From Frankia nepalensis (lineage in GTDB: Bacteria > Actinomycetota > Actinomycetes > Frankiales > Frankiaceae): DNA of 45,481 nucleotides. Position numbers and translations under genes: made by a program. The notes under the pieces were generated by a model. The model was given only the letters and a program-made list of their open reading frames with translations. It did no database searches and was not told where the DNA came from. The DNA lies in the NCBI RefSeq assembly GCF_016786325.1, contig NZ_JADWYU010000086.1, forward strand, positions 1 through 45,481, written 5' to 3'. Shown in pieces: positions 1 through 45,481 of this stretch (the stretch's first letter is position 1; each line of letters begins with the position of its first letter).

Positions 1-322
1 CCTTTTTTTTTCCACCCAGCACCCGCCAAAGGCCATTTCTGCCTGGCTCGGCGACCGGGGCGGCCTGGCCGCGGCGGCCGCGGCGGGCCGGGCGCGCGTC
101 GGCGCCGTCATCAGGTGGGAACTCCGGCGTCCCGGCCCGCGACGGCCGCGGGGTTGTCGGCAACGACCGCGAACCACTCGACGGGCTCGAAGCCTGTCAT
201 GGGCGCGAAGTCTAGATCGACATCTGTACACCGCGCGACCGGCTCGTCAGCTATCCGACAACTCGCGCCAGACCGGTCGCCGGGTCCGGTAGTCGGGTCC
301 GGTAGTCGGGCGGTCGCGACGT
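1..322. other. Left edge, no recognisable gene
   Basis: I see no supportable gene here. A run of nine T lies at positions 3-11. A 13-bp direct repeat (GGGTCCGGTAGTC) occurs twice back to back at 282-307, just downstream of the stop codon of the minus-strand gene ending at 323. Short open frames exist on both strands but have no ribosome binding site or family resemblance. Confidence 0.5.
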
Positions 323-1012
323 TCAGGAACGCGGTTCTACATACGGATGGACGTAGAAGCCGTCGTAGAACGGGGTGAACCAGGCGTTGATCGGGGCGGC
401 GGCCGGGTGGGCCCCATAGTCGATCACAGGTGAGGGCTGGTCGTAGAGGCGCAGGTGGGCGTTGTTCTCGAACGCCGTCTCCTCGAAGTACTGGTAGCGG
501 GCGCGCGGATCGTCGTCGAGCCCGTAGTACTCCAGCAGGCCGGCCGCCTGCTCGACCAGCAGGTAGAGAGCCAGTTGCTCGGCCAGGCAGGCCATCGGGA
601 TCCAGTCGGGCTCGGCGAGCCGGCCCGTGACACTGACCGTCGCGACCAGGAGCTTCTTGGCGAAGTAGGCCGTGTAGTGATCGTCGTAGGCCGGGGGCAG
701 CCGGTCCAGCGCGCCGAGCGAGTACCCCTTGGCCGCCGCGTCGTAGGCGGTCGCCGCTCCGGTCGTCAGCAGCGTGGCGATGTCGTCGACCAGGTGGTCG
801 ACGAGTGACGTGCAGGCGGTCACGAGCGCGCCGGCGGCGACCAGCGCCCGGTCGCCCTCGCTGTCGGGCGCCGGGTCGCGCGCCAGTCCCGGCCCGGCAC
901 CGTCGAGGGTGAAGGTGTCGACGTCGAAGGCGCGCAGCCCGCGCGCCGCCCGCCGCATCCGCGCCGCCGCCTCGGCCCGCGCGGCCGCGTCCACCGCGAG
1001 CTGCTGTCCCAT
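323..1012 (-). CDS. Hypothetical protein, 229 aa
   Basis: I do not recognise this protein. The start at 1012 is chosen because GGAGGGAGGAG lies 6-8 bases before the ATG; a longer frame to 1081 has no such site. The product is soluble and acidic, with no signal peptide or membrane segment. The first 30 residues are Ala/Arg-rich and helical. The C-terminal third is rich in Tyr, Phe and Asp (many Y-D and F-Y pairs, for example PFYDGFYVHPYV near the end), which could line an aromatic or metal pocket. It follows the double acyl-CoA dehydrogenase gene on the same strand after about 126 bases, so it may belong to the same transcription unit. A role in acyl-CoA metabolism is suggested by neighbourhood only. 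Confidence 0.75.
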   Translation of the reverse strand: MGQQLAVDAAARAEAAARMRRAARGLRAFDVDTFTLDGAGPGLARDPAPDSEGDRALVAAGALVTACTSLVDHLVDDIATLLTTGAATAYDAAAKGYSLGALDRLPPAYDDHYTAYFAKKLLVATVSVTGRLAEPDWIPMACLAEQLALYLLVEQAAGLLEYYGLDDDPRARYQYFEETAFENNAHLRLYDQPSPVIDYGAHPAAAPINAWFTPFYDGFYVHPYVEPRS

Positions 1013-1138
1013 GGTGATCTCCTCCCTCCGTCCGGGCACCGCGCGCCCCGCGGCCCACAACCCGGGGCCAACCATAGCCATTGCGACGAAACGGCGGTCC
1101 GGGTACGGGCCGGCGGGGCGGCGTCGCGTCGGGAAGGG

Positions 1139-3358
1139 CTACTTCAACAGCGGGTCCCGGGGCAGGCCGAGGATGCGCTCGGCGATCTGGTTGCGGGTGA
1201 TCTCGGACGTGCCACCGGCGATCGTCATGCCCCGCCAGGCCAGCGCCGAGCGGGCCGCGAGCGCGCCAGGGCCCTCGAGGAACGCGACGTCGGGGCCGCC
1301 GAAGGCGAGGTTCAGCGCGGCCTGGGAGCCGACGTGCTCGGCCAGGGCCAGCTTGGTGACGTTGCCCTCCGGTCCCGGCTCGCCGCCGGCGACGGCGCGC
1401 ACCGCGCGGCGCAGGTTGAGCTGGGCAAGGGCGAGGCCCTCGGCGACGTGGTGGCCGACCCGCTCGGCGGCCGCGGGGAACGCCGCGCCCCGCGTCCGGT
1501 AGAGCTCGAGGACGTCGCCGGACGGGAAGGCGCCGGCGACGCCGCCGCCGATGCTGACCCGCTCGTTGCCCAGGGTCGCGCGGGCCACCTTCCAGCCCTG
1601 GTTCGGCTCGCCGAGGACGTCGGCGTCGGGCACGAAGACGTCGGTGAGGAAGACCTCGTTGAAGCCGCTGTCACCGGTCGTCTGCCGCAGCGGGCGGACG
1701 TCGACGCCCGGGTGCGACATGTCGATCACCATCATGGTGACGCCGGCGTGCTTGGGGGCGGCGGGGTCGGTGCGGACGGTCGCGAGGCCCCGCTGGCAGT
1801 ACTGCGCGAGGCTGGTCCAGACCTTCTGGCCGTTGACGACCCAGCCGCCGTCGACCTTCTCGGCCCTGGTGCGGATGCCGGCGGCGTCCGAGCCCGCGGC
1901 TGGCTCGGAGAACAGCTGGCACCACACCTCCTCCTTGGTCAGCGCCTTGCGCACGTACCGGTCGATCTGGTCGGCGGTGCCGTGCTGGACGAGGGTGAGG
2001 ATGTTCCAGCCGGTGATCCCGTAGCTCGGGGGCTTCACGCCGGCAGCGGCGAACTCCTGGTCGATGACGAGCTGCAGGCCGGCGGAGGCCTCGAGCCCCC
2101 ACGGCCTGGGCCAGTGCGGCTGGACGTAGCCGGTGTCGATCAGCCGCTCGAGCTGCTCCTTCTCGGGCAGGGCGGCCACTTCCTGGGCGAACGCGCGGAT
2201 GCCGGCGCGCTGGGCCTCGATCTCGGCCGGCAGGTCCAGCGTCGCGGCGCGGCCCACCCCGGCCGCGCCCAGCCGGGTCACCTCGGCGGCGGCCGCGTCC
2301 GGGCTCAGCACCGCGACCAGCGTCGTCGCGCGGCGCAGCAGCAGGTGGGCGTCGTGTTCCCAGGTGTAGCCGATGCCGCCGTGGACCTGGATGGAAAGCG
2401 AGGCGTTGTCGGCGAACGCCGGGAGGGCGAGCGCGGCGGCGGACGCGGCGGCCAGCGCGAACTCGTCACCGCTCGCCTGGGCGGCGCGGGCCGCGTCCCA
2501 GACGGCGGCCGTCGCGAGCTCGGCGGCGACGAACATGTTCGCGAGGTGGTGCTTGACGGCCTGGAAGGTCCCGATCGGCCGGCCGAACTGCTCGCGGACC
2601 TTCGCGTAGCCGGTGGCGGTCTCGACGGCCTCCAGCGCGCCGCCGACGGCCTCCGCCGCGAAGACCGTCCTGGTCACCGCCTGGGCGGCCAGCCGGGCTC
2701 CCGGCAGGACCTCCGCGGGCACGACGCCGTCGAACCACAGCCGCGCCGAGCGGCGGGCCGGGTCCAGCGCCCTGGGGACCTCCACCGTCAGCCCCGGCGC
2801 GCCCGCCGGCACCACGACGACGTCGTCGCCGACGACCAGCGCGAACAGCGAGGCGAGCGCGCCGCCGAGCACCACTCCCCCGTCGCCGGACAACGTCCCG
2901 CTCTCGGACAGGGTGAGCTCGCCGCCCAGGCCGACCGCGGCCGTCGTCTCGCCGGCGGCCAGCCCCGGCAGGAGACGGGCCCGCTGGTCCGCGTCGCCGG
3001 CGGCGGCCAGCACCGCGGCGGCGGCGACGGTGGGCACGAACGGCCCGGGCGCGGCGGCCCGGCCCAGCTCCTCGACGACCACCACCAGCTCCGGCAGGCC
3101 CGCCCCGCCGCCGCCGTGCTCCTCGGGCAGGTGCACGCCGAGCAGCCCCAGGTCGGCGAACGCCTTCCAGAAGGTCGGCAGCGGCTCCGCTGTCACCTGG
3201 GGGGCCTCCACGAGCGCGGAGGAACCATTGTCGCGCTCGCTCCGGCCCCGGTCGGACTCCAGCAGCGCGCGGTTCGCGGCCCGCGCCTCGTTCGAGGCCA
3301 GGAAGGCCCGCGTCGTGCGGGCGAGCTCCCGATGTTCCTCACTGATCGCGATCGCCAT
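1139..3358 (-). CDS. Tandem-domain acyl-CoA dehydrogenase (FadE-type)
   Basis: Predicted FAD-dependent acyl-CoA dehydrogenase, catalysing alpha,beta-dehydrogenation of an acyl-CoA in beta-oxidation or a related catabolic route. At 739 aa it is about twice the usual 380-400 aa because two dehydrogenase units are fused. Unit 1 (about 1-365) starts with ISEEHRELARTTRAFL and ends near HGGIGYTWEHDAHLLLRR. Unit 2 (about 375-739) has the FAD/substrate-loop motif CQLFSEPAAGSDAAG and the C-terminal AGGTSEITRNQIAERILGL. Unit 2 has Gly where medium-chain enzymes carry the catalytic Glu of the E-G-T motif, so its base must lie elsewhere. Double-length enzymes of this type are common in mycobacteria and relatives. 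The ATG at 3358 has GGAGG upstream. The gene follows the metallo-beta-lactamase-fold gene after 39 bases, and that gap carries a palindrome (3376-3394). The substrate cannot be told from sequence. Confidence 0.9.
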   Translation of the reverse strand: MAIAISEEHRELARTTRAFLASNEARAANRALLESDRGRSERDNGSSALVEAPQVTAEPLPTFWKAFADLGLLGVHLPEEHGGGGAGLPELVVVVEELGRAAAPGPFVPTVAAAAVLAAAGDADQRARLLPGLAAGETTAAVGLGGELTLSESGTLSGDGGVVLGGALASLFALVVGDDVVVVPAGAPGLTVEVPRALDPARRSARLWFDGVVPAEVLPGARLAAQAVTRTVFAAEAVGGALEAVETATGYAKVREQFGRPIGTFQAVKHHLANMFVAAELATAAVWDAARAAQASGDEFALAAASAAALALPAFADNASLSIQVHGGIGYTWEHDAHLLLRRATTLVAVLSPDAAAAEVTRLGAAGVGRAATLDLPAEIEAQRAGIRAFAQEVAALPEKEQLERLIDTGYVQPHWPRPWGLEASAGLQLVIDQEFAAAGVKPPSYGITGWNILTLVQHGTADQIDRYVRKALTKEEVWCQLFSEPAAGSDAAGIRTRAEKVDGGWVVNGQKVWTSLAQYCQRGLATVRTDPAAPKHAGVTMMVIDMSHPGVDVRPLRQTTGDSGFNEVFLTDVFVPDADVLGEPNQGWKVARATLGNERVSIGGGVAGAFPSGDVLELYRTRGAAFPAAAERVGHHVAEGLALAQLNLRRAVRAVAGGEPGPEGNVTKLALAEHVGSQAALNLAFGGPDVAFLEGPGALAARSALAWRGMTIAGGTSEITRNQIAERILGLPRDPLLK

Positions 3359-3375
3359 ACCGTGCCTCCTGGTCA

Positions 3376-3394
3376 GTTAGAATTTTGTTCTAAC
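3376..3394. promoter_or_regulatory. 19-bp inverted repeat, probable operator
   Basis: GTTAGAA-N5-TTCTAAC is a perfect 7-bp inverted repeat in the 39-bp gap between the metallo-hydrolase stop and the acyl-CoA dehydrogenase start. The sequence is AT-rich against a very GC-rich background. The size and symmetry fit a TetR-family operator, a class that often controls acyl-CoA genes in actinobacteria. It resembles the TAGAAC...GTTCTA sites of the mycobacterial cholesterol regulator KstR, but the half-site spacing differs by one base, so I do not assign it to KstR. Confidence 0.55.
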
Positions 3395-3397
3395 CGA

Positions 3398-4423
3398 TTA
3401 GTCGACCAGAAGCTCCCAGGTCGGCGGATCGCCGGCCACCTCGCGCAGCACACCGCGGCGGGCCAGCGCCCGCAGGTGGGCCATGCCCTCGGCGAGCGCG
3501 GCCCGCTTCATGAAGCCCTCGACCTCGTGCCAGGGCCGCGACCAGGTCATCCGCTGGCAGATGTCCCAGGCCGTCGTGGCGCCGTCCCGGATCGCGCCGA
3601 TCACCTCGGCGAAGCGCTGGTCGTGGTGGGCGCGCAGCTCCGCGAGCCGGCGGGACAGGTCCGGGATGCGGAACTCGTGCGCGGGCAGCACCTCGTCGGC
3701 CGGGTAGGCCTCGACCTTGTCCAGCGACGCCAGGAAGTCGCCCAGCGGGTCGGCGCCCTCGGCCGGGGAGAACGGGATGTTGGGGGTGATGCGCGGGAGC
3801 ACGTGGTCGCCGGCGAGCAGCAGCTGGTTCGTGGGCTCCCAGAAGCACAGGTGGCCGGGCGAGTGGCCGGGCGTCCAGATGGCGCGCAGGTCCCAGCCGG
3901 GGACGTCGGGGCGCTCCCCGTCCTCGAGCAGGACGTCGGGCAGCGAGGGCGCCTGGATCGGGCCCATCGGCGGCAGGGCCCGGTTCATCGCCTCGATCTC
4001 GGCGGCCGGCATGCCGGCGCGGATCAGCAGCTTGTTCATGCCGTCGCGCAGGTCCGCCGGTTCCCGGGAGAAGAATTTGATCATCTCGGCGTCGGCGGGG
4101 TGCAGCGCGACCCAGGCCCCGGACTCGGCACGGATCCGTTCCGCGAGGCCGTAGTGGTCATGGTGCATGTGGGTCGCCAGCACGCCGCGGACGTCGCTGA
4201 CCCGGTAGCCGGCGATCGCGAGACCGGCCGCGAGCGCGTCGTACGCCTCGGCCGTGTCCCAGCCCGCGTCGACGATGTAGCCACCGGCGTCGGTCTCGAA
4301 AAGGTAGACGAACACATGTCGCAGGCCGGCCGACGGCAGCGGGACCGGGATGCTCCACAGTCCCGGCCGAAGCCGCTCGACAGGCGGCAGATCCACGCTC
4401 GGCGGCTGCATCAGCGAGGTCAT
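3398..4423 (-). CDS. Metallo-beta-lactamase-fold hydrolase
   Basis: Predicted Zn-dependent hydrolase of the metallo-beta-lactamase superfamily, 341 aa. The metal-binding motif HxHxDH is present as THMHHDHYGL (about 85-94). Further ligands are the His in TPGHSPGHLCFW (about 190-201), the Asp in LLAGDHVLP and the His in VLPAHEFRI. A C-terminal helical and winged-helix-like region (about 255-341) follows, as in the MBL hydrolases that have a C-terminal BLACT-like domain. The ATG at 4423 has GGAGG about 9 bases upstream. It is the first gene of the minus-strand group that continues into the double acyl-CoA dehydrogenase, so a thioester or lactone substrate in fatty-acid or sterol catabolism is plausible. 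The reaction cannot be fixed from sequence. Confidence 0.88.
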   Translation of the reverse strand: MTSLMQPPSVDLPPVERLRPGLWSIPVPLPSAGLRHVFVYLFETDAGGYIVDAGWDTAEAYDALAAGLAIAGYRVSDVRGVLATHMHHDHYGLAERIRAESGAWVALHPADAEMIKFFSREPADLRDGMNKLLIRAGMPAAEIEAMNRALPPMGPIQAPSLPDVLLEDGERPDVPGWDLRAIWTPGHSPGHLCFWEPTNQLLLAGDHVLPRITPNIPFSPAEGADPLGDFLASLDKVEAYPADEVLPAHEFRIPDLSRRLAELRAHHDQRFAEVIGAIRDGATTAWDICQRMTWSRPWHEVEGFMKRAALAEGMAHLRALARRGVLREVAGDPPTWELLVD

Positions 4424-4501
4424 CGGGGTCCCCTCCGCGAGTTCGCGGTCCGGCCCGGCCGCCGGGCTCCGGCTCCGCTAGGCCGCCCGGACCCGAGACG
4501 A

Positions 4502-4547
4502 GCCCGCTCCGGCGGGCCCTCCGCCGGCCGATCCTGATATTGAATAT
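4502..4547. promoter_or_regulatory. Hairpin and palindrome in divergent intergenic region
   Basis: Between the divergent metallo-hydrolase and thioesterase genes lie a GCCCGC-tccg-GCGGGC hairpin (4502-4517) and an AT-rich perfect palindrome ATATT-G-AATAT (4537-4547). The palindrome is in the place expected for a shared operator or promoter. The assignment is positional only. Confidence 0.35.
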
Positions 4548-4707
4548 GGTCACCGTACTCGTGCGTAAAGCCCGGGTGCCAGAGAACCGGAATTCAACCC
4601 TCCGCAACGGCACCTCCGGCGGGAACTGGTTGCGGGCCCACTAGCGGGGCCTGTACGACGGAATGAGGTTCCGTCAGCGCCCGAGACCAGGCGCTCAAGG
4701 AGGTGGC

Positions 4708-4782
4708 ATGTCCGACGAGATGCCGGTCGATCGCCCGGTCACCCACGCCGAGGAGCGCCCGCTCGGCCGTGGCGCCGCATGA
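4708..4782 (+). CDS. 24-aa leader peptide coupled to thioesterase
   Basis: A 25-codon reading frame (24 aa, starting MSDEMPVDRPVTHAEE) has a textbook AAGGAGG ribosome binding site 5 bases before its ATG. Its TGA (4780-4782) overlaps the ATG (4779) of the thioesterase gene as ATGA. The thioesterase start has no good ribosome binding site of its own, so its translation probably depends on ribosomes finishing this leader. The peptide is charged and has no recognised domain. An alternative is a frameshift or sequencing error that split the first codons from the thioesterase. Confidence 0.6.
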   Translation: MSDEMPVDRPVTHAEERPLGRGAA

Positions 4783-5699
4783 CGGCCGCCGGTCCCACTC
4801 CCCCGGCCGCCGTGCCCGCGGAAACGGCGAGGCCCACCGACCCCGCCTCGATCCCGGAACAGGGCACTCAGGCACGCGAGCGCAAGGCGTACTTCCGACG
4901 GCTCGATGACGGGCGCTACGCACCCAACGACATCGCGGGTGGGGTCTGGGCCGCGAAGACCGTGAGCGGCCGGATCCTCGGCGGACTGGTCACCCATGTC
5001 CTGGAACAGGAGCAGTCGGCGCCGGGCTACCGGCTCGCGCGGCTGACCGTCGACATGTTCCGGGCGATCCCGATGGCGCCGCTGACCGTGACGACCGCCC
5101 TGGTCCGCGCTGGCGGGCGGATCCGGGTCGCCGACGCCCACCTGTCCCACGACGGGACGCTCATCGGCCGGGCGACGGCGGTGTTCCTGCGGCCGTCGAC
5201 CAACGCGCCCGGCGAGATCTGGCGGCCCGACCGCGGCGAGTGGACCGCTCCCGAGCCGGGCGACCCGCGCCTCGCGGCAGGCACGGTCAACCCGCGCATC
5301 GAGGGCCTGCCCATGCTCGCGGGCGAGCGCCCCGACGGCCCGCTCGGACCGACCCGGGGCGTTCAGCGCGGCGGCATGTGGGTGCGCGAGTTGCACCCCG
5401 TCGTCGAGGGGATGCCGATGACCCCGCTCACGCGGGTGGGGCTGGTCGCCGACATGACGAGCGCGACCACCCACCGCGGCACCGGCGGCATCCAGTACAT
5501 CAACACGGACTGGTCGCTGAACCTGGTCCGCGAGCCGGTCGGCGAGTTCCTCGGCGTGCTCGCGCGCGACCAGCACGCCGTCGACGGGGTCTCCTTCGGC
5601 CAGGCGACCATCCACGACGCCGCCGGCCTGCTCGGCACCTGCACGGTCACCGCGCTGGCCAACCCCGGCAGGGCCGACCCGACCCGCTTCCCCCGCTGA
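4779..5699 (+). CDS. Acyl-CoA thioesterase-like double-hotdog protein
   Basis: Predicted thioesterase of the TesB/hotdog superfamily, 306 aa, which would hydrolyse an acyl-CoA to free acid plus CoA. The first hotdog-like unit (about 45-150) contains GGLVTHVLEQ, YRLARLTVDMFRAIPMAPLTVTTALVRAGGRIRVA split over strands, and a following helix. The second (about 190-300) contains GLVADMTSATTHRGTG and INTDWSLNLVREPVGEFLGV. The first 40 residues are Pro/Ala-rich and probably disordered. The ATG at 4779 overlaps the stop of a 24-aa leader frame. The gene is divergent from the metallo-hydrolase/acyl-CoA dehydrogenase group, which fits lipid metabolism. The substrate is unknown. Confidence 0.85.
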   Translation: MTAAGPTPPAAVPAETARPTDPASIPEQGTQARERKAYFRRLDDGRYAPNDIAGGVWAAKTVSGRILGGLVTHVLEQEQSAPGYRLARLTVDMFRAIPMAPLTVTTALVRAGGRIRVADAHLSHDGTLIGRATAVFLRPSTNAPGEIWRPDRGEWTAPEPGDPRLAAGTVNPRIEGLPMLAGERPDGPLGPTRGVQRGGMWVRELHPVVEGMPMTPLTRVGLVADMTSATTHRGTGGIQYINTDWSLNLVREPVGEFLGVLARDQHAVDGVSFGQATIHDAAGLLGTCTVTALANPGRADPTRFPR

Positions 5700-5756
5700 C
5701 CGCGGCCTCCCCCGCCGAGCCGCCGGCCGCCGCCCCCGGCAGGCTGGCCGGCGTGG

Positions 5757-6764
5757 CTACGCGCCGGCCGCCGCCGCGGCGCCGGCGTGGACGCGGCCCG
5801 TCGCGGCGGCGACCGACCGGCTGACGATGTCGATGCCCGCCAGGCCGGGAAGGCGGCCGAGGACGCGGTCCAGGTCCGCGGCCGCCGCGCGGCCCGCCGC
5901 GTCGCCGAACAGGTAGGCGATCGTGTGGTCGGTCTCGGCGCGCGGGCGCACGCCACTGCCGACCGGCGACCACACGTGGTCCAGCGCCCAGCGGGTGATC
6001 GCGCGGGCGGCCGGGCTGCGCCCGAGGCGCAGCCGGGCCTGCGCGCGGTAGAAGGCGAAATGACGCCGCTCGTCCTTGGTGATCTCGGTGAGCAGCGCCC
6101 GGAGCACCGGGTGGCCGGTCTTCGCCGCCAGCCGGCGGTAGGCGGTCAGCGTGGACAGCTCGTTCACCGCGCCCCACGTCATGTGCAGCGCGACGAAGTC
6201 CCTCATCGCCGCGCTCGCCAGCGCCATGCCGAGGTGGGTCCCGAGGTCCCTGGCGGTGACCCGCCGCCGGATCATCCGGTTGCGGGCGATCCGCGACGGA
6301 AAGGGCGAGTCGCCCTGGACGAGCCCGCGGTCCGGCTCCGAGCGGTAACCCGCCTCCCCGAGGAAGCGGCTGAGCGCCTCGCCATGCCAGAGCTCCTCGT
6401 ACGCCCAGCAGGACAGGAACGCGGTCACGTCGGGCTCGAGCGCCGCGCGGGTGGCGAGCAGGTCCCGCAGATAGATGATCGTGTGGCTCTCGATGTCCAT
6501 CATGTAGGTGAGCGTCCGGGCCTCGTCCGGGGTCAGCTCGTGCGCGCGCACCTCGTCCCACGCCACGGCCGACAGGTCGAGCCTGCGCGACACCCGCAGG
6601 AACCGGTCGAGATCGAAAATGTCATCGCCGCCGTCGCCGTCCTTGCCCCGAAAGGGGGCGGCGCCCGGCCGGGGGTGAGCGCCGGACCCGGCCCGGACGC
6701 CCGGCCCGCCGGGCTCGAGGCCGCCGCCGCCGCCATCGCCATTGCCGCTGCTGGTCATCGCCAT
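5757..6764 (-). CDS. Acyl-ACP desaturase-like diiron protein
   Basis: Ferritin-like non-haem diiron protein, 335 aa from the chosen ATG, resembling soluble acyl-ACP desaturases that insert a double bond into acyl chains. The iron ligands are visible in the canonical order: E92 in DIESHTIIYLRDLL, E124 and H127 in EELWH, E202 in NELSTL, and E232 and H235 in DERRH. The first 45 residues are Gly/Pro-rich and low-complexity. A GTG at 6839 would add 25 residues, but neither start has a strong ribosome binding site, so the N-terminus is uncertain. It converges on the thioesterase gene with a 57-base gap. Actinobacterial relatives include the DesA family, but the second helix pair is divergent enough that the substrate is not certain. 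Confidence 0.82.
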   Translation of the reverse strand: MAMTSSGNGDGGGGGLEPGGPGVRAGSGAHPRPGAAPFRGKDGDGGDDIFDLDRFLRVSRRLDLSAVAWDEVRAHELTPDEARTLTYMMDIESHTIIYLRDLLATRAALEPDVTAFLSCWAYEELWHGEALSRFLGEAGYRSEPDRGLVQGDSPFPSRIARNRMIRRRVTARDLGTHLGMALASAAMRDFVALHMTWGAVNELSTLTAYRRLAAKTGHPVLRALLTEITKDERRHFAFYRAQARLRLGRSPAARAITRWALDHVWSPVGSGVRPRAETDHTIAYLFGDAAGRAAAADLDRVLGRLPGLAGIDIVSRSVAAATGRVHAGAAAAAGA

Positions 6765-6968
6765 CGGTTCTGTCCGCCTGTTCGAACGTCGCCTACGCGG
6801 TCCCGGCAGCCGAGATGGCCCGCGGGAGTTCCGCGCCACTGGTGAACTCGCCCAACATTCGGCACCCGTCCGCCCCCGGATTGCGCCGTCGCGCGTCGCT
6901 CAACCGACATCCGGAGCCGTCCACGTCCGGTCGGCGCCCATGGCGCGCGTGCCGGCTCGGCCCCTGGG

Positions 6969-8402
6969 TCAGGCGACCATCACGCGGCGGCCCGGATGGG
7001 AGCTGGGCGGGGTGGAATCGGCCAGGCTCTTCCAGGCGTCCGCCAGGCGGGCCACGGCGAGTTCGAGCTCTTCGGGCGGCCGCGTCCAGGGAATGCGGAC
7101 GAATCGGTTCAGTCCGCCACCCACCGAGAAGACCGGGCCCGGCGCGACGACGACCCCACGCTCCTCGGCGAGTTTCGCCAGCGCCGTGCCGGCCGGGCGG
7201 GGAAGCTCGCACCACAGCGCGAGCCCGCCGGCGGGCCGGACGAACCGCCAGTCGGGCAGCGCCGCCGCGACCGCCGCGCAGAGCGCGTCGCGCTGAGTCC
7301 GCAGCCGCGGCAGGTGCGCCGCCGCCACCGGGCCGGCGGCGATCAAGCGGGCCACGACGAGCTGCTCAAGGACCGGAACTCCCAGGTCCAGGGCGACCCG
7401 CGCCCGGGTGAGCCGCTCCAGGCACGCGTGCGGCGCCCGGATCCACCCGACCCGCAGCCCGCCCCAGAACGCCTTGCTCGCGCTTCCGATCGTCAGGGCG
7501 CCCGGCGCGAACGCGGCGAACGGCGGTGGCATCTCCTGCCCGTCGAGCGCGAGCGCCTGATGCGCCTCGTCAACCACCGGGACCGTGCCGGCGTGACCGA
7601 GATCCGCGGCCAGCGTCCGGCGCTGGGCAGCGGTCATCACACAGCCGGTCGGGTTCTGGAAGTCCGGCACCAGGAACATCAGGCTCGGGCTGGTCTGGCG
7701 CACGACCGCGCGGATCGCGTCGAGGTCCCAGCCATCCGGGTCGACCGGGGCCTCGACGAGCCGCGCGCCGCCGTCGCGCAGCGCCTGGGCCGCGTTGGGG
7801 TAGACAGGCGACTCGACGAGGACCCGGTCGCGGCGGGCGGCGAACGCCCGGGTGATGAGGGCGGCCGCGGACAGCGCCCCGGGGGTCACGACGATCTGCT
7901 CCGGGTCGGTGGGCAGGCCCCGCCGGTCGTAGGAGCGGGCGATCGCGGCCTGCAGGTCGGGCAGGCCCGCCGGGAAGTAGCCGTGGCCACAGAGGTACGC
8001 CGGCAGGTCGGCCACCGCGTCGGCGTAGGCGGGGGCGATCTCGGGCGGGGCGGACGTCGCGGCGCAGTTCAGGTCGATCATCTCGCGCTCGCCGGCCCAC
8101 GGCACCAGCACCCGGTCGTGCACGCGGGACCGCCCGCCGGGCACCGCCGCGTAGGTTCCCGCCCCCTGCCGGGCCGTTGCGTAACCGGCGTCGCGCAGCG
8201 CGGTGTAGGCCCGGGCCACGGTGGTGCGGGAGACCTGGAGCGCGGCGGTGAGGTCCCGCTCGCTGGGCAGGCGGGCGCCGAGCGGGATCCGGCCGTCCCC
8301 GATGAGCAGCACCAACGCGTCGGCGAGGCCCGCGTACGCGGGCGCCCGGTCGAAGCCGGCCACGAGCGCGGCCACCCGTCCCGCCGAGATGGACTGGTCC
8401 AT
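6969..8402 (-). CDS. MocR-type PLP-dependent transcriptional regulator
   Basis: MocR/PdxR-subfamily GntR regulator, 477 aa. An N-terminal winged helix (about 20-80, with LGARLPSERDLTAALQVSRT) is fused to a fold-type I aminotransferase domain (about 110-460). PLP-site landmarks include VTPGALSAAALITRAF, NPTG in FLVPDFQNPTGCV, the Asp-Glu pair in VPVVDEAH, and the Schiff-base Lys in IGSASKAFWGGLRVGW. MocR proteins generally sense PLP or an amine and act as activators or repressors. The ATG at 8402 is preferred; a GTG at 8411 would add three residues. It is divergent from a YczE-type membrane gene, a known partnership (ycxD-yczE in Bacillus), and an inverted repeat lies between them (8417-8449). 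This gene probably controls its neighbour. Confidence 0.92.
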   Translation of the reverse strand: MDQSISAGRVAALVAGFDRAPAYAGLADALVLLIGDGRIPLGARLPSERDLTAALQVSRTTVARAYTALRDAGYATARQGAGTYAAVPGGRSRVHDRVLVPWAGEREMIDLNCAATSAPPEIAPAYADAVADLPAYLCGHGYFPAGLPDLQAAIARSYDRRGLPTDPEQIVVTPGALSAAALITRAFAARRDRVLVESPVYPNAAQALRDGGARLVEAPVDPDGWDLDAIRAVVRQTSPSLMFLVPDFQNPTGCVMTAAQRRTLAADLGHAGTVPVVDEAHQALALDGQEMPPPFAAFAPGALTIGSASKAFWGGLRVGWIRAPHACLERLTRARVALDLGVPVLEQLVVARLIAAGPVAAAHLPRLRTQRDALCAAVAAALPDWRFVRPAGGLALWCELPRPAGTALAKLAEERGVVVAPGPVFSVGGGLNRFVRIPWTRPPEELELAVARLADAWKSLADSTPPSSHPGRRVMVA

Positions 8403-8416
8403 GCAGGCCACTTTCT

Positions 8417-8449
8417 CACGATTGGACCTTTAGAAGAAGGCCAATCGTG
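8417..8449. promoter_or_regulatory. Inverted repeat between MocR and YczE genes
   Basis: Perfect 9-bp arms CACGATTGG (8417-8425) and CCAATCGTG (8441-8449) are separated by 15 bases. The symmetry extends inward as CCTT/AAGG with one bulged base. The right arm contains the predicted GTG start of the YczE gene, and the left arm lies 15 bases from the MocR start. This is the expected binding site of the MocR regulator and would control both genes. Confidence 0.65.
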
Positions 8450-9268
8450 GATGACGCTCGCCGGGTGACCATCTCGCTCCCCACCCAGCCGCCCACAGGC
8501 CAGCAGCCCACAGGCCAGCCGTCCGGCGCCCAGCCGTCCGGCGCGCGGCGGCCCGCCGCCCGGCGGCCCGCCGCCAGGCCGCCCGACGCGTCGCTCGTCG
8601 ACCTCGGCCCGATCGCCCAGCTTCGCGCCGGTCGGCTCGGCCGCCGCCTGCCACAGCTGTACATCGGCCTGGTCCTCTACGGCGTCTCCCTGGCCCTCAT
8701 GATCCGGGGCAGGCTCGGGCTCGCGCCCTGGGACGTGCTGCATGTCGGCCTGACCCACCACATCCCGCTGACCGTCGGCCAGATCCTCACCGTGGTCGCG
8801 TTCGTCGTGCTGATCGCCTGGATCCCGCTGCGGGAGCGCCCCGGCCTCGGCACGCTCTCGAACGCGGTCGTGCTCGGCCTCGCCACCGACGCCACCCTCG
8901 CCCTGCTCGACAGCCCCGGCGACCTGGCGGCCCGGGTCGCGCTGACGGCGGGCGGCATCGCGCTGTGCGCCCTGGCGACCGCCATGTACATCGGCGCCCA
9001 GCTCGGCCGCGGCCCCCGCGACGGCCTGATGACCGGGCTGCACCGCCGGACCGGCTGGTCGATCCGGCTGGTCCGGACCGGCATCGAGGTGGCCGTCCTG
9101 CTGCTCGGCCTCGCCCTCGGCGGCTCCGCCGGCCTCGGCACCGTCGCCTTCGCCCTGGCCATCGGCCCGCTCACCCAGGCGATGCTCCCCTTCTGGACGG
9201 TCCGCCTGGACACCAACCAGACCAGCCCCAGCCAGACCAGCCCCAGCCAGGCCGGCGGCACCAGCTAG
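8447..9268 (+). CDS. YczE/YitT-family integral membrane protein
   Basis: Predicted polytopic membrane protein of the YczE/YyaS/YitT family, 273 aa, function unknown. The core (about 65-245) carries five hydrophobic segments, beginning with YIGLVLYGVSLALMIR. It also has the two family loops LGLAPWDVLHVGL (about 85-97) and LGRGPRDGLMTGLHRRTGWS (about 185-204). About 50 N-terminal residues are low-complexity (Pro/Ala/Gln/Arg-rich) and encoded by short DNA repeats, and the C-terminal tail repeats TSPSQ. The GTG at 8447 lies inside the regulatory inverted repeat; GTG at 8465 is an alternative. YczE genes are often paired with MocR regulators, as here, which suggests transport of an amine, amino acid or B6-related compound. 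That role is inference. Confidence 0.85.
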   Translation: MDDARRVTISLPTQPPTGQQPTGQPSGAQPSGARRPAARRPAARPPDASLVDLGPIAQLRAGRLGRRLPQLYIGLVLYGVSLALMIRGRLGLAPWDVLHVGLTHHIPLTVGQILTVVAFVVLIAWIPLRERPGLGTLSNAVVLGLATDATLALLDSPGDLAARVALTAGGIALCALATAMYIGAQLGRGPRDGLMTGLHRRTGWSIRLVRTGIEVAVLLLGLALGGSAGLGTVAFALAIGPLTQAMLPFWTVRLDTNQTSPSQTSPSQAGGTS

Positions 9269-9390
9269 TGCCATGCGCTGGCAAGGCGACCCCGTTCTGG
9301 TCACACCCGGCTCAGTCCCGCGCTCGCCTTCCCCACCCGTCTCCCCCCGGCATGATCGCGACTCGCGGACGCCGGCGTCCAGAACCAGCT

Positions 9391-9438
9391 CATACCCCGT
9401 GGTCGTGACCTGGCCGGATTCCGTGACCACGGGGTATG
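9391..9438. repeat. 14-bp perfect inverted repeat, possible terminator
   Basis: CATACCCCGTGGTC (9391-9404) and GACCACGGGGTATG (9425-9438) are exact reverse complements with a 20-base loop. It lies about 120 bases after the YczE gene, in a 312-base gap with no recognised gene. There is no T-run, so an intrinsic terminator would have to be of the T-less type proposed for actinobacteria; a protein-binding site or dispersed palindromic element is equally possible. Confidence 0.5.
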
Positions 9439-9580
9439 CCTCGACACGAGGCACGTCCCGCGGGCACCTGTCCCGCGCGGGACCCGGGGCTCGCGAGGGC
9501 TGGGGGGATGGGGTCTGGCGTGGCGATGGGCCGTCGCTCGGCTGGCCTGTGCCGCTGGATCGCGGATCTACACTGCCGGC

Positions 9581-9997
9581 ATGGCTGAGCTGAAGACCCA
9601 GCGCAACGACGGCGACGTCCAGGCCTTCCTGTCGGCCGTCGAGGATGAGCGCCGGCGCGGCGACGCCCAGCGGCTCTGCGCGATCATGGCTGAGGTGACC
9701 GGCGACGCGCCGGTGATGTGGGGAACGAACATCATCGGCTTTGGCCACTACCAGTACACATACGCCAACGGCCGATCCAACGACTGGTTCACGGTCGGCT
9801 TCGCGCCACGCAAGCAGAACCTGGCGATCTATCTGGCAGGCGGATTCGACGAGCACGCCGACCTGCTCGGCCGGCTCGGGAAGTACACGACGGGGAAGTC
9901 CTGCCTGTATGTGAAATCGCTCGCGGCGGTCGATCTCGACGTGCTGCGCGAGCTGGTCGCCCGTTCGCACGCGTCAGCGGGATCCGCCGCGAACTGA
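9581..9997 (+). CDS. DUF1801 domain protein
   Basis: Small protein (138 aa) matching the DUF1801 (YdhG-like) pattern: a conserved NDGDVQAFLSAV start, MWGTNIIGFGHYQYTYANGR in the middle (about 46-65), and GKYTTGKSCLYVKSLAAVDLDVLRELV at the end. The family is widespread, small and soluble with no firmly assigned biochemical role. A TACACT hexamer ends exactly 6 bases before the ATG, which suggests a leaderless transcript; there is no ribosome binding site. It stands alone between the YczE gene and the restriction locus. Confidence 0.88.
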   Translation: MAELKTQRNDGDVQAFLSAVEDERRRGDAQRLCAIMAEVTGDAPVMWGTNIIGFGHYQYTYANGRSNDWFTVGFAPRKQNLAIYLAGGFDEHADLLGRLGKYTTGKSCLYVKSLAAVDLDVLRELVARSHASAGSAAN

Positions 9998-10120
9998 GGG
10001 CCGCTCCCCCGCCCGCAGACAGGGGCAGCGGCGAGCGGACCGGCGAACACCGTCGTGGCGCCGGCCGCCACGACGCGGACGTCCGGCGGGCCGGCGTCGG
10101 CGAGACGCCGGCCTGTGAAC

Positions 10121-13100
10121 TCACATGGCCTGCGGGTGAGGTACGGCGGTGGCCCGTACCTCGTTGAGGACGGCGGCGATGGTGTCGATCTCAGGCTCGG
10201 TGAAGAGCTTCTCGGGTCCACTGGCTGCCAGCCTGGTGAACGGCGAACCGTACAGGTGGCCGACGTCGAGCAAACCGCGGCGGGCGAGAACGTCGACGAT
10301 CATGCTCAGGAAATGGAGCTGGTTCGCGGTCAGGGTGCGGCCTGCCTGGAAGCGGTCGAACGCGCGGGCCGCCGCCTCGCGGTCGAGGCCGGTGAGGGAG
10401 CGCAGGAACAGGCCCAGCCCCTCGTGCTTGGCCGCCGCCTGGCTGATGTCCTCCTCCGTGCCAAGGCCGGCCTCGAGGAAGACCTTCTCCAACTCGCCAA
10501 GATCGGCCGTCGTGATCTGGCGGTTGCGGCGCAGCTTCTGGACGGCGAGCTGGTTCTCGTGGCTGCGCAGGTAGGTGCGGATCTTCTTCTCGAAGTCCTC
10601 GCCGAGCGGCTGCCAGCTGATCCCGCCCTCGCTGAGCTCGCCAAGTTCGTCCTCGAAGTCGGTGTAGACGACGTTGCGCTTGCTCTTCTCGATCAGCCGG
10701 ATGAGGCCGCGCAGCCGGCGCCGCACCGTCTCCAGCATGGGCAGGGTGACGTCCTGCCACCAGGTGTCGGTCGTCAGCTCCTCAAGCAGCTCCTCCTGGT
10801 CCTTGACGGCCGGGATCGTGGTCTGCCCGAGCAGCGCGGTGGCGATCTCCCGGACCCGCGCCCGCATCGTGGTGAACCCCGGCTCTGCACCGAGGCAGGC
10901 CAGTTGCAGCCGCAGGATCAGCAGGTCGAAACGCTTGGCCTCCTCGCCCGCGGGGTCGTCCTTGTGGGCGGTGGGTAGCCCGGCCAGCCTCTCAAGATCG
11001 GCATGTACGGCCGGAGTGATCGCCTTCCAGCGGTCCGGCGCGGAGAACGCCTCAACTTGCTCCCGGCGGGGCCTTACGAGGAAGTTCTCGGGGTTCATCC
11101 CCGCGACCTGCTCGCGCATCCGGCGAGCCAGATCGGCGCGCAGTCCGGCATCGTCGGTGACCGGCTCTGTGGCATTGCCCGATCCCGCCGGGGCGCCGGC
11201 CGCCGTACCGAGCTTCTCGTCCAGCCTGAGCAGCAGATCCGCGCGCCGCTGGAAGATCCGCTGGCCGAGCGACGGCGGGAGCGCCTGCTCGACGACCGGC
11301 ATGTTCTGGTTGAAGTAGTCGACGTTCTGGCACAGGTCGAAGACGAGGAACTCCGACTTGTCCCGGCCCGGGCCGAACAGGTCGGGGCACAGCCGGGTGC
11401 CTCGGCCGATCATCTGGGTGAACTTGATCCTCGACCGGATCAGCTTGAAAAACACCAGGTTGACGACCTCGGGCACGTCGATGCCGGTGTCGAGCATGTC
11501 CACCGAGATCGCGATGTGCGGGGCCTTCGCCGGGTCCGAGAAGCTGTCGATCAGGCTTTGCGCGTACGCGGTCTGATGCGTGATCACGCGTGCGAACTCG
11601 CCCTGGTGCTCCGGGTAGTTCTTGTCGAAGCGCTCGGCGATGAACTTGGCGTGGTCCTGGTTCTTCGCGAAGATGATCGTCTTGCCGATCCGGTCGCCGG
11701 CCGCGACCCGCAGGCCGCGGGTCATCAGGACCTCGAGGGCCTTGTCGACGGTGTCCGCGTTGAAGAGGAACGTGTTCAGCTCCTCCGAGCTGACCTCGTT
11801 CGGCACGCTGCCGTCCTCGCTCCACTCGGCGTCGTCCCACGCCTCCTTCTCCTCGTCGGAGAGCTGGTCGTACCGGATGCCGTGGCGCTGGAACTTCAGC
11901 GGCACGTCGACGGCGCGCGGCGGGACGAGGTAGCCCTCCTCGACGGCGTCCTTGAGGTCGTAGGCGTCGGTGGGCACGCGGTTGACGAGGCCGAACATCT
12001 CGTACGTGTTGCGGTGGATCTCTCCGCGCGGGGTGGCGGTGAGGCCGACCAGGAGCGCGTCGAAGTAGTCGAAGATCGCCCGGTACTTCTGGAAGATCGA
12101 CCGGTGTGCCTCGTCGACGACGACCAGGTCGAAGTAGCCCGGGCCGAACCGGCGCCGCCCATCGGGGCCCGTGTCGTTGATCATGTTCATCATCGTCGGG
12201 TAGGTGCTGACGTACACCTGGCCGGGCTGGTCCTTCTCCTCCAGCAGGTTGACCGCCGTCATCCCCGGCAGATGCTCCTTGAAGGCGTTCGTGGCCTGCC
12301 TGACGAGTGCCTGCCGGTCGGCCAGGAACAGCACCCGCTTCACCCAGTTCGCGCGGGCCAGCAGGTCGACGAGCGCCACGACGGTACGGGTCTTGCCCGA
12401 GCCGGTGGCCATCACGAGCAGTGCCCCGCGCTGCTTCTCCGTGAACGCCTCGCCGATCCGCCGGATCGCCCGCGACTGGTAGCTGCGGTTGACGATGTCC
12501 TCGGTGATCGTCTCGGTCGCGAGCACCCCGCGCATAGCCCGGCGCAGGACGAGCAGGCGCAGCTCGTCCTTGGTGTAGAAGCCCTGGACCTCGCGGGGCG
12601 GGTAGCCGACGGCCGAGTGGTCGTCCCAGAGCCAGGTCGTGTAGCCGTTCGTGTAGAAGATCACCGGGCGCTGGCCGGTGGCCTTCTCCAGGCAGTTCGC
12701 GTACAGCTTCGCCTGCTGCTGACCGGTGATGGCGTCCTTCGACGTGCGCTTGGCCTCGACCAGGCCGAGCGGCTTGCCGTCGTCGTCCCACAGCACGTAG
12801 TCGACCTTGCCCGCGCCGCTCTTGTTGGCCGGGGTGATGGGCATGCCGGTGACCGGGAACTCACGGTCGCGCTCCTGGCCGAGCGGCCAGCCGGCCTCCT
12901 TGAGCAGCAGGTCGATGATGTGGGCCCGGGTCTCGGCCTCGTCGTAGTCGTGGGTGTCCGGCCGGGCCTCGTTCGCCGCCTTGGCCGCCGCCAGGGCGGC
13001 CCGCAGTTCCTCGATCTCGGCCGCGAGCTGGGCGCTGTGCTCCCGCTCCTGGGCCAGCTTCTCCGCCTCCGCGGCCTGCTGAGCGACGAACTGCTCCTCC

Positions 13101-13582
13101 TGCTTCTTCAGCGCGGCCATCGTCTGCTGGCGCACGTCGACCCGGCGAGGAATCAGGTTCGGGTCGAAGGTGAGCCCGTCCGCCGGCAGGTTCGCCTGGT
13201 CGCGGGTGTAGGTGCGCGCGATCCAGTACAGGACGTGGAACAGCTCGGCGAGCGAGCGAACCGCGTCCTTCTCGAACACCGGCGTCTTGTGGTGCACGGC
13301 CACGTTGCCCTGCTTGCGGATCAGGTCCATCTTGACCCGCCGCGTCTGCCCGACCAGCTTCACCATCGTCGGCTCGGCGATCAGCGCCGCCAGTTCGGAC
13401 CTGTAGGGCTGCCGGAGCGACGTGTCGACGTCGTAGAGCCAGCGGACCGCCAGTTCCAGCGTGCGCCGGGCGTAGAAGCACGACGCCCGCGGGTCCACCA
13501 GCGCGTTCCGCTCGGCCTGCCCGGCCTCCTTGAACAGCTCCGGCCACTCGACCTGCAGAAACGCGAAGTTGCCCACGCCCAC
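10121..13582 (-). CDS. hsdR: Type I restriction enzyme, R (motor/nuclease) subunit
   Basis: HsdR of an EcoEI-like type I restriction system, 1153 aa, which translocates DNA using ATP and cleaves unmodified DNA. Domains in order: a DUF4145-like N-terminal helical region (about 20-130), a coiled coil (about 155-205), the PD-(D/E)xK nuclease (D261 in KVDYVLW, E276-A-K278 in LVEAKRT), and SF2 helicase motor 1 with Walker A MATGSGKT (391-398), DEAH (490-493) and LTATP (514-518). Helicase motor 2 follows, with HQTAYAQSLID and IGRGTRLCPDLFG. An EcoEI_R_C-type C-terminal domain completes it. All catalytic motifs are intact. The start is GTG (13582). It follows hsdS after 41 bases and is probably in one operon with hsdM and hsdS. 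Confidence 0.95.
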   Translation of the reverse strand: MGVGNFAFLQVEWPELFKEAGQAERNALVDPRASCFYARRTLELAVRWLYDVDTSLRQPYRSELAALIAEPTMVKLVGQTRRVKMDLIRKQGNVAVHHKTPVFEKDAVRSLAELFHVLYWIARTYTRDQANLPADGLTFDPNLIPRRVDVRQQTMAALKKQEEQFVAQQAAEAEKLAQEREHSAQLAAEIEELRAALAAAKAANEARPDTHDYDEAETRAHIIDLLLKEAGWPLGQERDREFPVTGMPITPANKSGAGKVDYVLWDDDGKPLGLVEAKRTSKDAITGQQQAKLYANCLEKATGQRPVIFYTNGYTTWLWDDHSAVGYPPREVQGFYTKDELRLLVLRRAMRGVLATETITEDIVNRSYQSRAIRRIGEAFTEKQRGALLVMATGSGKTRTVVALVDLLARANWVKRVLFLADRQALVRQATNAFKEHLPGMTAVNLLEEKDQPGQVYVSTYPTMMNMINDTGPDGRRRFGPGYFDLVVVDEAHRSIFQKYRAIFDYFDALLVGLTATPRGEIHRNTYEMFGLVNRVPTDAYDLKDAVEEGYLVPPRAVDVPLKFQRHGIRYDQLSDEEKEAWDDAEWSEDGSVPNEVSSEELNTFLFNADTVDKALEVLMTRGLRVAAGDRIGKTIIFAKNQDHAKFIAERFDKNYPEHQGEFARVITHQTAYAQSLIDSFSDPAKAPHIAISVDMLDTGIDVPEVVNLVFFKLIRSRIKFTQMIGRGTRLCPDLFGPGRDKSEFLVFDLCQNVDYFNQNMPVVEQALPPSLGQRIFQRRADLLLRLDEKLGTAAGAPAGSGNATEPVTDDAGLRADLARRMREQVAGMNPENFLVRPRREQVEAFSAPDRWKAITPAVHADLERLAGLPTAHKDDPAGEEAKRFDLLILRLQLACLGAEPGFTTMRARVREIATALLGQTTIPAVKDQEELLEELTTDTWWQDVTLPMLETVRRRLRGLIRLIEKSKRNVVYTDFEDELGELSEGGISWQPLGEDFEKKIRTYLRSHENQLAVQKLRRNRQITTADLGELEKVFLEAGLGTEEDISQAAAKHEGLGLFLRSLTGLDREAAARAFDRFQAGRTLTANQLHFLSMIVDVLARRGLLDVGHLYGSPFTRLAASGPEKLFTEPEIDTIAAVLNEVRATAVPHPQAM

Positions 13583-13623
13583 CCCCGCCGGGACCGCTAA
13601 CCAAGCGCTAGAGGAGCGCTATC

Positions 13624-14811
13624 CTACAACTCCCCCCGGAACGCCCGGTACTGGAGGGAGGCGAAGAGCGCGTCGAGTTCGTCAAGCTGCCCAGACTGAG
13701 TAGCCCTTATTTGCCCAACAGCTTGCAACCTCTGTCCAAATATTGACTGCAGATCAACGGGTGGACACAGAACGGGAAGGTTCCTTATTGGGCCCTGAAA
13801 AAGATTGGCTTGACTTGATGATCTCGCCTCTCGCAACATGCGGGCCTTCAGCTCGGGAGTTCGAAGGTAGCTAGCAAGATAGTCCGTTGTAACTGTAGAG
13901 GTCCTAGGCCTCACGAGGGCTGCACTTCGAACGAGAGAGAAAGGCTCGTCCGTCTCCACCGGAGCCACTCGGCCGATAGTTCCAGAGCAGGAGATCAGAA
14001 TATCTCCGCGGCGCGGATCGCAGCGCCGCCTAATTCGCGCATGCTCCTCGGGTCCAATATAGTCAACGTTCTCGAAATCGATATATCCGTCACGGACGTT
14101 GCGCGCGGATAGCAGCTTTATCCCTTCGGATTCTCTCTTTGGAGTGAGGTGCTCTCCATCGGTTACCTGCTCGGCGACTTCCCCGACAGTGGAGACATGC
14201 CACTCTCGCGCATTTGAGGCCGGATCGCCGAACATGCCAATGAAGATCGACTGCGCAAGCTCGTCGAGCCGCCCGATCGCCTCCCGCCGCCGCGCCCTGA
14301 GTGCATTTGCCTTGTCCAGGATGTCCGCGAGACGGGCCTGCTCGTCAAGCGGAGGCAGAGGTAGGTCGAGATCCAGGCAGCGCTTGAAGTCGAGGTTCGA
14401 GATGTTCGTGGTCTGCCGACCAAAACTACGAACTGTGGCCTGTATATCACTGGACCCGAACCAATGATAGAGGTACCTCGGATGGACTTTGGCGGTATCG
14501 GCACGCAGGACCGAAATAAAGCCACCAAAGGTAGACTTGTCGGCCAAGTCGGGAACCCAGCAGCACTTACCGACGAGGTTCCAACTGTTGGCACTGGAGA
14601 TGAGGATATCACCGCTGCGCAGGAATTGATTTTCTCGCCTCACGTGACGGGAGTCGATGGCCCACACGTCACTTAGATCCAGCTCCGCCTGCACGTTCTT
14701 GGTGCGCATACAGTTGACCGCCCCGGAGGTGCCCGGTTCCACGACGTCTGTAGGCTTGAAGGTGATGCCGCGAACGAAGGTCGCTACGTCACCGAGTTTA
14801 AAAGCGTTCAC
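13624..14811 (-). CDS. hsdS: Type I restriction-modification specificity subunit
   Basis: HsdS, 395 aa, the DNA-recognition subunit shared by the methylase and restriction complexes. It has the usual two target-recognition domains (about 1-165 and 200-370), each followed by a conserved helical spacer. The first spacer is DLPLPPLDEQARLADILDKA (about 154-173); the second ends with LDELDALFASLQYRAFRGEL. The N-terminal motif KLGDVATFVRGITFKPTDV is typical. Base composition is clearly lower in GC than hsdM and hsdR on either side, the usual sign that recognition domains were exchanged horizontally. The GTG start at 14811 overlaps the hsdM stop. The recognised sequence cannot be predicted here; it should be bipartite. 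Confidence 0.94.
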   Translation of the reverse strand: MNAFKLGDVATFVRGITFKPTDVVEPGTSGAVNCMRTKNVQAELDLSDVWAIDSRHVRRENQFLRSGDILISSANSWNLVGKCCWVPDLADKSTFGGFISVLRADTAKVHPRYLYHWFGSSDIQATVRSFGRQTTNISNLDFKRCLDLDLPLPPLDEQARLADILDKANALRARRREAIGRLDELAQSIFIGMFGDPASNAREWHVSTVGEVAEQVTDGEHLTPKRESEGIKLLSARNVRDGYIDFENVDYIGPEEHARIRRRCDPRRGDILISCSGTIGRVAPVETDEPFSLVRSAALVRPRTSTVTTDYLASYLRTPELKARMLREARSSSQANLFQGPIRNLPVLCPPVDLQSIFGQRLQAVGQIRATQSGQLDELDALFASLQYRAFRGEL

Positions 14812-16328
14812 CCCAGCAGACCCTTCAGTTCAGACATGCCCTGCTGGATCTCGGACTCGATACGTTCAAGGTCTTCGAGGATCTCCAACGAGGAACGGTG
14901 CTCGACCTCGGCGTGGACGATCTCCTTGTAGCGGTTGAGGCTCAGGTCGTAGCCGTTGGCGGCGATGTCGACCTTGGGGACGCAGAAGCTCTGCTCGGTG
15001 CGGGCGCGCTTGCGCTCGGAGCCGAGCCGGGCGCCCCAGCGGCGTAGCACGTCGGGCAGGTTGTTCTTCGCGTGCTCGGCCTCGTCGAGAACGGCCGTCG
15101 GGAGAACGCCAAGCTTCTCTTCCGGCAGCAGGGGTACTCGCTTGTCGTCGAGGCTCCAGCCGTCGGCGGTGACCTCGTAGAACCAGACGTCGTCGGTGCC
15201 GCCGCTGTCGGTGCGGGTGAAGAACAGGACCGCGGTCGAGACCCCGGCATAGGGCTTGAACACACCCCCGGGCAGCTTGACCACGGCGTCGAGCTTGTGG
15301 CCCTCGACCAAGAGCTTCCGCAGGTCCTTGTGCGCCTTGCTGGAGCCGAAAAGGACCCCGTCCGGCACGATGACCGCCGCTCGGCCGCCTGGCTTGAGCA
15401 GCCGGAGGAACAGCGCGAGGAACAGCAGCTCGGTCTTCTTGGTCTTGACGACCGCCTGCAGATCCTTGGCCGTGGACTCGTAGTCGAGGCTGCCCGCGAA
15501 GGGTGGGTTCGCGAGGATCAGCGAGTACTTGCCAGCCTCGCTAGCGGCGCTCTGGGCGAGCGAGTCGCGGTAACGGATGTCGGGCTGCTCGACCTCGTGG
15601 AGCAGCATGTTCATGCTGCCGATCCGCAGCATCGTGTGGTCGAAGTCGAAGCCGTGGAACATCTCGTGGTCGAAGTGCCGGCGGGCGGCGTCGTCCAGGA
15701 GGGCGTCGCTGTGGGTCCGCTCCAGGTAGGCGGCGCTGCCGACGAGGAAGCCCGCGGTGCCACAGGCGGGGTCGCAGATGGTGTCCCCGGGCCTGGGTGC
15801 CGTCATCTCGACCATCAGCTCGATGATGTGTCGCGGCGTGCGGAACTGGCCGTTGTGTCCCGCAGTGGCGATCTTGCCGAGCATGTACTCGTACAGGTCG
15901 CCCTTGGTGTCGTGCTCGTCCAGTGGAAGGTCGTCGAGCATGTCGATGACCTTGGCCAGCAGGTTCGCCGTCGGGATCGTGAACCGGGCGCCGGCCATGT
16001 GGTGCGAGTAGGTCGAGCCCTCGCCCCCGAGGTCCCGCAGCCAGGGGAAGACCTGGTCCCGCACCAGCGCGAACGTCGCCTCGGGGCTGCCCAGGGCCTT
16101 GAAGCGCGACCAACGCAGATCCTGGGTCGAGGCCGAGTAGATCGGGTTCTCGATCGGCTGCCCGGTACGGCGCGCCTTGTTCTCCTTGCCGGCCTGGATG
16201 CCGTCCAGCCGCCGGATGAACATCAGGTAGGTGATCTGCTCGATGACCTCCAGCGGGTTGGAGATCCCACCCGACCAGAACGCGTCCCAGACCCGATCGA
16301 TCCTGCTTCGGAGATCACCTGTCAGCAC
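14808..16328 (-). CDS. hsdM: Type I restriction-modification N6-adenine methylase
   Basis: HsdM, 506 aa, transfers methyl from SAM to adenine N6 in the site chosen by HsdS. The N-terminal HsdM_N helical domain (about 5-135) is followed by the gamma-class methylase domain with SAM motif DPACGTAGF (186-194) and catalytic NPPF (274-277). A C-terminal coiled region (about 465-506, rich in E/L/Q) would contact HsdS. The GTG at 16328 is the start; no strong ribosome binding site is visible. The 3' end overlaps hsdS by GTGA, which couples their translation. The locus is complete and appears functional. Confidence 0.95.
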   Translation of the reverse strand: MLTGDLRSRIDRVWDAFWSGGISNPLEVIEQITYLMFIRRLDGIQAGKENKARRTGQPIENPIYSASTQDLRWSRFKALGSPEATFALVRDQVFPWLRDLGGEGSTYSHHMAGARFTIPTANLLAKVIDMLDDLPLDEHDTKGDLYEYMLGKIATAGHNGQFRTPRHIIELMVEMTAPRPGDTICDPACGTAGFLVGSAAYLERTHSDALLDDAARRHFDHEMFHGFDFDHTMLRIGSMNMLLHEVEQPDIRYRDSLAQSAASEAGKYSLILANPPFAGSLDYESTAKDLQAVVKTKKTELLFLALFLRLLKPGGRAAVIVPDGVLFGSSKAHKDLRKLLVEGHKLDAVVKLPGGVFKPYAGVSTAVLFFTRTDSGGTDDVWFYEVTADGWSLDDKRVPLLPEEKLGVLPTAVLDEAEHAKNNLPDVLRRWGARLGSERKRARTEQSFCVPKVDIAANGYDLSLNRYKEIVHAEVEHRSSLEILEDLERIESEIQQGMSELKGLLG

Positions 16329-16523
16329 ATAGGGAGCCTACTGGCACGTAGCCGCGCCAACGGCGCCCGTAGGGCCACAGCCTCGTCGATGTCGGCTGTG
16401 TGTGGCAGAACGAGGCGGGCGGCGTCTCGCGTGTCGGGTGGTCAGGGATGACGACGGGCCGGATGGTGCGGCGGCAGGAGCCGTTCAGGGCCCGGACGCT
16501 CGTCCGGTACGGAGCGGCGTGGC

Positions 16524-16742
16524 CTACAGCCGCGTCGCGAGCACGCCGGGGAGGTCCGCGAGGCGTGCCCTGGCGTCCCGGCTGACGGCGTCCTGCCGAT
16601 CTCGGCGGCGTGCACGGCGATGATCAGGTCATGGGCGCCGCGCGGCCCTTCCGAGTGCGCGCGTCGACGCGATGAGGCGGGCGTGCTGGGCGGCGGTGCT
16701 ATCGGTGTAGGCCAGCACGTCGACCGCCGAGAGGATCGCGGC
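16524..16742 (-). pseudogene. Decayed vapC (PIN-domain toxin) fragment
   Basis: On the minus strand three successive reading frames reconstruct the C-terminal two-thirds of a VapC ribonuclease. Frame 1 gives AILSAVDVLAYTDSTAAQHA and then RLIASTRALG. After removal of one extra base the reading continues RPRGAHDLIIAVHAAEIGRT, which carries the PIN-domain acidic residue. A second frameshift then leads to SRDARARLADLPGVLATRL and a stop at 16524. The N-terminal PIN motif and any vapB partner are not recognisable. The gap 16329-17046 holds no intact gene. A homologous remnant lies at about 40855-40989. Confidence 0.72.
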
Positions 16743-16925
16743 CGGCGGCCGGCTTGCCGCGACGCAACGTGGCCTTGCCAGATAGCGCCCGTAAGCTTGG
16801 CGGTGTGACGGAGCAGTTGACGGTAGGGCGGCGGGCCGCGCGGGCGATTCTGATCGCTGTAGCCCGCGTCGGCAGGGCCCGGCGCGCGCTCTCGCCGGCC
16901 CGATCAGAAACCCGGCCACCAGCGC

Positions 16926-16939
16926 GGGCGGTACCGTCC
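16926..16939. promoter_or_regulatory. Conserved palindrome GGnCGGTACCGnCC, copy A
   Basis: GG-G-CGGTACCG-T-CC, a symmetric 14-mer, lies about 30 bases upstream of the -35 element of the HAD gene. The same 14-mer with the two variable bases exchanged occurs at 19134-19147 upstream of the regulator gene. Position and conservation suggest a binding site for the XRE-type regulator encoded between the copies. Confidence 0.5.
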
Positions 16940-16966
16940 ACAGCCCGTCCAATGGCAACCCAGCCG

Positions 16967-16996
16967 ATGACGGAAGGTAGCGGCGTCCGATAGCTT
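16967..16996 (+). promoter_or_regulatory. Promoter of HAD hydrolase gene
   Basis: ATGACG (-35, 16967-16972), an 18-base spacer and TAGCTT (-10, 16991-16996) match the actinobacterial vegetative pattern (TTGAC, TAnnnT). The predicted transcript begins near 17003, about 44 bases before the GTG. The same elements with identical 18-base spacing are conserved in the inverted copy upstream of the regulator. Confidence 0.55.
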
Positions 16997-17046
16997 CATC
17001 CGAGAGGATTGAGCCATCCGCAGTCTGACCAGTCGGGAGGGATCGC

Positions 17047-17703
17047 GTGCCGATCAGAACGGTGTTCTTCGACGTGGGCGAGACTATCGTGGATGAGTCC
17101 CGGGAGTACGGGACGTGGGCGGATTGGCTGGGGGTGCCTCGGCACACGTTCTCGGCGGTGTTCGGCGCCGTGATCGCGCGTGGGCTGGACTACCGGGAGG
17201 TATTCCAGGTGTTCCGGCCCGGATTTGATCTCGGGGCGGAGCGGGAGCGGCGAGCGGCGGCCGGGCAGCCGGAGTCGTTCGGTGAGGAGAACCTGTACGC
17301 CGACGCACGGCCCTGCCTGGCAGCGCTGCGTGCGGAGCGTCTGCTGGTCGGCCTGGCGGGCAACCAGACCGCCCGCGCCGAGGGCATCCTGCGGGCATTG
17401 GATCTCCCCGTCGACGTGATCGGCATGTCGGACGGCTGGGGAGTGGAGAAGCCATCGGCGGAGTTCTTCCACCGCGTCGTCGCCGAAGCAGGTTGCCTGG
17501 CCGGGGAGGCGCTCTACGTCGGTGACCGGCTCGACAATGACATCCGCCCCGCGCAGGCCGTCGGCATGGCGACCGCTCTCCTCCGTCGGGGCCCGTGGGG
17601 CCACATCCTCGATGACCCCACGGTCGCCGACCGGTGCTTGTTTCACCTCGACTCTCTGACCGACCTACCGGATCTGGTGCGCAAGCACAACGAGGCGAAC
17701 TGA
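17047..17703 (+). CDS. HAD-superfamily hydrolase
   Basis: Haloacid-dehalogenase-fold phosphatase, 218 aa. Motif I is FFDVGETI (7-14) with nucleophile D9; the usual second Asp of DxD is Gly, as in many DxGxT-type HAD proteins. A helical cap follows (about 20-95). Motif II is LAGNQT, motif III Lys is in EKPSAEFF, and motif IV is GDRLDNDI. A phosphomonoester such as a nucleotide or sugar phosphate is the likely substrate. The GTG start has GGGAGG 6 bases upstream. It converges on the XRE-type regulator gene with 17 bases between stops, and the two genes share a duplicated promoter block. It probably belongs functionally with the nine-gene operon that starts at 19340. Confidence 0.85.
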   Translation: MPIRTVFFDVGETIVDESREYGTWADWLGVPRHTFSAVFGAVIARGLDYREVFQVFRPGFDLGAERERRAAAGQPESFGEENLYADARPCLAALRAERLLVGLAGNQTARAEGILRALDLPVDVIGMSDGWGVEKPSAEFFHRVVAEAGCLAGEALYVGDRLDNDIRPAQAVGMATALLRRGPWGHILDDPTVADRCLFHLDSLTDLPDLVRKHNEAN

Positions 17704-17720
17704 CACTCCACAACTGGAGG

Positions 17721-19031
17721 TCACGACGCTGGTGACAGTGCTCTGATCTGCCCGTCGATGTGTCGACCGTGCTTGCTGTCTCCCAGCAATGGCCGGACCG
17801 CGCGTACACGGTCCATCCCGGTCGCGTACCAGTCGGTGTTGAGCGTCTCGATCGCTTGGCCAAGATAGTCAGCGACGCGGTCGCCATCCCGGCCGTGTGC
17901 TCCGGCAAGATCGGCGAGGATGACACTGCGCTGTTTGCTTCCTCGCGCGCCGAGTTGGTCAGCCGCCGCGGCCAGTCTGCGGGCAGCTTCCGGATGATCG
18001 CCCGTTGCGAGGGCGGCGTAGCCGGCGAAGGAATCGAGACGGGCCGCGTCGTAGAAGTCGAACCATGCGAGATCGCCTGCATTGTCGGGCAGCGATGCTT
18101 CGGCGAGGTCGATCTGGTGCCGGCTGGTTGCCGGGGCGCCGTTTCTGGCTTCGATCTCGGAGGACACGCAGTGCAGCCACGACCGGACGATGGGGTGGAC
18201 GGCGTGCCAGCAGTGCTGGAGCGCGGCGGTGATCAGGTTCCGCGCGCCGTCAGGGTCCTGGCTGAAGCCGGGGATGAAGGCCATGTGGCCGAGGACTGTG
18301 GCGGCGAACGCGTGGTCGCCGGTCTCCTTGCTGGCTGTGAGGGCGACATCGTAGCAGCGGGTGGCGACGGCGGGCTGGCTGAGGTCGAAGAATGCGAGGC
18401 GTCCGGCGAGCAGCGCCGACTGGAGCAGTCCGGCGGCGAGAGCAGCACGCTGGGTGCCGCTCGCGCCGCGCACAAGGGCAACGCCCAGGTGGGTGTGCGC
18501 GAAGGACGCTTCGAAGAGCGGACGCGGGGGGCTGTTCCAGTAGAGTTCTCGCTGACCGTTCGCGATTTTCGTGTAGGTCTCGGGATCCACCTGGGAAGAT
18601 CCAGCGCGCGGGTCGCCCTCGGCCGACGTTATGGACAGCAACGGGCTAAGCAGGGGCAGCGCCCCCGCTCCGAGCAGCGCGCGAAGGACAGTGGCCCGGT
18701 CCCAGTTCGCGTCGCCGGCCGCGCCAGACGGCATACCGTCCACCCTCCCCATCGTGACGTCAGGGCGCATCTTGAGCTCGGCTGGCGTGAGCAGGCCGAG
18801 TTCGCTCGCGGGCTTTCCGAACACGGTCACCAGGTGTTTGCGGTAACGAGGCTCGGGGCGTCGCTCGCCGGTCTCCCATCGCCTGACCGTGTTGGCGCAC
18901 AGGCCGGTGTACGTCTCGCCGGCGTGGTCCATCTCTATGCCGACGCGGCGGGCGACCTCGTCGTGTGACCAGCCACGTTGGAGTCGTTCCCAGGCCAGAT
19001 TCCGGTTCGGGGGATGACGGTTGCTCGCCAC
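17721..19031 (-). CDS. XRE-type regulator with TPR-like sensor region
   Basis: Transcriptional regulator, 436 aa. The N-terminal helix-turn-helix (about 12-75) reads LAWERLQRGWSHDEVARRVG and then CANTVRRWETGERRPEP, the classic XRE recognition helix. A Leu/Ala-rich linker (about 110-135) precedes a long all-helical region (about 150-430) built of TPR-like repeats rich in Ala and Leu. Actinobacterial proteins of this design commonly control adjacent biosynthetic or accessory genes. The GTG start has GGAGG upstream. It converges on the HAD gene and is divergent from the nine-gene operon. Its own promoter block is an inverted duplicate of the HAD promoter, which suggests autoregulation and co-regulation. 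A truncated relative lies at 28507-28953. Confidence 0.85.
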   Translation of the reverse strand: MASNRHPPNRNLAWERLQRGWSHDEVARRVGIEMDHAGETYTGLCANTVRRWETGERRPEPRYRKHLVTVFGKPASELGLLTPAELKMRPDVTMGRVDGMPSGAAGDANWDRATVLRALLGAGALPLLSPLLSITSAEGDPRAGSSQVDPETYTKIANGQRELYWNSPPRPLFEASFAHTHLGVALVRGASGTQRAALAAGLLQSALLAGRLAFFDLSQPAVATRCYDVALTASKETGDHAFAATVLGHMAFIPGFSQDPDGARNLITAALQHCWHAVHPIVRSWLHCVSSEIEARNGAPATSRHQIDLAEASLPDNAGDLAWFDFYDAARLDSFAGYAALATGDHPEAARRLAAAADQLGARGSKQRSVILADLAGAHGRDGDRVADYLGQAIETLNTDWYATGMDRVRAVRPLLGDSKHGRHIDGQIRALSPAS

Positions 19032-19077
19032 GCCGCACCTCCAACGTCTCGTCGGGCAGGTGTCGTCGACCAGGACG

Positions 19078-19107
19078 AGGCTATCGAACGCCGCTACCTT
19101 CCGTCAT
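19078..19107 (-). promoter_or_regulatory. Promoter of XRE-type regulator gene
   Basis: On the minus strand ATGACG (19107-19102) is followed after 18 bases by TAGCCT (19083-19078), the same arrangement as in copy A. The expected start of transcription is about 40 bases before the GTG at 19031. Confidence 0.55.
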
Positions 19108-19133
19108 CGGCTGGTTGCCATTGGACGAGCTGT

Positions 19134-19147
19134 GGACGGTACCGCCC
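19134..19147. promoter_or_regulatory. Conserved palindrome GGnCGGTACCGnCC, copy B
   Basis: GG-A-CGGTACCG-C-CC, about 27 bases upstream of the -35 of the regulator gene. It is the counterpart of 16926-16939 and a candidate operator for autoregulation. Confidence 0.5.
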
Positions 19148-19339
19148 GTGCCGGTGGCCGGGTTTTCTGATCGGGCCGGCGAGAATCGTGCGCCGGGCCC
19201 TGCCGGCGACAGCCGACGCGGGCCACAGCGACCAGGGATGCGTGGTGGACACGTCGAGCAAGAACGGTGGCACGCCAAGCGACAGCACTGACGGCGATGA
19301 GCAGGGCTTCCGGCCCGCTGGGCCTGCGGCGGCAGTCCG

Positions 19340-20308
19340 ATGAACCGGGCGATGGTCACCGGCGCGGCCGGCTTCATTGGATCCCATCTCGTCGAGAACC
19401 TGGTTGCCCGAGGAGTCACGACCGTCGCCGTCGACCGCCGAGCGCGCGGTTCCGACGCCCTCGCCGACGAGAACCTCGCGCCTGCAAGGGGCGACCCGCG
19501 GTGCGTCCTCGTCAGTGCCGACCTGGCCCAGGACGGCCTGGATGACGCTGTGGACGGGTGCGACGTCGTCTTCCACCTAGCGGCCCGACCAGGCGTTCGG
19601 CAGTCCTGGGGGGACGAGTTCGACGATTACATACGGTCCAACGTGGTTGGCACGCGCCGTCTCCTTGACGCGTGCGTCCGGCGCGGTGTGCGCCGCGTCG
19701 TCTTCGCCTCGTCCTCCAGCGTCTACGGTCCCATCGCCCGACCGAGCCGGGAGTCGGACCCTACCTGTCCGATGTCGCCTTACGGTGTCAGCAAGCTCGC
19801 CGCCGAGCAGCTGTGTCTGGCATACGCTCGCCGGCCGGACAGCGCGCTCAGCGTCGTCGCGCTGCGGTATTTCACCGTCTTCGGCCCGCGGCAACGGCCG
19901 GACATGGCTATCGCCCGTCTGCTGTTCGCCGCATACACCGGGTTCCCGATCGAGATCTTCGGTGACGGCTCGCAGCGGCGCGACTTCACCTACGTCACGG
20001 ACATTGTCGACGCCACGATCGCCGCCGCGGATATCGATGTCCTCGCCGCGGTCGTGAACGTCGGAGGTGGGACGAGCGCCTCGATGAACGAAGTGATCGC
20101 GCTGGTCGGCCAGTGCACCAGTCGACGGGTGCCGACCACCAGCGTCGCTGCCAGACCGGGCGACGTCCCCGTCACCGCCGCCGACCTGTCCCAGGCTCAG
20201 CAACTCCTTGGCTACCAACCCGCGGTCGGGCTCGCCGAGGGGATCGCCCGCCAGACCTCCTGGCTTGTGGGCCTCCCCCACCACCGACTGCTCGCCTTCA
20301 CTCCCTGA
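19340..20308 (+). CDS. NAD-dependent NDP-sugar epimerase/dehydratase (extended SDR)
   Basis: Extended short-chain dehydrogenase, 322 aa, of the UDP-glucose/UDP-glucuronate 4-epimerase type. The NAD-binding GAAGFIG (8-14) has the GxxGxxG spacing. The catalytic Ser lies in SSSSVYG (124-130) and YxxxK is Y148-G-V-S-K152. Substrate-side motifs such as RYFTVFGPRQRPDMAIARL and FGDGSQRRDFTYVTDIVDA match NDP-sugar epimerases and decarboxylases. It would supply an NDP-sugar, most simply to the glycosyltransferase three genes downstream. The start ATG at 19340 has no strong ribosome binding site; ATG at 19352 is an alternative. It is the first gene of a nine-gene plus-strand operon, with 16 bases to the next start. 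Confidence 0.88.
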   Translation: MNRAMVTGAAGFIGSHLVENLVARGVTTVAVDRRARGSDALADENLAPARGDPRCVLVSADLAQDGLDDAVDGCDVVFHLAARPGVRQSWGDEFDDYIRSNVVGTRRLLDACVRRGVRRVVFASSSSVYGPIARPSRESDPTCPMSPYGVSKLAAEQLCLAYARRPDSALSVVALRYFTVFGPRQRPDMAIARLLFAAYTGFPIEIFGDGSQRRDFTYVTDIVDATIAAADIDVLAAVVNVGGGTSASMNEVIALVGQCTSRRVPTTSVAARPGDVPVTAADLSQAQQLLGYQPAVGLAEGIARQTSWLVGLPHHRLLAFTP

Positions 20309-20324
20309 GATTCGAGGACCAGGA

Positions 20325-21296
20325 ATGCTTGTTCTCAGCGCTGGCGACGCGACAGGATTATTCGCCGCAGCATGCGAGGCCGTGCTAGCCGAGGGCATTG
20401 AGGTCCGCCCCCGGGGCATGACCACGCAGGAGGTGATGGGCGCCCACCTGCGACTAACCGACCCCCGGCGCCGCTTCGTCGACCTCCCACCTGCCCGTGT
20501 CATCAACCCCGCCTTCGCCGTGGCCGAGGCGGTGTGGATCCTGTCGGGCTCGGACGGCCCCTGGATCTACGACTTCAACCAGGAACTGCTGCGCTACACC
20601 GATGGCGGGGTGCTCCGCGGGGCTTACGGGCCGAGGCTGCGTCGTTGGCATGGGACGGTCGACCAGCTGGACGCAGTACGCCGGGAACTGCTCGCTGACG
20701 CTGACTCCCGGCGCGCCGTGGTCACGCTGTATGACCCGCAACGCGACCACAGTGGTCATCGCGATGTGCCATGCACCCTTGCCTACCGGTTCTTCCTGCG
20801 GGCGGGCCGACTGGAAATGCACACGACGATGCGCAGCCAGGACCTGTGGCTTGGCTTTCCATACGACATCTTCACCGCCACGCTGATCCACGAGCTACTC
20901 GCCGGATGGCTCGGAGCGCCGATGGGCGACTATCACCACCACGTCGACTCGCTGCACCTCTATGCGCACAACCGCGACGGCGCCATGAAAGCGGCCACCG
21001 ATGCCGCACCCGTAGACGCCCCGGGAATGGCGCCTATGACTGTGGAGTGGGACGATCTTGAGTTCGTTTTGGGAAGGGTCGCGGTCGGCGACTACGCCGG
21101 GGTCGCGGGCAGCGCTTGGGCGCCCTTCGCGCGGGTCCTGGCCAGCTACCGGGCCTGGCGCGCCGGCGACCGGGACCAGGCACGGTCCCTGACAGCCCAC
21201 ATACCAGGAGTGCTGGGCGCGGCGCTGGGCCGCTGGTACGACCTACGCACCACGCGGTCGACGCCCGTGATCCACACGGCGGGAGGCGCGCCATGA
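20325..21296 (+). CDS. Thymidylate-synthase-fold (d)CMP 5-hydroxymethylase-like enzyme
   Basis: Thymidylate-synthase superfamily, 323 aa. Catalytic residues align with the family: E68 in AEAVWILSG, YGPRLRRW (101-108), nucleophile C150 in DVPCTLAYRF, phosphate-binding R170-S171 in MRSQDLWLG, and H211 and Y213 in SLHLYAHN. The base-selecting residue, Asn177 of E. coli thymidylate synthase (LGLPFN), is Asp here (D181 in LGFPYDIF). Asp at this place is characteristic of T4 dCMP hydroxymethylase and of the CMP hydroxymethylase MilA of mildiomycin biosynthesis. Predicted reaction: methylenetetrahydrofolate-dependent 5-hydroxymethylation (or methylation) of CMP or dCMP. A housekeeping thymidylate synthase is unlikely given D181 and the context. 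The ATG at 20325 has GAGGACCAGGA upstream; the 3' end overlaps the carbamoyltransferase start by ATGA. Confidence 0.85.
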   Translation: MLVLSAGDATGLFAAACEAVLAEGIEVRPRGMTTQEVMGAHLRLTDPRRRFVDLPPARVINPAFAVAEAVWILSGSDGPWIYDFNQELLRYTDGGVLRGAYGPRLRRWHGTVDQLDAVRRELLADADSRRAVVTLYDPQRDHSGHRDVPCTLAYRFFLRAGRLEMHTTMRSQDLWLGFPYDIFTATLIHELLAGWLGAPMGDYHHHVDSLHLYAHNRDGAMKAATDAAPVDAPGMAPMTVEWDDLEFVLGRVAVGDYAGVAGSAWAPFARVLASYRAWRAGDRDQARSLTAHIPGVLGAALGRWYDLRTTRSTPVIHTAGGAP

Positions 21297-23011
21297 GCGC
21301 CGCCGCGGCCCGGCGTGGCGCCGAGGTCGTGCTTGGGCTGTGCGCGTTCACCCATGACTCGGCGGCGGCGCTCCTCGTCGACGGCCATCTGGTCGGATTC
21401 GTCGAGGAGGAACGTCTCAACGGCGTCAAGCACACGAATTCCTACCCGGCGAACGCTATCGCCTGGCTACTCGACCAAGCTGGCCTCGCCCGGGAGGACG
21501 TCACCACCGTCGCGTACAACTTCGCTGGCCGCCACTACCTGAGGCCGCTGCTTCACGTGCCTGCGCACCTGGTGGACCGGCTAACGCAGACAAGGGCGAT
21601 ACCACGCGCCCGCAGCTTCGTCACCGTGCATCACCGCTACCGGGCCCGGATGGCACAGGTGCGATCCCAGTTTCCCAAGGCATACCTGCAGTCGGTTCTG
21701 CATCACCGCGCCCACGCGCTGTACGCCTTCCTGTCCTCCGGCTATGACGAGGCGGCGGTCCTCGTCGTTGACAGCCTCGGCGAGATCCAGAGCACGACGA
21801 CCTGGCACGCCAATCCGACGCTGCAACTGCTCCACGCGATCAACGACCCGGCGTCGCTCGGATACGCCTATGGCGCCATCACGGAGCACCTCGGCTGGCG
21901 ACGCGGCGACGAGGAGGGCACCGTCATGGCCCTGGCCGCGATCGGCGACCCCGCCAGATTCCGGCCGCTGATGTCCCGTGCGATCCGATTGACTCGGGAC
22001 GGCTTCGCCCTCGACCCCGCCTTGCTGCCCCTGCGCGTGCTGTCCAGCCGGTACGGCCGCGTGACCAGCGCCTTCACTGCTGCAACCTGCCCACCTCGCC
22101 GGCCGGACGCCCAGGTCGAGTCCGTGCATGCCGACCTGGCCGCCGCGCTCCAGGAACGCACCGAGCAGGTAATGCTCCACCTCGCCTACCGGGCACGCGG
22201 TACGAGCGGCAGCGGTCTGCTGTGCCTCGGCGGCGGGGTCGCGATGAACTGCGTCGCTGTCGGCCGCATCTTGCAGGAAGGGTACTTCGACGAGGTGCAC
22301 ATGCCGCCCGCGCCGGCGGACTCCGGGACCGCCATCGGCGCCGCGGCGGCCGTCTGGTCGGACACCACCGGCCGCGCGCCCGGTGGACTCACCCAGCGCA
22401 GCTACCTCGGCCCCGCATACCCGGGCGTGATCCTCTCTACCGCGCCCCGGCCCGGACTGTCAGCCCGCCGCCTCACCGAACCGGCCCGCGAGCTGGCGCG
22501 CAACCTCGCCGAAGGCCAGATCATCGGTCTGTTCACCGGCCCGGTCGAAGCCGGGCCACGAGCGTTGGGCAACCGATCGATCCTCGCCTCGCCGCTCACC
22601 GACGACGTCGTAAAACGGCTCAACGCGACCGTGAAGTTCCGCGAACCGTTCCGGCCGTTCGCACCGGTCGTCCTCGCCGACAAGGCCGCGGACTACTTCG
22701 CGCTCAACCAGCTGTCGCCCTACATGTCCATCGCCGTCCCCGCCACCACGCTGAGCCAGACGGTCCTGCCCGCGGTCGTCCACGCCAACGGCAGGGCCCG
22801 CGTCCAAACCGTCACACAGGAACAGCACCCGTTCCTCGCTGAACTGCTCGCCGCGTTCGCCGAGCTCACCGGCCATCCGGTCCTCATCAACACCTCGCTG
22901 AACATCAAGGGGAAGCCGATCGCCGGCACACCAGAACTCGCGCTCGACTGCCTGACCGAGTCCGGTCTCGACGGGCTCCTCCTCGAAGGCTGGTGGGTGA
23001 CAAGGTGTTGA
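21293..23011 (+). CDS. NodU/TobZ-family O-carbamoyltransferase
   Basis: O-carbamoyltransferase, 572 aa, which moves a carbamoyl group from carbamoyl phosphate via carbamoyl-AMP to a hydroxyl. The N-terminal Kae1-like domain has the metal-binding HxxxH as HHRAH (137-141), followed by FLSSGYDEAAVLVVDSLGE. The C-terminal YrdC-like domain has EAGPRALGNR (419-428), KFREPFRPFAPVV and INTSLNIKGKPI. Length and motif order match NodU, CmcH and TobZ. The ATG has GGGAGG upstream and overlaps the preceding stop, so it is translationally coupled to the thymidylate-synthase-like gene. The acceptor is probably the 5-hydroxymethyl group made by that enzyme, or a sugar hydroxyl. Carbamoyltransferases acting on 5-hydroxymethylcytosine have been reported in phages, to my knowledge. 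Confidence 0.93.
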   Translation: MSAAAARRGAEVVLGLCAFTHDSAAALLVDGHLVGFVEEERLNGVKHTNSYPANAIAWLLDQAGLAREDVTTVAYNFAGRHYLRPLLHVPAHLVDRLTQTRAIPRARSFVTVHHRYRARMAQVRSQFPKAYLQSVLHHRAHALYAFLSSGYDEAAVLVVDSLGEIQSTTTWHANPTLQLLHAINDPASLGYAYGAITEHLGWRRGDEEGTVMALAAIGDPARFRPLMSRAIRLTRDGFALDPALLPLRVLSSRYGRVTSAFTAATCPPRRPDAQVESVHADLAAALQERTEQVMLHLAYRARGTSGSGLLCLGGGVAMNCVAVGRILQEGYFDEVHMPPAPADSGTAIGAAAAVWSDTTGRAPGGLTQRSYLGPAYPGVILSTAPRPGLSARRLTEPARELARNLAEGQIIGLFTGPVEAGPRALGNRSILASPLTDDVVKRLNATVKFREPFRPFAPVVLADKAADYFALNQLSPYMSIAVPATTLSQTVLPAVVHANGRARVQTVTQEQHPFLAELLAAFAELTGHPVLINTSLNIKGKPIAGTPELALDCLTESGLDGLLLEGWWVTRC

Positions 23012-24039
23012 TCGGCTACAGCTTCTGGGGCTTCCTAGGCCCCGGCATCATCGACACCCCCGACGGCGGACGCAGCCACCGCCGCACCTTGATCGATGGA
23101 CTCCAGCGGCGGGGCCACGAGGTCGTCTTCCTGCAGCGTGACCGCGACCGGACCGAGGCAGGACTCGACCTGGCCGACCTCTACCGCTGGGAACCCGGCC
23201 TGCCAGTCATCGACGTCCTCATGCTCGAGTGGCGCTGGCCCATCGCCGGCCGAAACACCACACCCTGCGGCACAGCCAGCCACACCTGCGACCTGCACCG
23301 ACAGGCCGAACTCGTCACCCACTACACCGACCGGCTCGGAACACCCACCTTGTTGTGGGACAAGGACCGGCAACTGCCCGCGGACGATTCCCTCTGGACG
23401 CGGCCAAACGTCACGATCTGTGAACCGGCGCTGCATCCCCGCCCTCGCGCGGTCTCCCTACTGTTCCCCCTCGCCGACGCGGTGCTTCGGACCGCCGACC
23501 CCGCCGCGCTCGCAGCCCTGCCCCGACCGCTGCCGCTCGTCTACATCGGCAACCAGTACGACCGCGACGACGCCTTCGAGCGCTTCTTCGCGCCGGCAGC
23601 CGGCAACCTTCCTCACGCAGTGGCCGGAAAGTGGTCTCGCACCTCACAGTGGCCGCACGTCAACTTCGTCGGGCGCATCGCCTTCGAGCAGGTCGCCGAG
23701 CTATACCGCGAAGCACTGGCGACCGTCCTCCTGCTCCCGGAGCGCTACCGTTCGGCCGGCCAAATGACTCAAAGGATCTTCGAAGCGGTGCTCGCGGGCT
23801 GTCTGCCTCTCGCTCCGACGGACATCGACGATGTCGACGCCTTCGTGCCGCGCTGCCTGCAGGTCGTCGACGGCGCCGAAACGCTATCCAAGATCGACTG
23901 GCTCACGGCCGTCACCAGGACCACGGAACACACGGATCTGATCAGCCAGTGTCTCGGGAAACTGGATCTGTTCCGGCTGTCCGCGCAACTCGACACCATC
24001 GACCGAGTGCTGTCATCGGCACGTGGAGTAGACCGATGA
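22993..24039 (+). CDS. GT-B-like glycosyltransferase (CgeB/DUF3880-like)
   Basis: Probable GT-B-fold glycosyltransferase, 348 aa. The N-terminal half begins with a Rossmann-like strand (VLIGYSFWGFLGPG) and has alternating strands and helices. The C-terminal half has YIGNQYDRDDAFERFF (about 176-191) and the nucleotide-sugar-site region SAGQMTQRIFEAVLAGCLPL (about 255-274), which resembles the terminal signature of CgeB-type glycosyltransferases. The N-terminus is divergent and family assignment is moderate. The GTG start at 22993 lies 19 bases inside the carbamoyltransferase gene; a GTG at 23005 is an alternative. With the epimerase at 19340 it would form a sugar-transfer module. A different nucleotide-binding transferase cannot be excluded. 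Confidence 0.65.
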   Translation: MGDKVLIGYSFWGFLGPGIIDTPDGGRSHRRTLIDGLQRRGHEVVFLQRDRDRTEAGLDLADLYRWEPGLPVIDVLMLEWRWPIAGRNTTPCGTASHTCDLHRQAELVTHYTDRLGTPTLLWDKDRQLPADDSLWTRPNVTICEPALHPRPRAVSLLFPLADAVLRTADPAALAALPRPLPLVYIGNQYDRDDAFERFFAPAAGNLPHAVAGKWSRTSQWPHVNFVGRIAFEQVAELYREALATVLLLPERYRSAGQMTQRIFEAVLAGCLPLAPTDIDDVDAFVPRCLQVVDGAETLSKIDWLTAVTRTTEHTDLISQCLGKLDLFRLSAQLDTIDRVLSSARGVDR

Positions 24040-24090
24040 CAGCGCATGCGCCTATGGCGTGGCCGGGCCGCGCCCCTACTGTGAGAGCAG

Positions 24091-24600
24091 ATGAACAAGA
24101 TCGCCATCATCGGCTGCGGCGGCAGCGGCAAGTCGACACTCGCCCGGCAAGTCGCCACGATCCTCGACCTGCCGGTGACCCACCTCGACAGCCTCTACTA
24201 CGACGACCAGTGGAATCCGCTCCCACAGAAGGAGTTCGCGGCCCGGCAGGAGAAGCTGGTCGTCCACGACCGGTGGATCATCGAGGGCAACTACGCCTCC
24301 ACCCTGCCCATCCGGCTACGAGCCGCGGACACGGTCGTCTTCCTGGACCTGCCGGCGATCACCTGTCTGTGGGGAATCGCCCAGCGCCGCTGGCGCTACC
24401 GCGGCGGCCAGCACGCCGACGTCGGCGTCTACGACCGGATCACCTGGAGCTTCGTCCGCTACATCGCCGGGTACCGGCGCACCATGCGTCCACGGGTCCG
24501 CCAGCTGCTCGCGGAGCACGCACCTCACGCCCACCTGGTCACCTTGACCAGCCGGCGGCAGGCGAAGGGCTTCCTCGCGCGTATCGGCACGGGCAGATAG
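24091..24600 (+). CDS. P-loop nucleotide kinase (adenylate-kinase/FlaR-like)
   Basis: Small P-loop kinase, 169 aa, in the group annotated as adenylate kinase-like or DNA topology modulation protein FlaR. Walker A is GCGGSGKST (8-16). The LDSLYYDDQW and DRWIIEGNYASTLPIRL segments are typical of the group, and an Arg-rich lid follows (RRWRYRGGQ). It probably phosphorylates a small metabolite; in this operon a modified nucleoside monophosphate is the obvious candidate, much as T4 gp1 handles hydroxymethyl-dCMP. That role is inferred from context. It starts 51 bases after the glycosyltransferase stop, the largest gap in the operon, with TACTGT 8 bases before the ATG, so a secondary promoter is possible. 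Confidence 0.8.
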   Translation: MNKIAIIGCGGSGKSTLARQVATILDLPVTHLDSLYYDDQWNPLPQKEFAARQEKLVVHDRWIIEGNYASTLPIRLRAADTVVFLDLPAITCLWGIAQRRWRYRGGQHADVGVYDRITWSFVRYIAGYRRTMRPRVRQLLAEHAPHAHLVTLTSRRQAKGFLARIGTGR

Positions 24601-24637
24601 CTGAGGTCACGATCGGTGCTGGGAGGCGGTCCAGCTC

Positions 24638-25462
24638 ATGATGGCCAAGGACGTCTTCCTCGATCCGGTAGCTGTCCAGGATCTCTACCGCAGCGCGGAC
24701 AGGCTCAGCCGCCGAACGGATGCCCTACACCAGGCGAAGATCACCGGAAGCGATGTCGCCGCGGCCATACCGACGCTGCTTCGCCAGGCCGGCGCACCAC
24801 ACGGGACCGCTCTCGACATCGGCTGCGGGCGCGGGACCACCACCCTGCGTCTCGCGACCGCCGCAACGTTCGTCCGACTCGTCGCGATCGACGTATCTCC
24901 AGCGCTGCTGGCCACTACCCGCCGCCGCCTACAGGCGACTGCATTAGGAGCCAGCACCACGACGGTCTGCGCGGACTTCCACTGCCTTCCGATCCGCAGC
25001 CAGACCATCTCGGCGGTCGTTGCGGCCTTCTGCCTCTACCATTCGCCGCGACCCGCAACCGCGGTCGCTGAGATAGCCCGCGTACTCGCTCCCGGCGGTA
25101 TCGCCGTCCTGGTGACCAAGTCACTGGACAGCTATGCCGAACTCGATGACCTTGTCGCTCGCGCCGAGCTCGACCCGCAGGCGACCAGGCGGCCGAGCCT
25201 CTACGAAACCTTCCACAGCGCATCGATCGCCGCCATTACCGCCACCGGCCTGTCCGTCCTCGACGTGCTCCACGAACGACACGTCTTCCGGTTCGCCGGC
25301 CACGCACACGCCGCCGTCTACCTCGCCACCTCGCCGAAGTACCAGATGGGCGCCGCCAACGGCGACCCGGACGCCATCGCCACAGCCCTGCGCTCCCGGT
25401 TGCCCGACCGGCCGATCGAGACGGCCTCGACCGTTAGCTACGCGATAGCACGCTGCCCGTGA
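24638..25462 (+). CDS. Class I SAM-dependent methyltransferase
   Basis: SAM-dependent methyltransferase, 274 aa, Methyltransf_11-like. Motif I LDIGCGRG (59-66), the acidic end of strand 2 in LVAIDVSPALL, motif II region CADFHCLPI, and the post-motif RVLAPGGIAVLVTKS are all present. It lacks the target-recognition or catalytic signatures of DNA methylases (no NPPY or PC), so a small molecule is the likely substrate. The ATG at 24638 or the adjacent ATG at 24641 could start it; GGGAGG lies about 13 bases upstream. Its stop overlaps the next start as GTGA. A methyl decoration of the operon product is inferred. Confidence 0.85.
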   Translation: MMAKDVFLDPVAVQDLYRSADRLSRRTDALHQAKITGSDVAAAIPTLLRQAGAPHGTALDIGCGRGTTTLRLATAATFVRLVAIDVSPALLATTRRRLQATALGASTTTVCADFHCLPIRSQTISAVVAAFCLYHSPRPATAVAEIARVLAPGGIAVLVTKSLDSYAELDDLVARAELDPQATRRPSLYETFHSASIAAITATGLSVLDVLHERHVFRFAGHAHAAVYLATSPKYQMGAANGDPDAIATALRSRLPDRPIETASTVSYAIARCP

Positions 25463-26211
25463 ACGCCCCCACCGTCATCAAGTGGTACCACGATCACGCA
25501 CGGTGCGCCGCCGCCAGCGCCCACTACATCTGGCTCGCAGCGCTGGAGACCGGCATCCTCCTGCCCCGCCTCCTGCGCGCCGACCGGCATATGCTGATCT
25601 TCGAACGTGTTCCCGGTCGTGCTGGCTTGCCGGGCGACCTGCCACGTCTGGGCTCGATCATTGGCCAGTTGGACGCCGCCGCGTATCGCCGTCACCTTTA
25701 TGCGGCGAGCCTCCGCGAACCGCACCGCACATCGGCCGGCCCACCTCTGGCTGATTTTCTCTCGCCCCGCCGAGGAAAGCTTCTCGCGCTGGCCGCCAGC
25801 GCAGGGCTCCAGACAGAACAGGTCGCCACCGTCCTCGACATGCTCGCCGACCAGCCCGCAGCGCTGTACAAGGACGCCAACCCGCGGAACTTCGTTCTCA
25901 CCGCGGACCGAGTCACGATCGTCGACTTCGACGACCTTACGCTCGCCCCCTTCGGCTACGACCTCGCCAAACTCGTCGTCACAACCGCCATGACCCACGG
26001 CAAGCTGGCAACACGCACCATCCAGGCATCAGTTGACGCCTACAACGTGCAGGTCCAGCCGAACCGGTGCGACTCCGAATCCTTCCGCATCGTAGCTGAG
26101 ATCCACCACCTGCTCACCTCCCCATATCTCGGCAGACACGGCTACCGGCACCCCTGGCCAACGGTCAGGCCATGGCCCGAACCTGCTGCCTTCAACAGAC
26201 AGCGCGCGTAG
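25459..26211 (+). CDS. APH-fold phosphotransferase 1
   Basis: Kinase-like protein, 250 aa, of the aminoglycoside phosphotransferase/choline kinase superfamily. The catalytic loop is YKDANPRN (D139, N144; Lys replaces the usual His before the Asp) and the metal-binding DFDD lies at 156-159, followed by APFGYDLAKLV. The N-lobe is short: the protein starts almost directly at VIKWYHDHARC, with K8 as a possible ATP-binding Lys. Members phosphorylate hydroxyls of antibiotics, sugars or choline-like molecules. The GTG start overlaps the methyltransferase stop. It may perform a biosynthetic phosphorylation or self-protection. Confidence 0.78.
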   Translation: MNAPTVIKWYHDHARCAAASAHYIWLAALETGILLPRLLRADRHMLIFERVPGRAGLPGDLPRLGSIIGQLDAAAYRRHLYAASLREPHRTSAGPPLADFLSPRRGKLLALAASAGLQTEQVATVLDMLADQPAALYKDANPRNFVLTADRVTIVDFDDLTLAPFGYDLAKLVVTTAMTHGKLATRTIQASVDAYNVQVQPNRCDSESFRIVAEIHHLLTSPYLGRHGYRHPWPTVRPWPEPAAFNRQRA

Positions 26212-26228
26212 GAACGGAAATCCCTCAC

Positions 26229-26882
26229 ATGAGTCACTCGACCGAAATCGTCATCGTCCGCCACGGCGAGGCAGCCTGCAACGTGGCCGGAATCGTCGGC
26301 GGAGACAAGGGCTGCACCGGGCTCACCGAGACCGGCCGCGCACAAGCCGAACAACTCGCTAAGCGGCTCGCGTCCGAGCACGCCATCCGGCCATACAACA
26401 ACCTCTACGCCACCCCACGCCGCCGCGTGGTTGAGACAGCGCGGATCGTCGCCAACACGCTCAACCTGCCCGAGACCGTCGAGACCGAACTCCGCGGCCC
26501 CGACCACGGCGAGGCCGACGGCCGCCCGTGGACAGAGATCAAGACTGCGTTCGGCGGCCCTCCCCAGCACAACCCGGACCAGCCGTACGCCCCCGGTTCG
26601 GAAAGCTGGAACGGCTACCTCACCCGCGCGATCGCGGCGTTGGAAACCATCCTGCGGCGCCACGGCGGGCAGCGCATCCTCGTCGTGGCACACGGCGAGA
26701 CGATCGAGGCAGCCCATAACCTGCTCCTCGACCTGCCCATCGACGCGTGCCGCCGGTTCGGATACGTCACCGATCACACTGCGATTACCCGCTGGTACCG
26801 GCAGGTCAACCGCTTCGGCCAAGCCACCTGGCTCCTCGCCGCGCACAACGACACAACCCACCTGCCCGGCACACCCAGATGA
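26229..26882 (+). CDS. Histidine phosphatase (phosphoglycerate-mutase-like)
   Basis: Histidine phosphatase superfamily, branch 1, 217 aa. The phospho-acceptor is H12 in RHGE (11-14); other catalytic residues are the Arg cluster TPRRR (62-66), probable proton donor E95 in PDHGEADG, and H155 in VVAHGET. It would remove a phosphate from a small metabolite. The ATG at 26229 has GGAACGGA upstream; an in-frame ATG at 26172 inside the previous gene is less likely. Its stop overlaps the next ATG (ATGA). It sits between two kinase-like genes, which suggests a phosphorylated intermediate or a protected phosphorylated product that is later released. Confidence 0.88.
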   Translation: MSHSTEIVIVRHGEAACNVAGIVGGDKGCTGLTETGRAQAEQLAKRLASEHAIRPYNNLYATPRRRVVETARIVANTLNLPETVETELRGPDHGEADGRPWTEIKTAFGGPPQHNPDQPYAPGSESWNGYLTRAIAALETILRRHGGQRILVVAHGETIEAAHNLLLDLPIDACRRFGYVTDHTAITRWYRQVNRFGQATWLLAAHNDTTHLPGTPR

Positions 26883-27694
26883 ACAGTCAGGACGAGCTCC
26901 TCGGCCTGTGCCAGCGGTACCTCGACCCAGAATCCCAAGAGGTCCGCCTCCATCTCCGCAGCTGCGGCACGGCGGTCCTGGAGGCTGTCAGCCGCCATCA
27001 CGGCGACATCGTCATCAAGACCTACACGGACCGCCAACGTCACGGACAAGAGACCCACGCCTACCGCACCTGGGTCCCCGTCCTTCGCAACCGGGCGCCG
27101 AAGCTCCTGTGCTCGATCAACCAGCCCGCCGCCATCGTGATCACCGCGGTTTCCGGCCACATGCTCAATGACCTCGCTCTGGGGCCGGCCGACGAGCAGG
27201 ACGCACACCGCCGCGCTGGAGAGATCCTCCGGACCTTCCACTCCTCCGGACCGCCTCGTGCCGAACCGGACTGGACAACCTGGCTCGCCGAACGCGCCGA
27301 CTACTGGCTCGCCCAAGCCGCCGACCGCATCTCCGCCCGCCAGCGGCTTGAGATCCAAGCCCACATGCGAGCACTTCAAGACCTCGCGCCCGTCCCCGCG
27401 GTCCCATGCCACCTCGATTTCACCCCGCGCAACCTCATCCGCGCCGACGACGGCGCCGTCCACGTCATCGACTTCGAACACAGCCGCTACGACCTGGCCG
27501 CCCGCGACCTCGTGCGCCTCGCCACCCGCATCTGGCCCGCCCGCCCGGACCTACGCTCGGCCTTCCTCGACGGCTACGGCGACCTGACCACCCTCGATGA
27601 GGAGGTGATCGAACACTGCCGGCATCTGGACGTCCTTACGTCGACCTGTCGCGACCTACGAGTCGGCCCGGGACTGTCCCGTAGTCGGCTCTGA
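26879..27694 (+). CDS. APH-fold phosphotransferase 2
   Basis: Second aminoglycoside-phosphotransferase-like kinase, 271 aa. N-lobe Lys K47 lies in DIVIKTYTDRQ, the Brenner loop is CHLDFTPRNL (H178, D180, N185) and the metal-binding site is VIDFEHS (D198). All key positions are canonical, so it should be active. The ATG overlaps the histidine-phosphatase stop, and it is the last gene of the operon. The substrate is unknown; it is not closely similar by eye to the kinase at 25459, so the two are probably not a recent duplication. Confidence 0.83.
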   Translation: MNSQDELLGLCQRYLDPESQEVRLHLRSCGTAVLEAVSRHHGDIVIKTYTDRQRHGQETHAYRTWVPVLRNRAPKLLCSINQPAAIVITAVSGHMLNDLALGPADEQDAHRRAGEILRTFHSSGPPRAEPDWTTWLAERADYWLAQAADRISARQRLEIQAHMRALQDLAPVPAVPCHLDFTPRNLIRADDGAVHVIDFEHSRYDLAARDLVRLATRIWPARPDLRSAFLDGYGDLTTLDEEVIEHCRHLDVLTSTCRDLRVGPGLSRSRL

Positions 27695-28054
27695 CTCCCG
27701 TTCGGAGGCAACAGAGGGCAACTGGGCCTTGCGATCCGTCGTGCCGGCTGCGGGCGAAGGTCGAATGTGGTTGCGCGAGCCAACGGGACACACCGCCCGA
27801 CGGCCTTGCTACGCCTCCGTTGCCAGCGTGGAATAGTTCCTTCGAGCGATCCGGCACCTTTCTTCTCCGCTACCGGCATTCTGGTCAGAACGAATCAAAT
27901 TGCGCCGGGTCGCCCTGGGCGATCGGCCGGTTATCGCGGAAGTCGTGATCGTCTCGTCCGCCTCGATCGCGACGAGCACGTCCGACCGTCGCCGTGGGCC
28001 TCCGTCGCCATCACCGTCGGCTACGGCAGGGCCATCAACGCGCCTTCATCGACA
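27695..28054. other. Non-coding gap after operon
   Basis: No supportable gene, RNA or clear terminator is seen. Base composition is somewhat less GC-rich than in flanking genes. Confidence 0.4.
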
Positions 28055-28510
28055 TCAGCAACGCAAGAGGGTGACAGCACGACCCGTGGGGCTGGTCACG
28101 GCGGCGAACGCCTCGTCGCTGGTGGGGTGGGCGGCGCCGGGGCGCTGATCGAAGATCACGAGATAGCCGGTGGGAAGGCTGAGACGGTCGAGGTAGCCGT
28201 CGAGCTGGTCCAGTCCTTCGCGGGTGGGGTCGGTGTCGCCCGGGCGGTGGGTCTTGAGCTCGAGGGCCTCGCGCTGGACGGCCCGTGCACCGTCCGGGCC
28301 CTGGTAGCCCCAGCGCAGGAGCAGGTCGATCCGGCCGCGGCCGACGCCATAGTCCCGATCGACCTGGCCGTCGCCATTCACGGCCCGGTCAAGGTAGGCC
28401 ATCAGTACCAGGTGCGGTGCGGCCTCCCGGTAGGGCTGCGGCGCGACGAGGATCTCGTGGTTATTCCGCCAGAACTCCGCGAACCGGGTGAGCAGGGCCC
28501 TCTGGGTTGT
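28055..28510 (-). pseudogene. 3' fragment of ATPase with PD-(D/E)xK nuclease-like domain
   Basis: The minus strand is open from the junction at about 28510 to a stop at 28055 (about 150 codons) and encodes the C-terminal part of a larger protein. It contains RALLTRFAEFWRNNHEILVA, LMAYLDRAVNG, then DYGVGRGRIDLLLRW with the Asp, and EALELKTHRPG with the E-x-K of a PD-(D/E)xK fold, ending near LDRLSLPTGYLVIFDQR. This layout is typical of the C-terminus of AAA-like ATPase proteins. The N-terminal ATPase part is missing because the sequence switches to an unrelated gene fragment at about 28500, so it is a truncated remnant. Confidence 0.72.
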
Positions 28511-28953
28511 ACGCCGTGGCCGGCGAGATCGCCGCGGTCACGGGCGACATGGCAGCGAGCATGAGCTACTTCGACAGCGCCGAGGCGCTCTTTCAAGCAG
28601 GCGACCACGACGCCGATGCCCCGTATGTCGTGCTCGATCGCTTCGACCTCGCCAGGTGGCGGGGAGCGGCACTCGCCCGTCTCGGAGACGAGGACGCGAT
28701 CAGCAGTCTCCACTACGCACTGGTTGGCATGGATCCTGGGCACCTGCGCGCCGGAGCACAGCTCAATGTGGACCTTGCACATTCCCTTGTCGCGGCTGGT
28801 CATGTGGATGAGGCCCTGCGTGTGCTCGGCACGGCGCGCGACCTCGCCGGGCGCGCCGGTTCCGCGCGGCAGCTACGGCGGATCAGGAACCTCGGGCTAC
28901 GACTCGGACACCATGCCCGCGAGCACGGCCAAGAGGCCCACCAGGGATCCTGA
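28507..28953 (+). pseudogene. 3' fragment of XRE/TPR-type regulator
   Basis: Open frame of 148 codons beginning abruptly at the fusion point, encoding TPR-like helices: AVAGEIAAVTGDMAASMSYF, then WRGAALARLGDED, LVAAGHVDEALRVLGTARDL and [13 protein letters not shown]. It corresponds to the C-terminal region of regulators like the one at 17721-19031. There is no helix-turn-helix, ribosome binding site or credible start (TTG at 28507 only). Its 3' end overlaps the oppositely oriented Nudix gene by 57 bases. Confidence 0.7.
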
Positions 28954-29457
28954 TCCCAGCACCTCGCCGCGGCGCACGAGCTCCGGAACCTCTCCGAGAG
29001 GCAGCCAGCCGACGATCGCGGCTTCCTCACGGTCGGTCGGCTCGCCGACCCGCTCGGCACCCTGGAAGAGAAAGACCTCGTGCGGGGTGTCGACCATCCC
29101 CGGCATCGGTTGGAAGGCCGCGATTCGCCGCGCTGGCTCGTGGGGCCGCCAGCCAGTCTCCTCCAGCGTCTCCCGTGCTGCCGCGGCCTCCGCCGTCTCG
29201 CCAGGCCTGACGATTCCGCCCGGGGCCTCCCAACCAACCTCACCTGTGGCGAAGCGATGCCGGCGAAGCAGAAGCACCCGCCCTGCTCCGTCGAGCACGA
29301 TGGCCATCGCGACCGTCTGTAGGCGCACGACATGATGCCAGAACCGCCGTCCGTCGGGCGGCTCAACATCGACCTGCACAAGCCGTACCCATGGGTTGTC
29401 GTACAGGCTCCGCTCGCCGAAGACCCGCGTCCGAGGGACAAGTTCGTCGTCGCCCAC
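28897..29457 (-). CDS. Nudix hydrolase
   Basis: Nudix-family hydrolase, 186 aa, ADP-ribose pyrophosphatase-like. The complete Nudix box G-x5-E-x7-REUxEExGU runs from G81 to W103 (G81, E87, R95-E96, E99-E100, G102). [17 protein letters not shown] precedes it and [14 protein letters not shown] follows, as in ADP-ribose or sugar-nucleotide hydrolases. The GTG start at 29457 has GAGGAG about 7 bases upstream. The 3' end overlaps the truncated regulator fragment on the opposite strand. It could clean up nucleotide-sugar by-products of the neighbouring operon, but it has its own orientation and may be unrelated. Confidence 0.9.
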
Positions 29458-29850
29458 CGTCTCTCCTCACGGGTGCCCAGCACGGCAAGCCGGCCAGCGT
29501 CGATCTCTGGTCCTCGCGGACCGAGATTGCCCCCAACGGTAGGCCCCCAAGACCACCCCGGTACCCTGCCCGGCGCCGTCGTCAACCAGTCGGACACCCG
29601 GCTCGGACACCCGGCCCAGCTCACGGCGCGCGGCCGGCACCATCACCGGAACCAGCCCGGCACAACCGACCAGGTCTTGATCGCCAGCTGCATGTCGCCA
29701 ACGTCGGGAATCCGGCCAGGATGCGGGTCGGGGGACACACAACAGGCGGTCAAGCCGGTTCGCGACGCTGGCGTCGAGTCGCGCGGCGCGAGGCGGCCGA
29801 CGTTGTGACGAAGACATTCCTGTGATCTCGCCGCTCGCGGCGCGCGGAGA
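29458..29850. other. Non-coding gap before leucine-catabolism operon
   Basis: No gene with a ribosome binding site or recognisable product is seen. In related actinobacteria a TetR-type regulator often lies upstream of this operon; none is present here. Confidence 0.4.
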
Positions 29851-29880
29851 CTGGCGTCTGGGGTTAGCGGGCGCTAACCT
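29851..29880 (+). promoter_or_regulatory. Predicted promoter of carboxylase operon
   Basis: TAACCT (29875-29880) fits the -10 pattern TAnnnT and ends 7 bases before the ATG at 29888, predicting a leaderless mRNA. A weak CTGGCG at 29851-29856 lies 18 bases upstream. The -10 is inside the first operator palindrome, so a bound repressor would block transcription. Confidence 0.45.
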
Positions 29881-29887
29881 GGCGGGC

Positions 29888-29905
<18 letters not shown>
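29862..29905. promoter_or_regulatory. Two tandem GTTA-N8-TAAC operators
   Basis: Operator 1 is GGTTAGCG-GG-CGCTAACC (29862-29879), a perfect inverted repeat. Operator 2 is GTTAGCGGCCATTAAC (29890-29905), with matching outer halves. Their centres are 27 bases apart. They flank and overlap the -10 and the start codon of the carboxylase beta gene. TetR-family repressors of branched-chain catabolism operons in actinobacteria bind palindromes of this general style. No such regulator gene lies nearby. Confidence 0.6.
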
Positions 29906-31532
<1,627 letters not shown>

Positions 31533-31540
<8 letters not shown>

Positions 31541-31628
31541 CGAAGGCCGGACGCGACAGAGACCGGACGGGACAGAGACCGGATGCGACGGAGCCCGGAT
31601 GCGACGGAGCCCGGATGGGACGGAAGGA
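31533..31628 (+). repeat. Six tandem 16-bp repeats
   Basis: Six head-to-tail copies of a 16-mer, consensus GGATGCGACGGAGCCC, fill the gap between the two carboxylase genes. Copies start at 31533, 31549, 31565, 31581, 31597 and 31613. The first copy contains the stop codon of the beta subunit and the last supplies the GGAAGG ribosome binding site of the alpha subunit. Copies 4 and 5 are identical. The unit is not a multiple of three and is non-coding. Confidence 0.85.
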
Positions 31629-31639
31629 AGAGCGGATCG

Positions 31640-33799
31640 GTGAGCTCGGTGAGTAGCGCCATGTTCGACACGGTCCTGGTGGCGAACCGGGGCGAGATCG
31701 CGGTCCGGGTGATCCGGACCCTGCGCGCGCTCGGGATCCGATCGGTCGCCGTCTACTCGGACGCGGACGCCGGCGCCCGCCACACGCGGGAGGCCGACGT
31801 CGCGGTGCGGATCGGCCCGGCACCCGCCCGGGAGTCGTACCTGAACACCTCCGCGGTGCTCGCCGCCGCGTGGGCGACCGGCGCGCGGGCGATCCACCCG
31901 GGCTACGGCTTCCTGTCCGAGAACGCCGCCTTCGCCGCGGCCTGCGCCGACGCCGGCATCGTCTTCGTCGGCCCGCCGGCGCGCGCCGTCGAGGTGATGG
32001 GCGACAAGATCGCCGCCAAGAGGGCGATGGTCGAGGCCGGGGTCCCGGTCGTGCCCGGCCGGGCCGAGCCGGGGATGGACGCGGCGGCGCTCGCCGCGGC
32101 CGCCGAGGAGATCGGTTTCCCCGTGCTGCTCAAGCCGTCCGCCGGCGGCGGCGGCAAGGGCATGCGGGTGGTCCGCTCGGCCGCCGAGCTGGCCGAGGCC
32201 ATCGCCTCGGCCCGGCGGGAGGCCGCCGGCGCCTTCGGCGACGACACGCTGTTCGTCGAACGCTACGTCGACCGCCCCCGGCACATCGAGGTGCAGGTCC
32301 TCGCCGACGCGCACGGCAACGTCATCCACCTCGGCGAGCGCGAGTGCAGCCTCCAGCGGCGACACCAGAAGATCATCGAGGAGGCGCCCTCGGCGCTGCT
32401 CACCGCGCTCCCGAACGGCGCGGCGACCCGCGCCCGGATCGGCGCGGCCGCCGTCACCGCCGCCGCGGCGGTCGGCTACGTGGGCGCCGGCACCGTGGAG
32501 TTCATCGTCTCGGACGACGAGCCTGAGACGTTCTACTTCCTGGAGATGAACACCCGGCTGCAGGTCGAGCACCCGGTCACCGAGCTGGTCACCGGCGTCG
32601 ACCTGGTAGCCGAGCAGCTGCGCGTCGCCGCCGGCGAGCCGCTGCGCCTGGCCCAGGCCGACGTGCGCCTGACCGGCCATGCCGTCGAGGCCCGGGTCTA
32701 CGCGGAGGACCCGGGCCGCGGGTTCCTGCCGACCGGCGGCGAGATCGTCGCGCTGGCCGAGCCGGCCGGGGACGGGGTGCGGGTCGACTCCGGGGTCGGC
32801 GTCGGCTCGACGGTCGGCTCCGACTACGACCCGATGCTGTCCAAGGTGATCGCCTGGGCGCCGGACCGCGCCGGCGCGCTGCGCCGCCTCGACACGGCGC
32901 TCGCGAACACCGTGCTGCTCGGCGTCACCACCAACATCGGCTTCCTGCGCACCCTGCTCGCCCATCCGGACGTGCGGGCTGGCGCGCTGGACACCGGCCT
33001 GGTCGAGCGCCACCTCGCCGAGCTGACCACCACCGGCGGCACGGACCCGGCGGCGGACGCCGCCGGAGGCGCCGCGAGCGCCGGCGGGCCGGGCGCGGGC
33101 GGGCCGAGCGCCGACGCGCTCGCCGTGTACGCGCTCGCCCAGCTGTCGCGGCTCGCCCCGGCCGGGCAGGTCGTCGACCCGTGGGACATCCCGTCCGGCT
33201 GGCGGGTCGGCGAGGACGCCTGGCTGTCCTGGACGGTCGACCTGGGGGGTGGCGCGCGGACCAGGGTGGACGCGCGCGCCACCCCCGCCGAGGCCCGCGG
33301 CCCCGATGGCCCGACGCGAGCCTGGGTGCGCATCGAGGACCGGGCGCCGATCGCCGCCCTGGTCGCCCGCGTCACGCAGGCCCCGGCCACCCCCCGCGTC
33401 GAGCGGCTGCTGGTGACGCTCGACGGCGTGACCAGCGGCTGGCACGTCGCCGACGGGGCCGCCCCTGGCGTGCTGTGGGTCGGCGCGGGCGGAGCGGCCT
33501 GGCCGCTCGCCGAATGGGTGCGCGAGCCGGGAGCGGCCGCCGTGGCGGCCGGTGACGGCCAGGCACGCAGCCCGATGCCCGGCACCGTCATCGCGGTTGA
33601 CGTCGCCGCGGGGGACGTGGTCGCCGCCGGCCAGCGGCTCGCGGTCGTCGAGGCGATGAAGATGGAGCACGCCGTCACCGCGCCGGTCGCCGGACTGGTC
33701 AAGGACGTGCTGGTCACCGTCGGCGCCCGGGTCGACCTGGACGCCCTGCTGGCCGTCGTCGAGGCGGCCTCCCCGGACGAGGCGGGAGCGGAGTCATGA
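31640..33799 (+). CDS. Biotin-dependent acyl-CoA carboxylase alpha subunit
   Basis: Biotin carboxylase plus biotin carrier subunit, 719 aa from the GTG at 31640, whose GGAAGGAAG lies 9 bases upstream; an internal ATG at 31661 is possible. The biotin carboxylase domain (about 8-455) has [18 protein letters not shown], the ATP loop [14 protein letters not shown], and [17 protein letters not shown] middle BT-like region (about 480-635) follows and includes an Ala/Gly-rich linker. The C-terminal carrier domain has EAMKMEH with biotinylated K674. It pairs with the beta subunit to carboxylate 3-methylcrotonyl-CoA using bicarbonate and ATP. The stop overlaps the HMG-CoA lyase start (ATGA). Confidence 0.94.
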
Positions 33800-34785
33800 G
33801 CATCACGGACTACGGCGCGTATGAGCTGGGGGGCCTGCCGGCCGAGGTCACCATCTACGAGGTCGGCGCGCGCGACGGCCTGCAGAACGAGAAGCGGACG
33901 GTTCCGGTCGAGGTGAAGGCCGAGTTCATCCGCCGGATGCTCGCCGCCGGCCTGCGCGCCGTCGAGGTGACCAGCTTCGTGCACCCGAAGTGGGTGCCGC
34001 AGCTGGCCGACGCGGCGGACCTGCTGGGGAGGCTGGGCCCCGCTCCTGACGGCGTCCGGATGCCGGTGCTGGTGCCCAACGAGCGTGGCCTCGACCGGGC
34101 ACTGGACGCCGGCGTCGGCGAGATCGCCGTCTTCGGCAGCGTCACCGAGACGTTCGCCCGCAGGAACCTGAACCGGACCGTCGACGAGTCGCTGGCGATG
34201 TTCGCCCCGGTCGTCGAGCGGGCCAGGGCCGCCGGCGTCGCCGTCCGCGGCTACCTGTCGATGTGCTTCGGCGACCCGTGGGAGGGCGCCGTCGCGCCCG
34301 AGCAGGTCGGCAAGGTCGCGGGCCGGCTCGCCGAGTTGGGCATCGACGAGCTGTCGCTCGGCGACACGATCGGCGTCGCCACCCCCGGCCAGGTCGTCGC
34401 CGTCCTCGACGCCGTCGAGGCCGCGGGCGTGCCCCGCGGCCGGGTCGCGGTGCACTTCCACGACACCTACGGCCAGGCGCTGGCGAACACGCTCGCCGCG
34501 CTGCGCGCCGGCGTCACCACGGTCGACGCCTCGGCCGGCGGGCTCGGTGGCTGCCCGTACGCCAGGTCCGCGACCGGCAACCTGGCGACCGAGGACCTGC
34601 TCTGGCAGTTGCACGGCCTGGGTATCCGCACCGGCGTCGACCTCGAGGCGCTGGCCGCGACCAGCCGCTGGATGGCCGAGCAGCTGGGGCGCCCCAGCCC
34701 GTCCCGCGTGGTGAAGGCCCTCGCCCCACCCGACGACGACGCCGCCACCGACGACGCTGCCCCGAAGGAGGCAACCGATGCCTGA
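33796..34785 (+). CDS. Hydroxymethylglutaryl-CoA lyase
   Basis: HMG-CoA lyase, 329 aa, which splits HMG-CoA into acetyl-CoA and acetoacetate as the last step of leucine degradation. TIM-barrel family signatures: [11 protein letters not shown] (22-32, catalytic R26, metal-binding D27), [18 protein letters not shown], and the HxH metal site in [11 protein letters not shown]. The active-site Cys loop is [15 protein letters not shown] (C253). The last 25 residues are an Asp/Ala-rich tail. The start overlaps the carboxylase alpha stop, and the 3' end overlaps the dehydrogenase start by 8 bases. Methylglutaconyl-CoA hydratase, needed between carboxylase and lyase, is not in the window. Confidence 0.95.
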
Positions 34786-35929
34786 CACCCGGCTCACCGA
34801 CGAGCAGGAGGCGCTGCGGGCAACCGTCGAGGAGTTCGCCCGCGAGGTCGTCGCCCCCGTCGCCGCGCACCACGACGAGACGAAGACGTTCCCCTACGCC
34901 GTCGTCGCCCAGATGGCCGATCTCGGGCTGTTCGGCCTGCCGTACCCGGAGGAGTACGGCGGCCAGGGCGGCGACTACTTCCTGCTGTGCCTCGCGATCG
35001 AGGAGCTGGCCCGGGCCGACTCGTCGGTCGCGATCACCCTGGAGGCCGGCGTCGGCCTCGGCTCGATGCCGATCTACCGGTTCGGCAGCGAGACGCAGAA
35101 GAAGGAGTGGCTGCCGCTGCTGGCGTCCGGCCAGGCGCTCGGCGCGTTCGGCCTGACCGAGCCTGGCGCGGGCAGCGACGCGGGCGGCACGCGGACCACC
35201 GCCCGTCTCGAGGACGGCGAGTGGGTGATCAACGGCTCGAAGGCGTTCATCACCAACTCGGGCACCGACATCACCCGGCTCGTCACGGTCACGGCCGTCA
35301 CCGGCCGCCCCGAGGGCGGCAAGCCGGAGATCTCGACGATCATCGTCCCGGCGGGCACGCCCGGCTTCACCGCCGAGCCGGCGTACTCGAAGGTCGGCTG
35401 GCACGCCTCCGACACCCACCCGCTCAGCTTCGACGACTGCCGGGTGCCCGAGGCGAACCTGCTCGGCGAGCGCGGCCGGGGTTACGCGAACTTCCTGCGG
35501 ATCCTCGACGAGGGCCGGATCGCGATCTCGGCCCTGTCGGTGGGCCTGGCGCAGGCCTGCGTCGACGAGTCGGTGAAGTACGCCAAGGAACGACAGGCGT
35601 TCGGCTCACCGATCGGCGCCTACCAGGCGATCCAGTTCAAGATCGCCGAGATGGAGGCGCGGACGCACGTCGCCCGGACCGCCTACTACGACGCCGCGTC
35701 GCGGATGCTCGCCGGCGTGGCGTTCAAGAAGGAGGCCGCGATCGCCAAGCTGTTCTCCTCGGAGGCGGCGGTCACCAACGCCCGCGAGGCCACCCAGATC
35801 CACGGCGGCTACGGCTTCATGAACGAGTACCCGGTCGCCCGCCACTGGCGCGACTCCAAGATCCTGGAGATCGGCGAGGGCACCTCCGAGGTCCAGAAGA
35901 TGCTCATCGCCCGCCACCTGGGCCTGTAG
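34778..35929 (+). CDS. Acyl-CoA dehydrogenase of leucine operon
   Basis: FAD-dependent acyl-CoA dehydrogenase, 383 aa, normal length. Motifs: FGLTEPGAGSDAGGTRTTAR (about 125-144), WVINGSKAFITNSG, the dimer helix ERQAFGSPIGAYQAIQFKIA, and the C-terminal IHGGYGFMNEYPVARHWRDS and EGTSEVQ. By position in the operon it should oxidise isovaleryl-CoA. However, the catalytic Glu occupies the E-G-T position (about E367), as in short- and medium-chain enzymes, whereas classical isovaleryl-CoA dehydrogenase uses a Glu elsewhere and has Gly here, so broad short/branched-chain specificity is more likely. GGAGG lies upstream of the ATG. It is the last gene of the operon. Confidence 0.93.
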   Translation: MPDTRLTDEQEALRATVEEFAREVVAPVAAHHDETKTFPYAVVAQMADLGLFGLPYPEEYGGQGGDYFLLCLAIEELARADSSVAITLEAGVGLGSMPIYRFGSETQKKEWLPLLASGQALGAFGLTEPGAGSDAGGTRTTARLEDGEWVINGSKAFITNSGTDITRLVTVTAVTGRPEGGKPEISTIIVPAGTPGFTAEPAYSKVGWHASDTHPLSFDDCRVPEANLLGERGRGYANFLRILDEGRIAISALSVGLAQACVDESVKYAKERQAFGSPIGAYQAIQFKIAEMEARTHVARTAYYDAASRMLAGVAFKKEAAIAKLFSSEAAVTNAREATQIHGGYGFMNEYPVARHWRDSKILEIGEGTSEVQKMLIARHLGL

Positions 35930-36171
35930 CCAGGGCCCGCGACACGCCCGAGGCCGCGGGGCGCGTCGTCGGGACGTGCCCACACCTGACCGATTCCGGA
36001 ACGAACCTGCCCGTCGTCTCAGGAGCCCCTCCCTCGACAACACCGCGCTCCCCGGGCTCCTTCGACCGCCGCACGTCCGGCCCGAGCAGGTCCACCGACC
36101 CCGCCGTTGACCTGGTCCACGAGCCTTGCCCAGGTTTGTCGCGCGGCCCAGCCATGGGTATTGTTGACTCA

Positions 36172-36291
36172 GACAGTGCCGAAGCGGACAGTGCCGAAGC
36201 GGACAGTGCCGAAGCGGACAGTGCCGAAGCGGACAGTGCCGAAGCGGACAGCGCCGAAGCGGACAGCGCCGAAGCGGACAGTGTCGAAGCG
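36172..36291 (+). repeat. Eight tandem 15-bp repeats (minisatellite)
   Basis: Eight copies of GACAGTGCCGAAGCG, five identical at the left, then two with one substitution and one with another, plus a partial ninth copy to about 36300. The array ends 9 bases before an ATG at 36309 and about 45 bases before the antitoxin ATG. The unit is five codons long, so several frames stay open; the plus frame from ATG 36154 would read (SAEAD)n, but it lacks a ribosome binding site. The rest of 35930-36171 holds nothing recognisable. Confidence 0.88.
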
Positions 36292-36300
36292 GACAGAGAG

Positions 36301-36335
36301 GGACATCGATGATCGTTGATGTGTATAGTATGCGC
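36301..36335 (+). promoter_or_regulatory. Promoter for toxin-antitoxin pair, leaderless
   Basis: TATAGT (36324-36329) is a near-consensus -10 in an AT-rich patch and ends exactly 6 bases before the antitoxin ATG at 36336. Transcription would start at or next to the A of ATG. A weak -35 (GGACAT, 36301-36306) lies 17 bases upstream, immediately after the minisatellite. Confidence 0.6.
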
Positions 36336-36572
36336 ATGGCGAGGGTCAACATCACGGTGCCCGACGCACTGCTCGCGCGCGCCAGAACCGCTGGCCTGAA
36401 CATCTCGCAGGTAACCGCCGTCGCGCTGGCCGAGGAGCTCGACCGGCAGGCGAAGCTCGCCGAGCTGGACACATACCTTCTGGAGCTGGAAAACGATCTC
36501 GGGCCAATCCCCGCCGACGAGGCGGCCGCCGCCCGCGAGTGGGCTGACCGACTCCAGGCACGTTCCCGGTGA
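36336..36572 (+). CDS. CcdA-like antitoxin
   Basis: Small protein, 78 aa. The N-terminus ARVNITVPDALLARARTAGL followed by NISQVTAVALAEELDRQ is a ribbon-helix-helix-type DNA-binding domain of the CcdA family. The acidic C-terminal half (LDTYLLELENDLGPIPADEA) would wrap the toxin. The start at 36336 is preferred over 36309 because it lies 6 bases after a near-consensus -10, indicating a leaderless mRNA. It overlaps the PIN toxin start by GTGA. As in other such modules it should repress its own promoter. Confidence 0.85.
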   Translation: MARVNITVPDALLARARTAGLNISQVTAVALAEELDRQAKLAELDTYLLELENDLGPIPADEAAAAREWADRLQARSR

Positions 36573-36955
36573 CCCTCGTTCTCGACTCCGGAGGGCTGTC
36601 AGGCCTGGTACAGCACCGCGGCCATCTTGCGGAACTGCGTGCACGCGGGCTTTGGCCGGCGCAGGTTCCGGCGGTGGTCCTGACCGAGGCTCTCACGGGC
36701 AACCACCAGCGCGACTTCCATGCGAACAGGCTCCTGCGCGCCTGCCAGGTCCGCGAGGTCGACGAGTTGCTCGCGCGCGAAGGCGCCAGGCTACGCGCCG
36801 CCACCGGGCGTGCCGGATCCATCAGCGCGACCGATGCCGTCGTGGCGGCCTACGCCGCATCCCAGCGCGATCCGGTCATCCTCACGAGCGATCCCACCGA
36901 CATGAACGCACTTTCCGAGCACACCACCCAGCCGGTCGAGGTACGGGCGGTCTGA
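36569..36955 (+). CDS. PIN-domain toxin (VapC-like)
   Basis: PIN-domain ribonuclease toxin, 128 aa. Conserved acids: D6 in LVLDSGGLSG, E41 in VPAVVLTEALTG, D90 in SISATDAVVAAYA and D108 in VILTSDPTDM. Predicted to cleave RNA (tRNA or mRNA) when released from the antitoxin. The GTG start overlaps the antitoxin stop, so the pair is translationally coupled. It belongs to a different VapC subgroup from the decayed fragments at 16.5 and 40.9 kb. The pairing of a CcdA-type antitoxin with a PIN toxin is a hybrid arrangement. Confidence 0.88.
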   Translation: MTLVLDSGGLSGLVQHRGHLAELRARGLWPAQVPAVVLTEALTGNHQRDFHANRLLRACQVREVDELLAREGARLRAATGRAGSISATDAVVAAYAASQRDPVILTSDPTDMNALSEHTTQPVEVRAV

Positions 36956-37006
36956 TCAGGCCTGCCTGCCACCTCATGGAACGAAGCCTCTCGCCGCGCG
37001 TGCGGG

Positions 37007-38323
37007 TCAGGGCGCGAGAATCCGCGGGCTGGTGCCCGAGGGTCGTGAGCCGGCCGGGAGCGCGTCCGAGGTGAGGTAGGCGCCGTCGGAGGAGGGGACA
37101 CCGGCGAGGACCTTGTCGGCTCCCCACTCGTCCAGGGGGACCCAGGCGTCGGTGGCCGGGTCCAGAACCTGGGGTTCGGGGTCGGGGCAGTTGGGAACGG
37201 CGGCCGCGACCGTCCTGCCGGTCGCCACGTCGCGCAGCGGCACGATCTGGGTCCGGCACAGCGTCTCGGGGCGCAGACGAGGTCCGGGCAGCGATATCCA
37301 GGTGCCCGTGGCGAGGTCGAACCTGGCCGCGGCGTTGAGCTGCTGGTACGCCGAGTCGAGCGTCGCCGAGACGACGACGAGCCCCGCGGAGGTGGCCGCC
37401 AGGCCGGTGCCCCCGCCGAGTTCGGGAAGCGGCGAGCCCGGAGCCTCGATCCACCGGCGAGCGGCCAGGTCGTAGACGAGCGTCCGCCGGTCCGCCGAGT
37501 TCGAGCTCCGGCCCTCCCGGTTTACCAGGATGACCACCCGGCCGTCGATGGCGGCGGCATACGACGGCTTCAGGCCGTCGGCGGCCGGCGCCGTCGGCAG
37601 CACGGTCCACGTGCCGGTAGCCGGGTCGTAGGCGGCGCCGTCGATGAGCGTCCGGGACTCGACCGGCGGAAATCCGCCGCGCCAGCCGCCCCAGACGACC
37701 AGCCGCCCACCGGCCCAGACGACGGCCGCGCCGTCGCGGGACTGGATGGGGGCGGGCGGCAGCGTCGACCAGGTTCCGGTCGTGGTGTCGAAAGCCAGAT
37801 CGTTGCCGGCCTCGTGGGCGCCCCCGTGGGTGCTTCCCAGAATCGAGCCGCCCCACAGGTAGACGGTCGTGTCGGAGACGGCGACCGCCATGCGGGTCCG
37901 CCGCGTGTCCGGGGCCGGGACGCGCGGGCCGAACGGCGCGCCGGCCGGCTTCGACACGGCCGCGGACCAGCGCGACCCCTCCCAGGTGAGGGAGACGAGC
38001 GCGTCGCCGACGGCGAGCAGCCGGCGCGTCCCGTCGTCCGTCGGCAGGACCGCGGCGGGCAGGTCACGCCACCGCCAGGCGTCGACGCCGGTCGCGGCCG
38101 GCTCCGGCCGAGGCGCGGTGTCGTCCCGCGCCGATCCCGCGAAGAGCACGGCGGCCGCGACGAACGCCACGACGGCGCTCGCGGCCCCGGCCACGGCCGC
38201 CGCGCGGCGCCGCTGACGAGCGCGCCGGACGCGGGCCGCGACGAGGTCTGCCAGCCGGGCGTTGGCCGGCACCCGGTCGGCCACCTGGTGCAGCAGGTCG
38301 GTGAGCTGGTTGTCGTTCATCAT
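37007..38323 (-). CDS. Membrane-anchored Kelch-repeat protein, probable anti-sigma partner
   Basis: Protein of 438 aa. A basic cytoplasmic segment (1-40, including LTDLLHQVADRVPANARLAD) is followed by one membrane helix (about 41-63) and then an extracytoplasmic region of repeated beta-propeller blades. Kelch-type units recur as VYLWGGS...GTWSTLP, LVVWGGW...GTWTVLP and DLATGTWISLPGP. The N-terminal segment resembles those of membrane regulators encoded beside SigE-family sigma factors. GGAGG precedes the two consecutive ATGs at 38323 and 38320. It follows the sigma-factor gene on the same strand after 208 bases. A role as sensor or anti-sigma factor is inferred from the pairing; no zinc-binding HxxxCxxC motif is present. 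Confidence 0.8.
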   Translation of the reverse strand: MMNDNQLTDLLHQVADRVPANARLADLVAARVRRARQRRRAAAVAGAASAVVAFVAAAVLFAGSARDDTAPRPEPAATGVDAWRWRDLPAAVLPTDDGTRRLLAVGDALVSLTWEGSRWSAAVSKPAGAPFGPRVPAPDTRRTRMAVAVSDTTVYLWGGSILGSTHGGAHEAGNDLAFDTTTGTWSTLPPAPIQSRDGAAVVWAGGRLVVWGGWRGGFPPVESRTLIDGAAYDPATGTWTVLPTAPAADGLKPSYAAAIDGRVVILVNREGRSSNSADRRTLVYDLAARRWIEAPGSPLPELGGGTGLAATSAGLVVVSATLDSAYQQLNAAARFDLATGTWISLPGPRLRPETLCRTQIVPLRDVATGRTVAAAVPNCPDPEPQVLDPATDAWVPLDEWGADKVLAGVPSSDGAYLTSDALPAGSRPSGTSPRILAP

Positions 38324-38531
38324 CGACCGACCTCCGTGACGGTGTGCCCCGGCTCGGCGGGGCGTTCCCGCGTCGGACTCCCGCCGTGGCCCGTGGCGAG
38401 GCGCCTCCGGGCGGCGGGGCAGGTTCCGGCGGCGCGGACTCGGCGGCCGGGTGCCGTGATGAGGGCTCGCCCGTGTGACGCTGGCGCGGCGGGGATCGTT
38501 GCCATGGGCGAAACCAGCGCGGTCGGCGCGG

Positions 38532-39296
38532 TCATGCTGGCGGCACCAGCGTGCGCAGCGTCGCCAGGCCTCGGCTGGTCTGGCTCTTCACGGTGCCGAC
38601 CGAGCAGCGCAGGATGTCGGCGGTCTCGGCCTCGGTGAGCGCGAGGTAGTGGCGCAGGACGACGGCGGCGCGCTGCCGGGGCGGCAGGCGGCGCAGCGCG
38701 GCGAGCAGCGCGTCCCGTTCGTCGACGACGGCCGTCGCGTCGGTCGGGTCGGCCCGCTCAGCCGGATCGGCCGGGTCGGCGGGGCGGGCCGGGCCGGGCG
38801 GATCGGTGACGCCCATGGGCCGCTCGCCGCGCCAGCGCGCGGAACGCCACCAGGACACCGAGGTCGTCACGATCACCCGGCGCACATACGCCTCGCGGGT
38901 GTCGGCGGTGACGTGCGCGCCGCGCAGCCAGGTCTTGACGAGCGCCGTCTGGACCAGGTCCTCGGCCTGTCCCAGGTCCCCGACGAGCAGGTAGGCGAAC
39001 CGCGTCAGCCGCGTCCCACACCGCCGCACGAACGCGGCGAAGTCCTCGTCCCGGTGTTCCGACCACCTGGCGCCCGGCTGTTGACCACCACCGGATGGCT
39101 GGCCGAGTCCGTCAGAATCCGCGTGGCTGACGCGATCGCGGTCGGCCTCGTTCGCCTGCCCGGGCGGTCCGGCCCCGGTCAGACCAGCTGGCTGGCCGGG
39201 CTCGGCGGCGGCCGCGCGGGCAGGTGTGGGCTCGGGCGTGCCGACGGGTAAGCACCGGTCGTCCGCGCCCCGCTCCCGCTCGACGTCGCCGCGCAT
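38532..39296 (-). CDS. SigE-family ECF RNA polymerase sigma factor
   Basis: Sigma factor, 254 aa. Region 2 (about 84-150) reads DEDFAAFVRRCGTRLTRFAY followed by GQAEDLVQTALVKTW. Region 4 (about 193-250) has LPPRQRAAVVLRHYLALTEA followed by CSVGTVKSQTSRGLATLR. This matches the actinobacterial SigE-family group. The first 78 residues are an unusual Pro/Gly/Asp-rich extension. GGAGGGG lies upstream of ATG 39296, which supports the long form; without it the protein would have a typical length of about 175. It probably directs transcription of itself and the Kelch protein downstream. Confidence 0.9.
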   Translation of the reverse strand: MRGDVERERGADDRCLPVGTPEPTPARAAAAEPGQPAGLTGAGPPGQANEADRDRVSHADSDGLGQPSGGGQQPGARWSEHRDEDFAAFVRRCGTRLTRFAYLLVGDLGQAEDLVQTALVKTWLRGAHVTADTREAYVRRVIVTTSVSWWRSARWRGERPMGVTDPPGPARPADPADPAERADPTDATAVVDERDALLAALRRLPPRQRAAVVLRHYLALTEAETADILRCSVGTVKSQTSRGLATLRTLVPPA

Positions 39297-39456
39297 TCAC
39301 CCCTCCGCGTCTCGAGGCCACGGCCCGATCCAGTTCTGTCTGGAGATACGCGGCCTGGCCCCGGAAGGTTGCATCGTCGGCGGCATGGCAGCCGACTGGC
39401 CGGGCGAGCGGCGCCGGCCCGGACCTGACCAGAACGGCCCGGGCCGGCGGGGCTCT

Positions 39457-40575
39457 CTAGGCGTCGATCTTCTGGGGAGCGTCGCTCGTCGCGGGTGCCG
39501 CCTGTCGCGGGACGGCGACCGTCGCGCTCCTGCGCGCGCCGCCGAGCAGGGACGGCAACAGCGCCGGGGCGGCGGAGCTGCTGGCGGCGCGGATCGACTG
39601 GCGCAGCGACGCCAGGGTGGCCGTGAGCGCGGTCGGCTCGTAGCCGCAGTGCGCCATGCAGTTGTCGCAGCGCGGGTCGCGGCCCCGGCCGTACTTCTCC
39701 CAGTCGGTGGTCTCCAGCAGTTCCTGGTACGACTTGGCGTAGCCGTCGCCCATGAGGTAGCACGGCTTCTGCCAGCCGAACAGCGAGTACGACGGAATGC
39801 CCCATGCCGTGCACGGGAAGTCGACCTTGCCCTCCAGAAAGTCAAGGAAAAGCGGCGAGTGATTGATCCGCCACCGGTTGCGCCGGCCGTCAGCGAACGC
39901 CTCGCGGAACAGTTTCCTGGTCTCGTCGACGCCAAGGAACTTGTCCTGGCCCGGCGCCTTCTCGTAGGCGTAGGCCGGCGAGAGCATCATCCCGTCGACC
40001 TTGAGGTCGTTGTTGAGGTAGTCGAGCACCTCGATGATGGTCTGCGGGGTGTCGGTGTTGAAGAAAGTGGTGTTGGTGGTGACCCGGAAACCACGCCGCT
40101 GGGCGTCCCTGATCGCGTCCACGGCCTGGGCGAAGACACCCTGCTTCGCCACCGACTCGTCGTGGCGCTCCTGGAGGCCGTCGATGTGCACGGCCAGCGA
40201 CAGGTACGGCGACGGGCGCAGCTTGTCGATCTTCTTGGGAAGGAGCAAGGCGTTGGTGCACAGGTAGACGAACTTCTTCCGCTGCACCAGGCCGGCGACG
40301 ATCTGCTCGACCTGCGGGTGCATGAGCGGCTCCCCGCCGGCCAGGCACACCACCGGCGCGCCGCACTCGTCGACCGCGGCCAGCGCCTGCTCGACCGGCA
40401 TACGCTGCTTGAGCACGTCCGCGGGGTGCTGAATCTTCCCGCAGCCCACGCAGGCCAGGTTGCAGGCGAACAGCGGTTCCAGCTCCAGGGTGATCGGGAA
40501 CTTCGTCCGCCCCGCGAGCCGCTGCTTGAGAATATAGGCGCCGATCTTGACTGCCTGCCGCCGAGGAATACTCAT
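39457..40575 (-). CDS. hpnH: Adenosyl-hopene transferase HpnH (radical SAM)
   Basis: Radical SAM enzyme, 372 aa, which joins the 5'-deoxyadenosyl radical to diploptene to make adenosylhopane, the first step of extended hopanoid synthesis. The iron-sulphur motif CxxxCxxC is C38-C42-C45 (in ACNLACVGCGKIQHP). SAM-binding GGEPLMHPQVEQI follows, and a C-terminal extra Cys cluster (CDNCMAHCGYEPTAL) matches HpnH. A roughly 40-residue Ala/Ser-rich tail is added. GGGAAGGA lies upstream of the ATG. Hopanoids are abundant in Frankia vesicle envelopes, which suits the proposed host. No other hopanoid gene lies in the window. Confidence 0.93.
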   Translation of the reverse strand: MSIPRRQAVKIGAYILKQRLAGRTKFPITLELEPLFACNLACVGCGKIQHPADVLKQRMPVEQALAAVDECGAPVVCLAGGEPLMHPQVEQIVAGLVQRKKFVYLCTNALLLPKKIDKLRPSPYLSLAVHIDGLQERHDESVAKQGVFAQAVDAIRDAQRRGFRVTTNTTFFNTDTPQTIIEVLDYLNNDLKVDGMMLSPAYAYEKAPGQDKFLGVDETRKLFREAFADGRRNRWRINHSPLFLDFLEGKVDFPCTAWGIPSYSLFGWQKPCYLMGDGYAKSYQELLETTDWEKYGRGRDPRCDNCMAHCGYEPTALTATLASLRQSIRAASSSAAPALLPSLLGGARRSATVAVPRQAAPATSDAPQKIDA

Positions 40576-40854
40576 CCGCGTCCTTCCCCCCGCTGTTCAG
40601 CACGCGCCGCCGTGGCGTCCGCGCTTCACCCTTTGCTCGGTCACCCTAGGCGAGCGTTTTCCGCGCCGCCGCGCGTAAGAATGTTGCGGGAAGCATGTCG
40701 CGAATACCCGCCCCGCCCGCGACCCGCCGCGAAACGCGTCCACGGCGCCGCCTGGCCCGGAAAGGCCATTCGTGTCAGGAGTCACGGGTCCCGGCCAGGC
40801 ACCCCGACCGGCGCCCGGCCCTACCGAGCGGCACGCATACGGTTCTCGCCCACG

Positions 40855-40989
40855 GCTTGTGGCTCAGTCGCCAAGACGCCAGGCAGGTCGCGAAACGGGC
40901 CCTGGCGCCCGGCTGGCGATGATTCAAGCCGTTTCCACCGCATGCGCGGCGATGATCAGATCATGCGCGCCGCGTGGCCGCCGTGCCGG
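40855..40989 (-). pseudogene. Second decayed vapC fragment, overlapping iclR 3' end
   Basis: On the minus strand, in a frame different from the IclR gene, ARRPRGAHDLIIAAHAVETA is encoded from about 40986 to a stop at 40927. After frameshifts the reading resumes as ARARF and then DLPGVLATE, the C-terminus of a VapC-type PIN toxin. It aligns with the remnant at 16524-16742 (GAHDLIIAVHAAE and RARLADLPGVLAT). The IclR reading frame ends inside this fragment. The rest of 40576-40955 shows nothing else recognisable. Confidence 0.65.
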
Positions 40990-41885
40990 TCGGTGGGCGG
41001 GCGGCCGGAGACGTCGGCGGTGATCGAGTCGGTGGCCGCCGTGAGCGCCGCGCCGACGCGGGCCACCTCGCCGCCCGTGGCCGGGGCGGCGAAGCCTCGC
41101 AGGGAGACGACGAGGGCGACGTCGCCGTGCGCGTCGAAGACCGGGGCGGACAGCGAGTCGACCCGGTAGGAGACCTCGTCCGCGAGTGCGCCGGCGACGA
41201 AGTCGGCCGGCCCGGCGAGGCCGGCGGCGAGGTCGCGCAGCAGGCCGGGGAGCTGGTCGCGCAGGTTGGCGGCGGCCGCCTCGCCGACCCGGCGGCGGAC
41301 CCGCTCGTCGAGCGAGGCCGACAGCTCGACCGAGTAGCCGCGAGCGCGGACGGCCGGCAGGATCTCGCGGTACTCGCGGCGGTCCGCCTCCACCAGCACG
41401 CCGCCGCGGTCGAGCCAGCCCTCGATCACCTCGTCCGGCTGCCAGGCCATGAACGTGATCCCCAGCGGCGGGTGGAACGGGATCTTGTCGCCGACCCGCA
41501 GCGTCGTGACCGGGCGCCCGCGCGGGTCGACGACCAGGTGCGCGACCGTGGCGAACTCCCCGGCGGGCACGAGGGCCACCACCGACAGGGCGAGCCGGCG
41601 GTGCAGGTCGGCCATCCGGCTGCGCCCGGCCGCGAGCGCGTCGGTGCCCGCCGCCGCGGCCTGACCGGCGGCGATCAGTCCGGGGCCCAGCGCGTAGGTG
41701 CGCCGCGTCGGGTGGCGGCGCAGCCAGCCGGCGCGCTCGAGCGCGGCGAGCGTCGGGTAGCAGGTCGCCGGCGTGGTGCCGAGGCGCCGGGCGATCTCCG
41801 ACTGGCCCAGGCCGCCGGGAGTGCCGGCGAGCATTTCGACGACGGCGACGACCCGGTCGGTCTGCGGCGAGGGACGCGACGACAT
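40956..41885 (-). CDS. IclR-family transcriptional regulator
   Basis: IclR-type regulator, 309 aa. The N-terminal winged helix (about 8-70) includes VVEMLAGTPGGLGQSEIARR, LGTTPATCYPTLAALERAGW and the wing LRRHPTRRTYALG. The C-terminal effector domain (about 85-295) includes VGDKIPFHPPLGITFMAWQP and VDSLSAPVFDAHGDVALVVS. It is divergent from the amidohydrolase operon, with a palindrome-rich gap between, so it most likely controls that operon in response to a pathway substrate. The last dozen residues (DRHGGHAARMI) are encoded within a vapC remnant and are probably not native. Confidence 0.9.
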   Translation of the reverse strand: MSSRPSPQTDRVVAVVEMLAGTPGGLGQSEIARRLGTTPATCYPTLAALERAGWLRRHPTRRTYALGPGLIAAGQAAAAGTDALAAGRSRMADLHRRLALSVVALVPAGEFATVAHLVVDPRGRPVTTLRVGDKIPFHPPLGITFMAWQPDEVIEGWLDRGGVLVEADRREYREILPAVRARGYSVELSASLDERVRRRVGEAAAANLRDQLPGLLRDLAAGLAGPADFVAGALADEVSYRVDSLSAPVFDAHGDVALVVSLRGFAAPATGGEVARVGAALTAATDSITADVSGRPPTDRHGGHAARMI

Positions 41886-41904
41886 GCGTCGACTCTAGCG
41901 ACTT

Positions 41905-41946
41905 CTTTTTGCATATTGCGAATATTGACATGCGACATGCAAAGAG
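41905..41946. promoter_or_regulatory. Nested palindromes, probable IclR operator
   Basis: In the 133-base divergent gap, CTTTTTGCAT (41905-41914) faces ATGCAAAGAG (41937-41946), 10-bp arms with one mismatch. Inside lies ATATT-GCG-AATAT (41913-41925), a perfect palindrome. The block is AT-rich in a very GC-rich setting and lies about 20 bases upstream of the regulator start. It is a strong candidate for IclR binding. Confidence 0.6.
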
Positions 41947-42018
41947 GTTCCCTGATCGGGCGGCGGGCAGCCGTCGCGGGCCGCCCGAGGCGGCCGGCCG
42001 AGCCGGAGGGGACGTCCC

Positions 42019-43338
42019 ATGGCCAACGAGCCCGAGAACAGGCCCGAGAGCAGGGCAGACGCAGCAGACAACCGGCCTTACGTCGTCATTTCGTCCGACA
42101 GTCACGCGGGCTTACCCACGGAGCTGTACCGGGACTATCTGGAAAAGGAGTTCCACCCCGCGTTCGACGAGTTCCTCGCGGGCCGGCCGGCGGCGGTCGA
42201 GGAGATCCGCCGGATGGGGACGAGCGACGCGAAGTTCGCGCAGAAGTGGTTCACGGAGAACGCCGAAGGCCTCGAGGGCGGCTGGGAGACCGCGCGCCGG
42301 GACAAGGAGATGGACGCGGACGGGATCACCGCCGAGATCATCTTTCCGGACGCCGACGCCGTGGAGAGCCGCACCTGCGCGCCGTTCGGCACCGGGCTGG
42401 GCCTGTCCGGAGACCTCGACCCGGTGCTGGGCCTGGCCGGTGCCCGCGCCCACAACCGGTGGCTCGCCGAGCTGTGCGCCGGCTCGCCCGAGCGGCGCCG
42501 GGGCGTCGCGCTGGTACAGATCACCGCGCCGACCGACGACGTGCTCGCCGAGATCCGCCGCGCCCACGACTCGGGCCTGCGCGCCGTGATGATCCCGGCG
42601 ATGTGGATGCGCCAGGAGCCGTACCACGACCGGCGCTACGACCCGGTCTGGGCCCTGTGCCAGGACCTGGACATGCCGGTGCTCACCCACTCGGGCCCGG
42701 CGGACAAGGAGTCCTACGGCGACCACCTGGGCATCTACGTCACCGAGGTCACCTGGTGGCCGGCGCGGCCCATGTGGTTCATGCTCTGGTCCGGGGTGTT
42801 CGAGCGGTTCCCCCGGCTGCGGTTCGGCGTCGCCGAGGCCGGCTGCTGGTGGGTGGCGAACCTGCTGTGGTTCTGGGACCGGCTCTACCTGGGCCAGAAG
42901 GGCGCGGAGAAGCTCGGCTCGCTGGGCGACCTGACGATGGCGCCGAGCGAGTACTTCGACCGCAACATCTTCATCTGCTCGTCGAACACCAAGCGGCGCG
43001 AGATCGGGATGCGCTACGAGATCGGCCTGGACAACATGCTCTGGGGCAACGACTTCCCGCACCCGGAGGGCACCTGGCCGCGGTCACGGGAATGGATGAA
43101 GAAGACCTTCCACGACGTGCCGGTCGCCGAGACCCGCCGCATGCTCGGCGAGGCGGCCGCCGAGGTCTTCGGGTTCGACCTCGACGTGCTGCGCCCGACC
43201 GCCGACCGGCTCGGCGTCACGCCGGGAAGCCTCGGCCAGACCGACGACGCGGCCAGCATCGCCAGGTGGGAGCGGGCCAGGACCGTCGGCCGGCACTGGC
43301 TGACCGGCCACGACCTGCCGTGGGGGGTCGCGGAATGA
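42019..43338 (+). CDS. Amidohydrolase-family protein 1
   Basis: Metal-dependent hydrolase or decarboxylase of the amidohydrolase 2 (ACMSD-like) TIM-barrel group, 439 aa. The N-terminal metal motif DxH is SSDSHAG (D27, H29). Further ligands are the His in DMPVLTHSGPAD and the Asp in LWGNDFPHPEGTWP. The family includes decarboxylases and C-C or C-O hydrolases acting on aromatic or lactone acids. GGAGGGG lies upstream of the ATG. Its stop overlaps the start of a second, related family member, which suggests that the two form a hetero-oligomer or catalyse successive steps. The substrate is unknown. Confidence 0.88.
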   Translation: MANEPENRPESRADAADNRPYVVISSDSHAGLPTELYRDYLEKEFHPAFDEFLAGRPAAVEEIRRMGTSDAKFAQKWFTENAEGLEGGWETARRDKEMDADGITAEIIFPDADAVESRTCAPFGTGLGLSGDLDPVLGLAGARAHNRWLAELCAGSPERRRGVALVQITAPTDDVLAEIRRAHDSGLRAVMIPAMWMRQEPYHDRRYDPVWALCQDLDMPVLTHSGPADKESYGDHLGIYVTEVTWWPARPMWFMLWSGVFERFPRLRFGVAEAGCWWVANLLWFWDRLYLGQKGAEKLGSLGDLTMAPSEYFDRNIFICSSNTKRREIGMRYEIGLDNMLWGNDFPHPEGTWPRSREWMKKTFHDVPVAETRRMLGEAAAEVFGFDLDVLRPTADRLGVTPGSLGQTDDAASIARWERARTVGRHWLTGHDLPWGVAE

Positions 43339-44597
43339 GCACGCGCGGGACGCTGGCGCCGCAGGACCGGTACATCGTCATCTCGTCGGACTGCCACGGC
43401 GGCGGTGGTCTGCTCGACTACCGGCCGTACCTGGAAAAGAAGTGGCACGACGACTTCGACGCCTGGGCCGCCGGCTACGAGATCCCGTACGAGGACCTCA
43501 AGGGCGACCTCGGCGACCGCAACTGGGACTCCGCCCGCCGGCTGTCGGACCTGGAGGCCGACGGCATCGTCGCCGAGGTCATCTACCCGAACACGGTGCC
43601 GCCGTTCTACCCGAACAACTCCCTCGTCGAGCAGCCGCCGGCCCCGAACACGGGAGATCTCGAGCGCCGCTGGGCCGGGCTGCGGGCGCACAACCGCTGG
43701 CTGGCCGACTTCTGCGCCGCCACCCCCGGCCGGCGCGCCGGCATCTGCCAGGTCATGCTGCACGACCTGGACGCCGCCGTCGGCGAGGTGCGCTGGGCGA
43801 AGGAGAACGGCCTGTTCGGCGGGGTGCTGCTGCCGGGAGCGCCGCCCGGCTCGGGCGTGCCGGCGCTGTACGACCCCGAGTACTACGAGCCGCTGTGGGC
43901 GGTCTGCGAAGAGCTGGACATGCCGGTCAACCACCACAGCGGCTCCGCCGCGCCGGCCGCCGGCGAGCGGGCCGAGGACAAGGTGATCCTGCTGCTGGAG
44001 GTCACCTGGTGGGCCCACCGGGCGTTCACCCACCTGCTGGTCGGCGGCGTCTTCGAGCGCCACCCCGGCCTGCGCCTCGTGCTCACCGAGCAGGGCACCG
44101 CCTGGGTCCCCGAGGAACTGGCCCGCCTCGACTACTTCTTCGACCGGATGGGCACCGGCACGGCCGGCTCGCAGGAGGCGGTCTGGGGCAAGGAGCTGGT
44201 CGGGCGGATGTCGCTGCGGCCGAGCGAGTACTTCGCCCGGCAGGTCGGCATCGGGGCGAGCTTCCTGCGCGGGCACGAGGTGCCGGCCGCCGGCCGGATC
44301 GGCTACGAGAAGATCATGTGGGGCAGCGACTACCCGCACCGGGAGGGCAGCCACCCCTACTCGCGCGAAGCGCTGCGGGCCGCGTTCGCCGGGGTCGACC
44401 CGACCGACGTCGAGCGGATGCTCGCCACCAACGCCGCCACCACCTACGGGTTCGACCTCGACGCGCTGCGGCCGCTGGCCGACCGGTTCGGCCCGACGGT
44501 CGCCGAGGTCGGAACGCCGCTGGCGCCGGCCTCCGTGCCCCTCGACGCGGAGAAATGCCCAGCGCTCATCGGCTACGGCAGGGAGGAATCATCGTGA
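43335..44597 (+). CDS. Amidohydrolase-family protein 2
   Basis: Second amidohydrolase 2 protein, 420 aa, with the same plan as the one before it: DxH in SSDCHGG (D19, H21), His in DMPVNHHSGSA, and Asp in MWGSDYPHREGSHPYSREAL. Both proteins share EVTWW and YGFDLD/FGFDLD-type stretches, so they are paralogues that have diverged well beyond a recent duplication. The ATG at 43335 overlaps the previous stop (ATGA) and the 3' end overlaps the next gene (GTGA), so all three genes are translationally coupled. Confidence 0.9.
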   Translation: MSTRGTLAPQDRYIVISSDCHGGGGLLDYRPYLEKKWHDDFDAWAAGYEIPYEDLKGDLGDRNWDSARRLSDLEADGIVAEVIYPNTVPPFYPNNSLVEQPPAPNTGDLERRWAGLRAHNRWLADFCAATPGRRAGICQVMLHDLDAAVGEVRWAKENGLFGGVLLPGAPPGSGVPALYDPEYYEPLWAVCEELDMPVNHHSGSAAPAAGERAEDKVILLLEVTWWAHRAFTHLLVGGVFERHPGLRLVLTEQGTAWVPEELARLDYFFDRMGTGTAGSQEAVWGKELVGRMSLRPSEYFARQVGIGASFLRGHEVPAAGRIGYEKIMWGSDYPHREGSHPYSREALRAAFAGVDPTDVERMLATNAATTYGFDLDALRPLADRFGPTVAEVGTPLAPASVPLDAEKCPALIGYGREESS

Positions 44598-45394
44598 GCA
44601 CTCGCATCCGGTACGGGGCGCGCACGCCCGACCAGCTGCGCAACCGCGAGGTCGAGGCGACCTCCGTCGACACCTGGGCGATCTCGATGGTCGCGATCTA
44701 CGAGACCGATCCCGAGCTGGTCGCGGCCGTCTTACCCCCACCGCTGGCCGCGTCCGCGCCGGAGCACGTACGGGTCACGATCGCGCGGGTCGACGTCGGC
44801 CGGGGCCTGCCGCCGTTCGGCGCCGGCACGTTCGCCGTCGGTGCCGGCCACGACGGGATCGTCGGCGACTACGCGCTCGTCATGCCGATGACCACCGAGC
44901 AGTCGGTCATCGGCGGACGGGAGACGTTCGGCGAGCCGAAGAAGATCGGTGACGTCCGTCTGGAGCTTTCCGGCGGCCTCGCCCTCGGCTCGCGGGTCTC
45001 CGGCTCGGTCACCCGGCTCGGGGTCACGTTCGTCGAGGTCAACGGCCTGCTGGCCGAGCGGCTTCCGACGCCCGAGGACGGGGTGCGGTCCAGCTTCTAC
45101 CTGAAGTTCCTGCCGGCGCCCGACGGCAAGGGCTTCGACGACGACCCGGCGCTGGTGCACGTCCAGCGGCGCGAGAAGACCCGCGCGCTGTTCCGGGTGG
45201 ACGGCGAGATGATCCTGCGCGAGTCGCGGTTCGACCCGGTCGCGGACCTGCCGGTCCGCCGGCTCGTCGGCATCGAGATCGCCGAGCGCTCCAGCGTCCA
45301 GACCGGCGCCGTCGTGCGCCGCCTCCCCCAGGAGGACATCCTCCCGTTCGCCCACCAGCGCTACGACAACCTCTCGCCGGTCGGCGAGGAGTAG
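44594..45394 (+). CDS. Acetoacetate decarboxylase-family protein
   Basis: Acetoacetate-decarboxylase-fold protein, 266 aa. The Schiff-base region GGRETFGEPKKIGDV (108-122) carries the paired lysines K116-K117, equivalent to K115-K116 of the Clostridium enzyme, so Schiff-base chemistry is likely. Members of the family outside true acetoacetate decarboxylases also act as aldolase-dehydratases or on larger beta-keto acids. GGGAGG precedes the GTG start, which overlaps the amidohydrolase stop. As third gene of the IclR-linked operon it probably takes the product of the hydrolases. It is complete; the remaining 87 bases of the window hold nothing recognisable. Confidence 0.9.
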   Translation: MSTRIRYGARTPDQLRNREVEATSVDTWAISMVAIYETDPELVAAVLPPPLAASAPEHVRVTIARVDVGRGLPPFGAGTFAVGAGHDGIVGDYALVMPMTTEQSVIGGRETFGEPKKIGDVRLELSGGLALGSRVSGSVTRLGVTFVEVNGLLAERLPTPEDGVRSSFYLKFLPAPDGKGFDDDPALVHVQRREKTRALFRVDGEMILRESRFDPVADLPVRRLVGIEIAERSSVQTGAVVRRLPQEDILPFAHQRYDNLSPVGEE

Positions 45395-45481
45395 CGCCGC
45401 CCACGCCGTCCGTTCGTCCCGCCGGGTGGCGCCCCCGCGGGCCCCCGCCGGGGTGTGTTTAACAAAAGGCGCAGGCCCCCC

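Follow-up and report, generated by a model that had tools for sequence, protein, structure and literature searches.

The nine genes at 19340-27694 of the window (the whole stretch of DNA that was analysed, 45,481 nucleotides of a Frankia nepalensis contig) form an operon, and we give an even chance to the reading that this operon moves horizontally and directs the biosynthesis of a small molecule, a hypermodified 2'-deoxycytidine. On our best reading, it would represent a phage-type deoxycytidine glycosylation module that has been extended by carbamoyl, methyl and phosphate chemistry and yields a small nucleoside or nucleotide. In the pathway that we infer, with a tentative order of steps, the thymidylate-synthase-fold enzyme (TS) would convert dCMP and methylene-tetrahydrofolate to 5-hydroxymethyl-dCMP, and the epimerase (EPI) would convert UDP-glucuronate to UDP-galacturonate. 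The glycosyltransferase (GT) would place the uronic acid on the 5-hydroxymethyl oxygen, as the T4 glucosyltransferases do on DNA, and the carbamoyltransferase (CARB) would act on a hydroxyl, either of the sugar or of any hydroxymethyl group that stays unglycosylated. The methyltransferase (MT) would methylate the product, and the nucleotide kinase (KIN), two aminoglycoside-phosphotransferase-fold kinases (APH1 and APH2), the histidine phosphatase (HP) and a nearby HAD-family hydrolase would set how far it is phosphorylated, which could serve to activate it, to release it or to protect the producer.

All nine genes were present on the forward strand, each with a recognisable family. The gene set listed in the sequence-only reading was confirmed with Pfam and NCBIfam, with a weak match for GT and a match below the cut-offs for KIN, and it contained every family expected for the hydroxymethylation, carbamoylation, glycosylation and phosphorylation of a pyrimidine nucleotide, as that reading had stated. 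The genes do overlap, at four of the eight junctions when the preferred starts are used (TS/CARB, CARB/GT, MT/APH1 and HP/APH2; three of the ATGA or GTGA type), rather than at the five, including four of that type, that had been counted. No exporter was found among the nine genes, nor, according to Pfam and NCBIfam, a polymerase, nuclease, DNA-binding, replication or DNA-targeting gene. The unit is probably larger and includes an NsdA-family regulator and the HAD hydrolase, since relatives of both lie near the operon elsewhere and copies of one control region precede both. The XRE/TPR regulator of the NsdA family (17721..19031, reverse strand; NCBIfam NsdA_fam_reg, 7.7e-48, above the cut-off) is divergent from the operon, and its close relatives were located near the operon in L031, L035, L037 and L170. 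The HAD-family hydrolase, a probable part of the regulon (17047..17703, forward strand; Pfam Hydrolase, 7.1e-12), had copies that were 79-83% identical, adjoining the regulator in L035, L037 and L170 and, in L031, lying upstream of EPI at a distance of about 8 kb. The putative control region between the regulator and the operon (19073..19235) had an 86% identical inverted copy in front of the HAD gene (16850..17001), identified by blastn and a repeat search (I1, I2, I4). The two copies, of about 160 bp, were identical in 141 of 164 alignment columns (blastn), and parts of the region also had matches immediately before the regulator gene in L031, L035 and L037. The regulator would control both the operon and the HAD gene via the duplicated region.

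A search for conserved synteny, which the sequence-only reading had proposed, revealed that the gene set is kept together across actinobacteria, with operon relatives at 36 distinct loci, window included (31 of the 36 were collected through TS). All nine genes occurred in 19 of these loci and the first seven, up to APH1, in 25, while gene order and the single strand were constant except that EPI was the last gene in eight loci. HP and APH2 are optional genes, present in 21 and 22 of the 36 loci, respectively; APH2 is broken in L049. MT and APH1 are fused into one ORF in L039. In L051, GT and KIN are separated by a radical SAM gene; therefore, some versions of the operon do more than the proposed pathway. 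TS relatives were present in annotated plasmid and phage records and CARB relatives in annotated phage records, always below 60% identity, and no GT relatives were found in annotated records of either kind. Literature searches on gene combinations, MilA, bacimethrin and phage hypermodification revealed no described pathway with such a combination, in keeping with the earlier designation of the operon as a candidate undescribed one. Genes resembling those of mobile elements were noticed by eye in several of the loci.

TS (20325..21296, forward strand; Pfam, 6.7e-24) is predicted to be a (d)CMP 5-hydroxymethylase of the dCMP type, and its best PDB match was MilA (3.9e-35). The window protein carries Cys150, Thr151 and Asp181 in the active site, in agreement with the cytosine-type site claimed earlier, and Arg129 and Ser171 in the ribose pocket. 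The Asp and Thr of cytosine recognition (E. coli TS positions 177 and 147), together with the Cys, were found in 31 of 31 TS members. The Asn at position 177 of dTMP-type thymidylate synthases was not present in the window TS, and its replacement by Asp argues against dTMP synthesis by this enzyme. The host genome has ThyX and gave no second match to TS (the assembly is 96.8% complete). That the genes are neighbours by chance, or that TS is just a housekeeping thymidylate synthase, was considered extremely improbable: the families are common when taken singly, but the synteny, the Asp-type active site and the host ThyX rule this out.

The ribose pocket was of the deoxy type (Arg and Ser, as in T4 dCMP hydroxymethylase) in 21 of the 31 TS members (the window and 20 others), of the Arg and Gly type in nine Streptomyces members, which may have relaxed sugar selectivity with Gly in place of Ser, and degenerate in L052. 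The Lys and Ala of the CMP enzyme MilA were observed in none of the 31. According to the available part of PMC5175136, Lys133 and Ala176 of MilA go with ribose, and Arg and Ser with deoxyribose. In a tree of 41 rows, of which 12 were operon rows and MilA was entered as a 210-residue stretch, MilA formed one clade with L149, L167 and L168 (100/99) and the operon TS rows formed a separate one (100/99). Because of the Arg and Ser pocket, read by the MilA rule in that part of PMC5175136, and the position in the tree apart from MilA, dCMP is more likely to be the substrate than CMP. The designation of the locus as a cytidine operon was therefore correct as to cytosine but probably not as to the ribonucleoside, and deoxycytidine would fit better. 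The same data bear on a ribonucleoside antibiotic made in the manner of mildiomycin or gougerotin, in which TS would act on CMP, the base would be freed and GT would form an N-glycosidic cytosyl uronic acid. MilA is the closest PDB relative of TS, an NsdA-family regulator is present, and the predicted donor is a uronic acid, a sugar that is a feature of this antibiotic group. However, we regard this explanation as unlikely, given the TS pocket and separate clade, the absence of a MilB-type hydrolase among the nine genes (Pfam), and the GT of virus-classed contigs, which occurs together with deoxy-type enzymes and kinases, where release of the base would make little sense.

GT (22993..24039, forward strand; the start may be 23005) belongs to a family that accompanies hydroxymethylases in virus-classed contigs. 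Its glycosyltransferase match was weak, and the predicted structure (AF2, pLDDT 90.3) had a GT-B fold according to Foldseek and VIA-align. Foldseek ranked T4 beta-glucosyltransferase first in the PDB (2.8e-10) and a sugar glucosyltransferase second (4.2e-10), and the best VIA-align match was 1nzd (Z 22.9, rmsd 3.2, 296 aligned). T4 beta-glucosyltransferase led other GT-B enzymes by less than one Z unit; therefore, the fold alone leaves the acceptor of GT unfixed. GT co-occurred with a cytosine hydroxymethylase in 34 of the 36 operon loci (31 collected by TS), in two of two variant genome loci and in all eight virus-classed records with a GT relative, each of which also held a TS match. The TS proteins of these eight records had the cytosine-type Asp in every case and Arg and Ser in seven (for L176 the protein of L072, which lies on one contig with it, was used). 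A P-loop kinase was seen by eye near the pair in five of the eight records; of these, L175 alone had a Pfam match above the cut-off, L172, L174 and L177 had one below it, and L150 had none. No CARB match was obtained in the eight records, in a search run without a positive control, so gene order and another phage system, described in the available sections of PMC8670742, are the grounds for placing CARB in the chemistry. In the variant clusters L149, L167 and L168, members of this GT family accompany enzymes of the MilA clade; therefore, the family needs no deoxyribose. An NDP kinase is carried by variant clusters of this GT family, and a radical-SAM-like protein was noted in these sister clusters. 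DnaE-like polymerase genes were observed by eye near the TS-GT-kinase core in the virus loci.

Modification of nucleic acid was weighed against a small-molecule product; here, hypermodified deoxycytidine nucleotides would fill the cell, or hydroxymethylcytosine would be modified in host or mobile-element DNA, for example against restriction. The resemblance of the core to virus loci with polymerase genes nearby and the mobile-element-looking genes (both judged by eye) are consistent with this, as is the phage carbamoyltransferase of the available sections of PMC8670742, which modifies 5hmdCTP and DNA and has weak activity on RNA. The lack of replication or DNA-targeting genes among the nine (Pfam) and the APH-fold kinases and phosphatase, which fit small molecules better, nevertheless make it distinctly unlikely. 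To our knowledge, no bacterium replaces its deoxycytidine, which also counts against it.

EPI (19340..20308, forward strand, start possibly 19352; Pfam Epimerase, 1.4e-58) is a predicted NAD-dependent UDP-glucuronate 4-epimerase with MoeE5 (2.5e-82) and 6zl6 (4.4e-64) as its best PDB matches. The equivalents of Ser at 126-128, Thr178 and Arg185 were present in 26 of 26 loci examined, position 126 being Thr in the Bacillus cereus enzyme and Ser in EPI; the role of Arg185 is treated in the available part of PMC12338863. Since these UDP-glucuronate 4-epimerase residues are kept in all 26, UDP-galacturonate is the predicted sugar donor, supplied by EPI, and the sugar on the product is probably galacturonic acid. 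Arg185 is missing from the epimerase of virus locus L172, and a different sugar is therefore probable in that virus.

CARB (21293..23011, forward strand) is an O-carbamoyltransferase with both domains expected of the GdmN/TobZ class, Carbam_trans_N and _C in Pfam, and its best PDB matches were GdmN (3.5e-86) and the novobiocin carbamoyltransferase (1.9e-83). It is conceivable, if somewhat unlikely, that the 5-hydroxymethyl oxygen receives the carbamoyl group instead of the sugar and that GT acts elsewhere, which is compatible with the other readings and overlaps with them in probability. In the available sections of PMC8670742, 5-carbamoyloxymethylcytosine is the product of a phage carbamoyltransferase, whose gene is found together with that of an Asp-type TS. 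CARB, on the other hand, resembles the antibiotic-tailoring GdmN and novobiocin enzymes, and the partner of TS in virus-classed records is GT, not CARB.

KIN, a P-loop nucleotide kinase (24091..24600), matched NCBIfam PRK08118 (1.7e-49) under its cut-off and fell below that of Pfam; its AF2 model (pLDDT 86.4) had adenylate kinase/AK6 type proteins as the best Foldseek hits, and the hits also included shikimate kinase and CMP kinase. MT is a class I SAM methyltransferase (24638..25462; Pfam Methyltransf_25, 7.5e-20), APH1 (25459..26211; Pfam APH, 2.9e-11) a small-molecule kinase of the APH fold, HP (26229..26882; Pfam, 1.6e-36) a branch 1 histidine phosphatase and APH2 (26879..27694; Pfam APH, 2.4e-19) a second APH-fold kinase, all on the forward strand.

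An anti-phage chemical defence, in which an intracellular modified dCTP analogue would poison phage DNA synthesis or mark phage DNA, was judged quite unlikely. The NDP kinase carried by variant clusters of this GT family speaks for a triphosphate as the product. Of the 31 loci collected first, five have defence genes close to the operon: type I restriction genes in the window, a relative of HsdM in L045 (31% to the HsdM of the window), Cas3 in L037, a repeat array with Cas3 in L050, and a NERD-kinase with an Eco57I/DUF7008 methylase, which we read as a Pgl-like pair, in L052. Genomic islands, however, gather defence genes anyway, and the five cases were noticed post hoc, with rates at genome level only. 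PADLOC has no family for the operon gene set and gave no match for eight of ten proteins; of the other two, MT matched mad2 across its methyltransferase stretch (1.7e-18) and HP matched PglZ marginally (0.0036). A more speculative version, which we hold to be improbable, combines these elements: a galacturonosyl, carbamoylated deoxycytidine nucleotide made by a repurposed phage module would be harmless to the host and poison or mark phage DNA synthesis, and the sister clusters would make its ribonucleoside triphosphate counterpart.

If the preferred reading of a deoxycytidine-derived small molecule is true, the operon encodes a natural-product pathway with a DNA precursor as its starting material and brings phage-type base-glycosylation chemistry into cellular genomes. 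One glycosyltransferase family accompanies cytosine hydroxymethylases in virus-classed contigs, this operon and a second type of bacterial cluster, and what becomes of 5-hydroxymethylcytosine outside the T-even phages can be tested directly. The operon would also supply enzymes with which new modified nucleotides could be written, and it may lead to a new nucleoside antibiotic or anti-phage chemical.

Among known systems, the closest solved relatives of EPI are MoeE5, an enzyme of moenomycin biosynthesis, and the UDP-glucuronate 4-epimerase of B. cereus, whose carboxylate-binding residues EPI keeps, with Ser for Thr at 126. Of the three parallels offered by the sequence-only reading, mildiomycin and polyoxin proved less close. 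Mildiomycin does have a uronic acid sugar in common with the predicted product. The mildiomycin system (MilA/MilB) shares a TS-fold cytosine hydroxymethylase of an actinobacterium (available part of PMC5175136); unlike the operon TS, MilA has Lys and Ala and clades with L149, L167 and L168, and the nine genes lack a MilB-type N-glycosidase (Pfam). The phage 5-carbamoyloxymethylcytosine system resembles the operon in its Asp-type TS and its carbamoyltransferase, with 5hmdCTP and nucleic acid as substrates; the available sections of PMC8670742 describe no GT, epimerase or kinase with it, and the operon CARB is nearest to antibiotic enzymes in the PDB. RB69, which makes arabinosyl-hydroxymethylcytosine, has a probable GT-B transferase that acts on hydroxymethylcytosine with a sugar other than glucose and its own sugar-nucleotide genes, but these differ from those of the operon and serve phage DNA modification (available part of PMC6024577). 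The operon, in contrast to T-even phages, is bacterial and without replication genes, and adds an epimerase, a carbamoyltransferase, a methyltransferase, APH kinases and phosphatases, with a predicted uronic-acid donor. Its TS nevertheless shares the Asp/Thr/Arg/Ser active site with gp42 of these phages, which also have hydroxymethylcytosine glucosyltransferases; its modelled GT fold is nearest, narrowly, to T4 beta-glucosyltransferase, a likeness known at the level of fold; and in T4, b-gt and gene 42 lie side by side. The phage hypermodified-cytosine module, the third parallel offered, is thus the closest for the TS-GT core, ahead of mildiomycin and polyoxin.

The nine-gene operon that the sequence-only reading had placed at positions 19340-27694 (plus strand) was borne out by ORF calling and family scans. 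Its genes encode, in order, an epimerase (EPI), a thymidylate-synthase-like enzyme (TS), an O-carbamoyltransferase (CARB), a glycosyltransferase (GT), a P-loop kinase (KIN), a methyltransferase (MT), the kinase-like APH1, a histidine phosphatase (HP) and a second kinase-like protein, APH2. The overlapping design also held, with lower counts: using the preferred starts, four of the eight junctions overlap, three of them of ATGA or GTGA type, instead of the five and four claimed earlier. The window composition showed a G+C content of 0.63-0.70 over approximately 10-30 kb, versus about 0.71-0.77 in the flanks. As this drop spans both the operon and the adjacent type I restriction genes (10121-16328, minus strand; HsdR and HsdS identified by Pfam, HsdM by N6_Mtase), the two probably lie on one acquired island. 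Family scans identified a HAD hydrolase gene and a divergent NsdA-family regulator between them. A repeat of about 160 bp was found between the regulator and the operon (19073-19235) and, inverted and 86% identical, in front of the HAD gene (16850-17001). Parts of it match the sequence immediately upstream of the regulator in three related loci (L031, L035 and L037), and the repeat is likely a control region, operator or promoter, common to a regulon.

Two short TS peptide patterns, run against 84,980 species represented by one genome each, recovered at least 29 loci, all of them actinobacterial by record titles; the patterns allow almost no variation, which makes this count a minimum. One further locus, in genome G204, was added by searching 396 genomes from the window's phylum at the protein level, where 30 matched at E 1e-10 and a close relative was present only in the window genome and G204 (66%), the next-best matches being 40% and 38%. 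The GT profile matched 11 of 393 genomes of the window's class; by neighbourhood, the operon was present in the window genome, G204 and six others, G556 and G508 carried the GT-TS pair only, and G599 only three short GT pieces. L171 was removed because the last 250 residues of its TS marked it as a duplicate of L063; this left 36 loci, the window among them, that were distinct by TS sequence, counting L048, which stops at a contig end, and the degenerate L052. TS was present in all 36, 31 of which had been collected by TS, followed by CARB and GT (34 each), EPI (33), KIN and MT (31 each), APH1 (28), APH2 (22) and HP (21), with some matches partial; five of the eight APH1 misses fell at contig ends. 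All nine genes were found in 19 of the 36 loci and the first seven, EPI to APH1, in 25. At each locus, all matches lay on one strand in a single gene order, except that EPI came last in L053-L056, L058, L061, L169 and L170. HP and APH2 were absent despite downstream room in L040, L063, L165 and L166, among others; L052, L059 and L060 look truncated, and CARB in L054 and APH2 in L049 were each divided into two ORFs. The synteny across actinobacterial genomes was thus conserved, and the scope widens from a single locus to an actinobacterial family.

Several loci showed individual variations. MT and APH1 form a single ORF in L039 (14226-15947), a sign that the two reactions, methylation and phosphorylation, may be successive. 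Within one operon, GT and KIN are separated by a radical SAM gene (L051:8113-8970, Pfam 3.2e-22), and the GT-KIN gap of L063 is similar in size to this insertion. L046 lacks KIN, and a different P-loop-kinase-like protein recognized by eye downstream (L046:15370-15933) is perhaps its replacement. The clustering of non-core ORFs, mostly antisense noise, was used only for recurring Streptomyces genes upstream of TS. All nine Streptomyces loci (L053:7438-10004 and L054-L061) carried, directly upstream of TS, a 616-aa protein with a UDP-GlcNAc-2-epimerase-like C-terminus, preceded in eight of the nine by a HAD phosphatase.

In the PDB sequence search, the nearest solved structure to TS was MilA, the CMP 5-hydroxymethylase of the mildiomycin pathway (3.9e-35), with thymidylate synthases following from 5.4e-16. 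When 31 TS members were aligned with T4 gp42 (the phage dCMP hydroxymethylase), SPO1 gp29, MilA and actinobacterial ThyA, all 31 carried Cys, Thr at E. coli position 147 and Asp at position 177; Asp177 is described as the cytosine-type residue and 147 as the other discriminating position (PMC8670742). A housekeeping thymidylate synthase was ruled out by this Asp-type site together with the presence of ThyX in the window genome, in which no second TS match was found. Lys133 and Ala176 are reported to give MilA its CMP preference, with Arg and Ser in the deoxyribonucleotide enzymes (PMC5175136). The ribose-pocket pair was Arg and Ser in 21 of the 31 members, Arg and Gly in nine (Streptomyces) and Pro and Ser in the degenerate L052; among the later loci, L164, L165, L166, L170 and L171 had Arg and Ser and L169 had Arg and Gly. 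A tree of 41 rows, including 12 from operons, placed the operon proteins in one clade (100/99) and MilA with the enzymes of three variant clusters, L149, L167 and L168 (100/99); the branch of T4 gp42 was very long, and many of the deep splits were left open. Pocket residues and tree ruled out membership of the MilA subfamily, and the Arg and Ser pocket and the tree position predict dCMP as the TS substrate. The cytidine modification proposed earlier stood as pyrimidine modification in kind, with deoxycytidine rather than cytidine as the predicted nucleoside.

GT had only a weak match in sequence families, and its AF2 model (pLDDT 90.3) was compared with the PDB. Foldseek ranked T4 beta-glucosyltransferase first (2.8e-10), with a sugar glucosyltransferase just behind (4.2e-10), and also listed many viral glycosyltransferases, including one from phage SP-15. 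VIA-align matched GT to T4 beta-glucosyltransferase with Z 22.9 and an rmsd of 3.2 across 296 residues; further GT-B enzymes followed less than 1 Z behind, so that the Z list leaves room for other GT families. An invariant Asp of GT, Asp100 in window numbering, is a candidate counterpart of Asp100, the catalytic residue of the T4 enzyme. The modelled fold supports an hmC acceptor, short of proof, and genetic co-occurrence is the stronger evidence on this point. Two viral-contig scans gave eight virus-classed records with GT relatives, and TS matched in all eight. The cytosine-type Asp was present in 8/8 TS proteins (for L176, the one taken from L072, a locus of the same contig), with Arg and Ser in seven and Lys and Ala in L149. 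GT and TS were adjoining or one gene apart in L150, L172, L174 and L175, a few kb apart in L149 and L177, and more than 10 kb apart in L173 and L176. By eye, a P-loop kinase lay near the pair in L150, L172, L174, L175 and L177 (above the Pfam cut-off only in L175) and a DnaE-like polymerase gene in L150, L172, L174 and L175. Searches at 1e-5 gave no GT relatives among 50,697 annotated phage records (window GT and three viral GTs) or in annotated plasmids (window GT and one variant GT). A blastp comparison of the window proteins against fetched stretches found no GT beside the viral-contig TS at 80 loci kept of 195 confirmed. In viral contigs, TS is thus common without GT and GT was not seen without TS; on virus-classed contigs, members of the GT family travel together with cytosine hydroxymethylases, as would fit glycosylation of the 5-hydroxymethyl group. 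The GT and hydroxymethylase of L149, L150 and L172-L177, often with a P-loop kinase, probably represent an undescribed phage DNA hypermodification.

The three variant clusters pair a GT of 51-53% identity with a MilA-clade hydroxymethylase whose pocket holds Lys and Ala or Gly. They were found in a virus-classed contig with phage-structural-like genes downstream by eye (L149:2919-9011), in a genome of the window's family (L168:10191-14762) and in one of its genus (L167:1-3119). L149 and L168 share an NDP kinase (Pfam), a CxxxCxxC protein resembling radical SAM (weak NCBIfam support in L149 only) and an exonuclease-like protein (by NCBIfam in L149, by eye in L168). Since an NDP kinase acts on diphosphates, a triphosphate product is suggested, and these clusters, a second cluster type in bacteria, may yield a modified CTP.

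EPI was most closely related to MoeE5 and the B. cereus UDP-glucuronate 4-epimerase. Arg185 is described as foremost among the residues holding the carboxylate (PMC12338863), and these residues were conserved in 26/26 EPI proteins examined (a set without L048, L052 and five later loci), with Ser replacing Thr at 126. On this basis, UDP-galacturonate is predicted as the sugar donor. In the virus-classed L172, an epimerase without Arg185 directly follows TS. CARB contains both carbamoyltransferase domains (Pfam), its nearest PDB relatives being GdmN and the novobiocin enzyme. A phage carbamoyltransferase is reported to act on 5hmdC in DNA and on 5hmdCTP, and on RNA at far lower yield (PMC8670742); by analogy, CARB may use the hydroxymethyl group as acceptor, or else the sugar. 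Viruses carrying the operon as such were rejected: no CARB relative was found among 15 pattern matches in viral contigs, and the CARB profile matched 0/8 GT-bearing virus records, a weak absence given no positive control. Distant relatives of CARB occurred in 138 annotated phage records and of TS in 2034, all below 60% identity. KIN had only weak sequence matches in the PDB; its fold resembles adenylate kinase and AK6, and the structural matches further included shikimate and CMP kinases. MT, APH1, HP and APH2 received broad family assignments only.

Flanks were annotated mostly by eye, with family scans on chosen proteins only. Defence genes lay near the operon in five of the 31 loci first collected: the window (type I restriction), L045 (an HsdM relative), L037 (Cas3), L052 (NERD-kinase and Eco57I/DUF7008 methylase) and L050. 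In the last, a CRISPR-like array of ten copies, mostly at 72-75 bp spacing and two at 24 (L050:18127-18736), lies less than 1 kb downstream of the operon and is followed by a Cas3 gene (L050:19336-20913; Cas3_HD just above cut-off). By eye, L031, L038 and L049 also carry replication-relaxation-like proteins. The operon flanks (330,422 bp, 30 loci) were compared with genome-level rates (N6_Mtase in 67/148 and Cas3_HD in 31/148 genomes), and the enrichment is treated as a suggestive lead, as this background is genome-level rather than drawn from matched islands. A known defence system was rejected, as no PADLOC family fits the gene set.

A small nucleoside or nucleotide is the favoured product, a reading that we hold with evenly balanced confidence; modification of nucleic acids and chemistry directed against phages are less favoured possibilities, and the carbamoyl group may sit at either of its candidate acceptors. 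The open-access literature searched (gene combinations, MilA, bacimethrin, phage hypermodification, epimerase) yielded no title or abstract that reports this set of genes. The pyrimidine modification first proposed was right in kind, with a proposed shift towards phage base-glycosylation chemistry.
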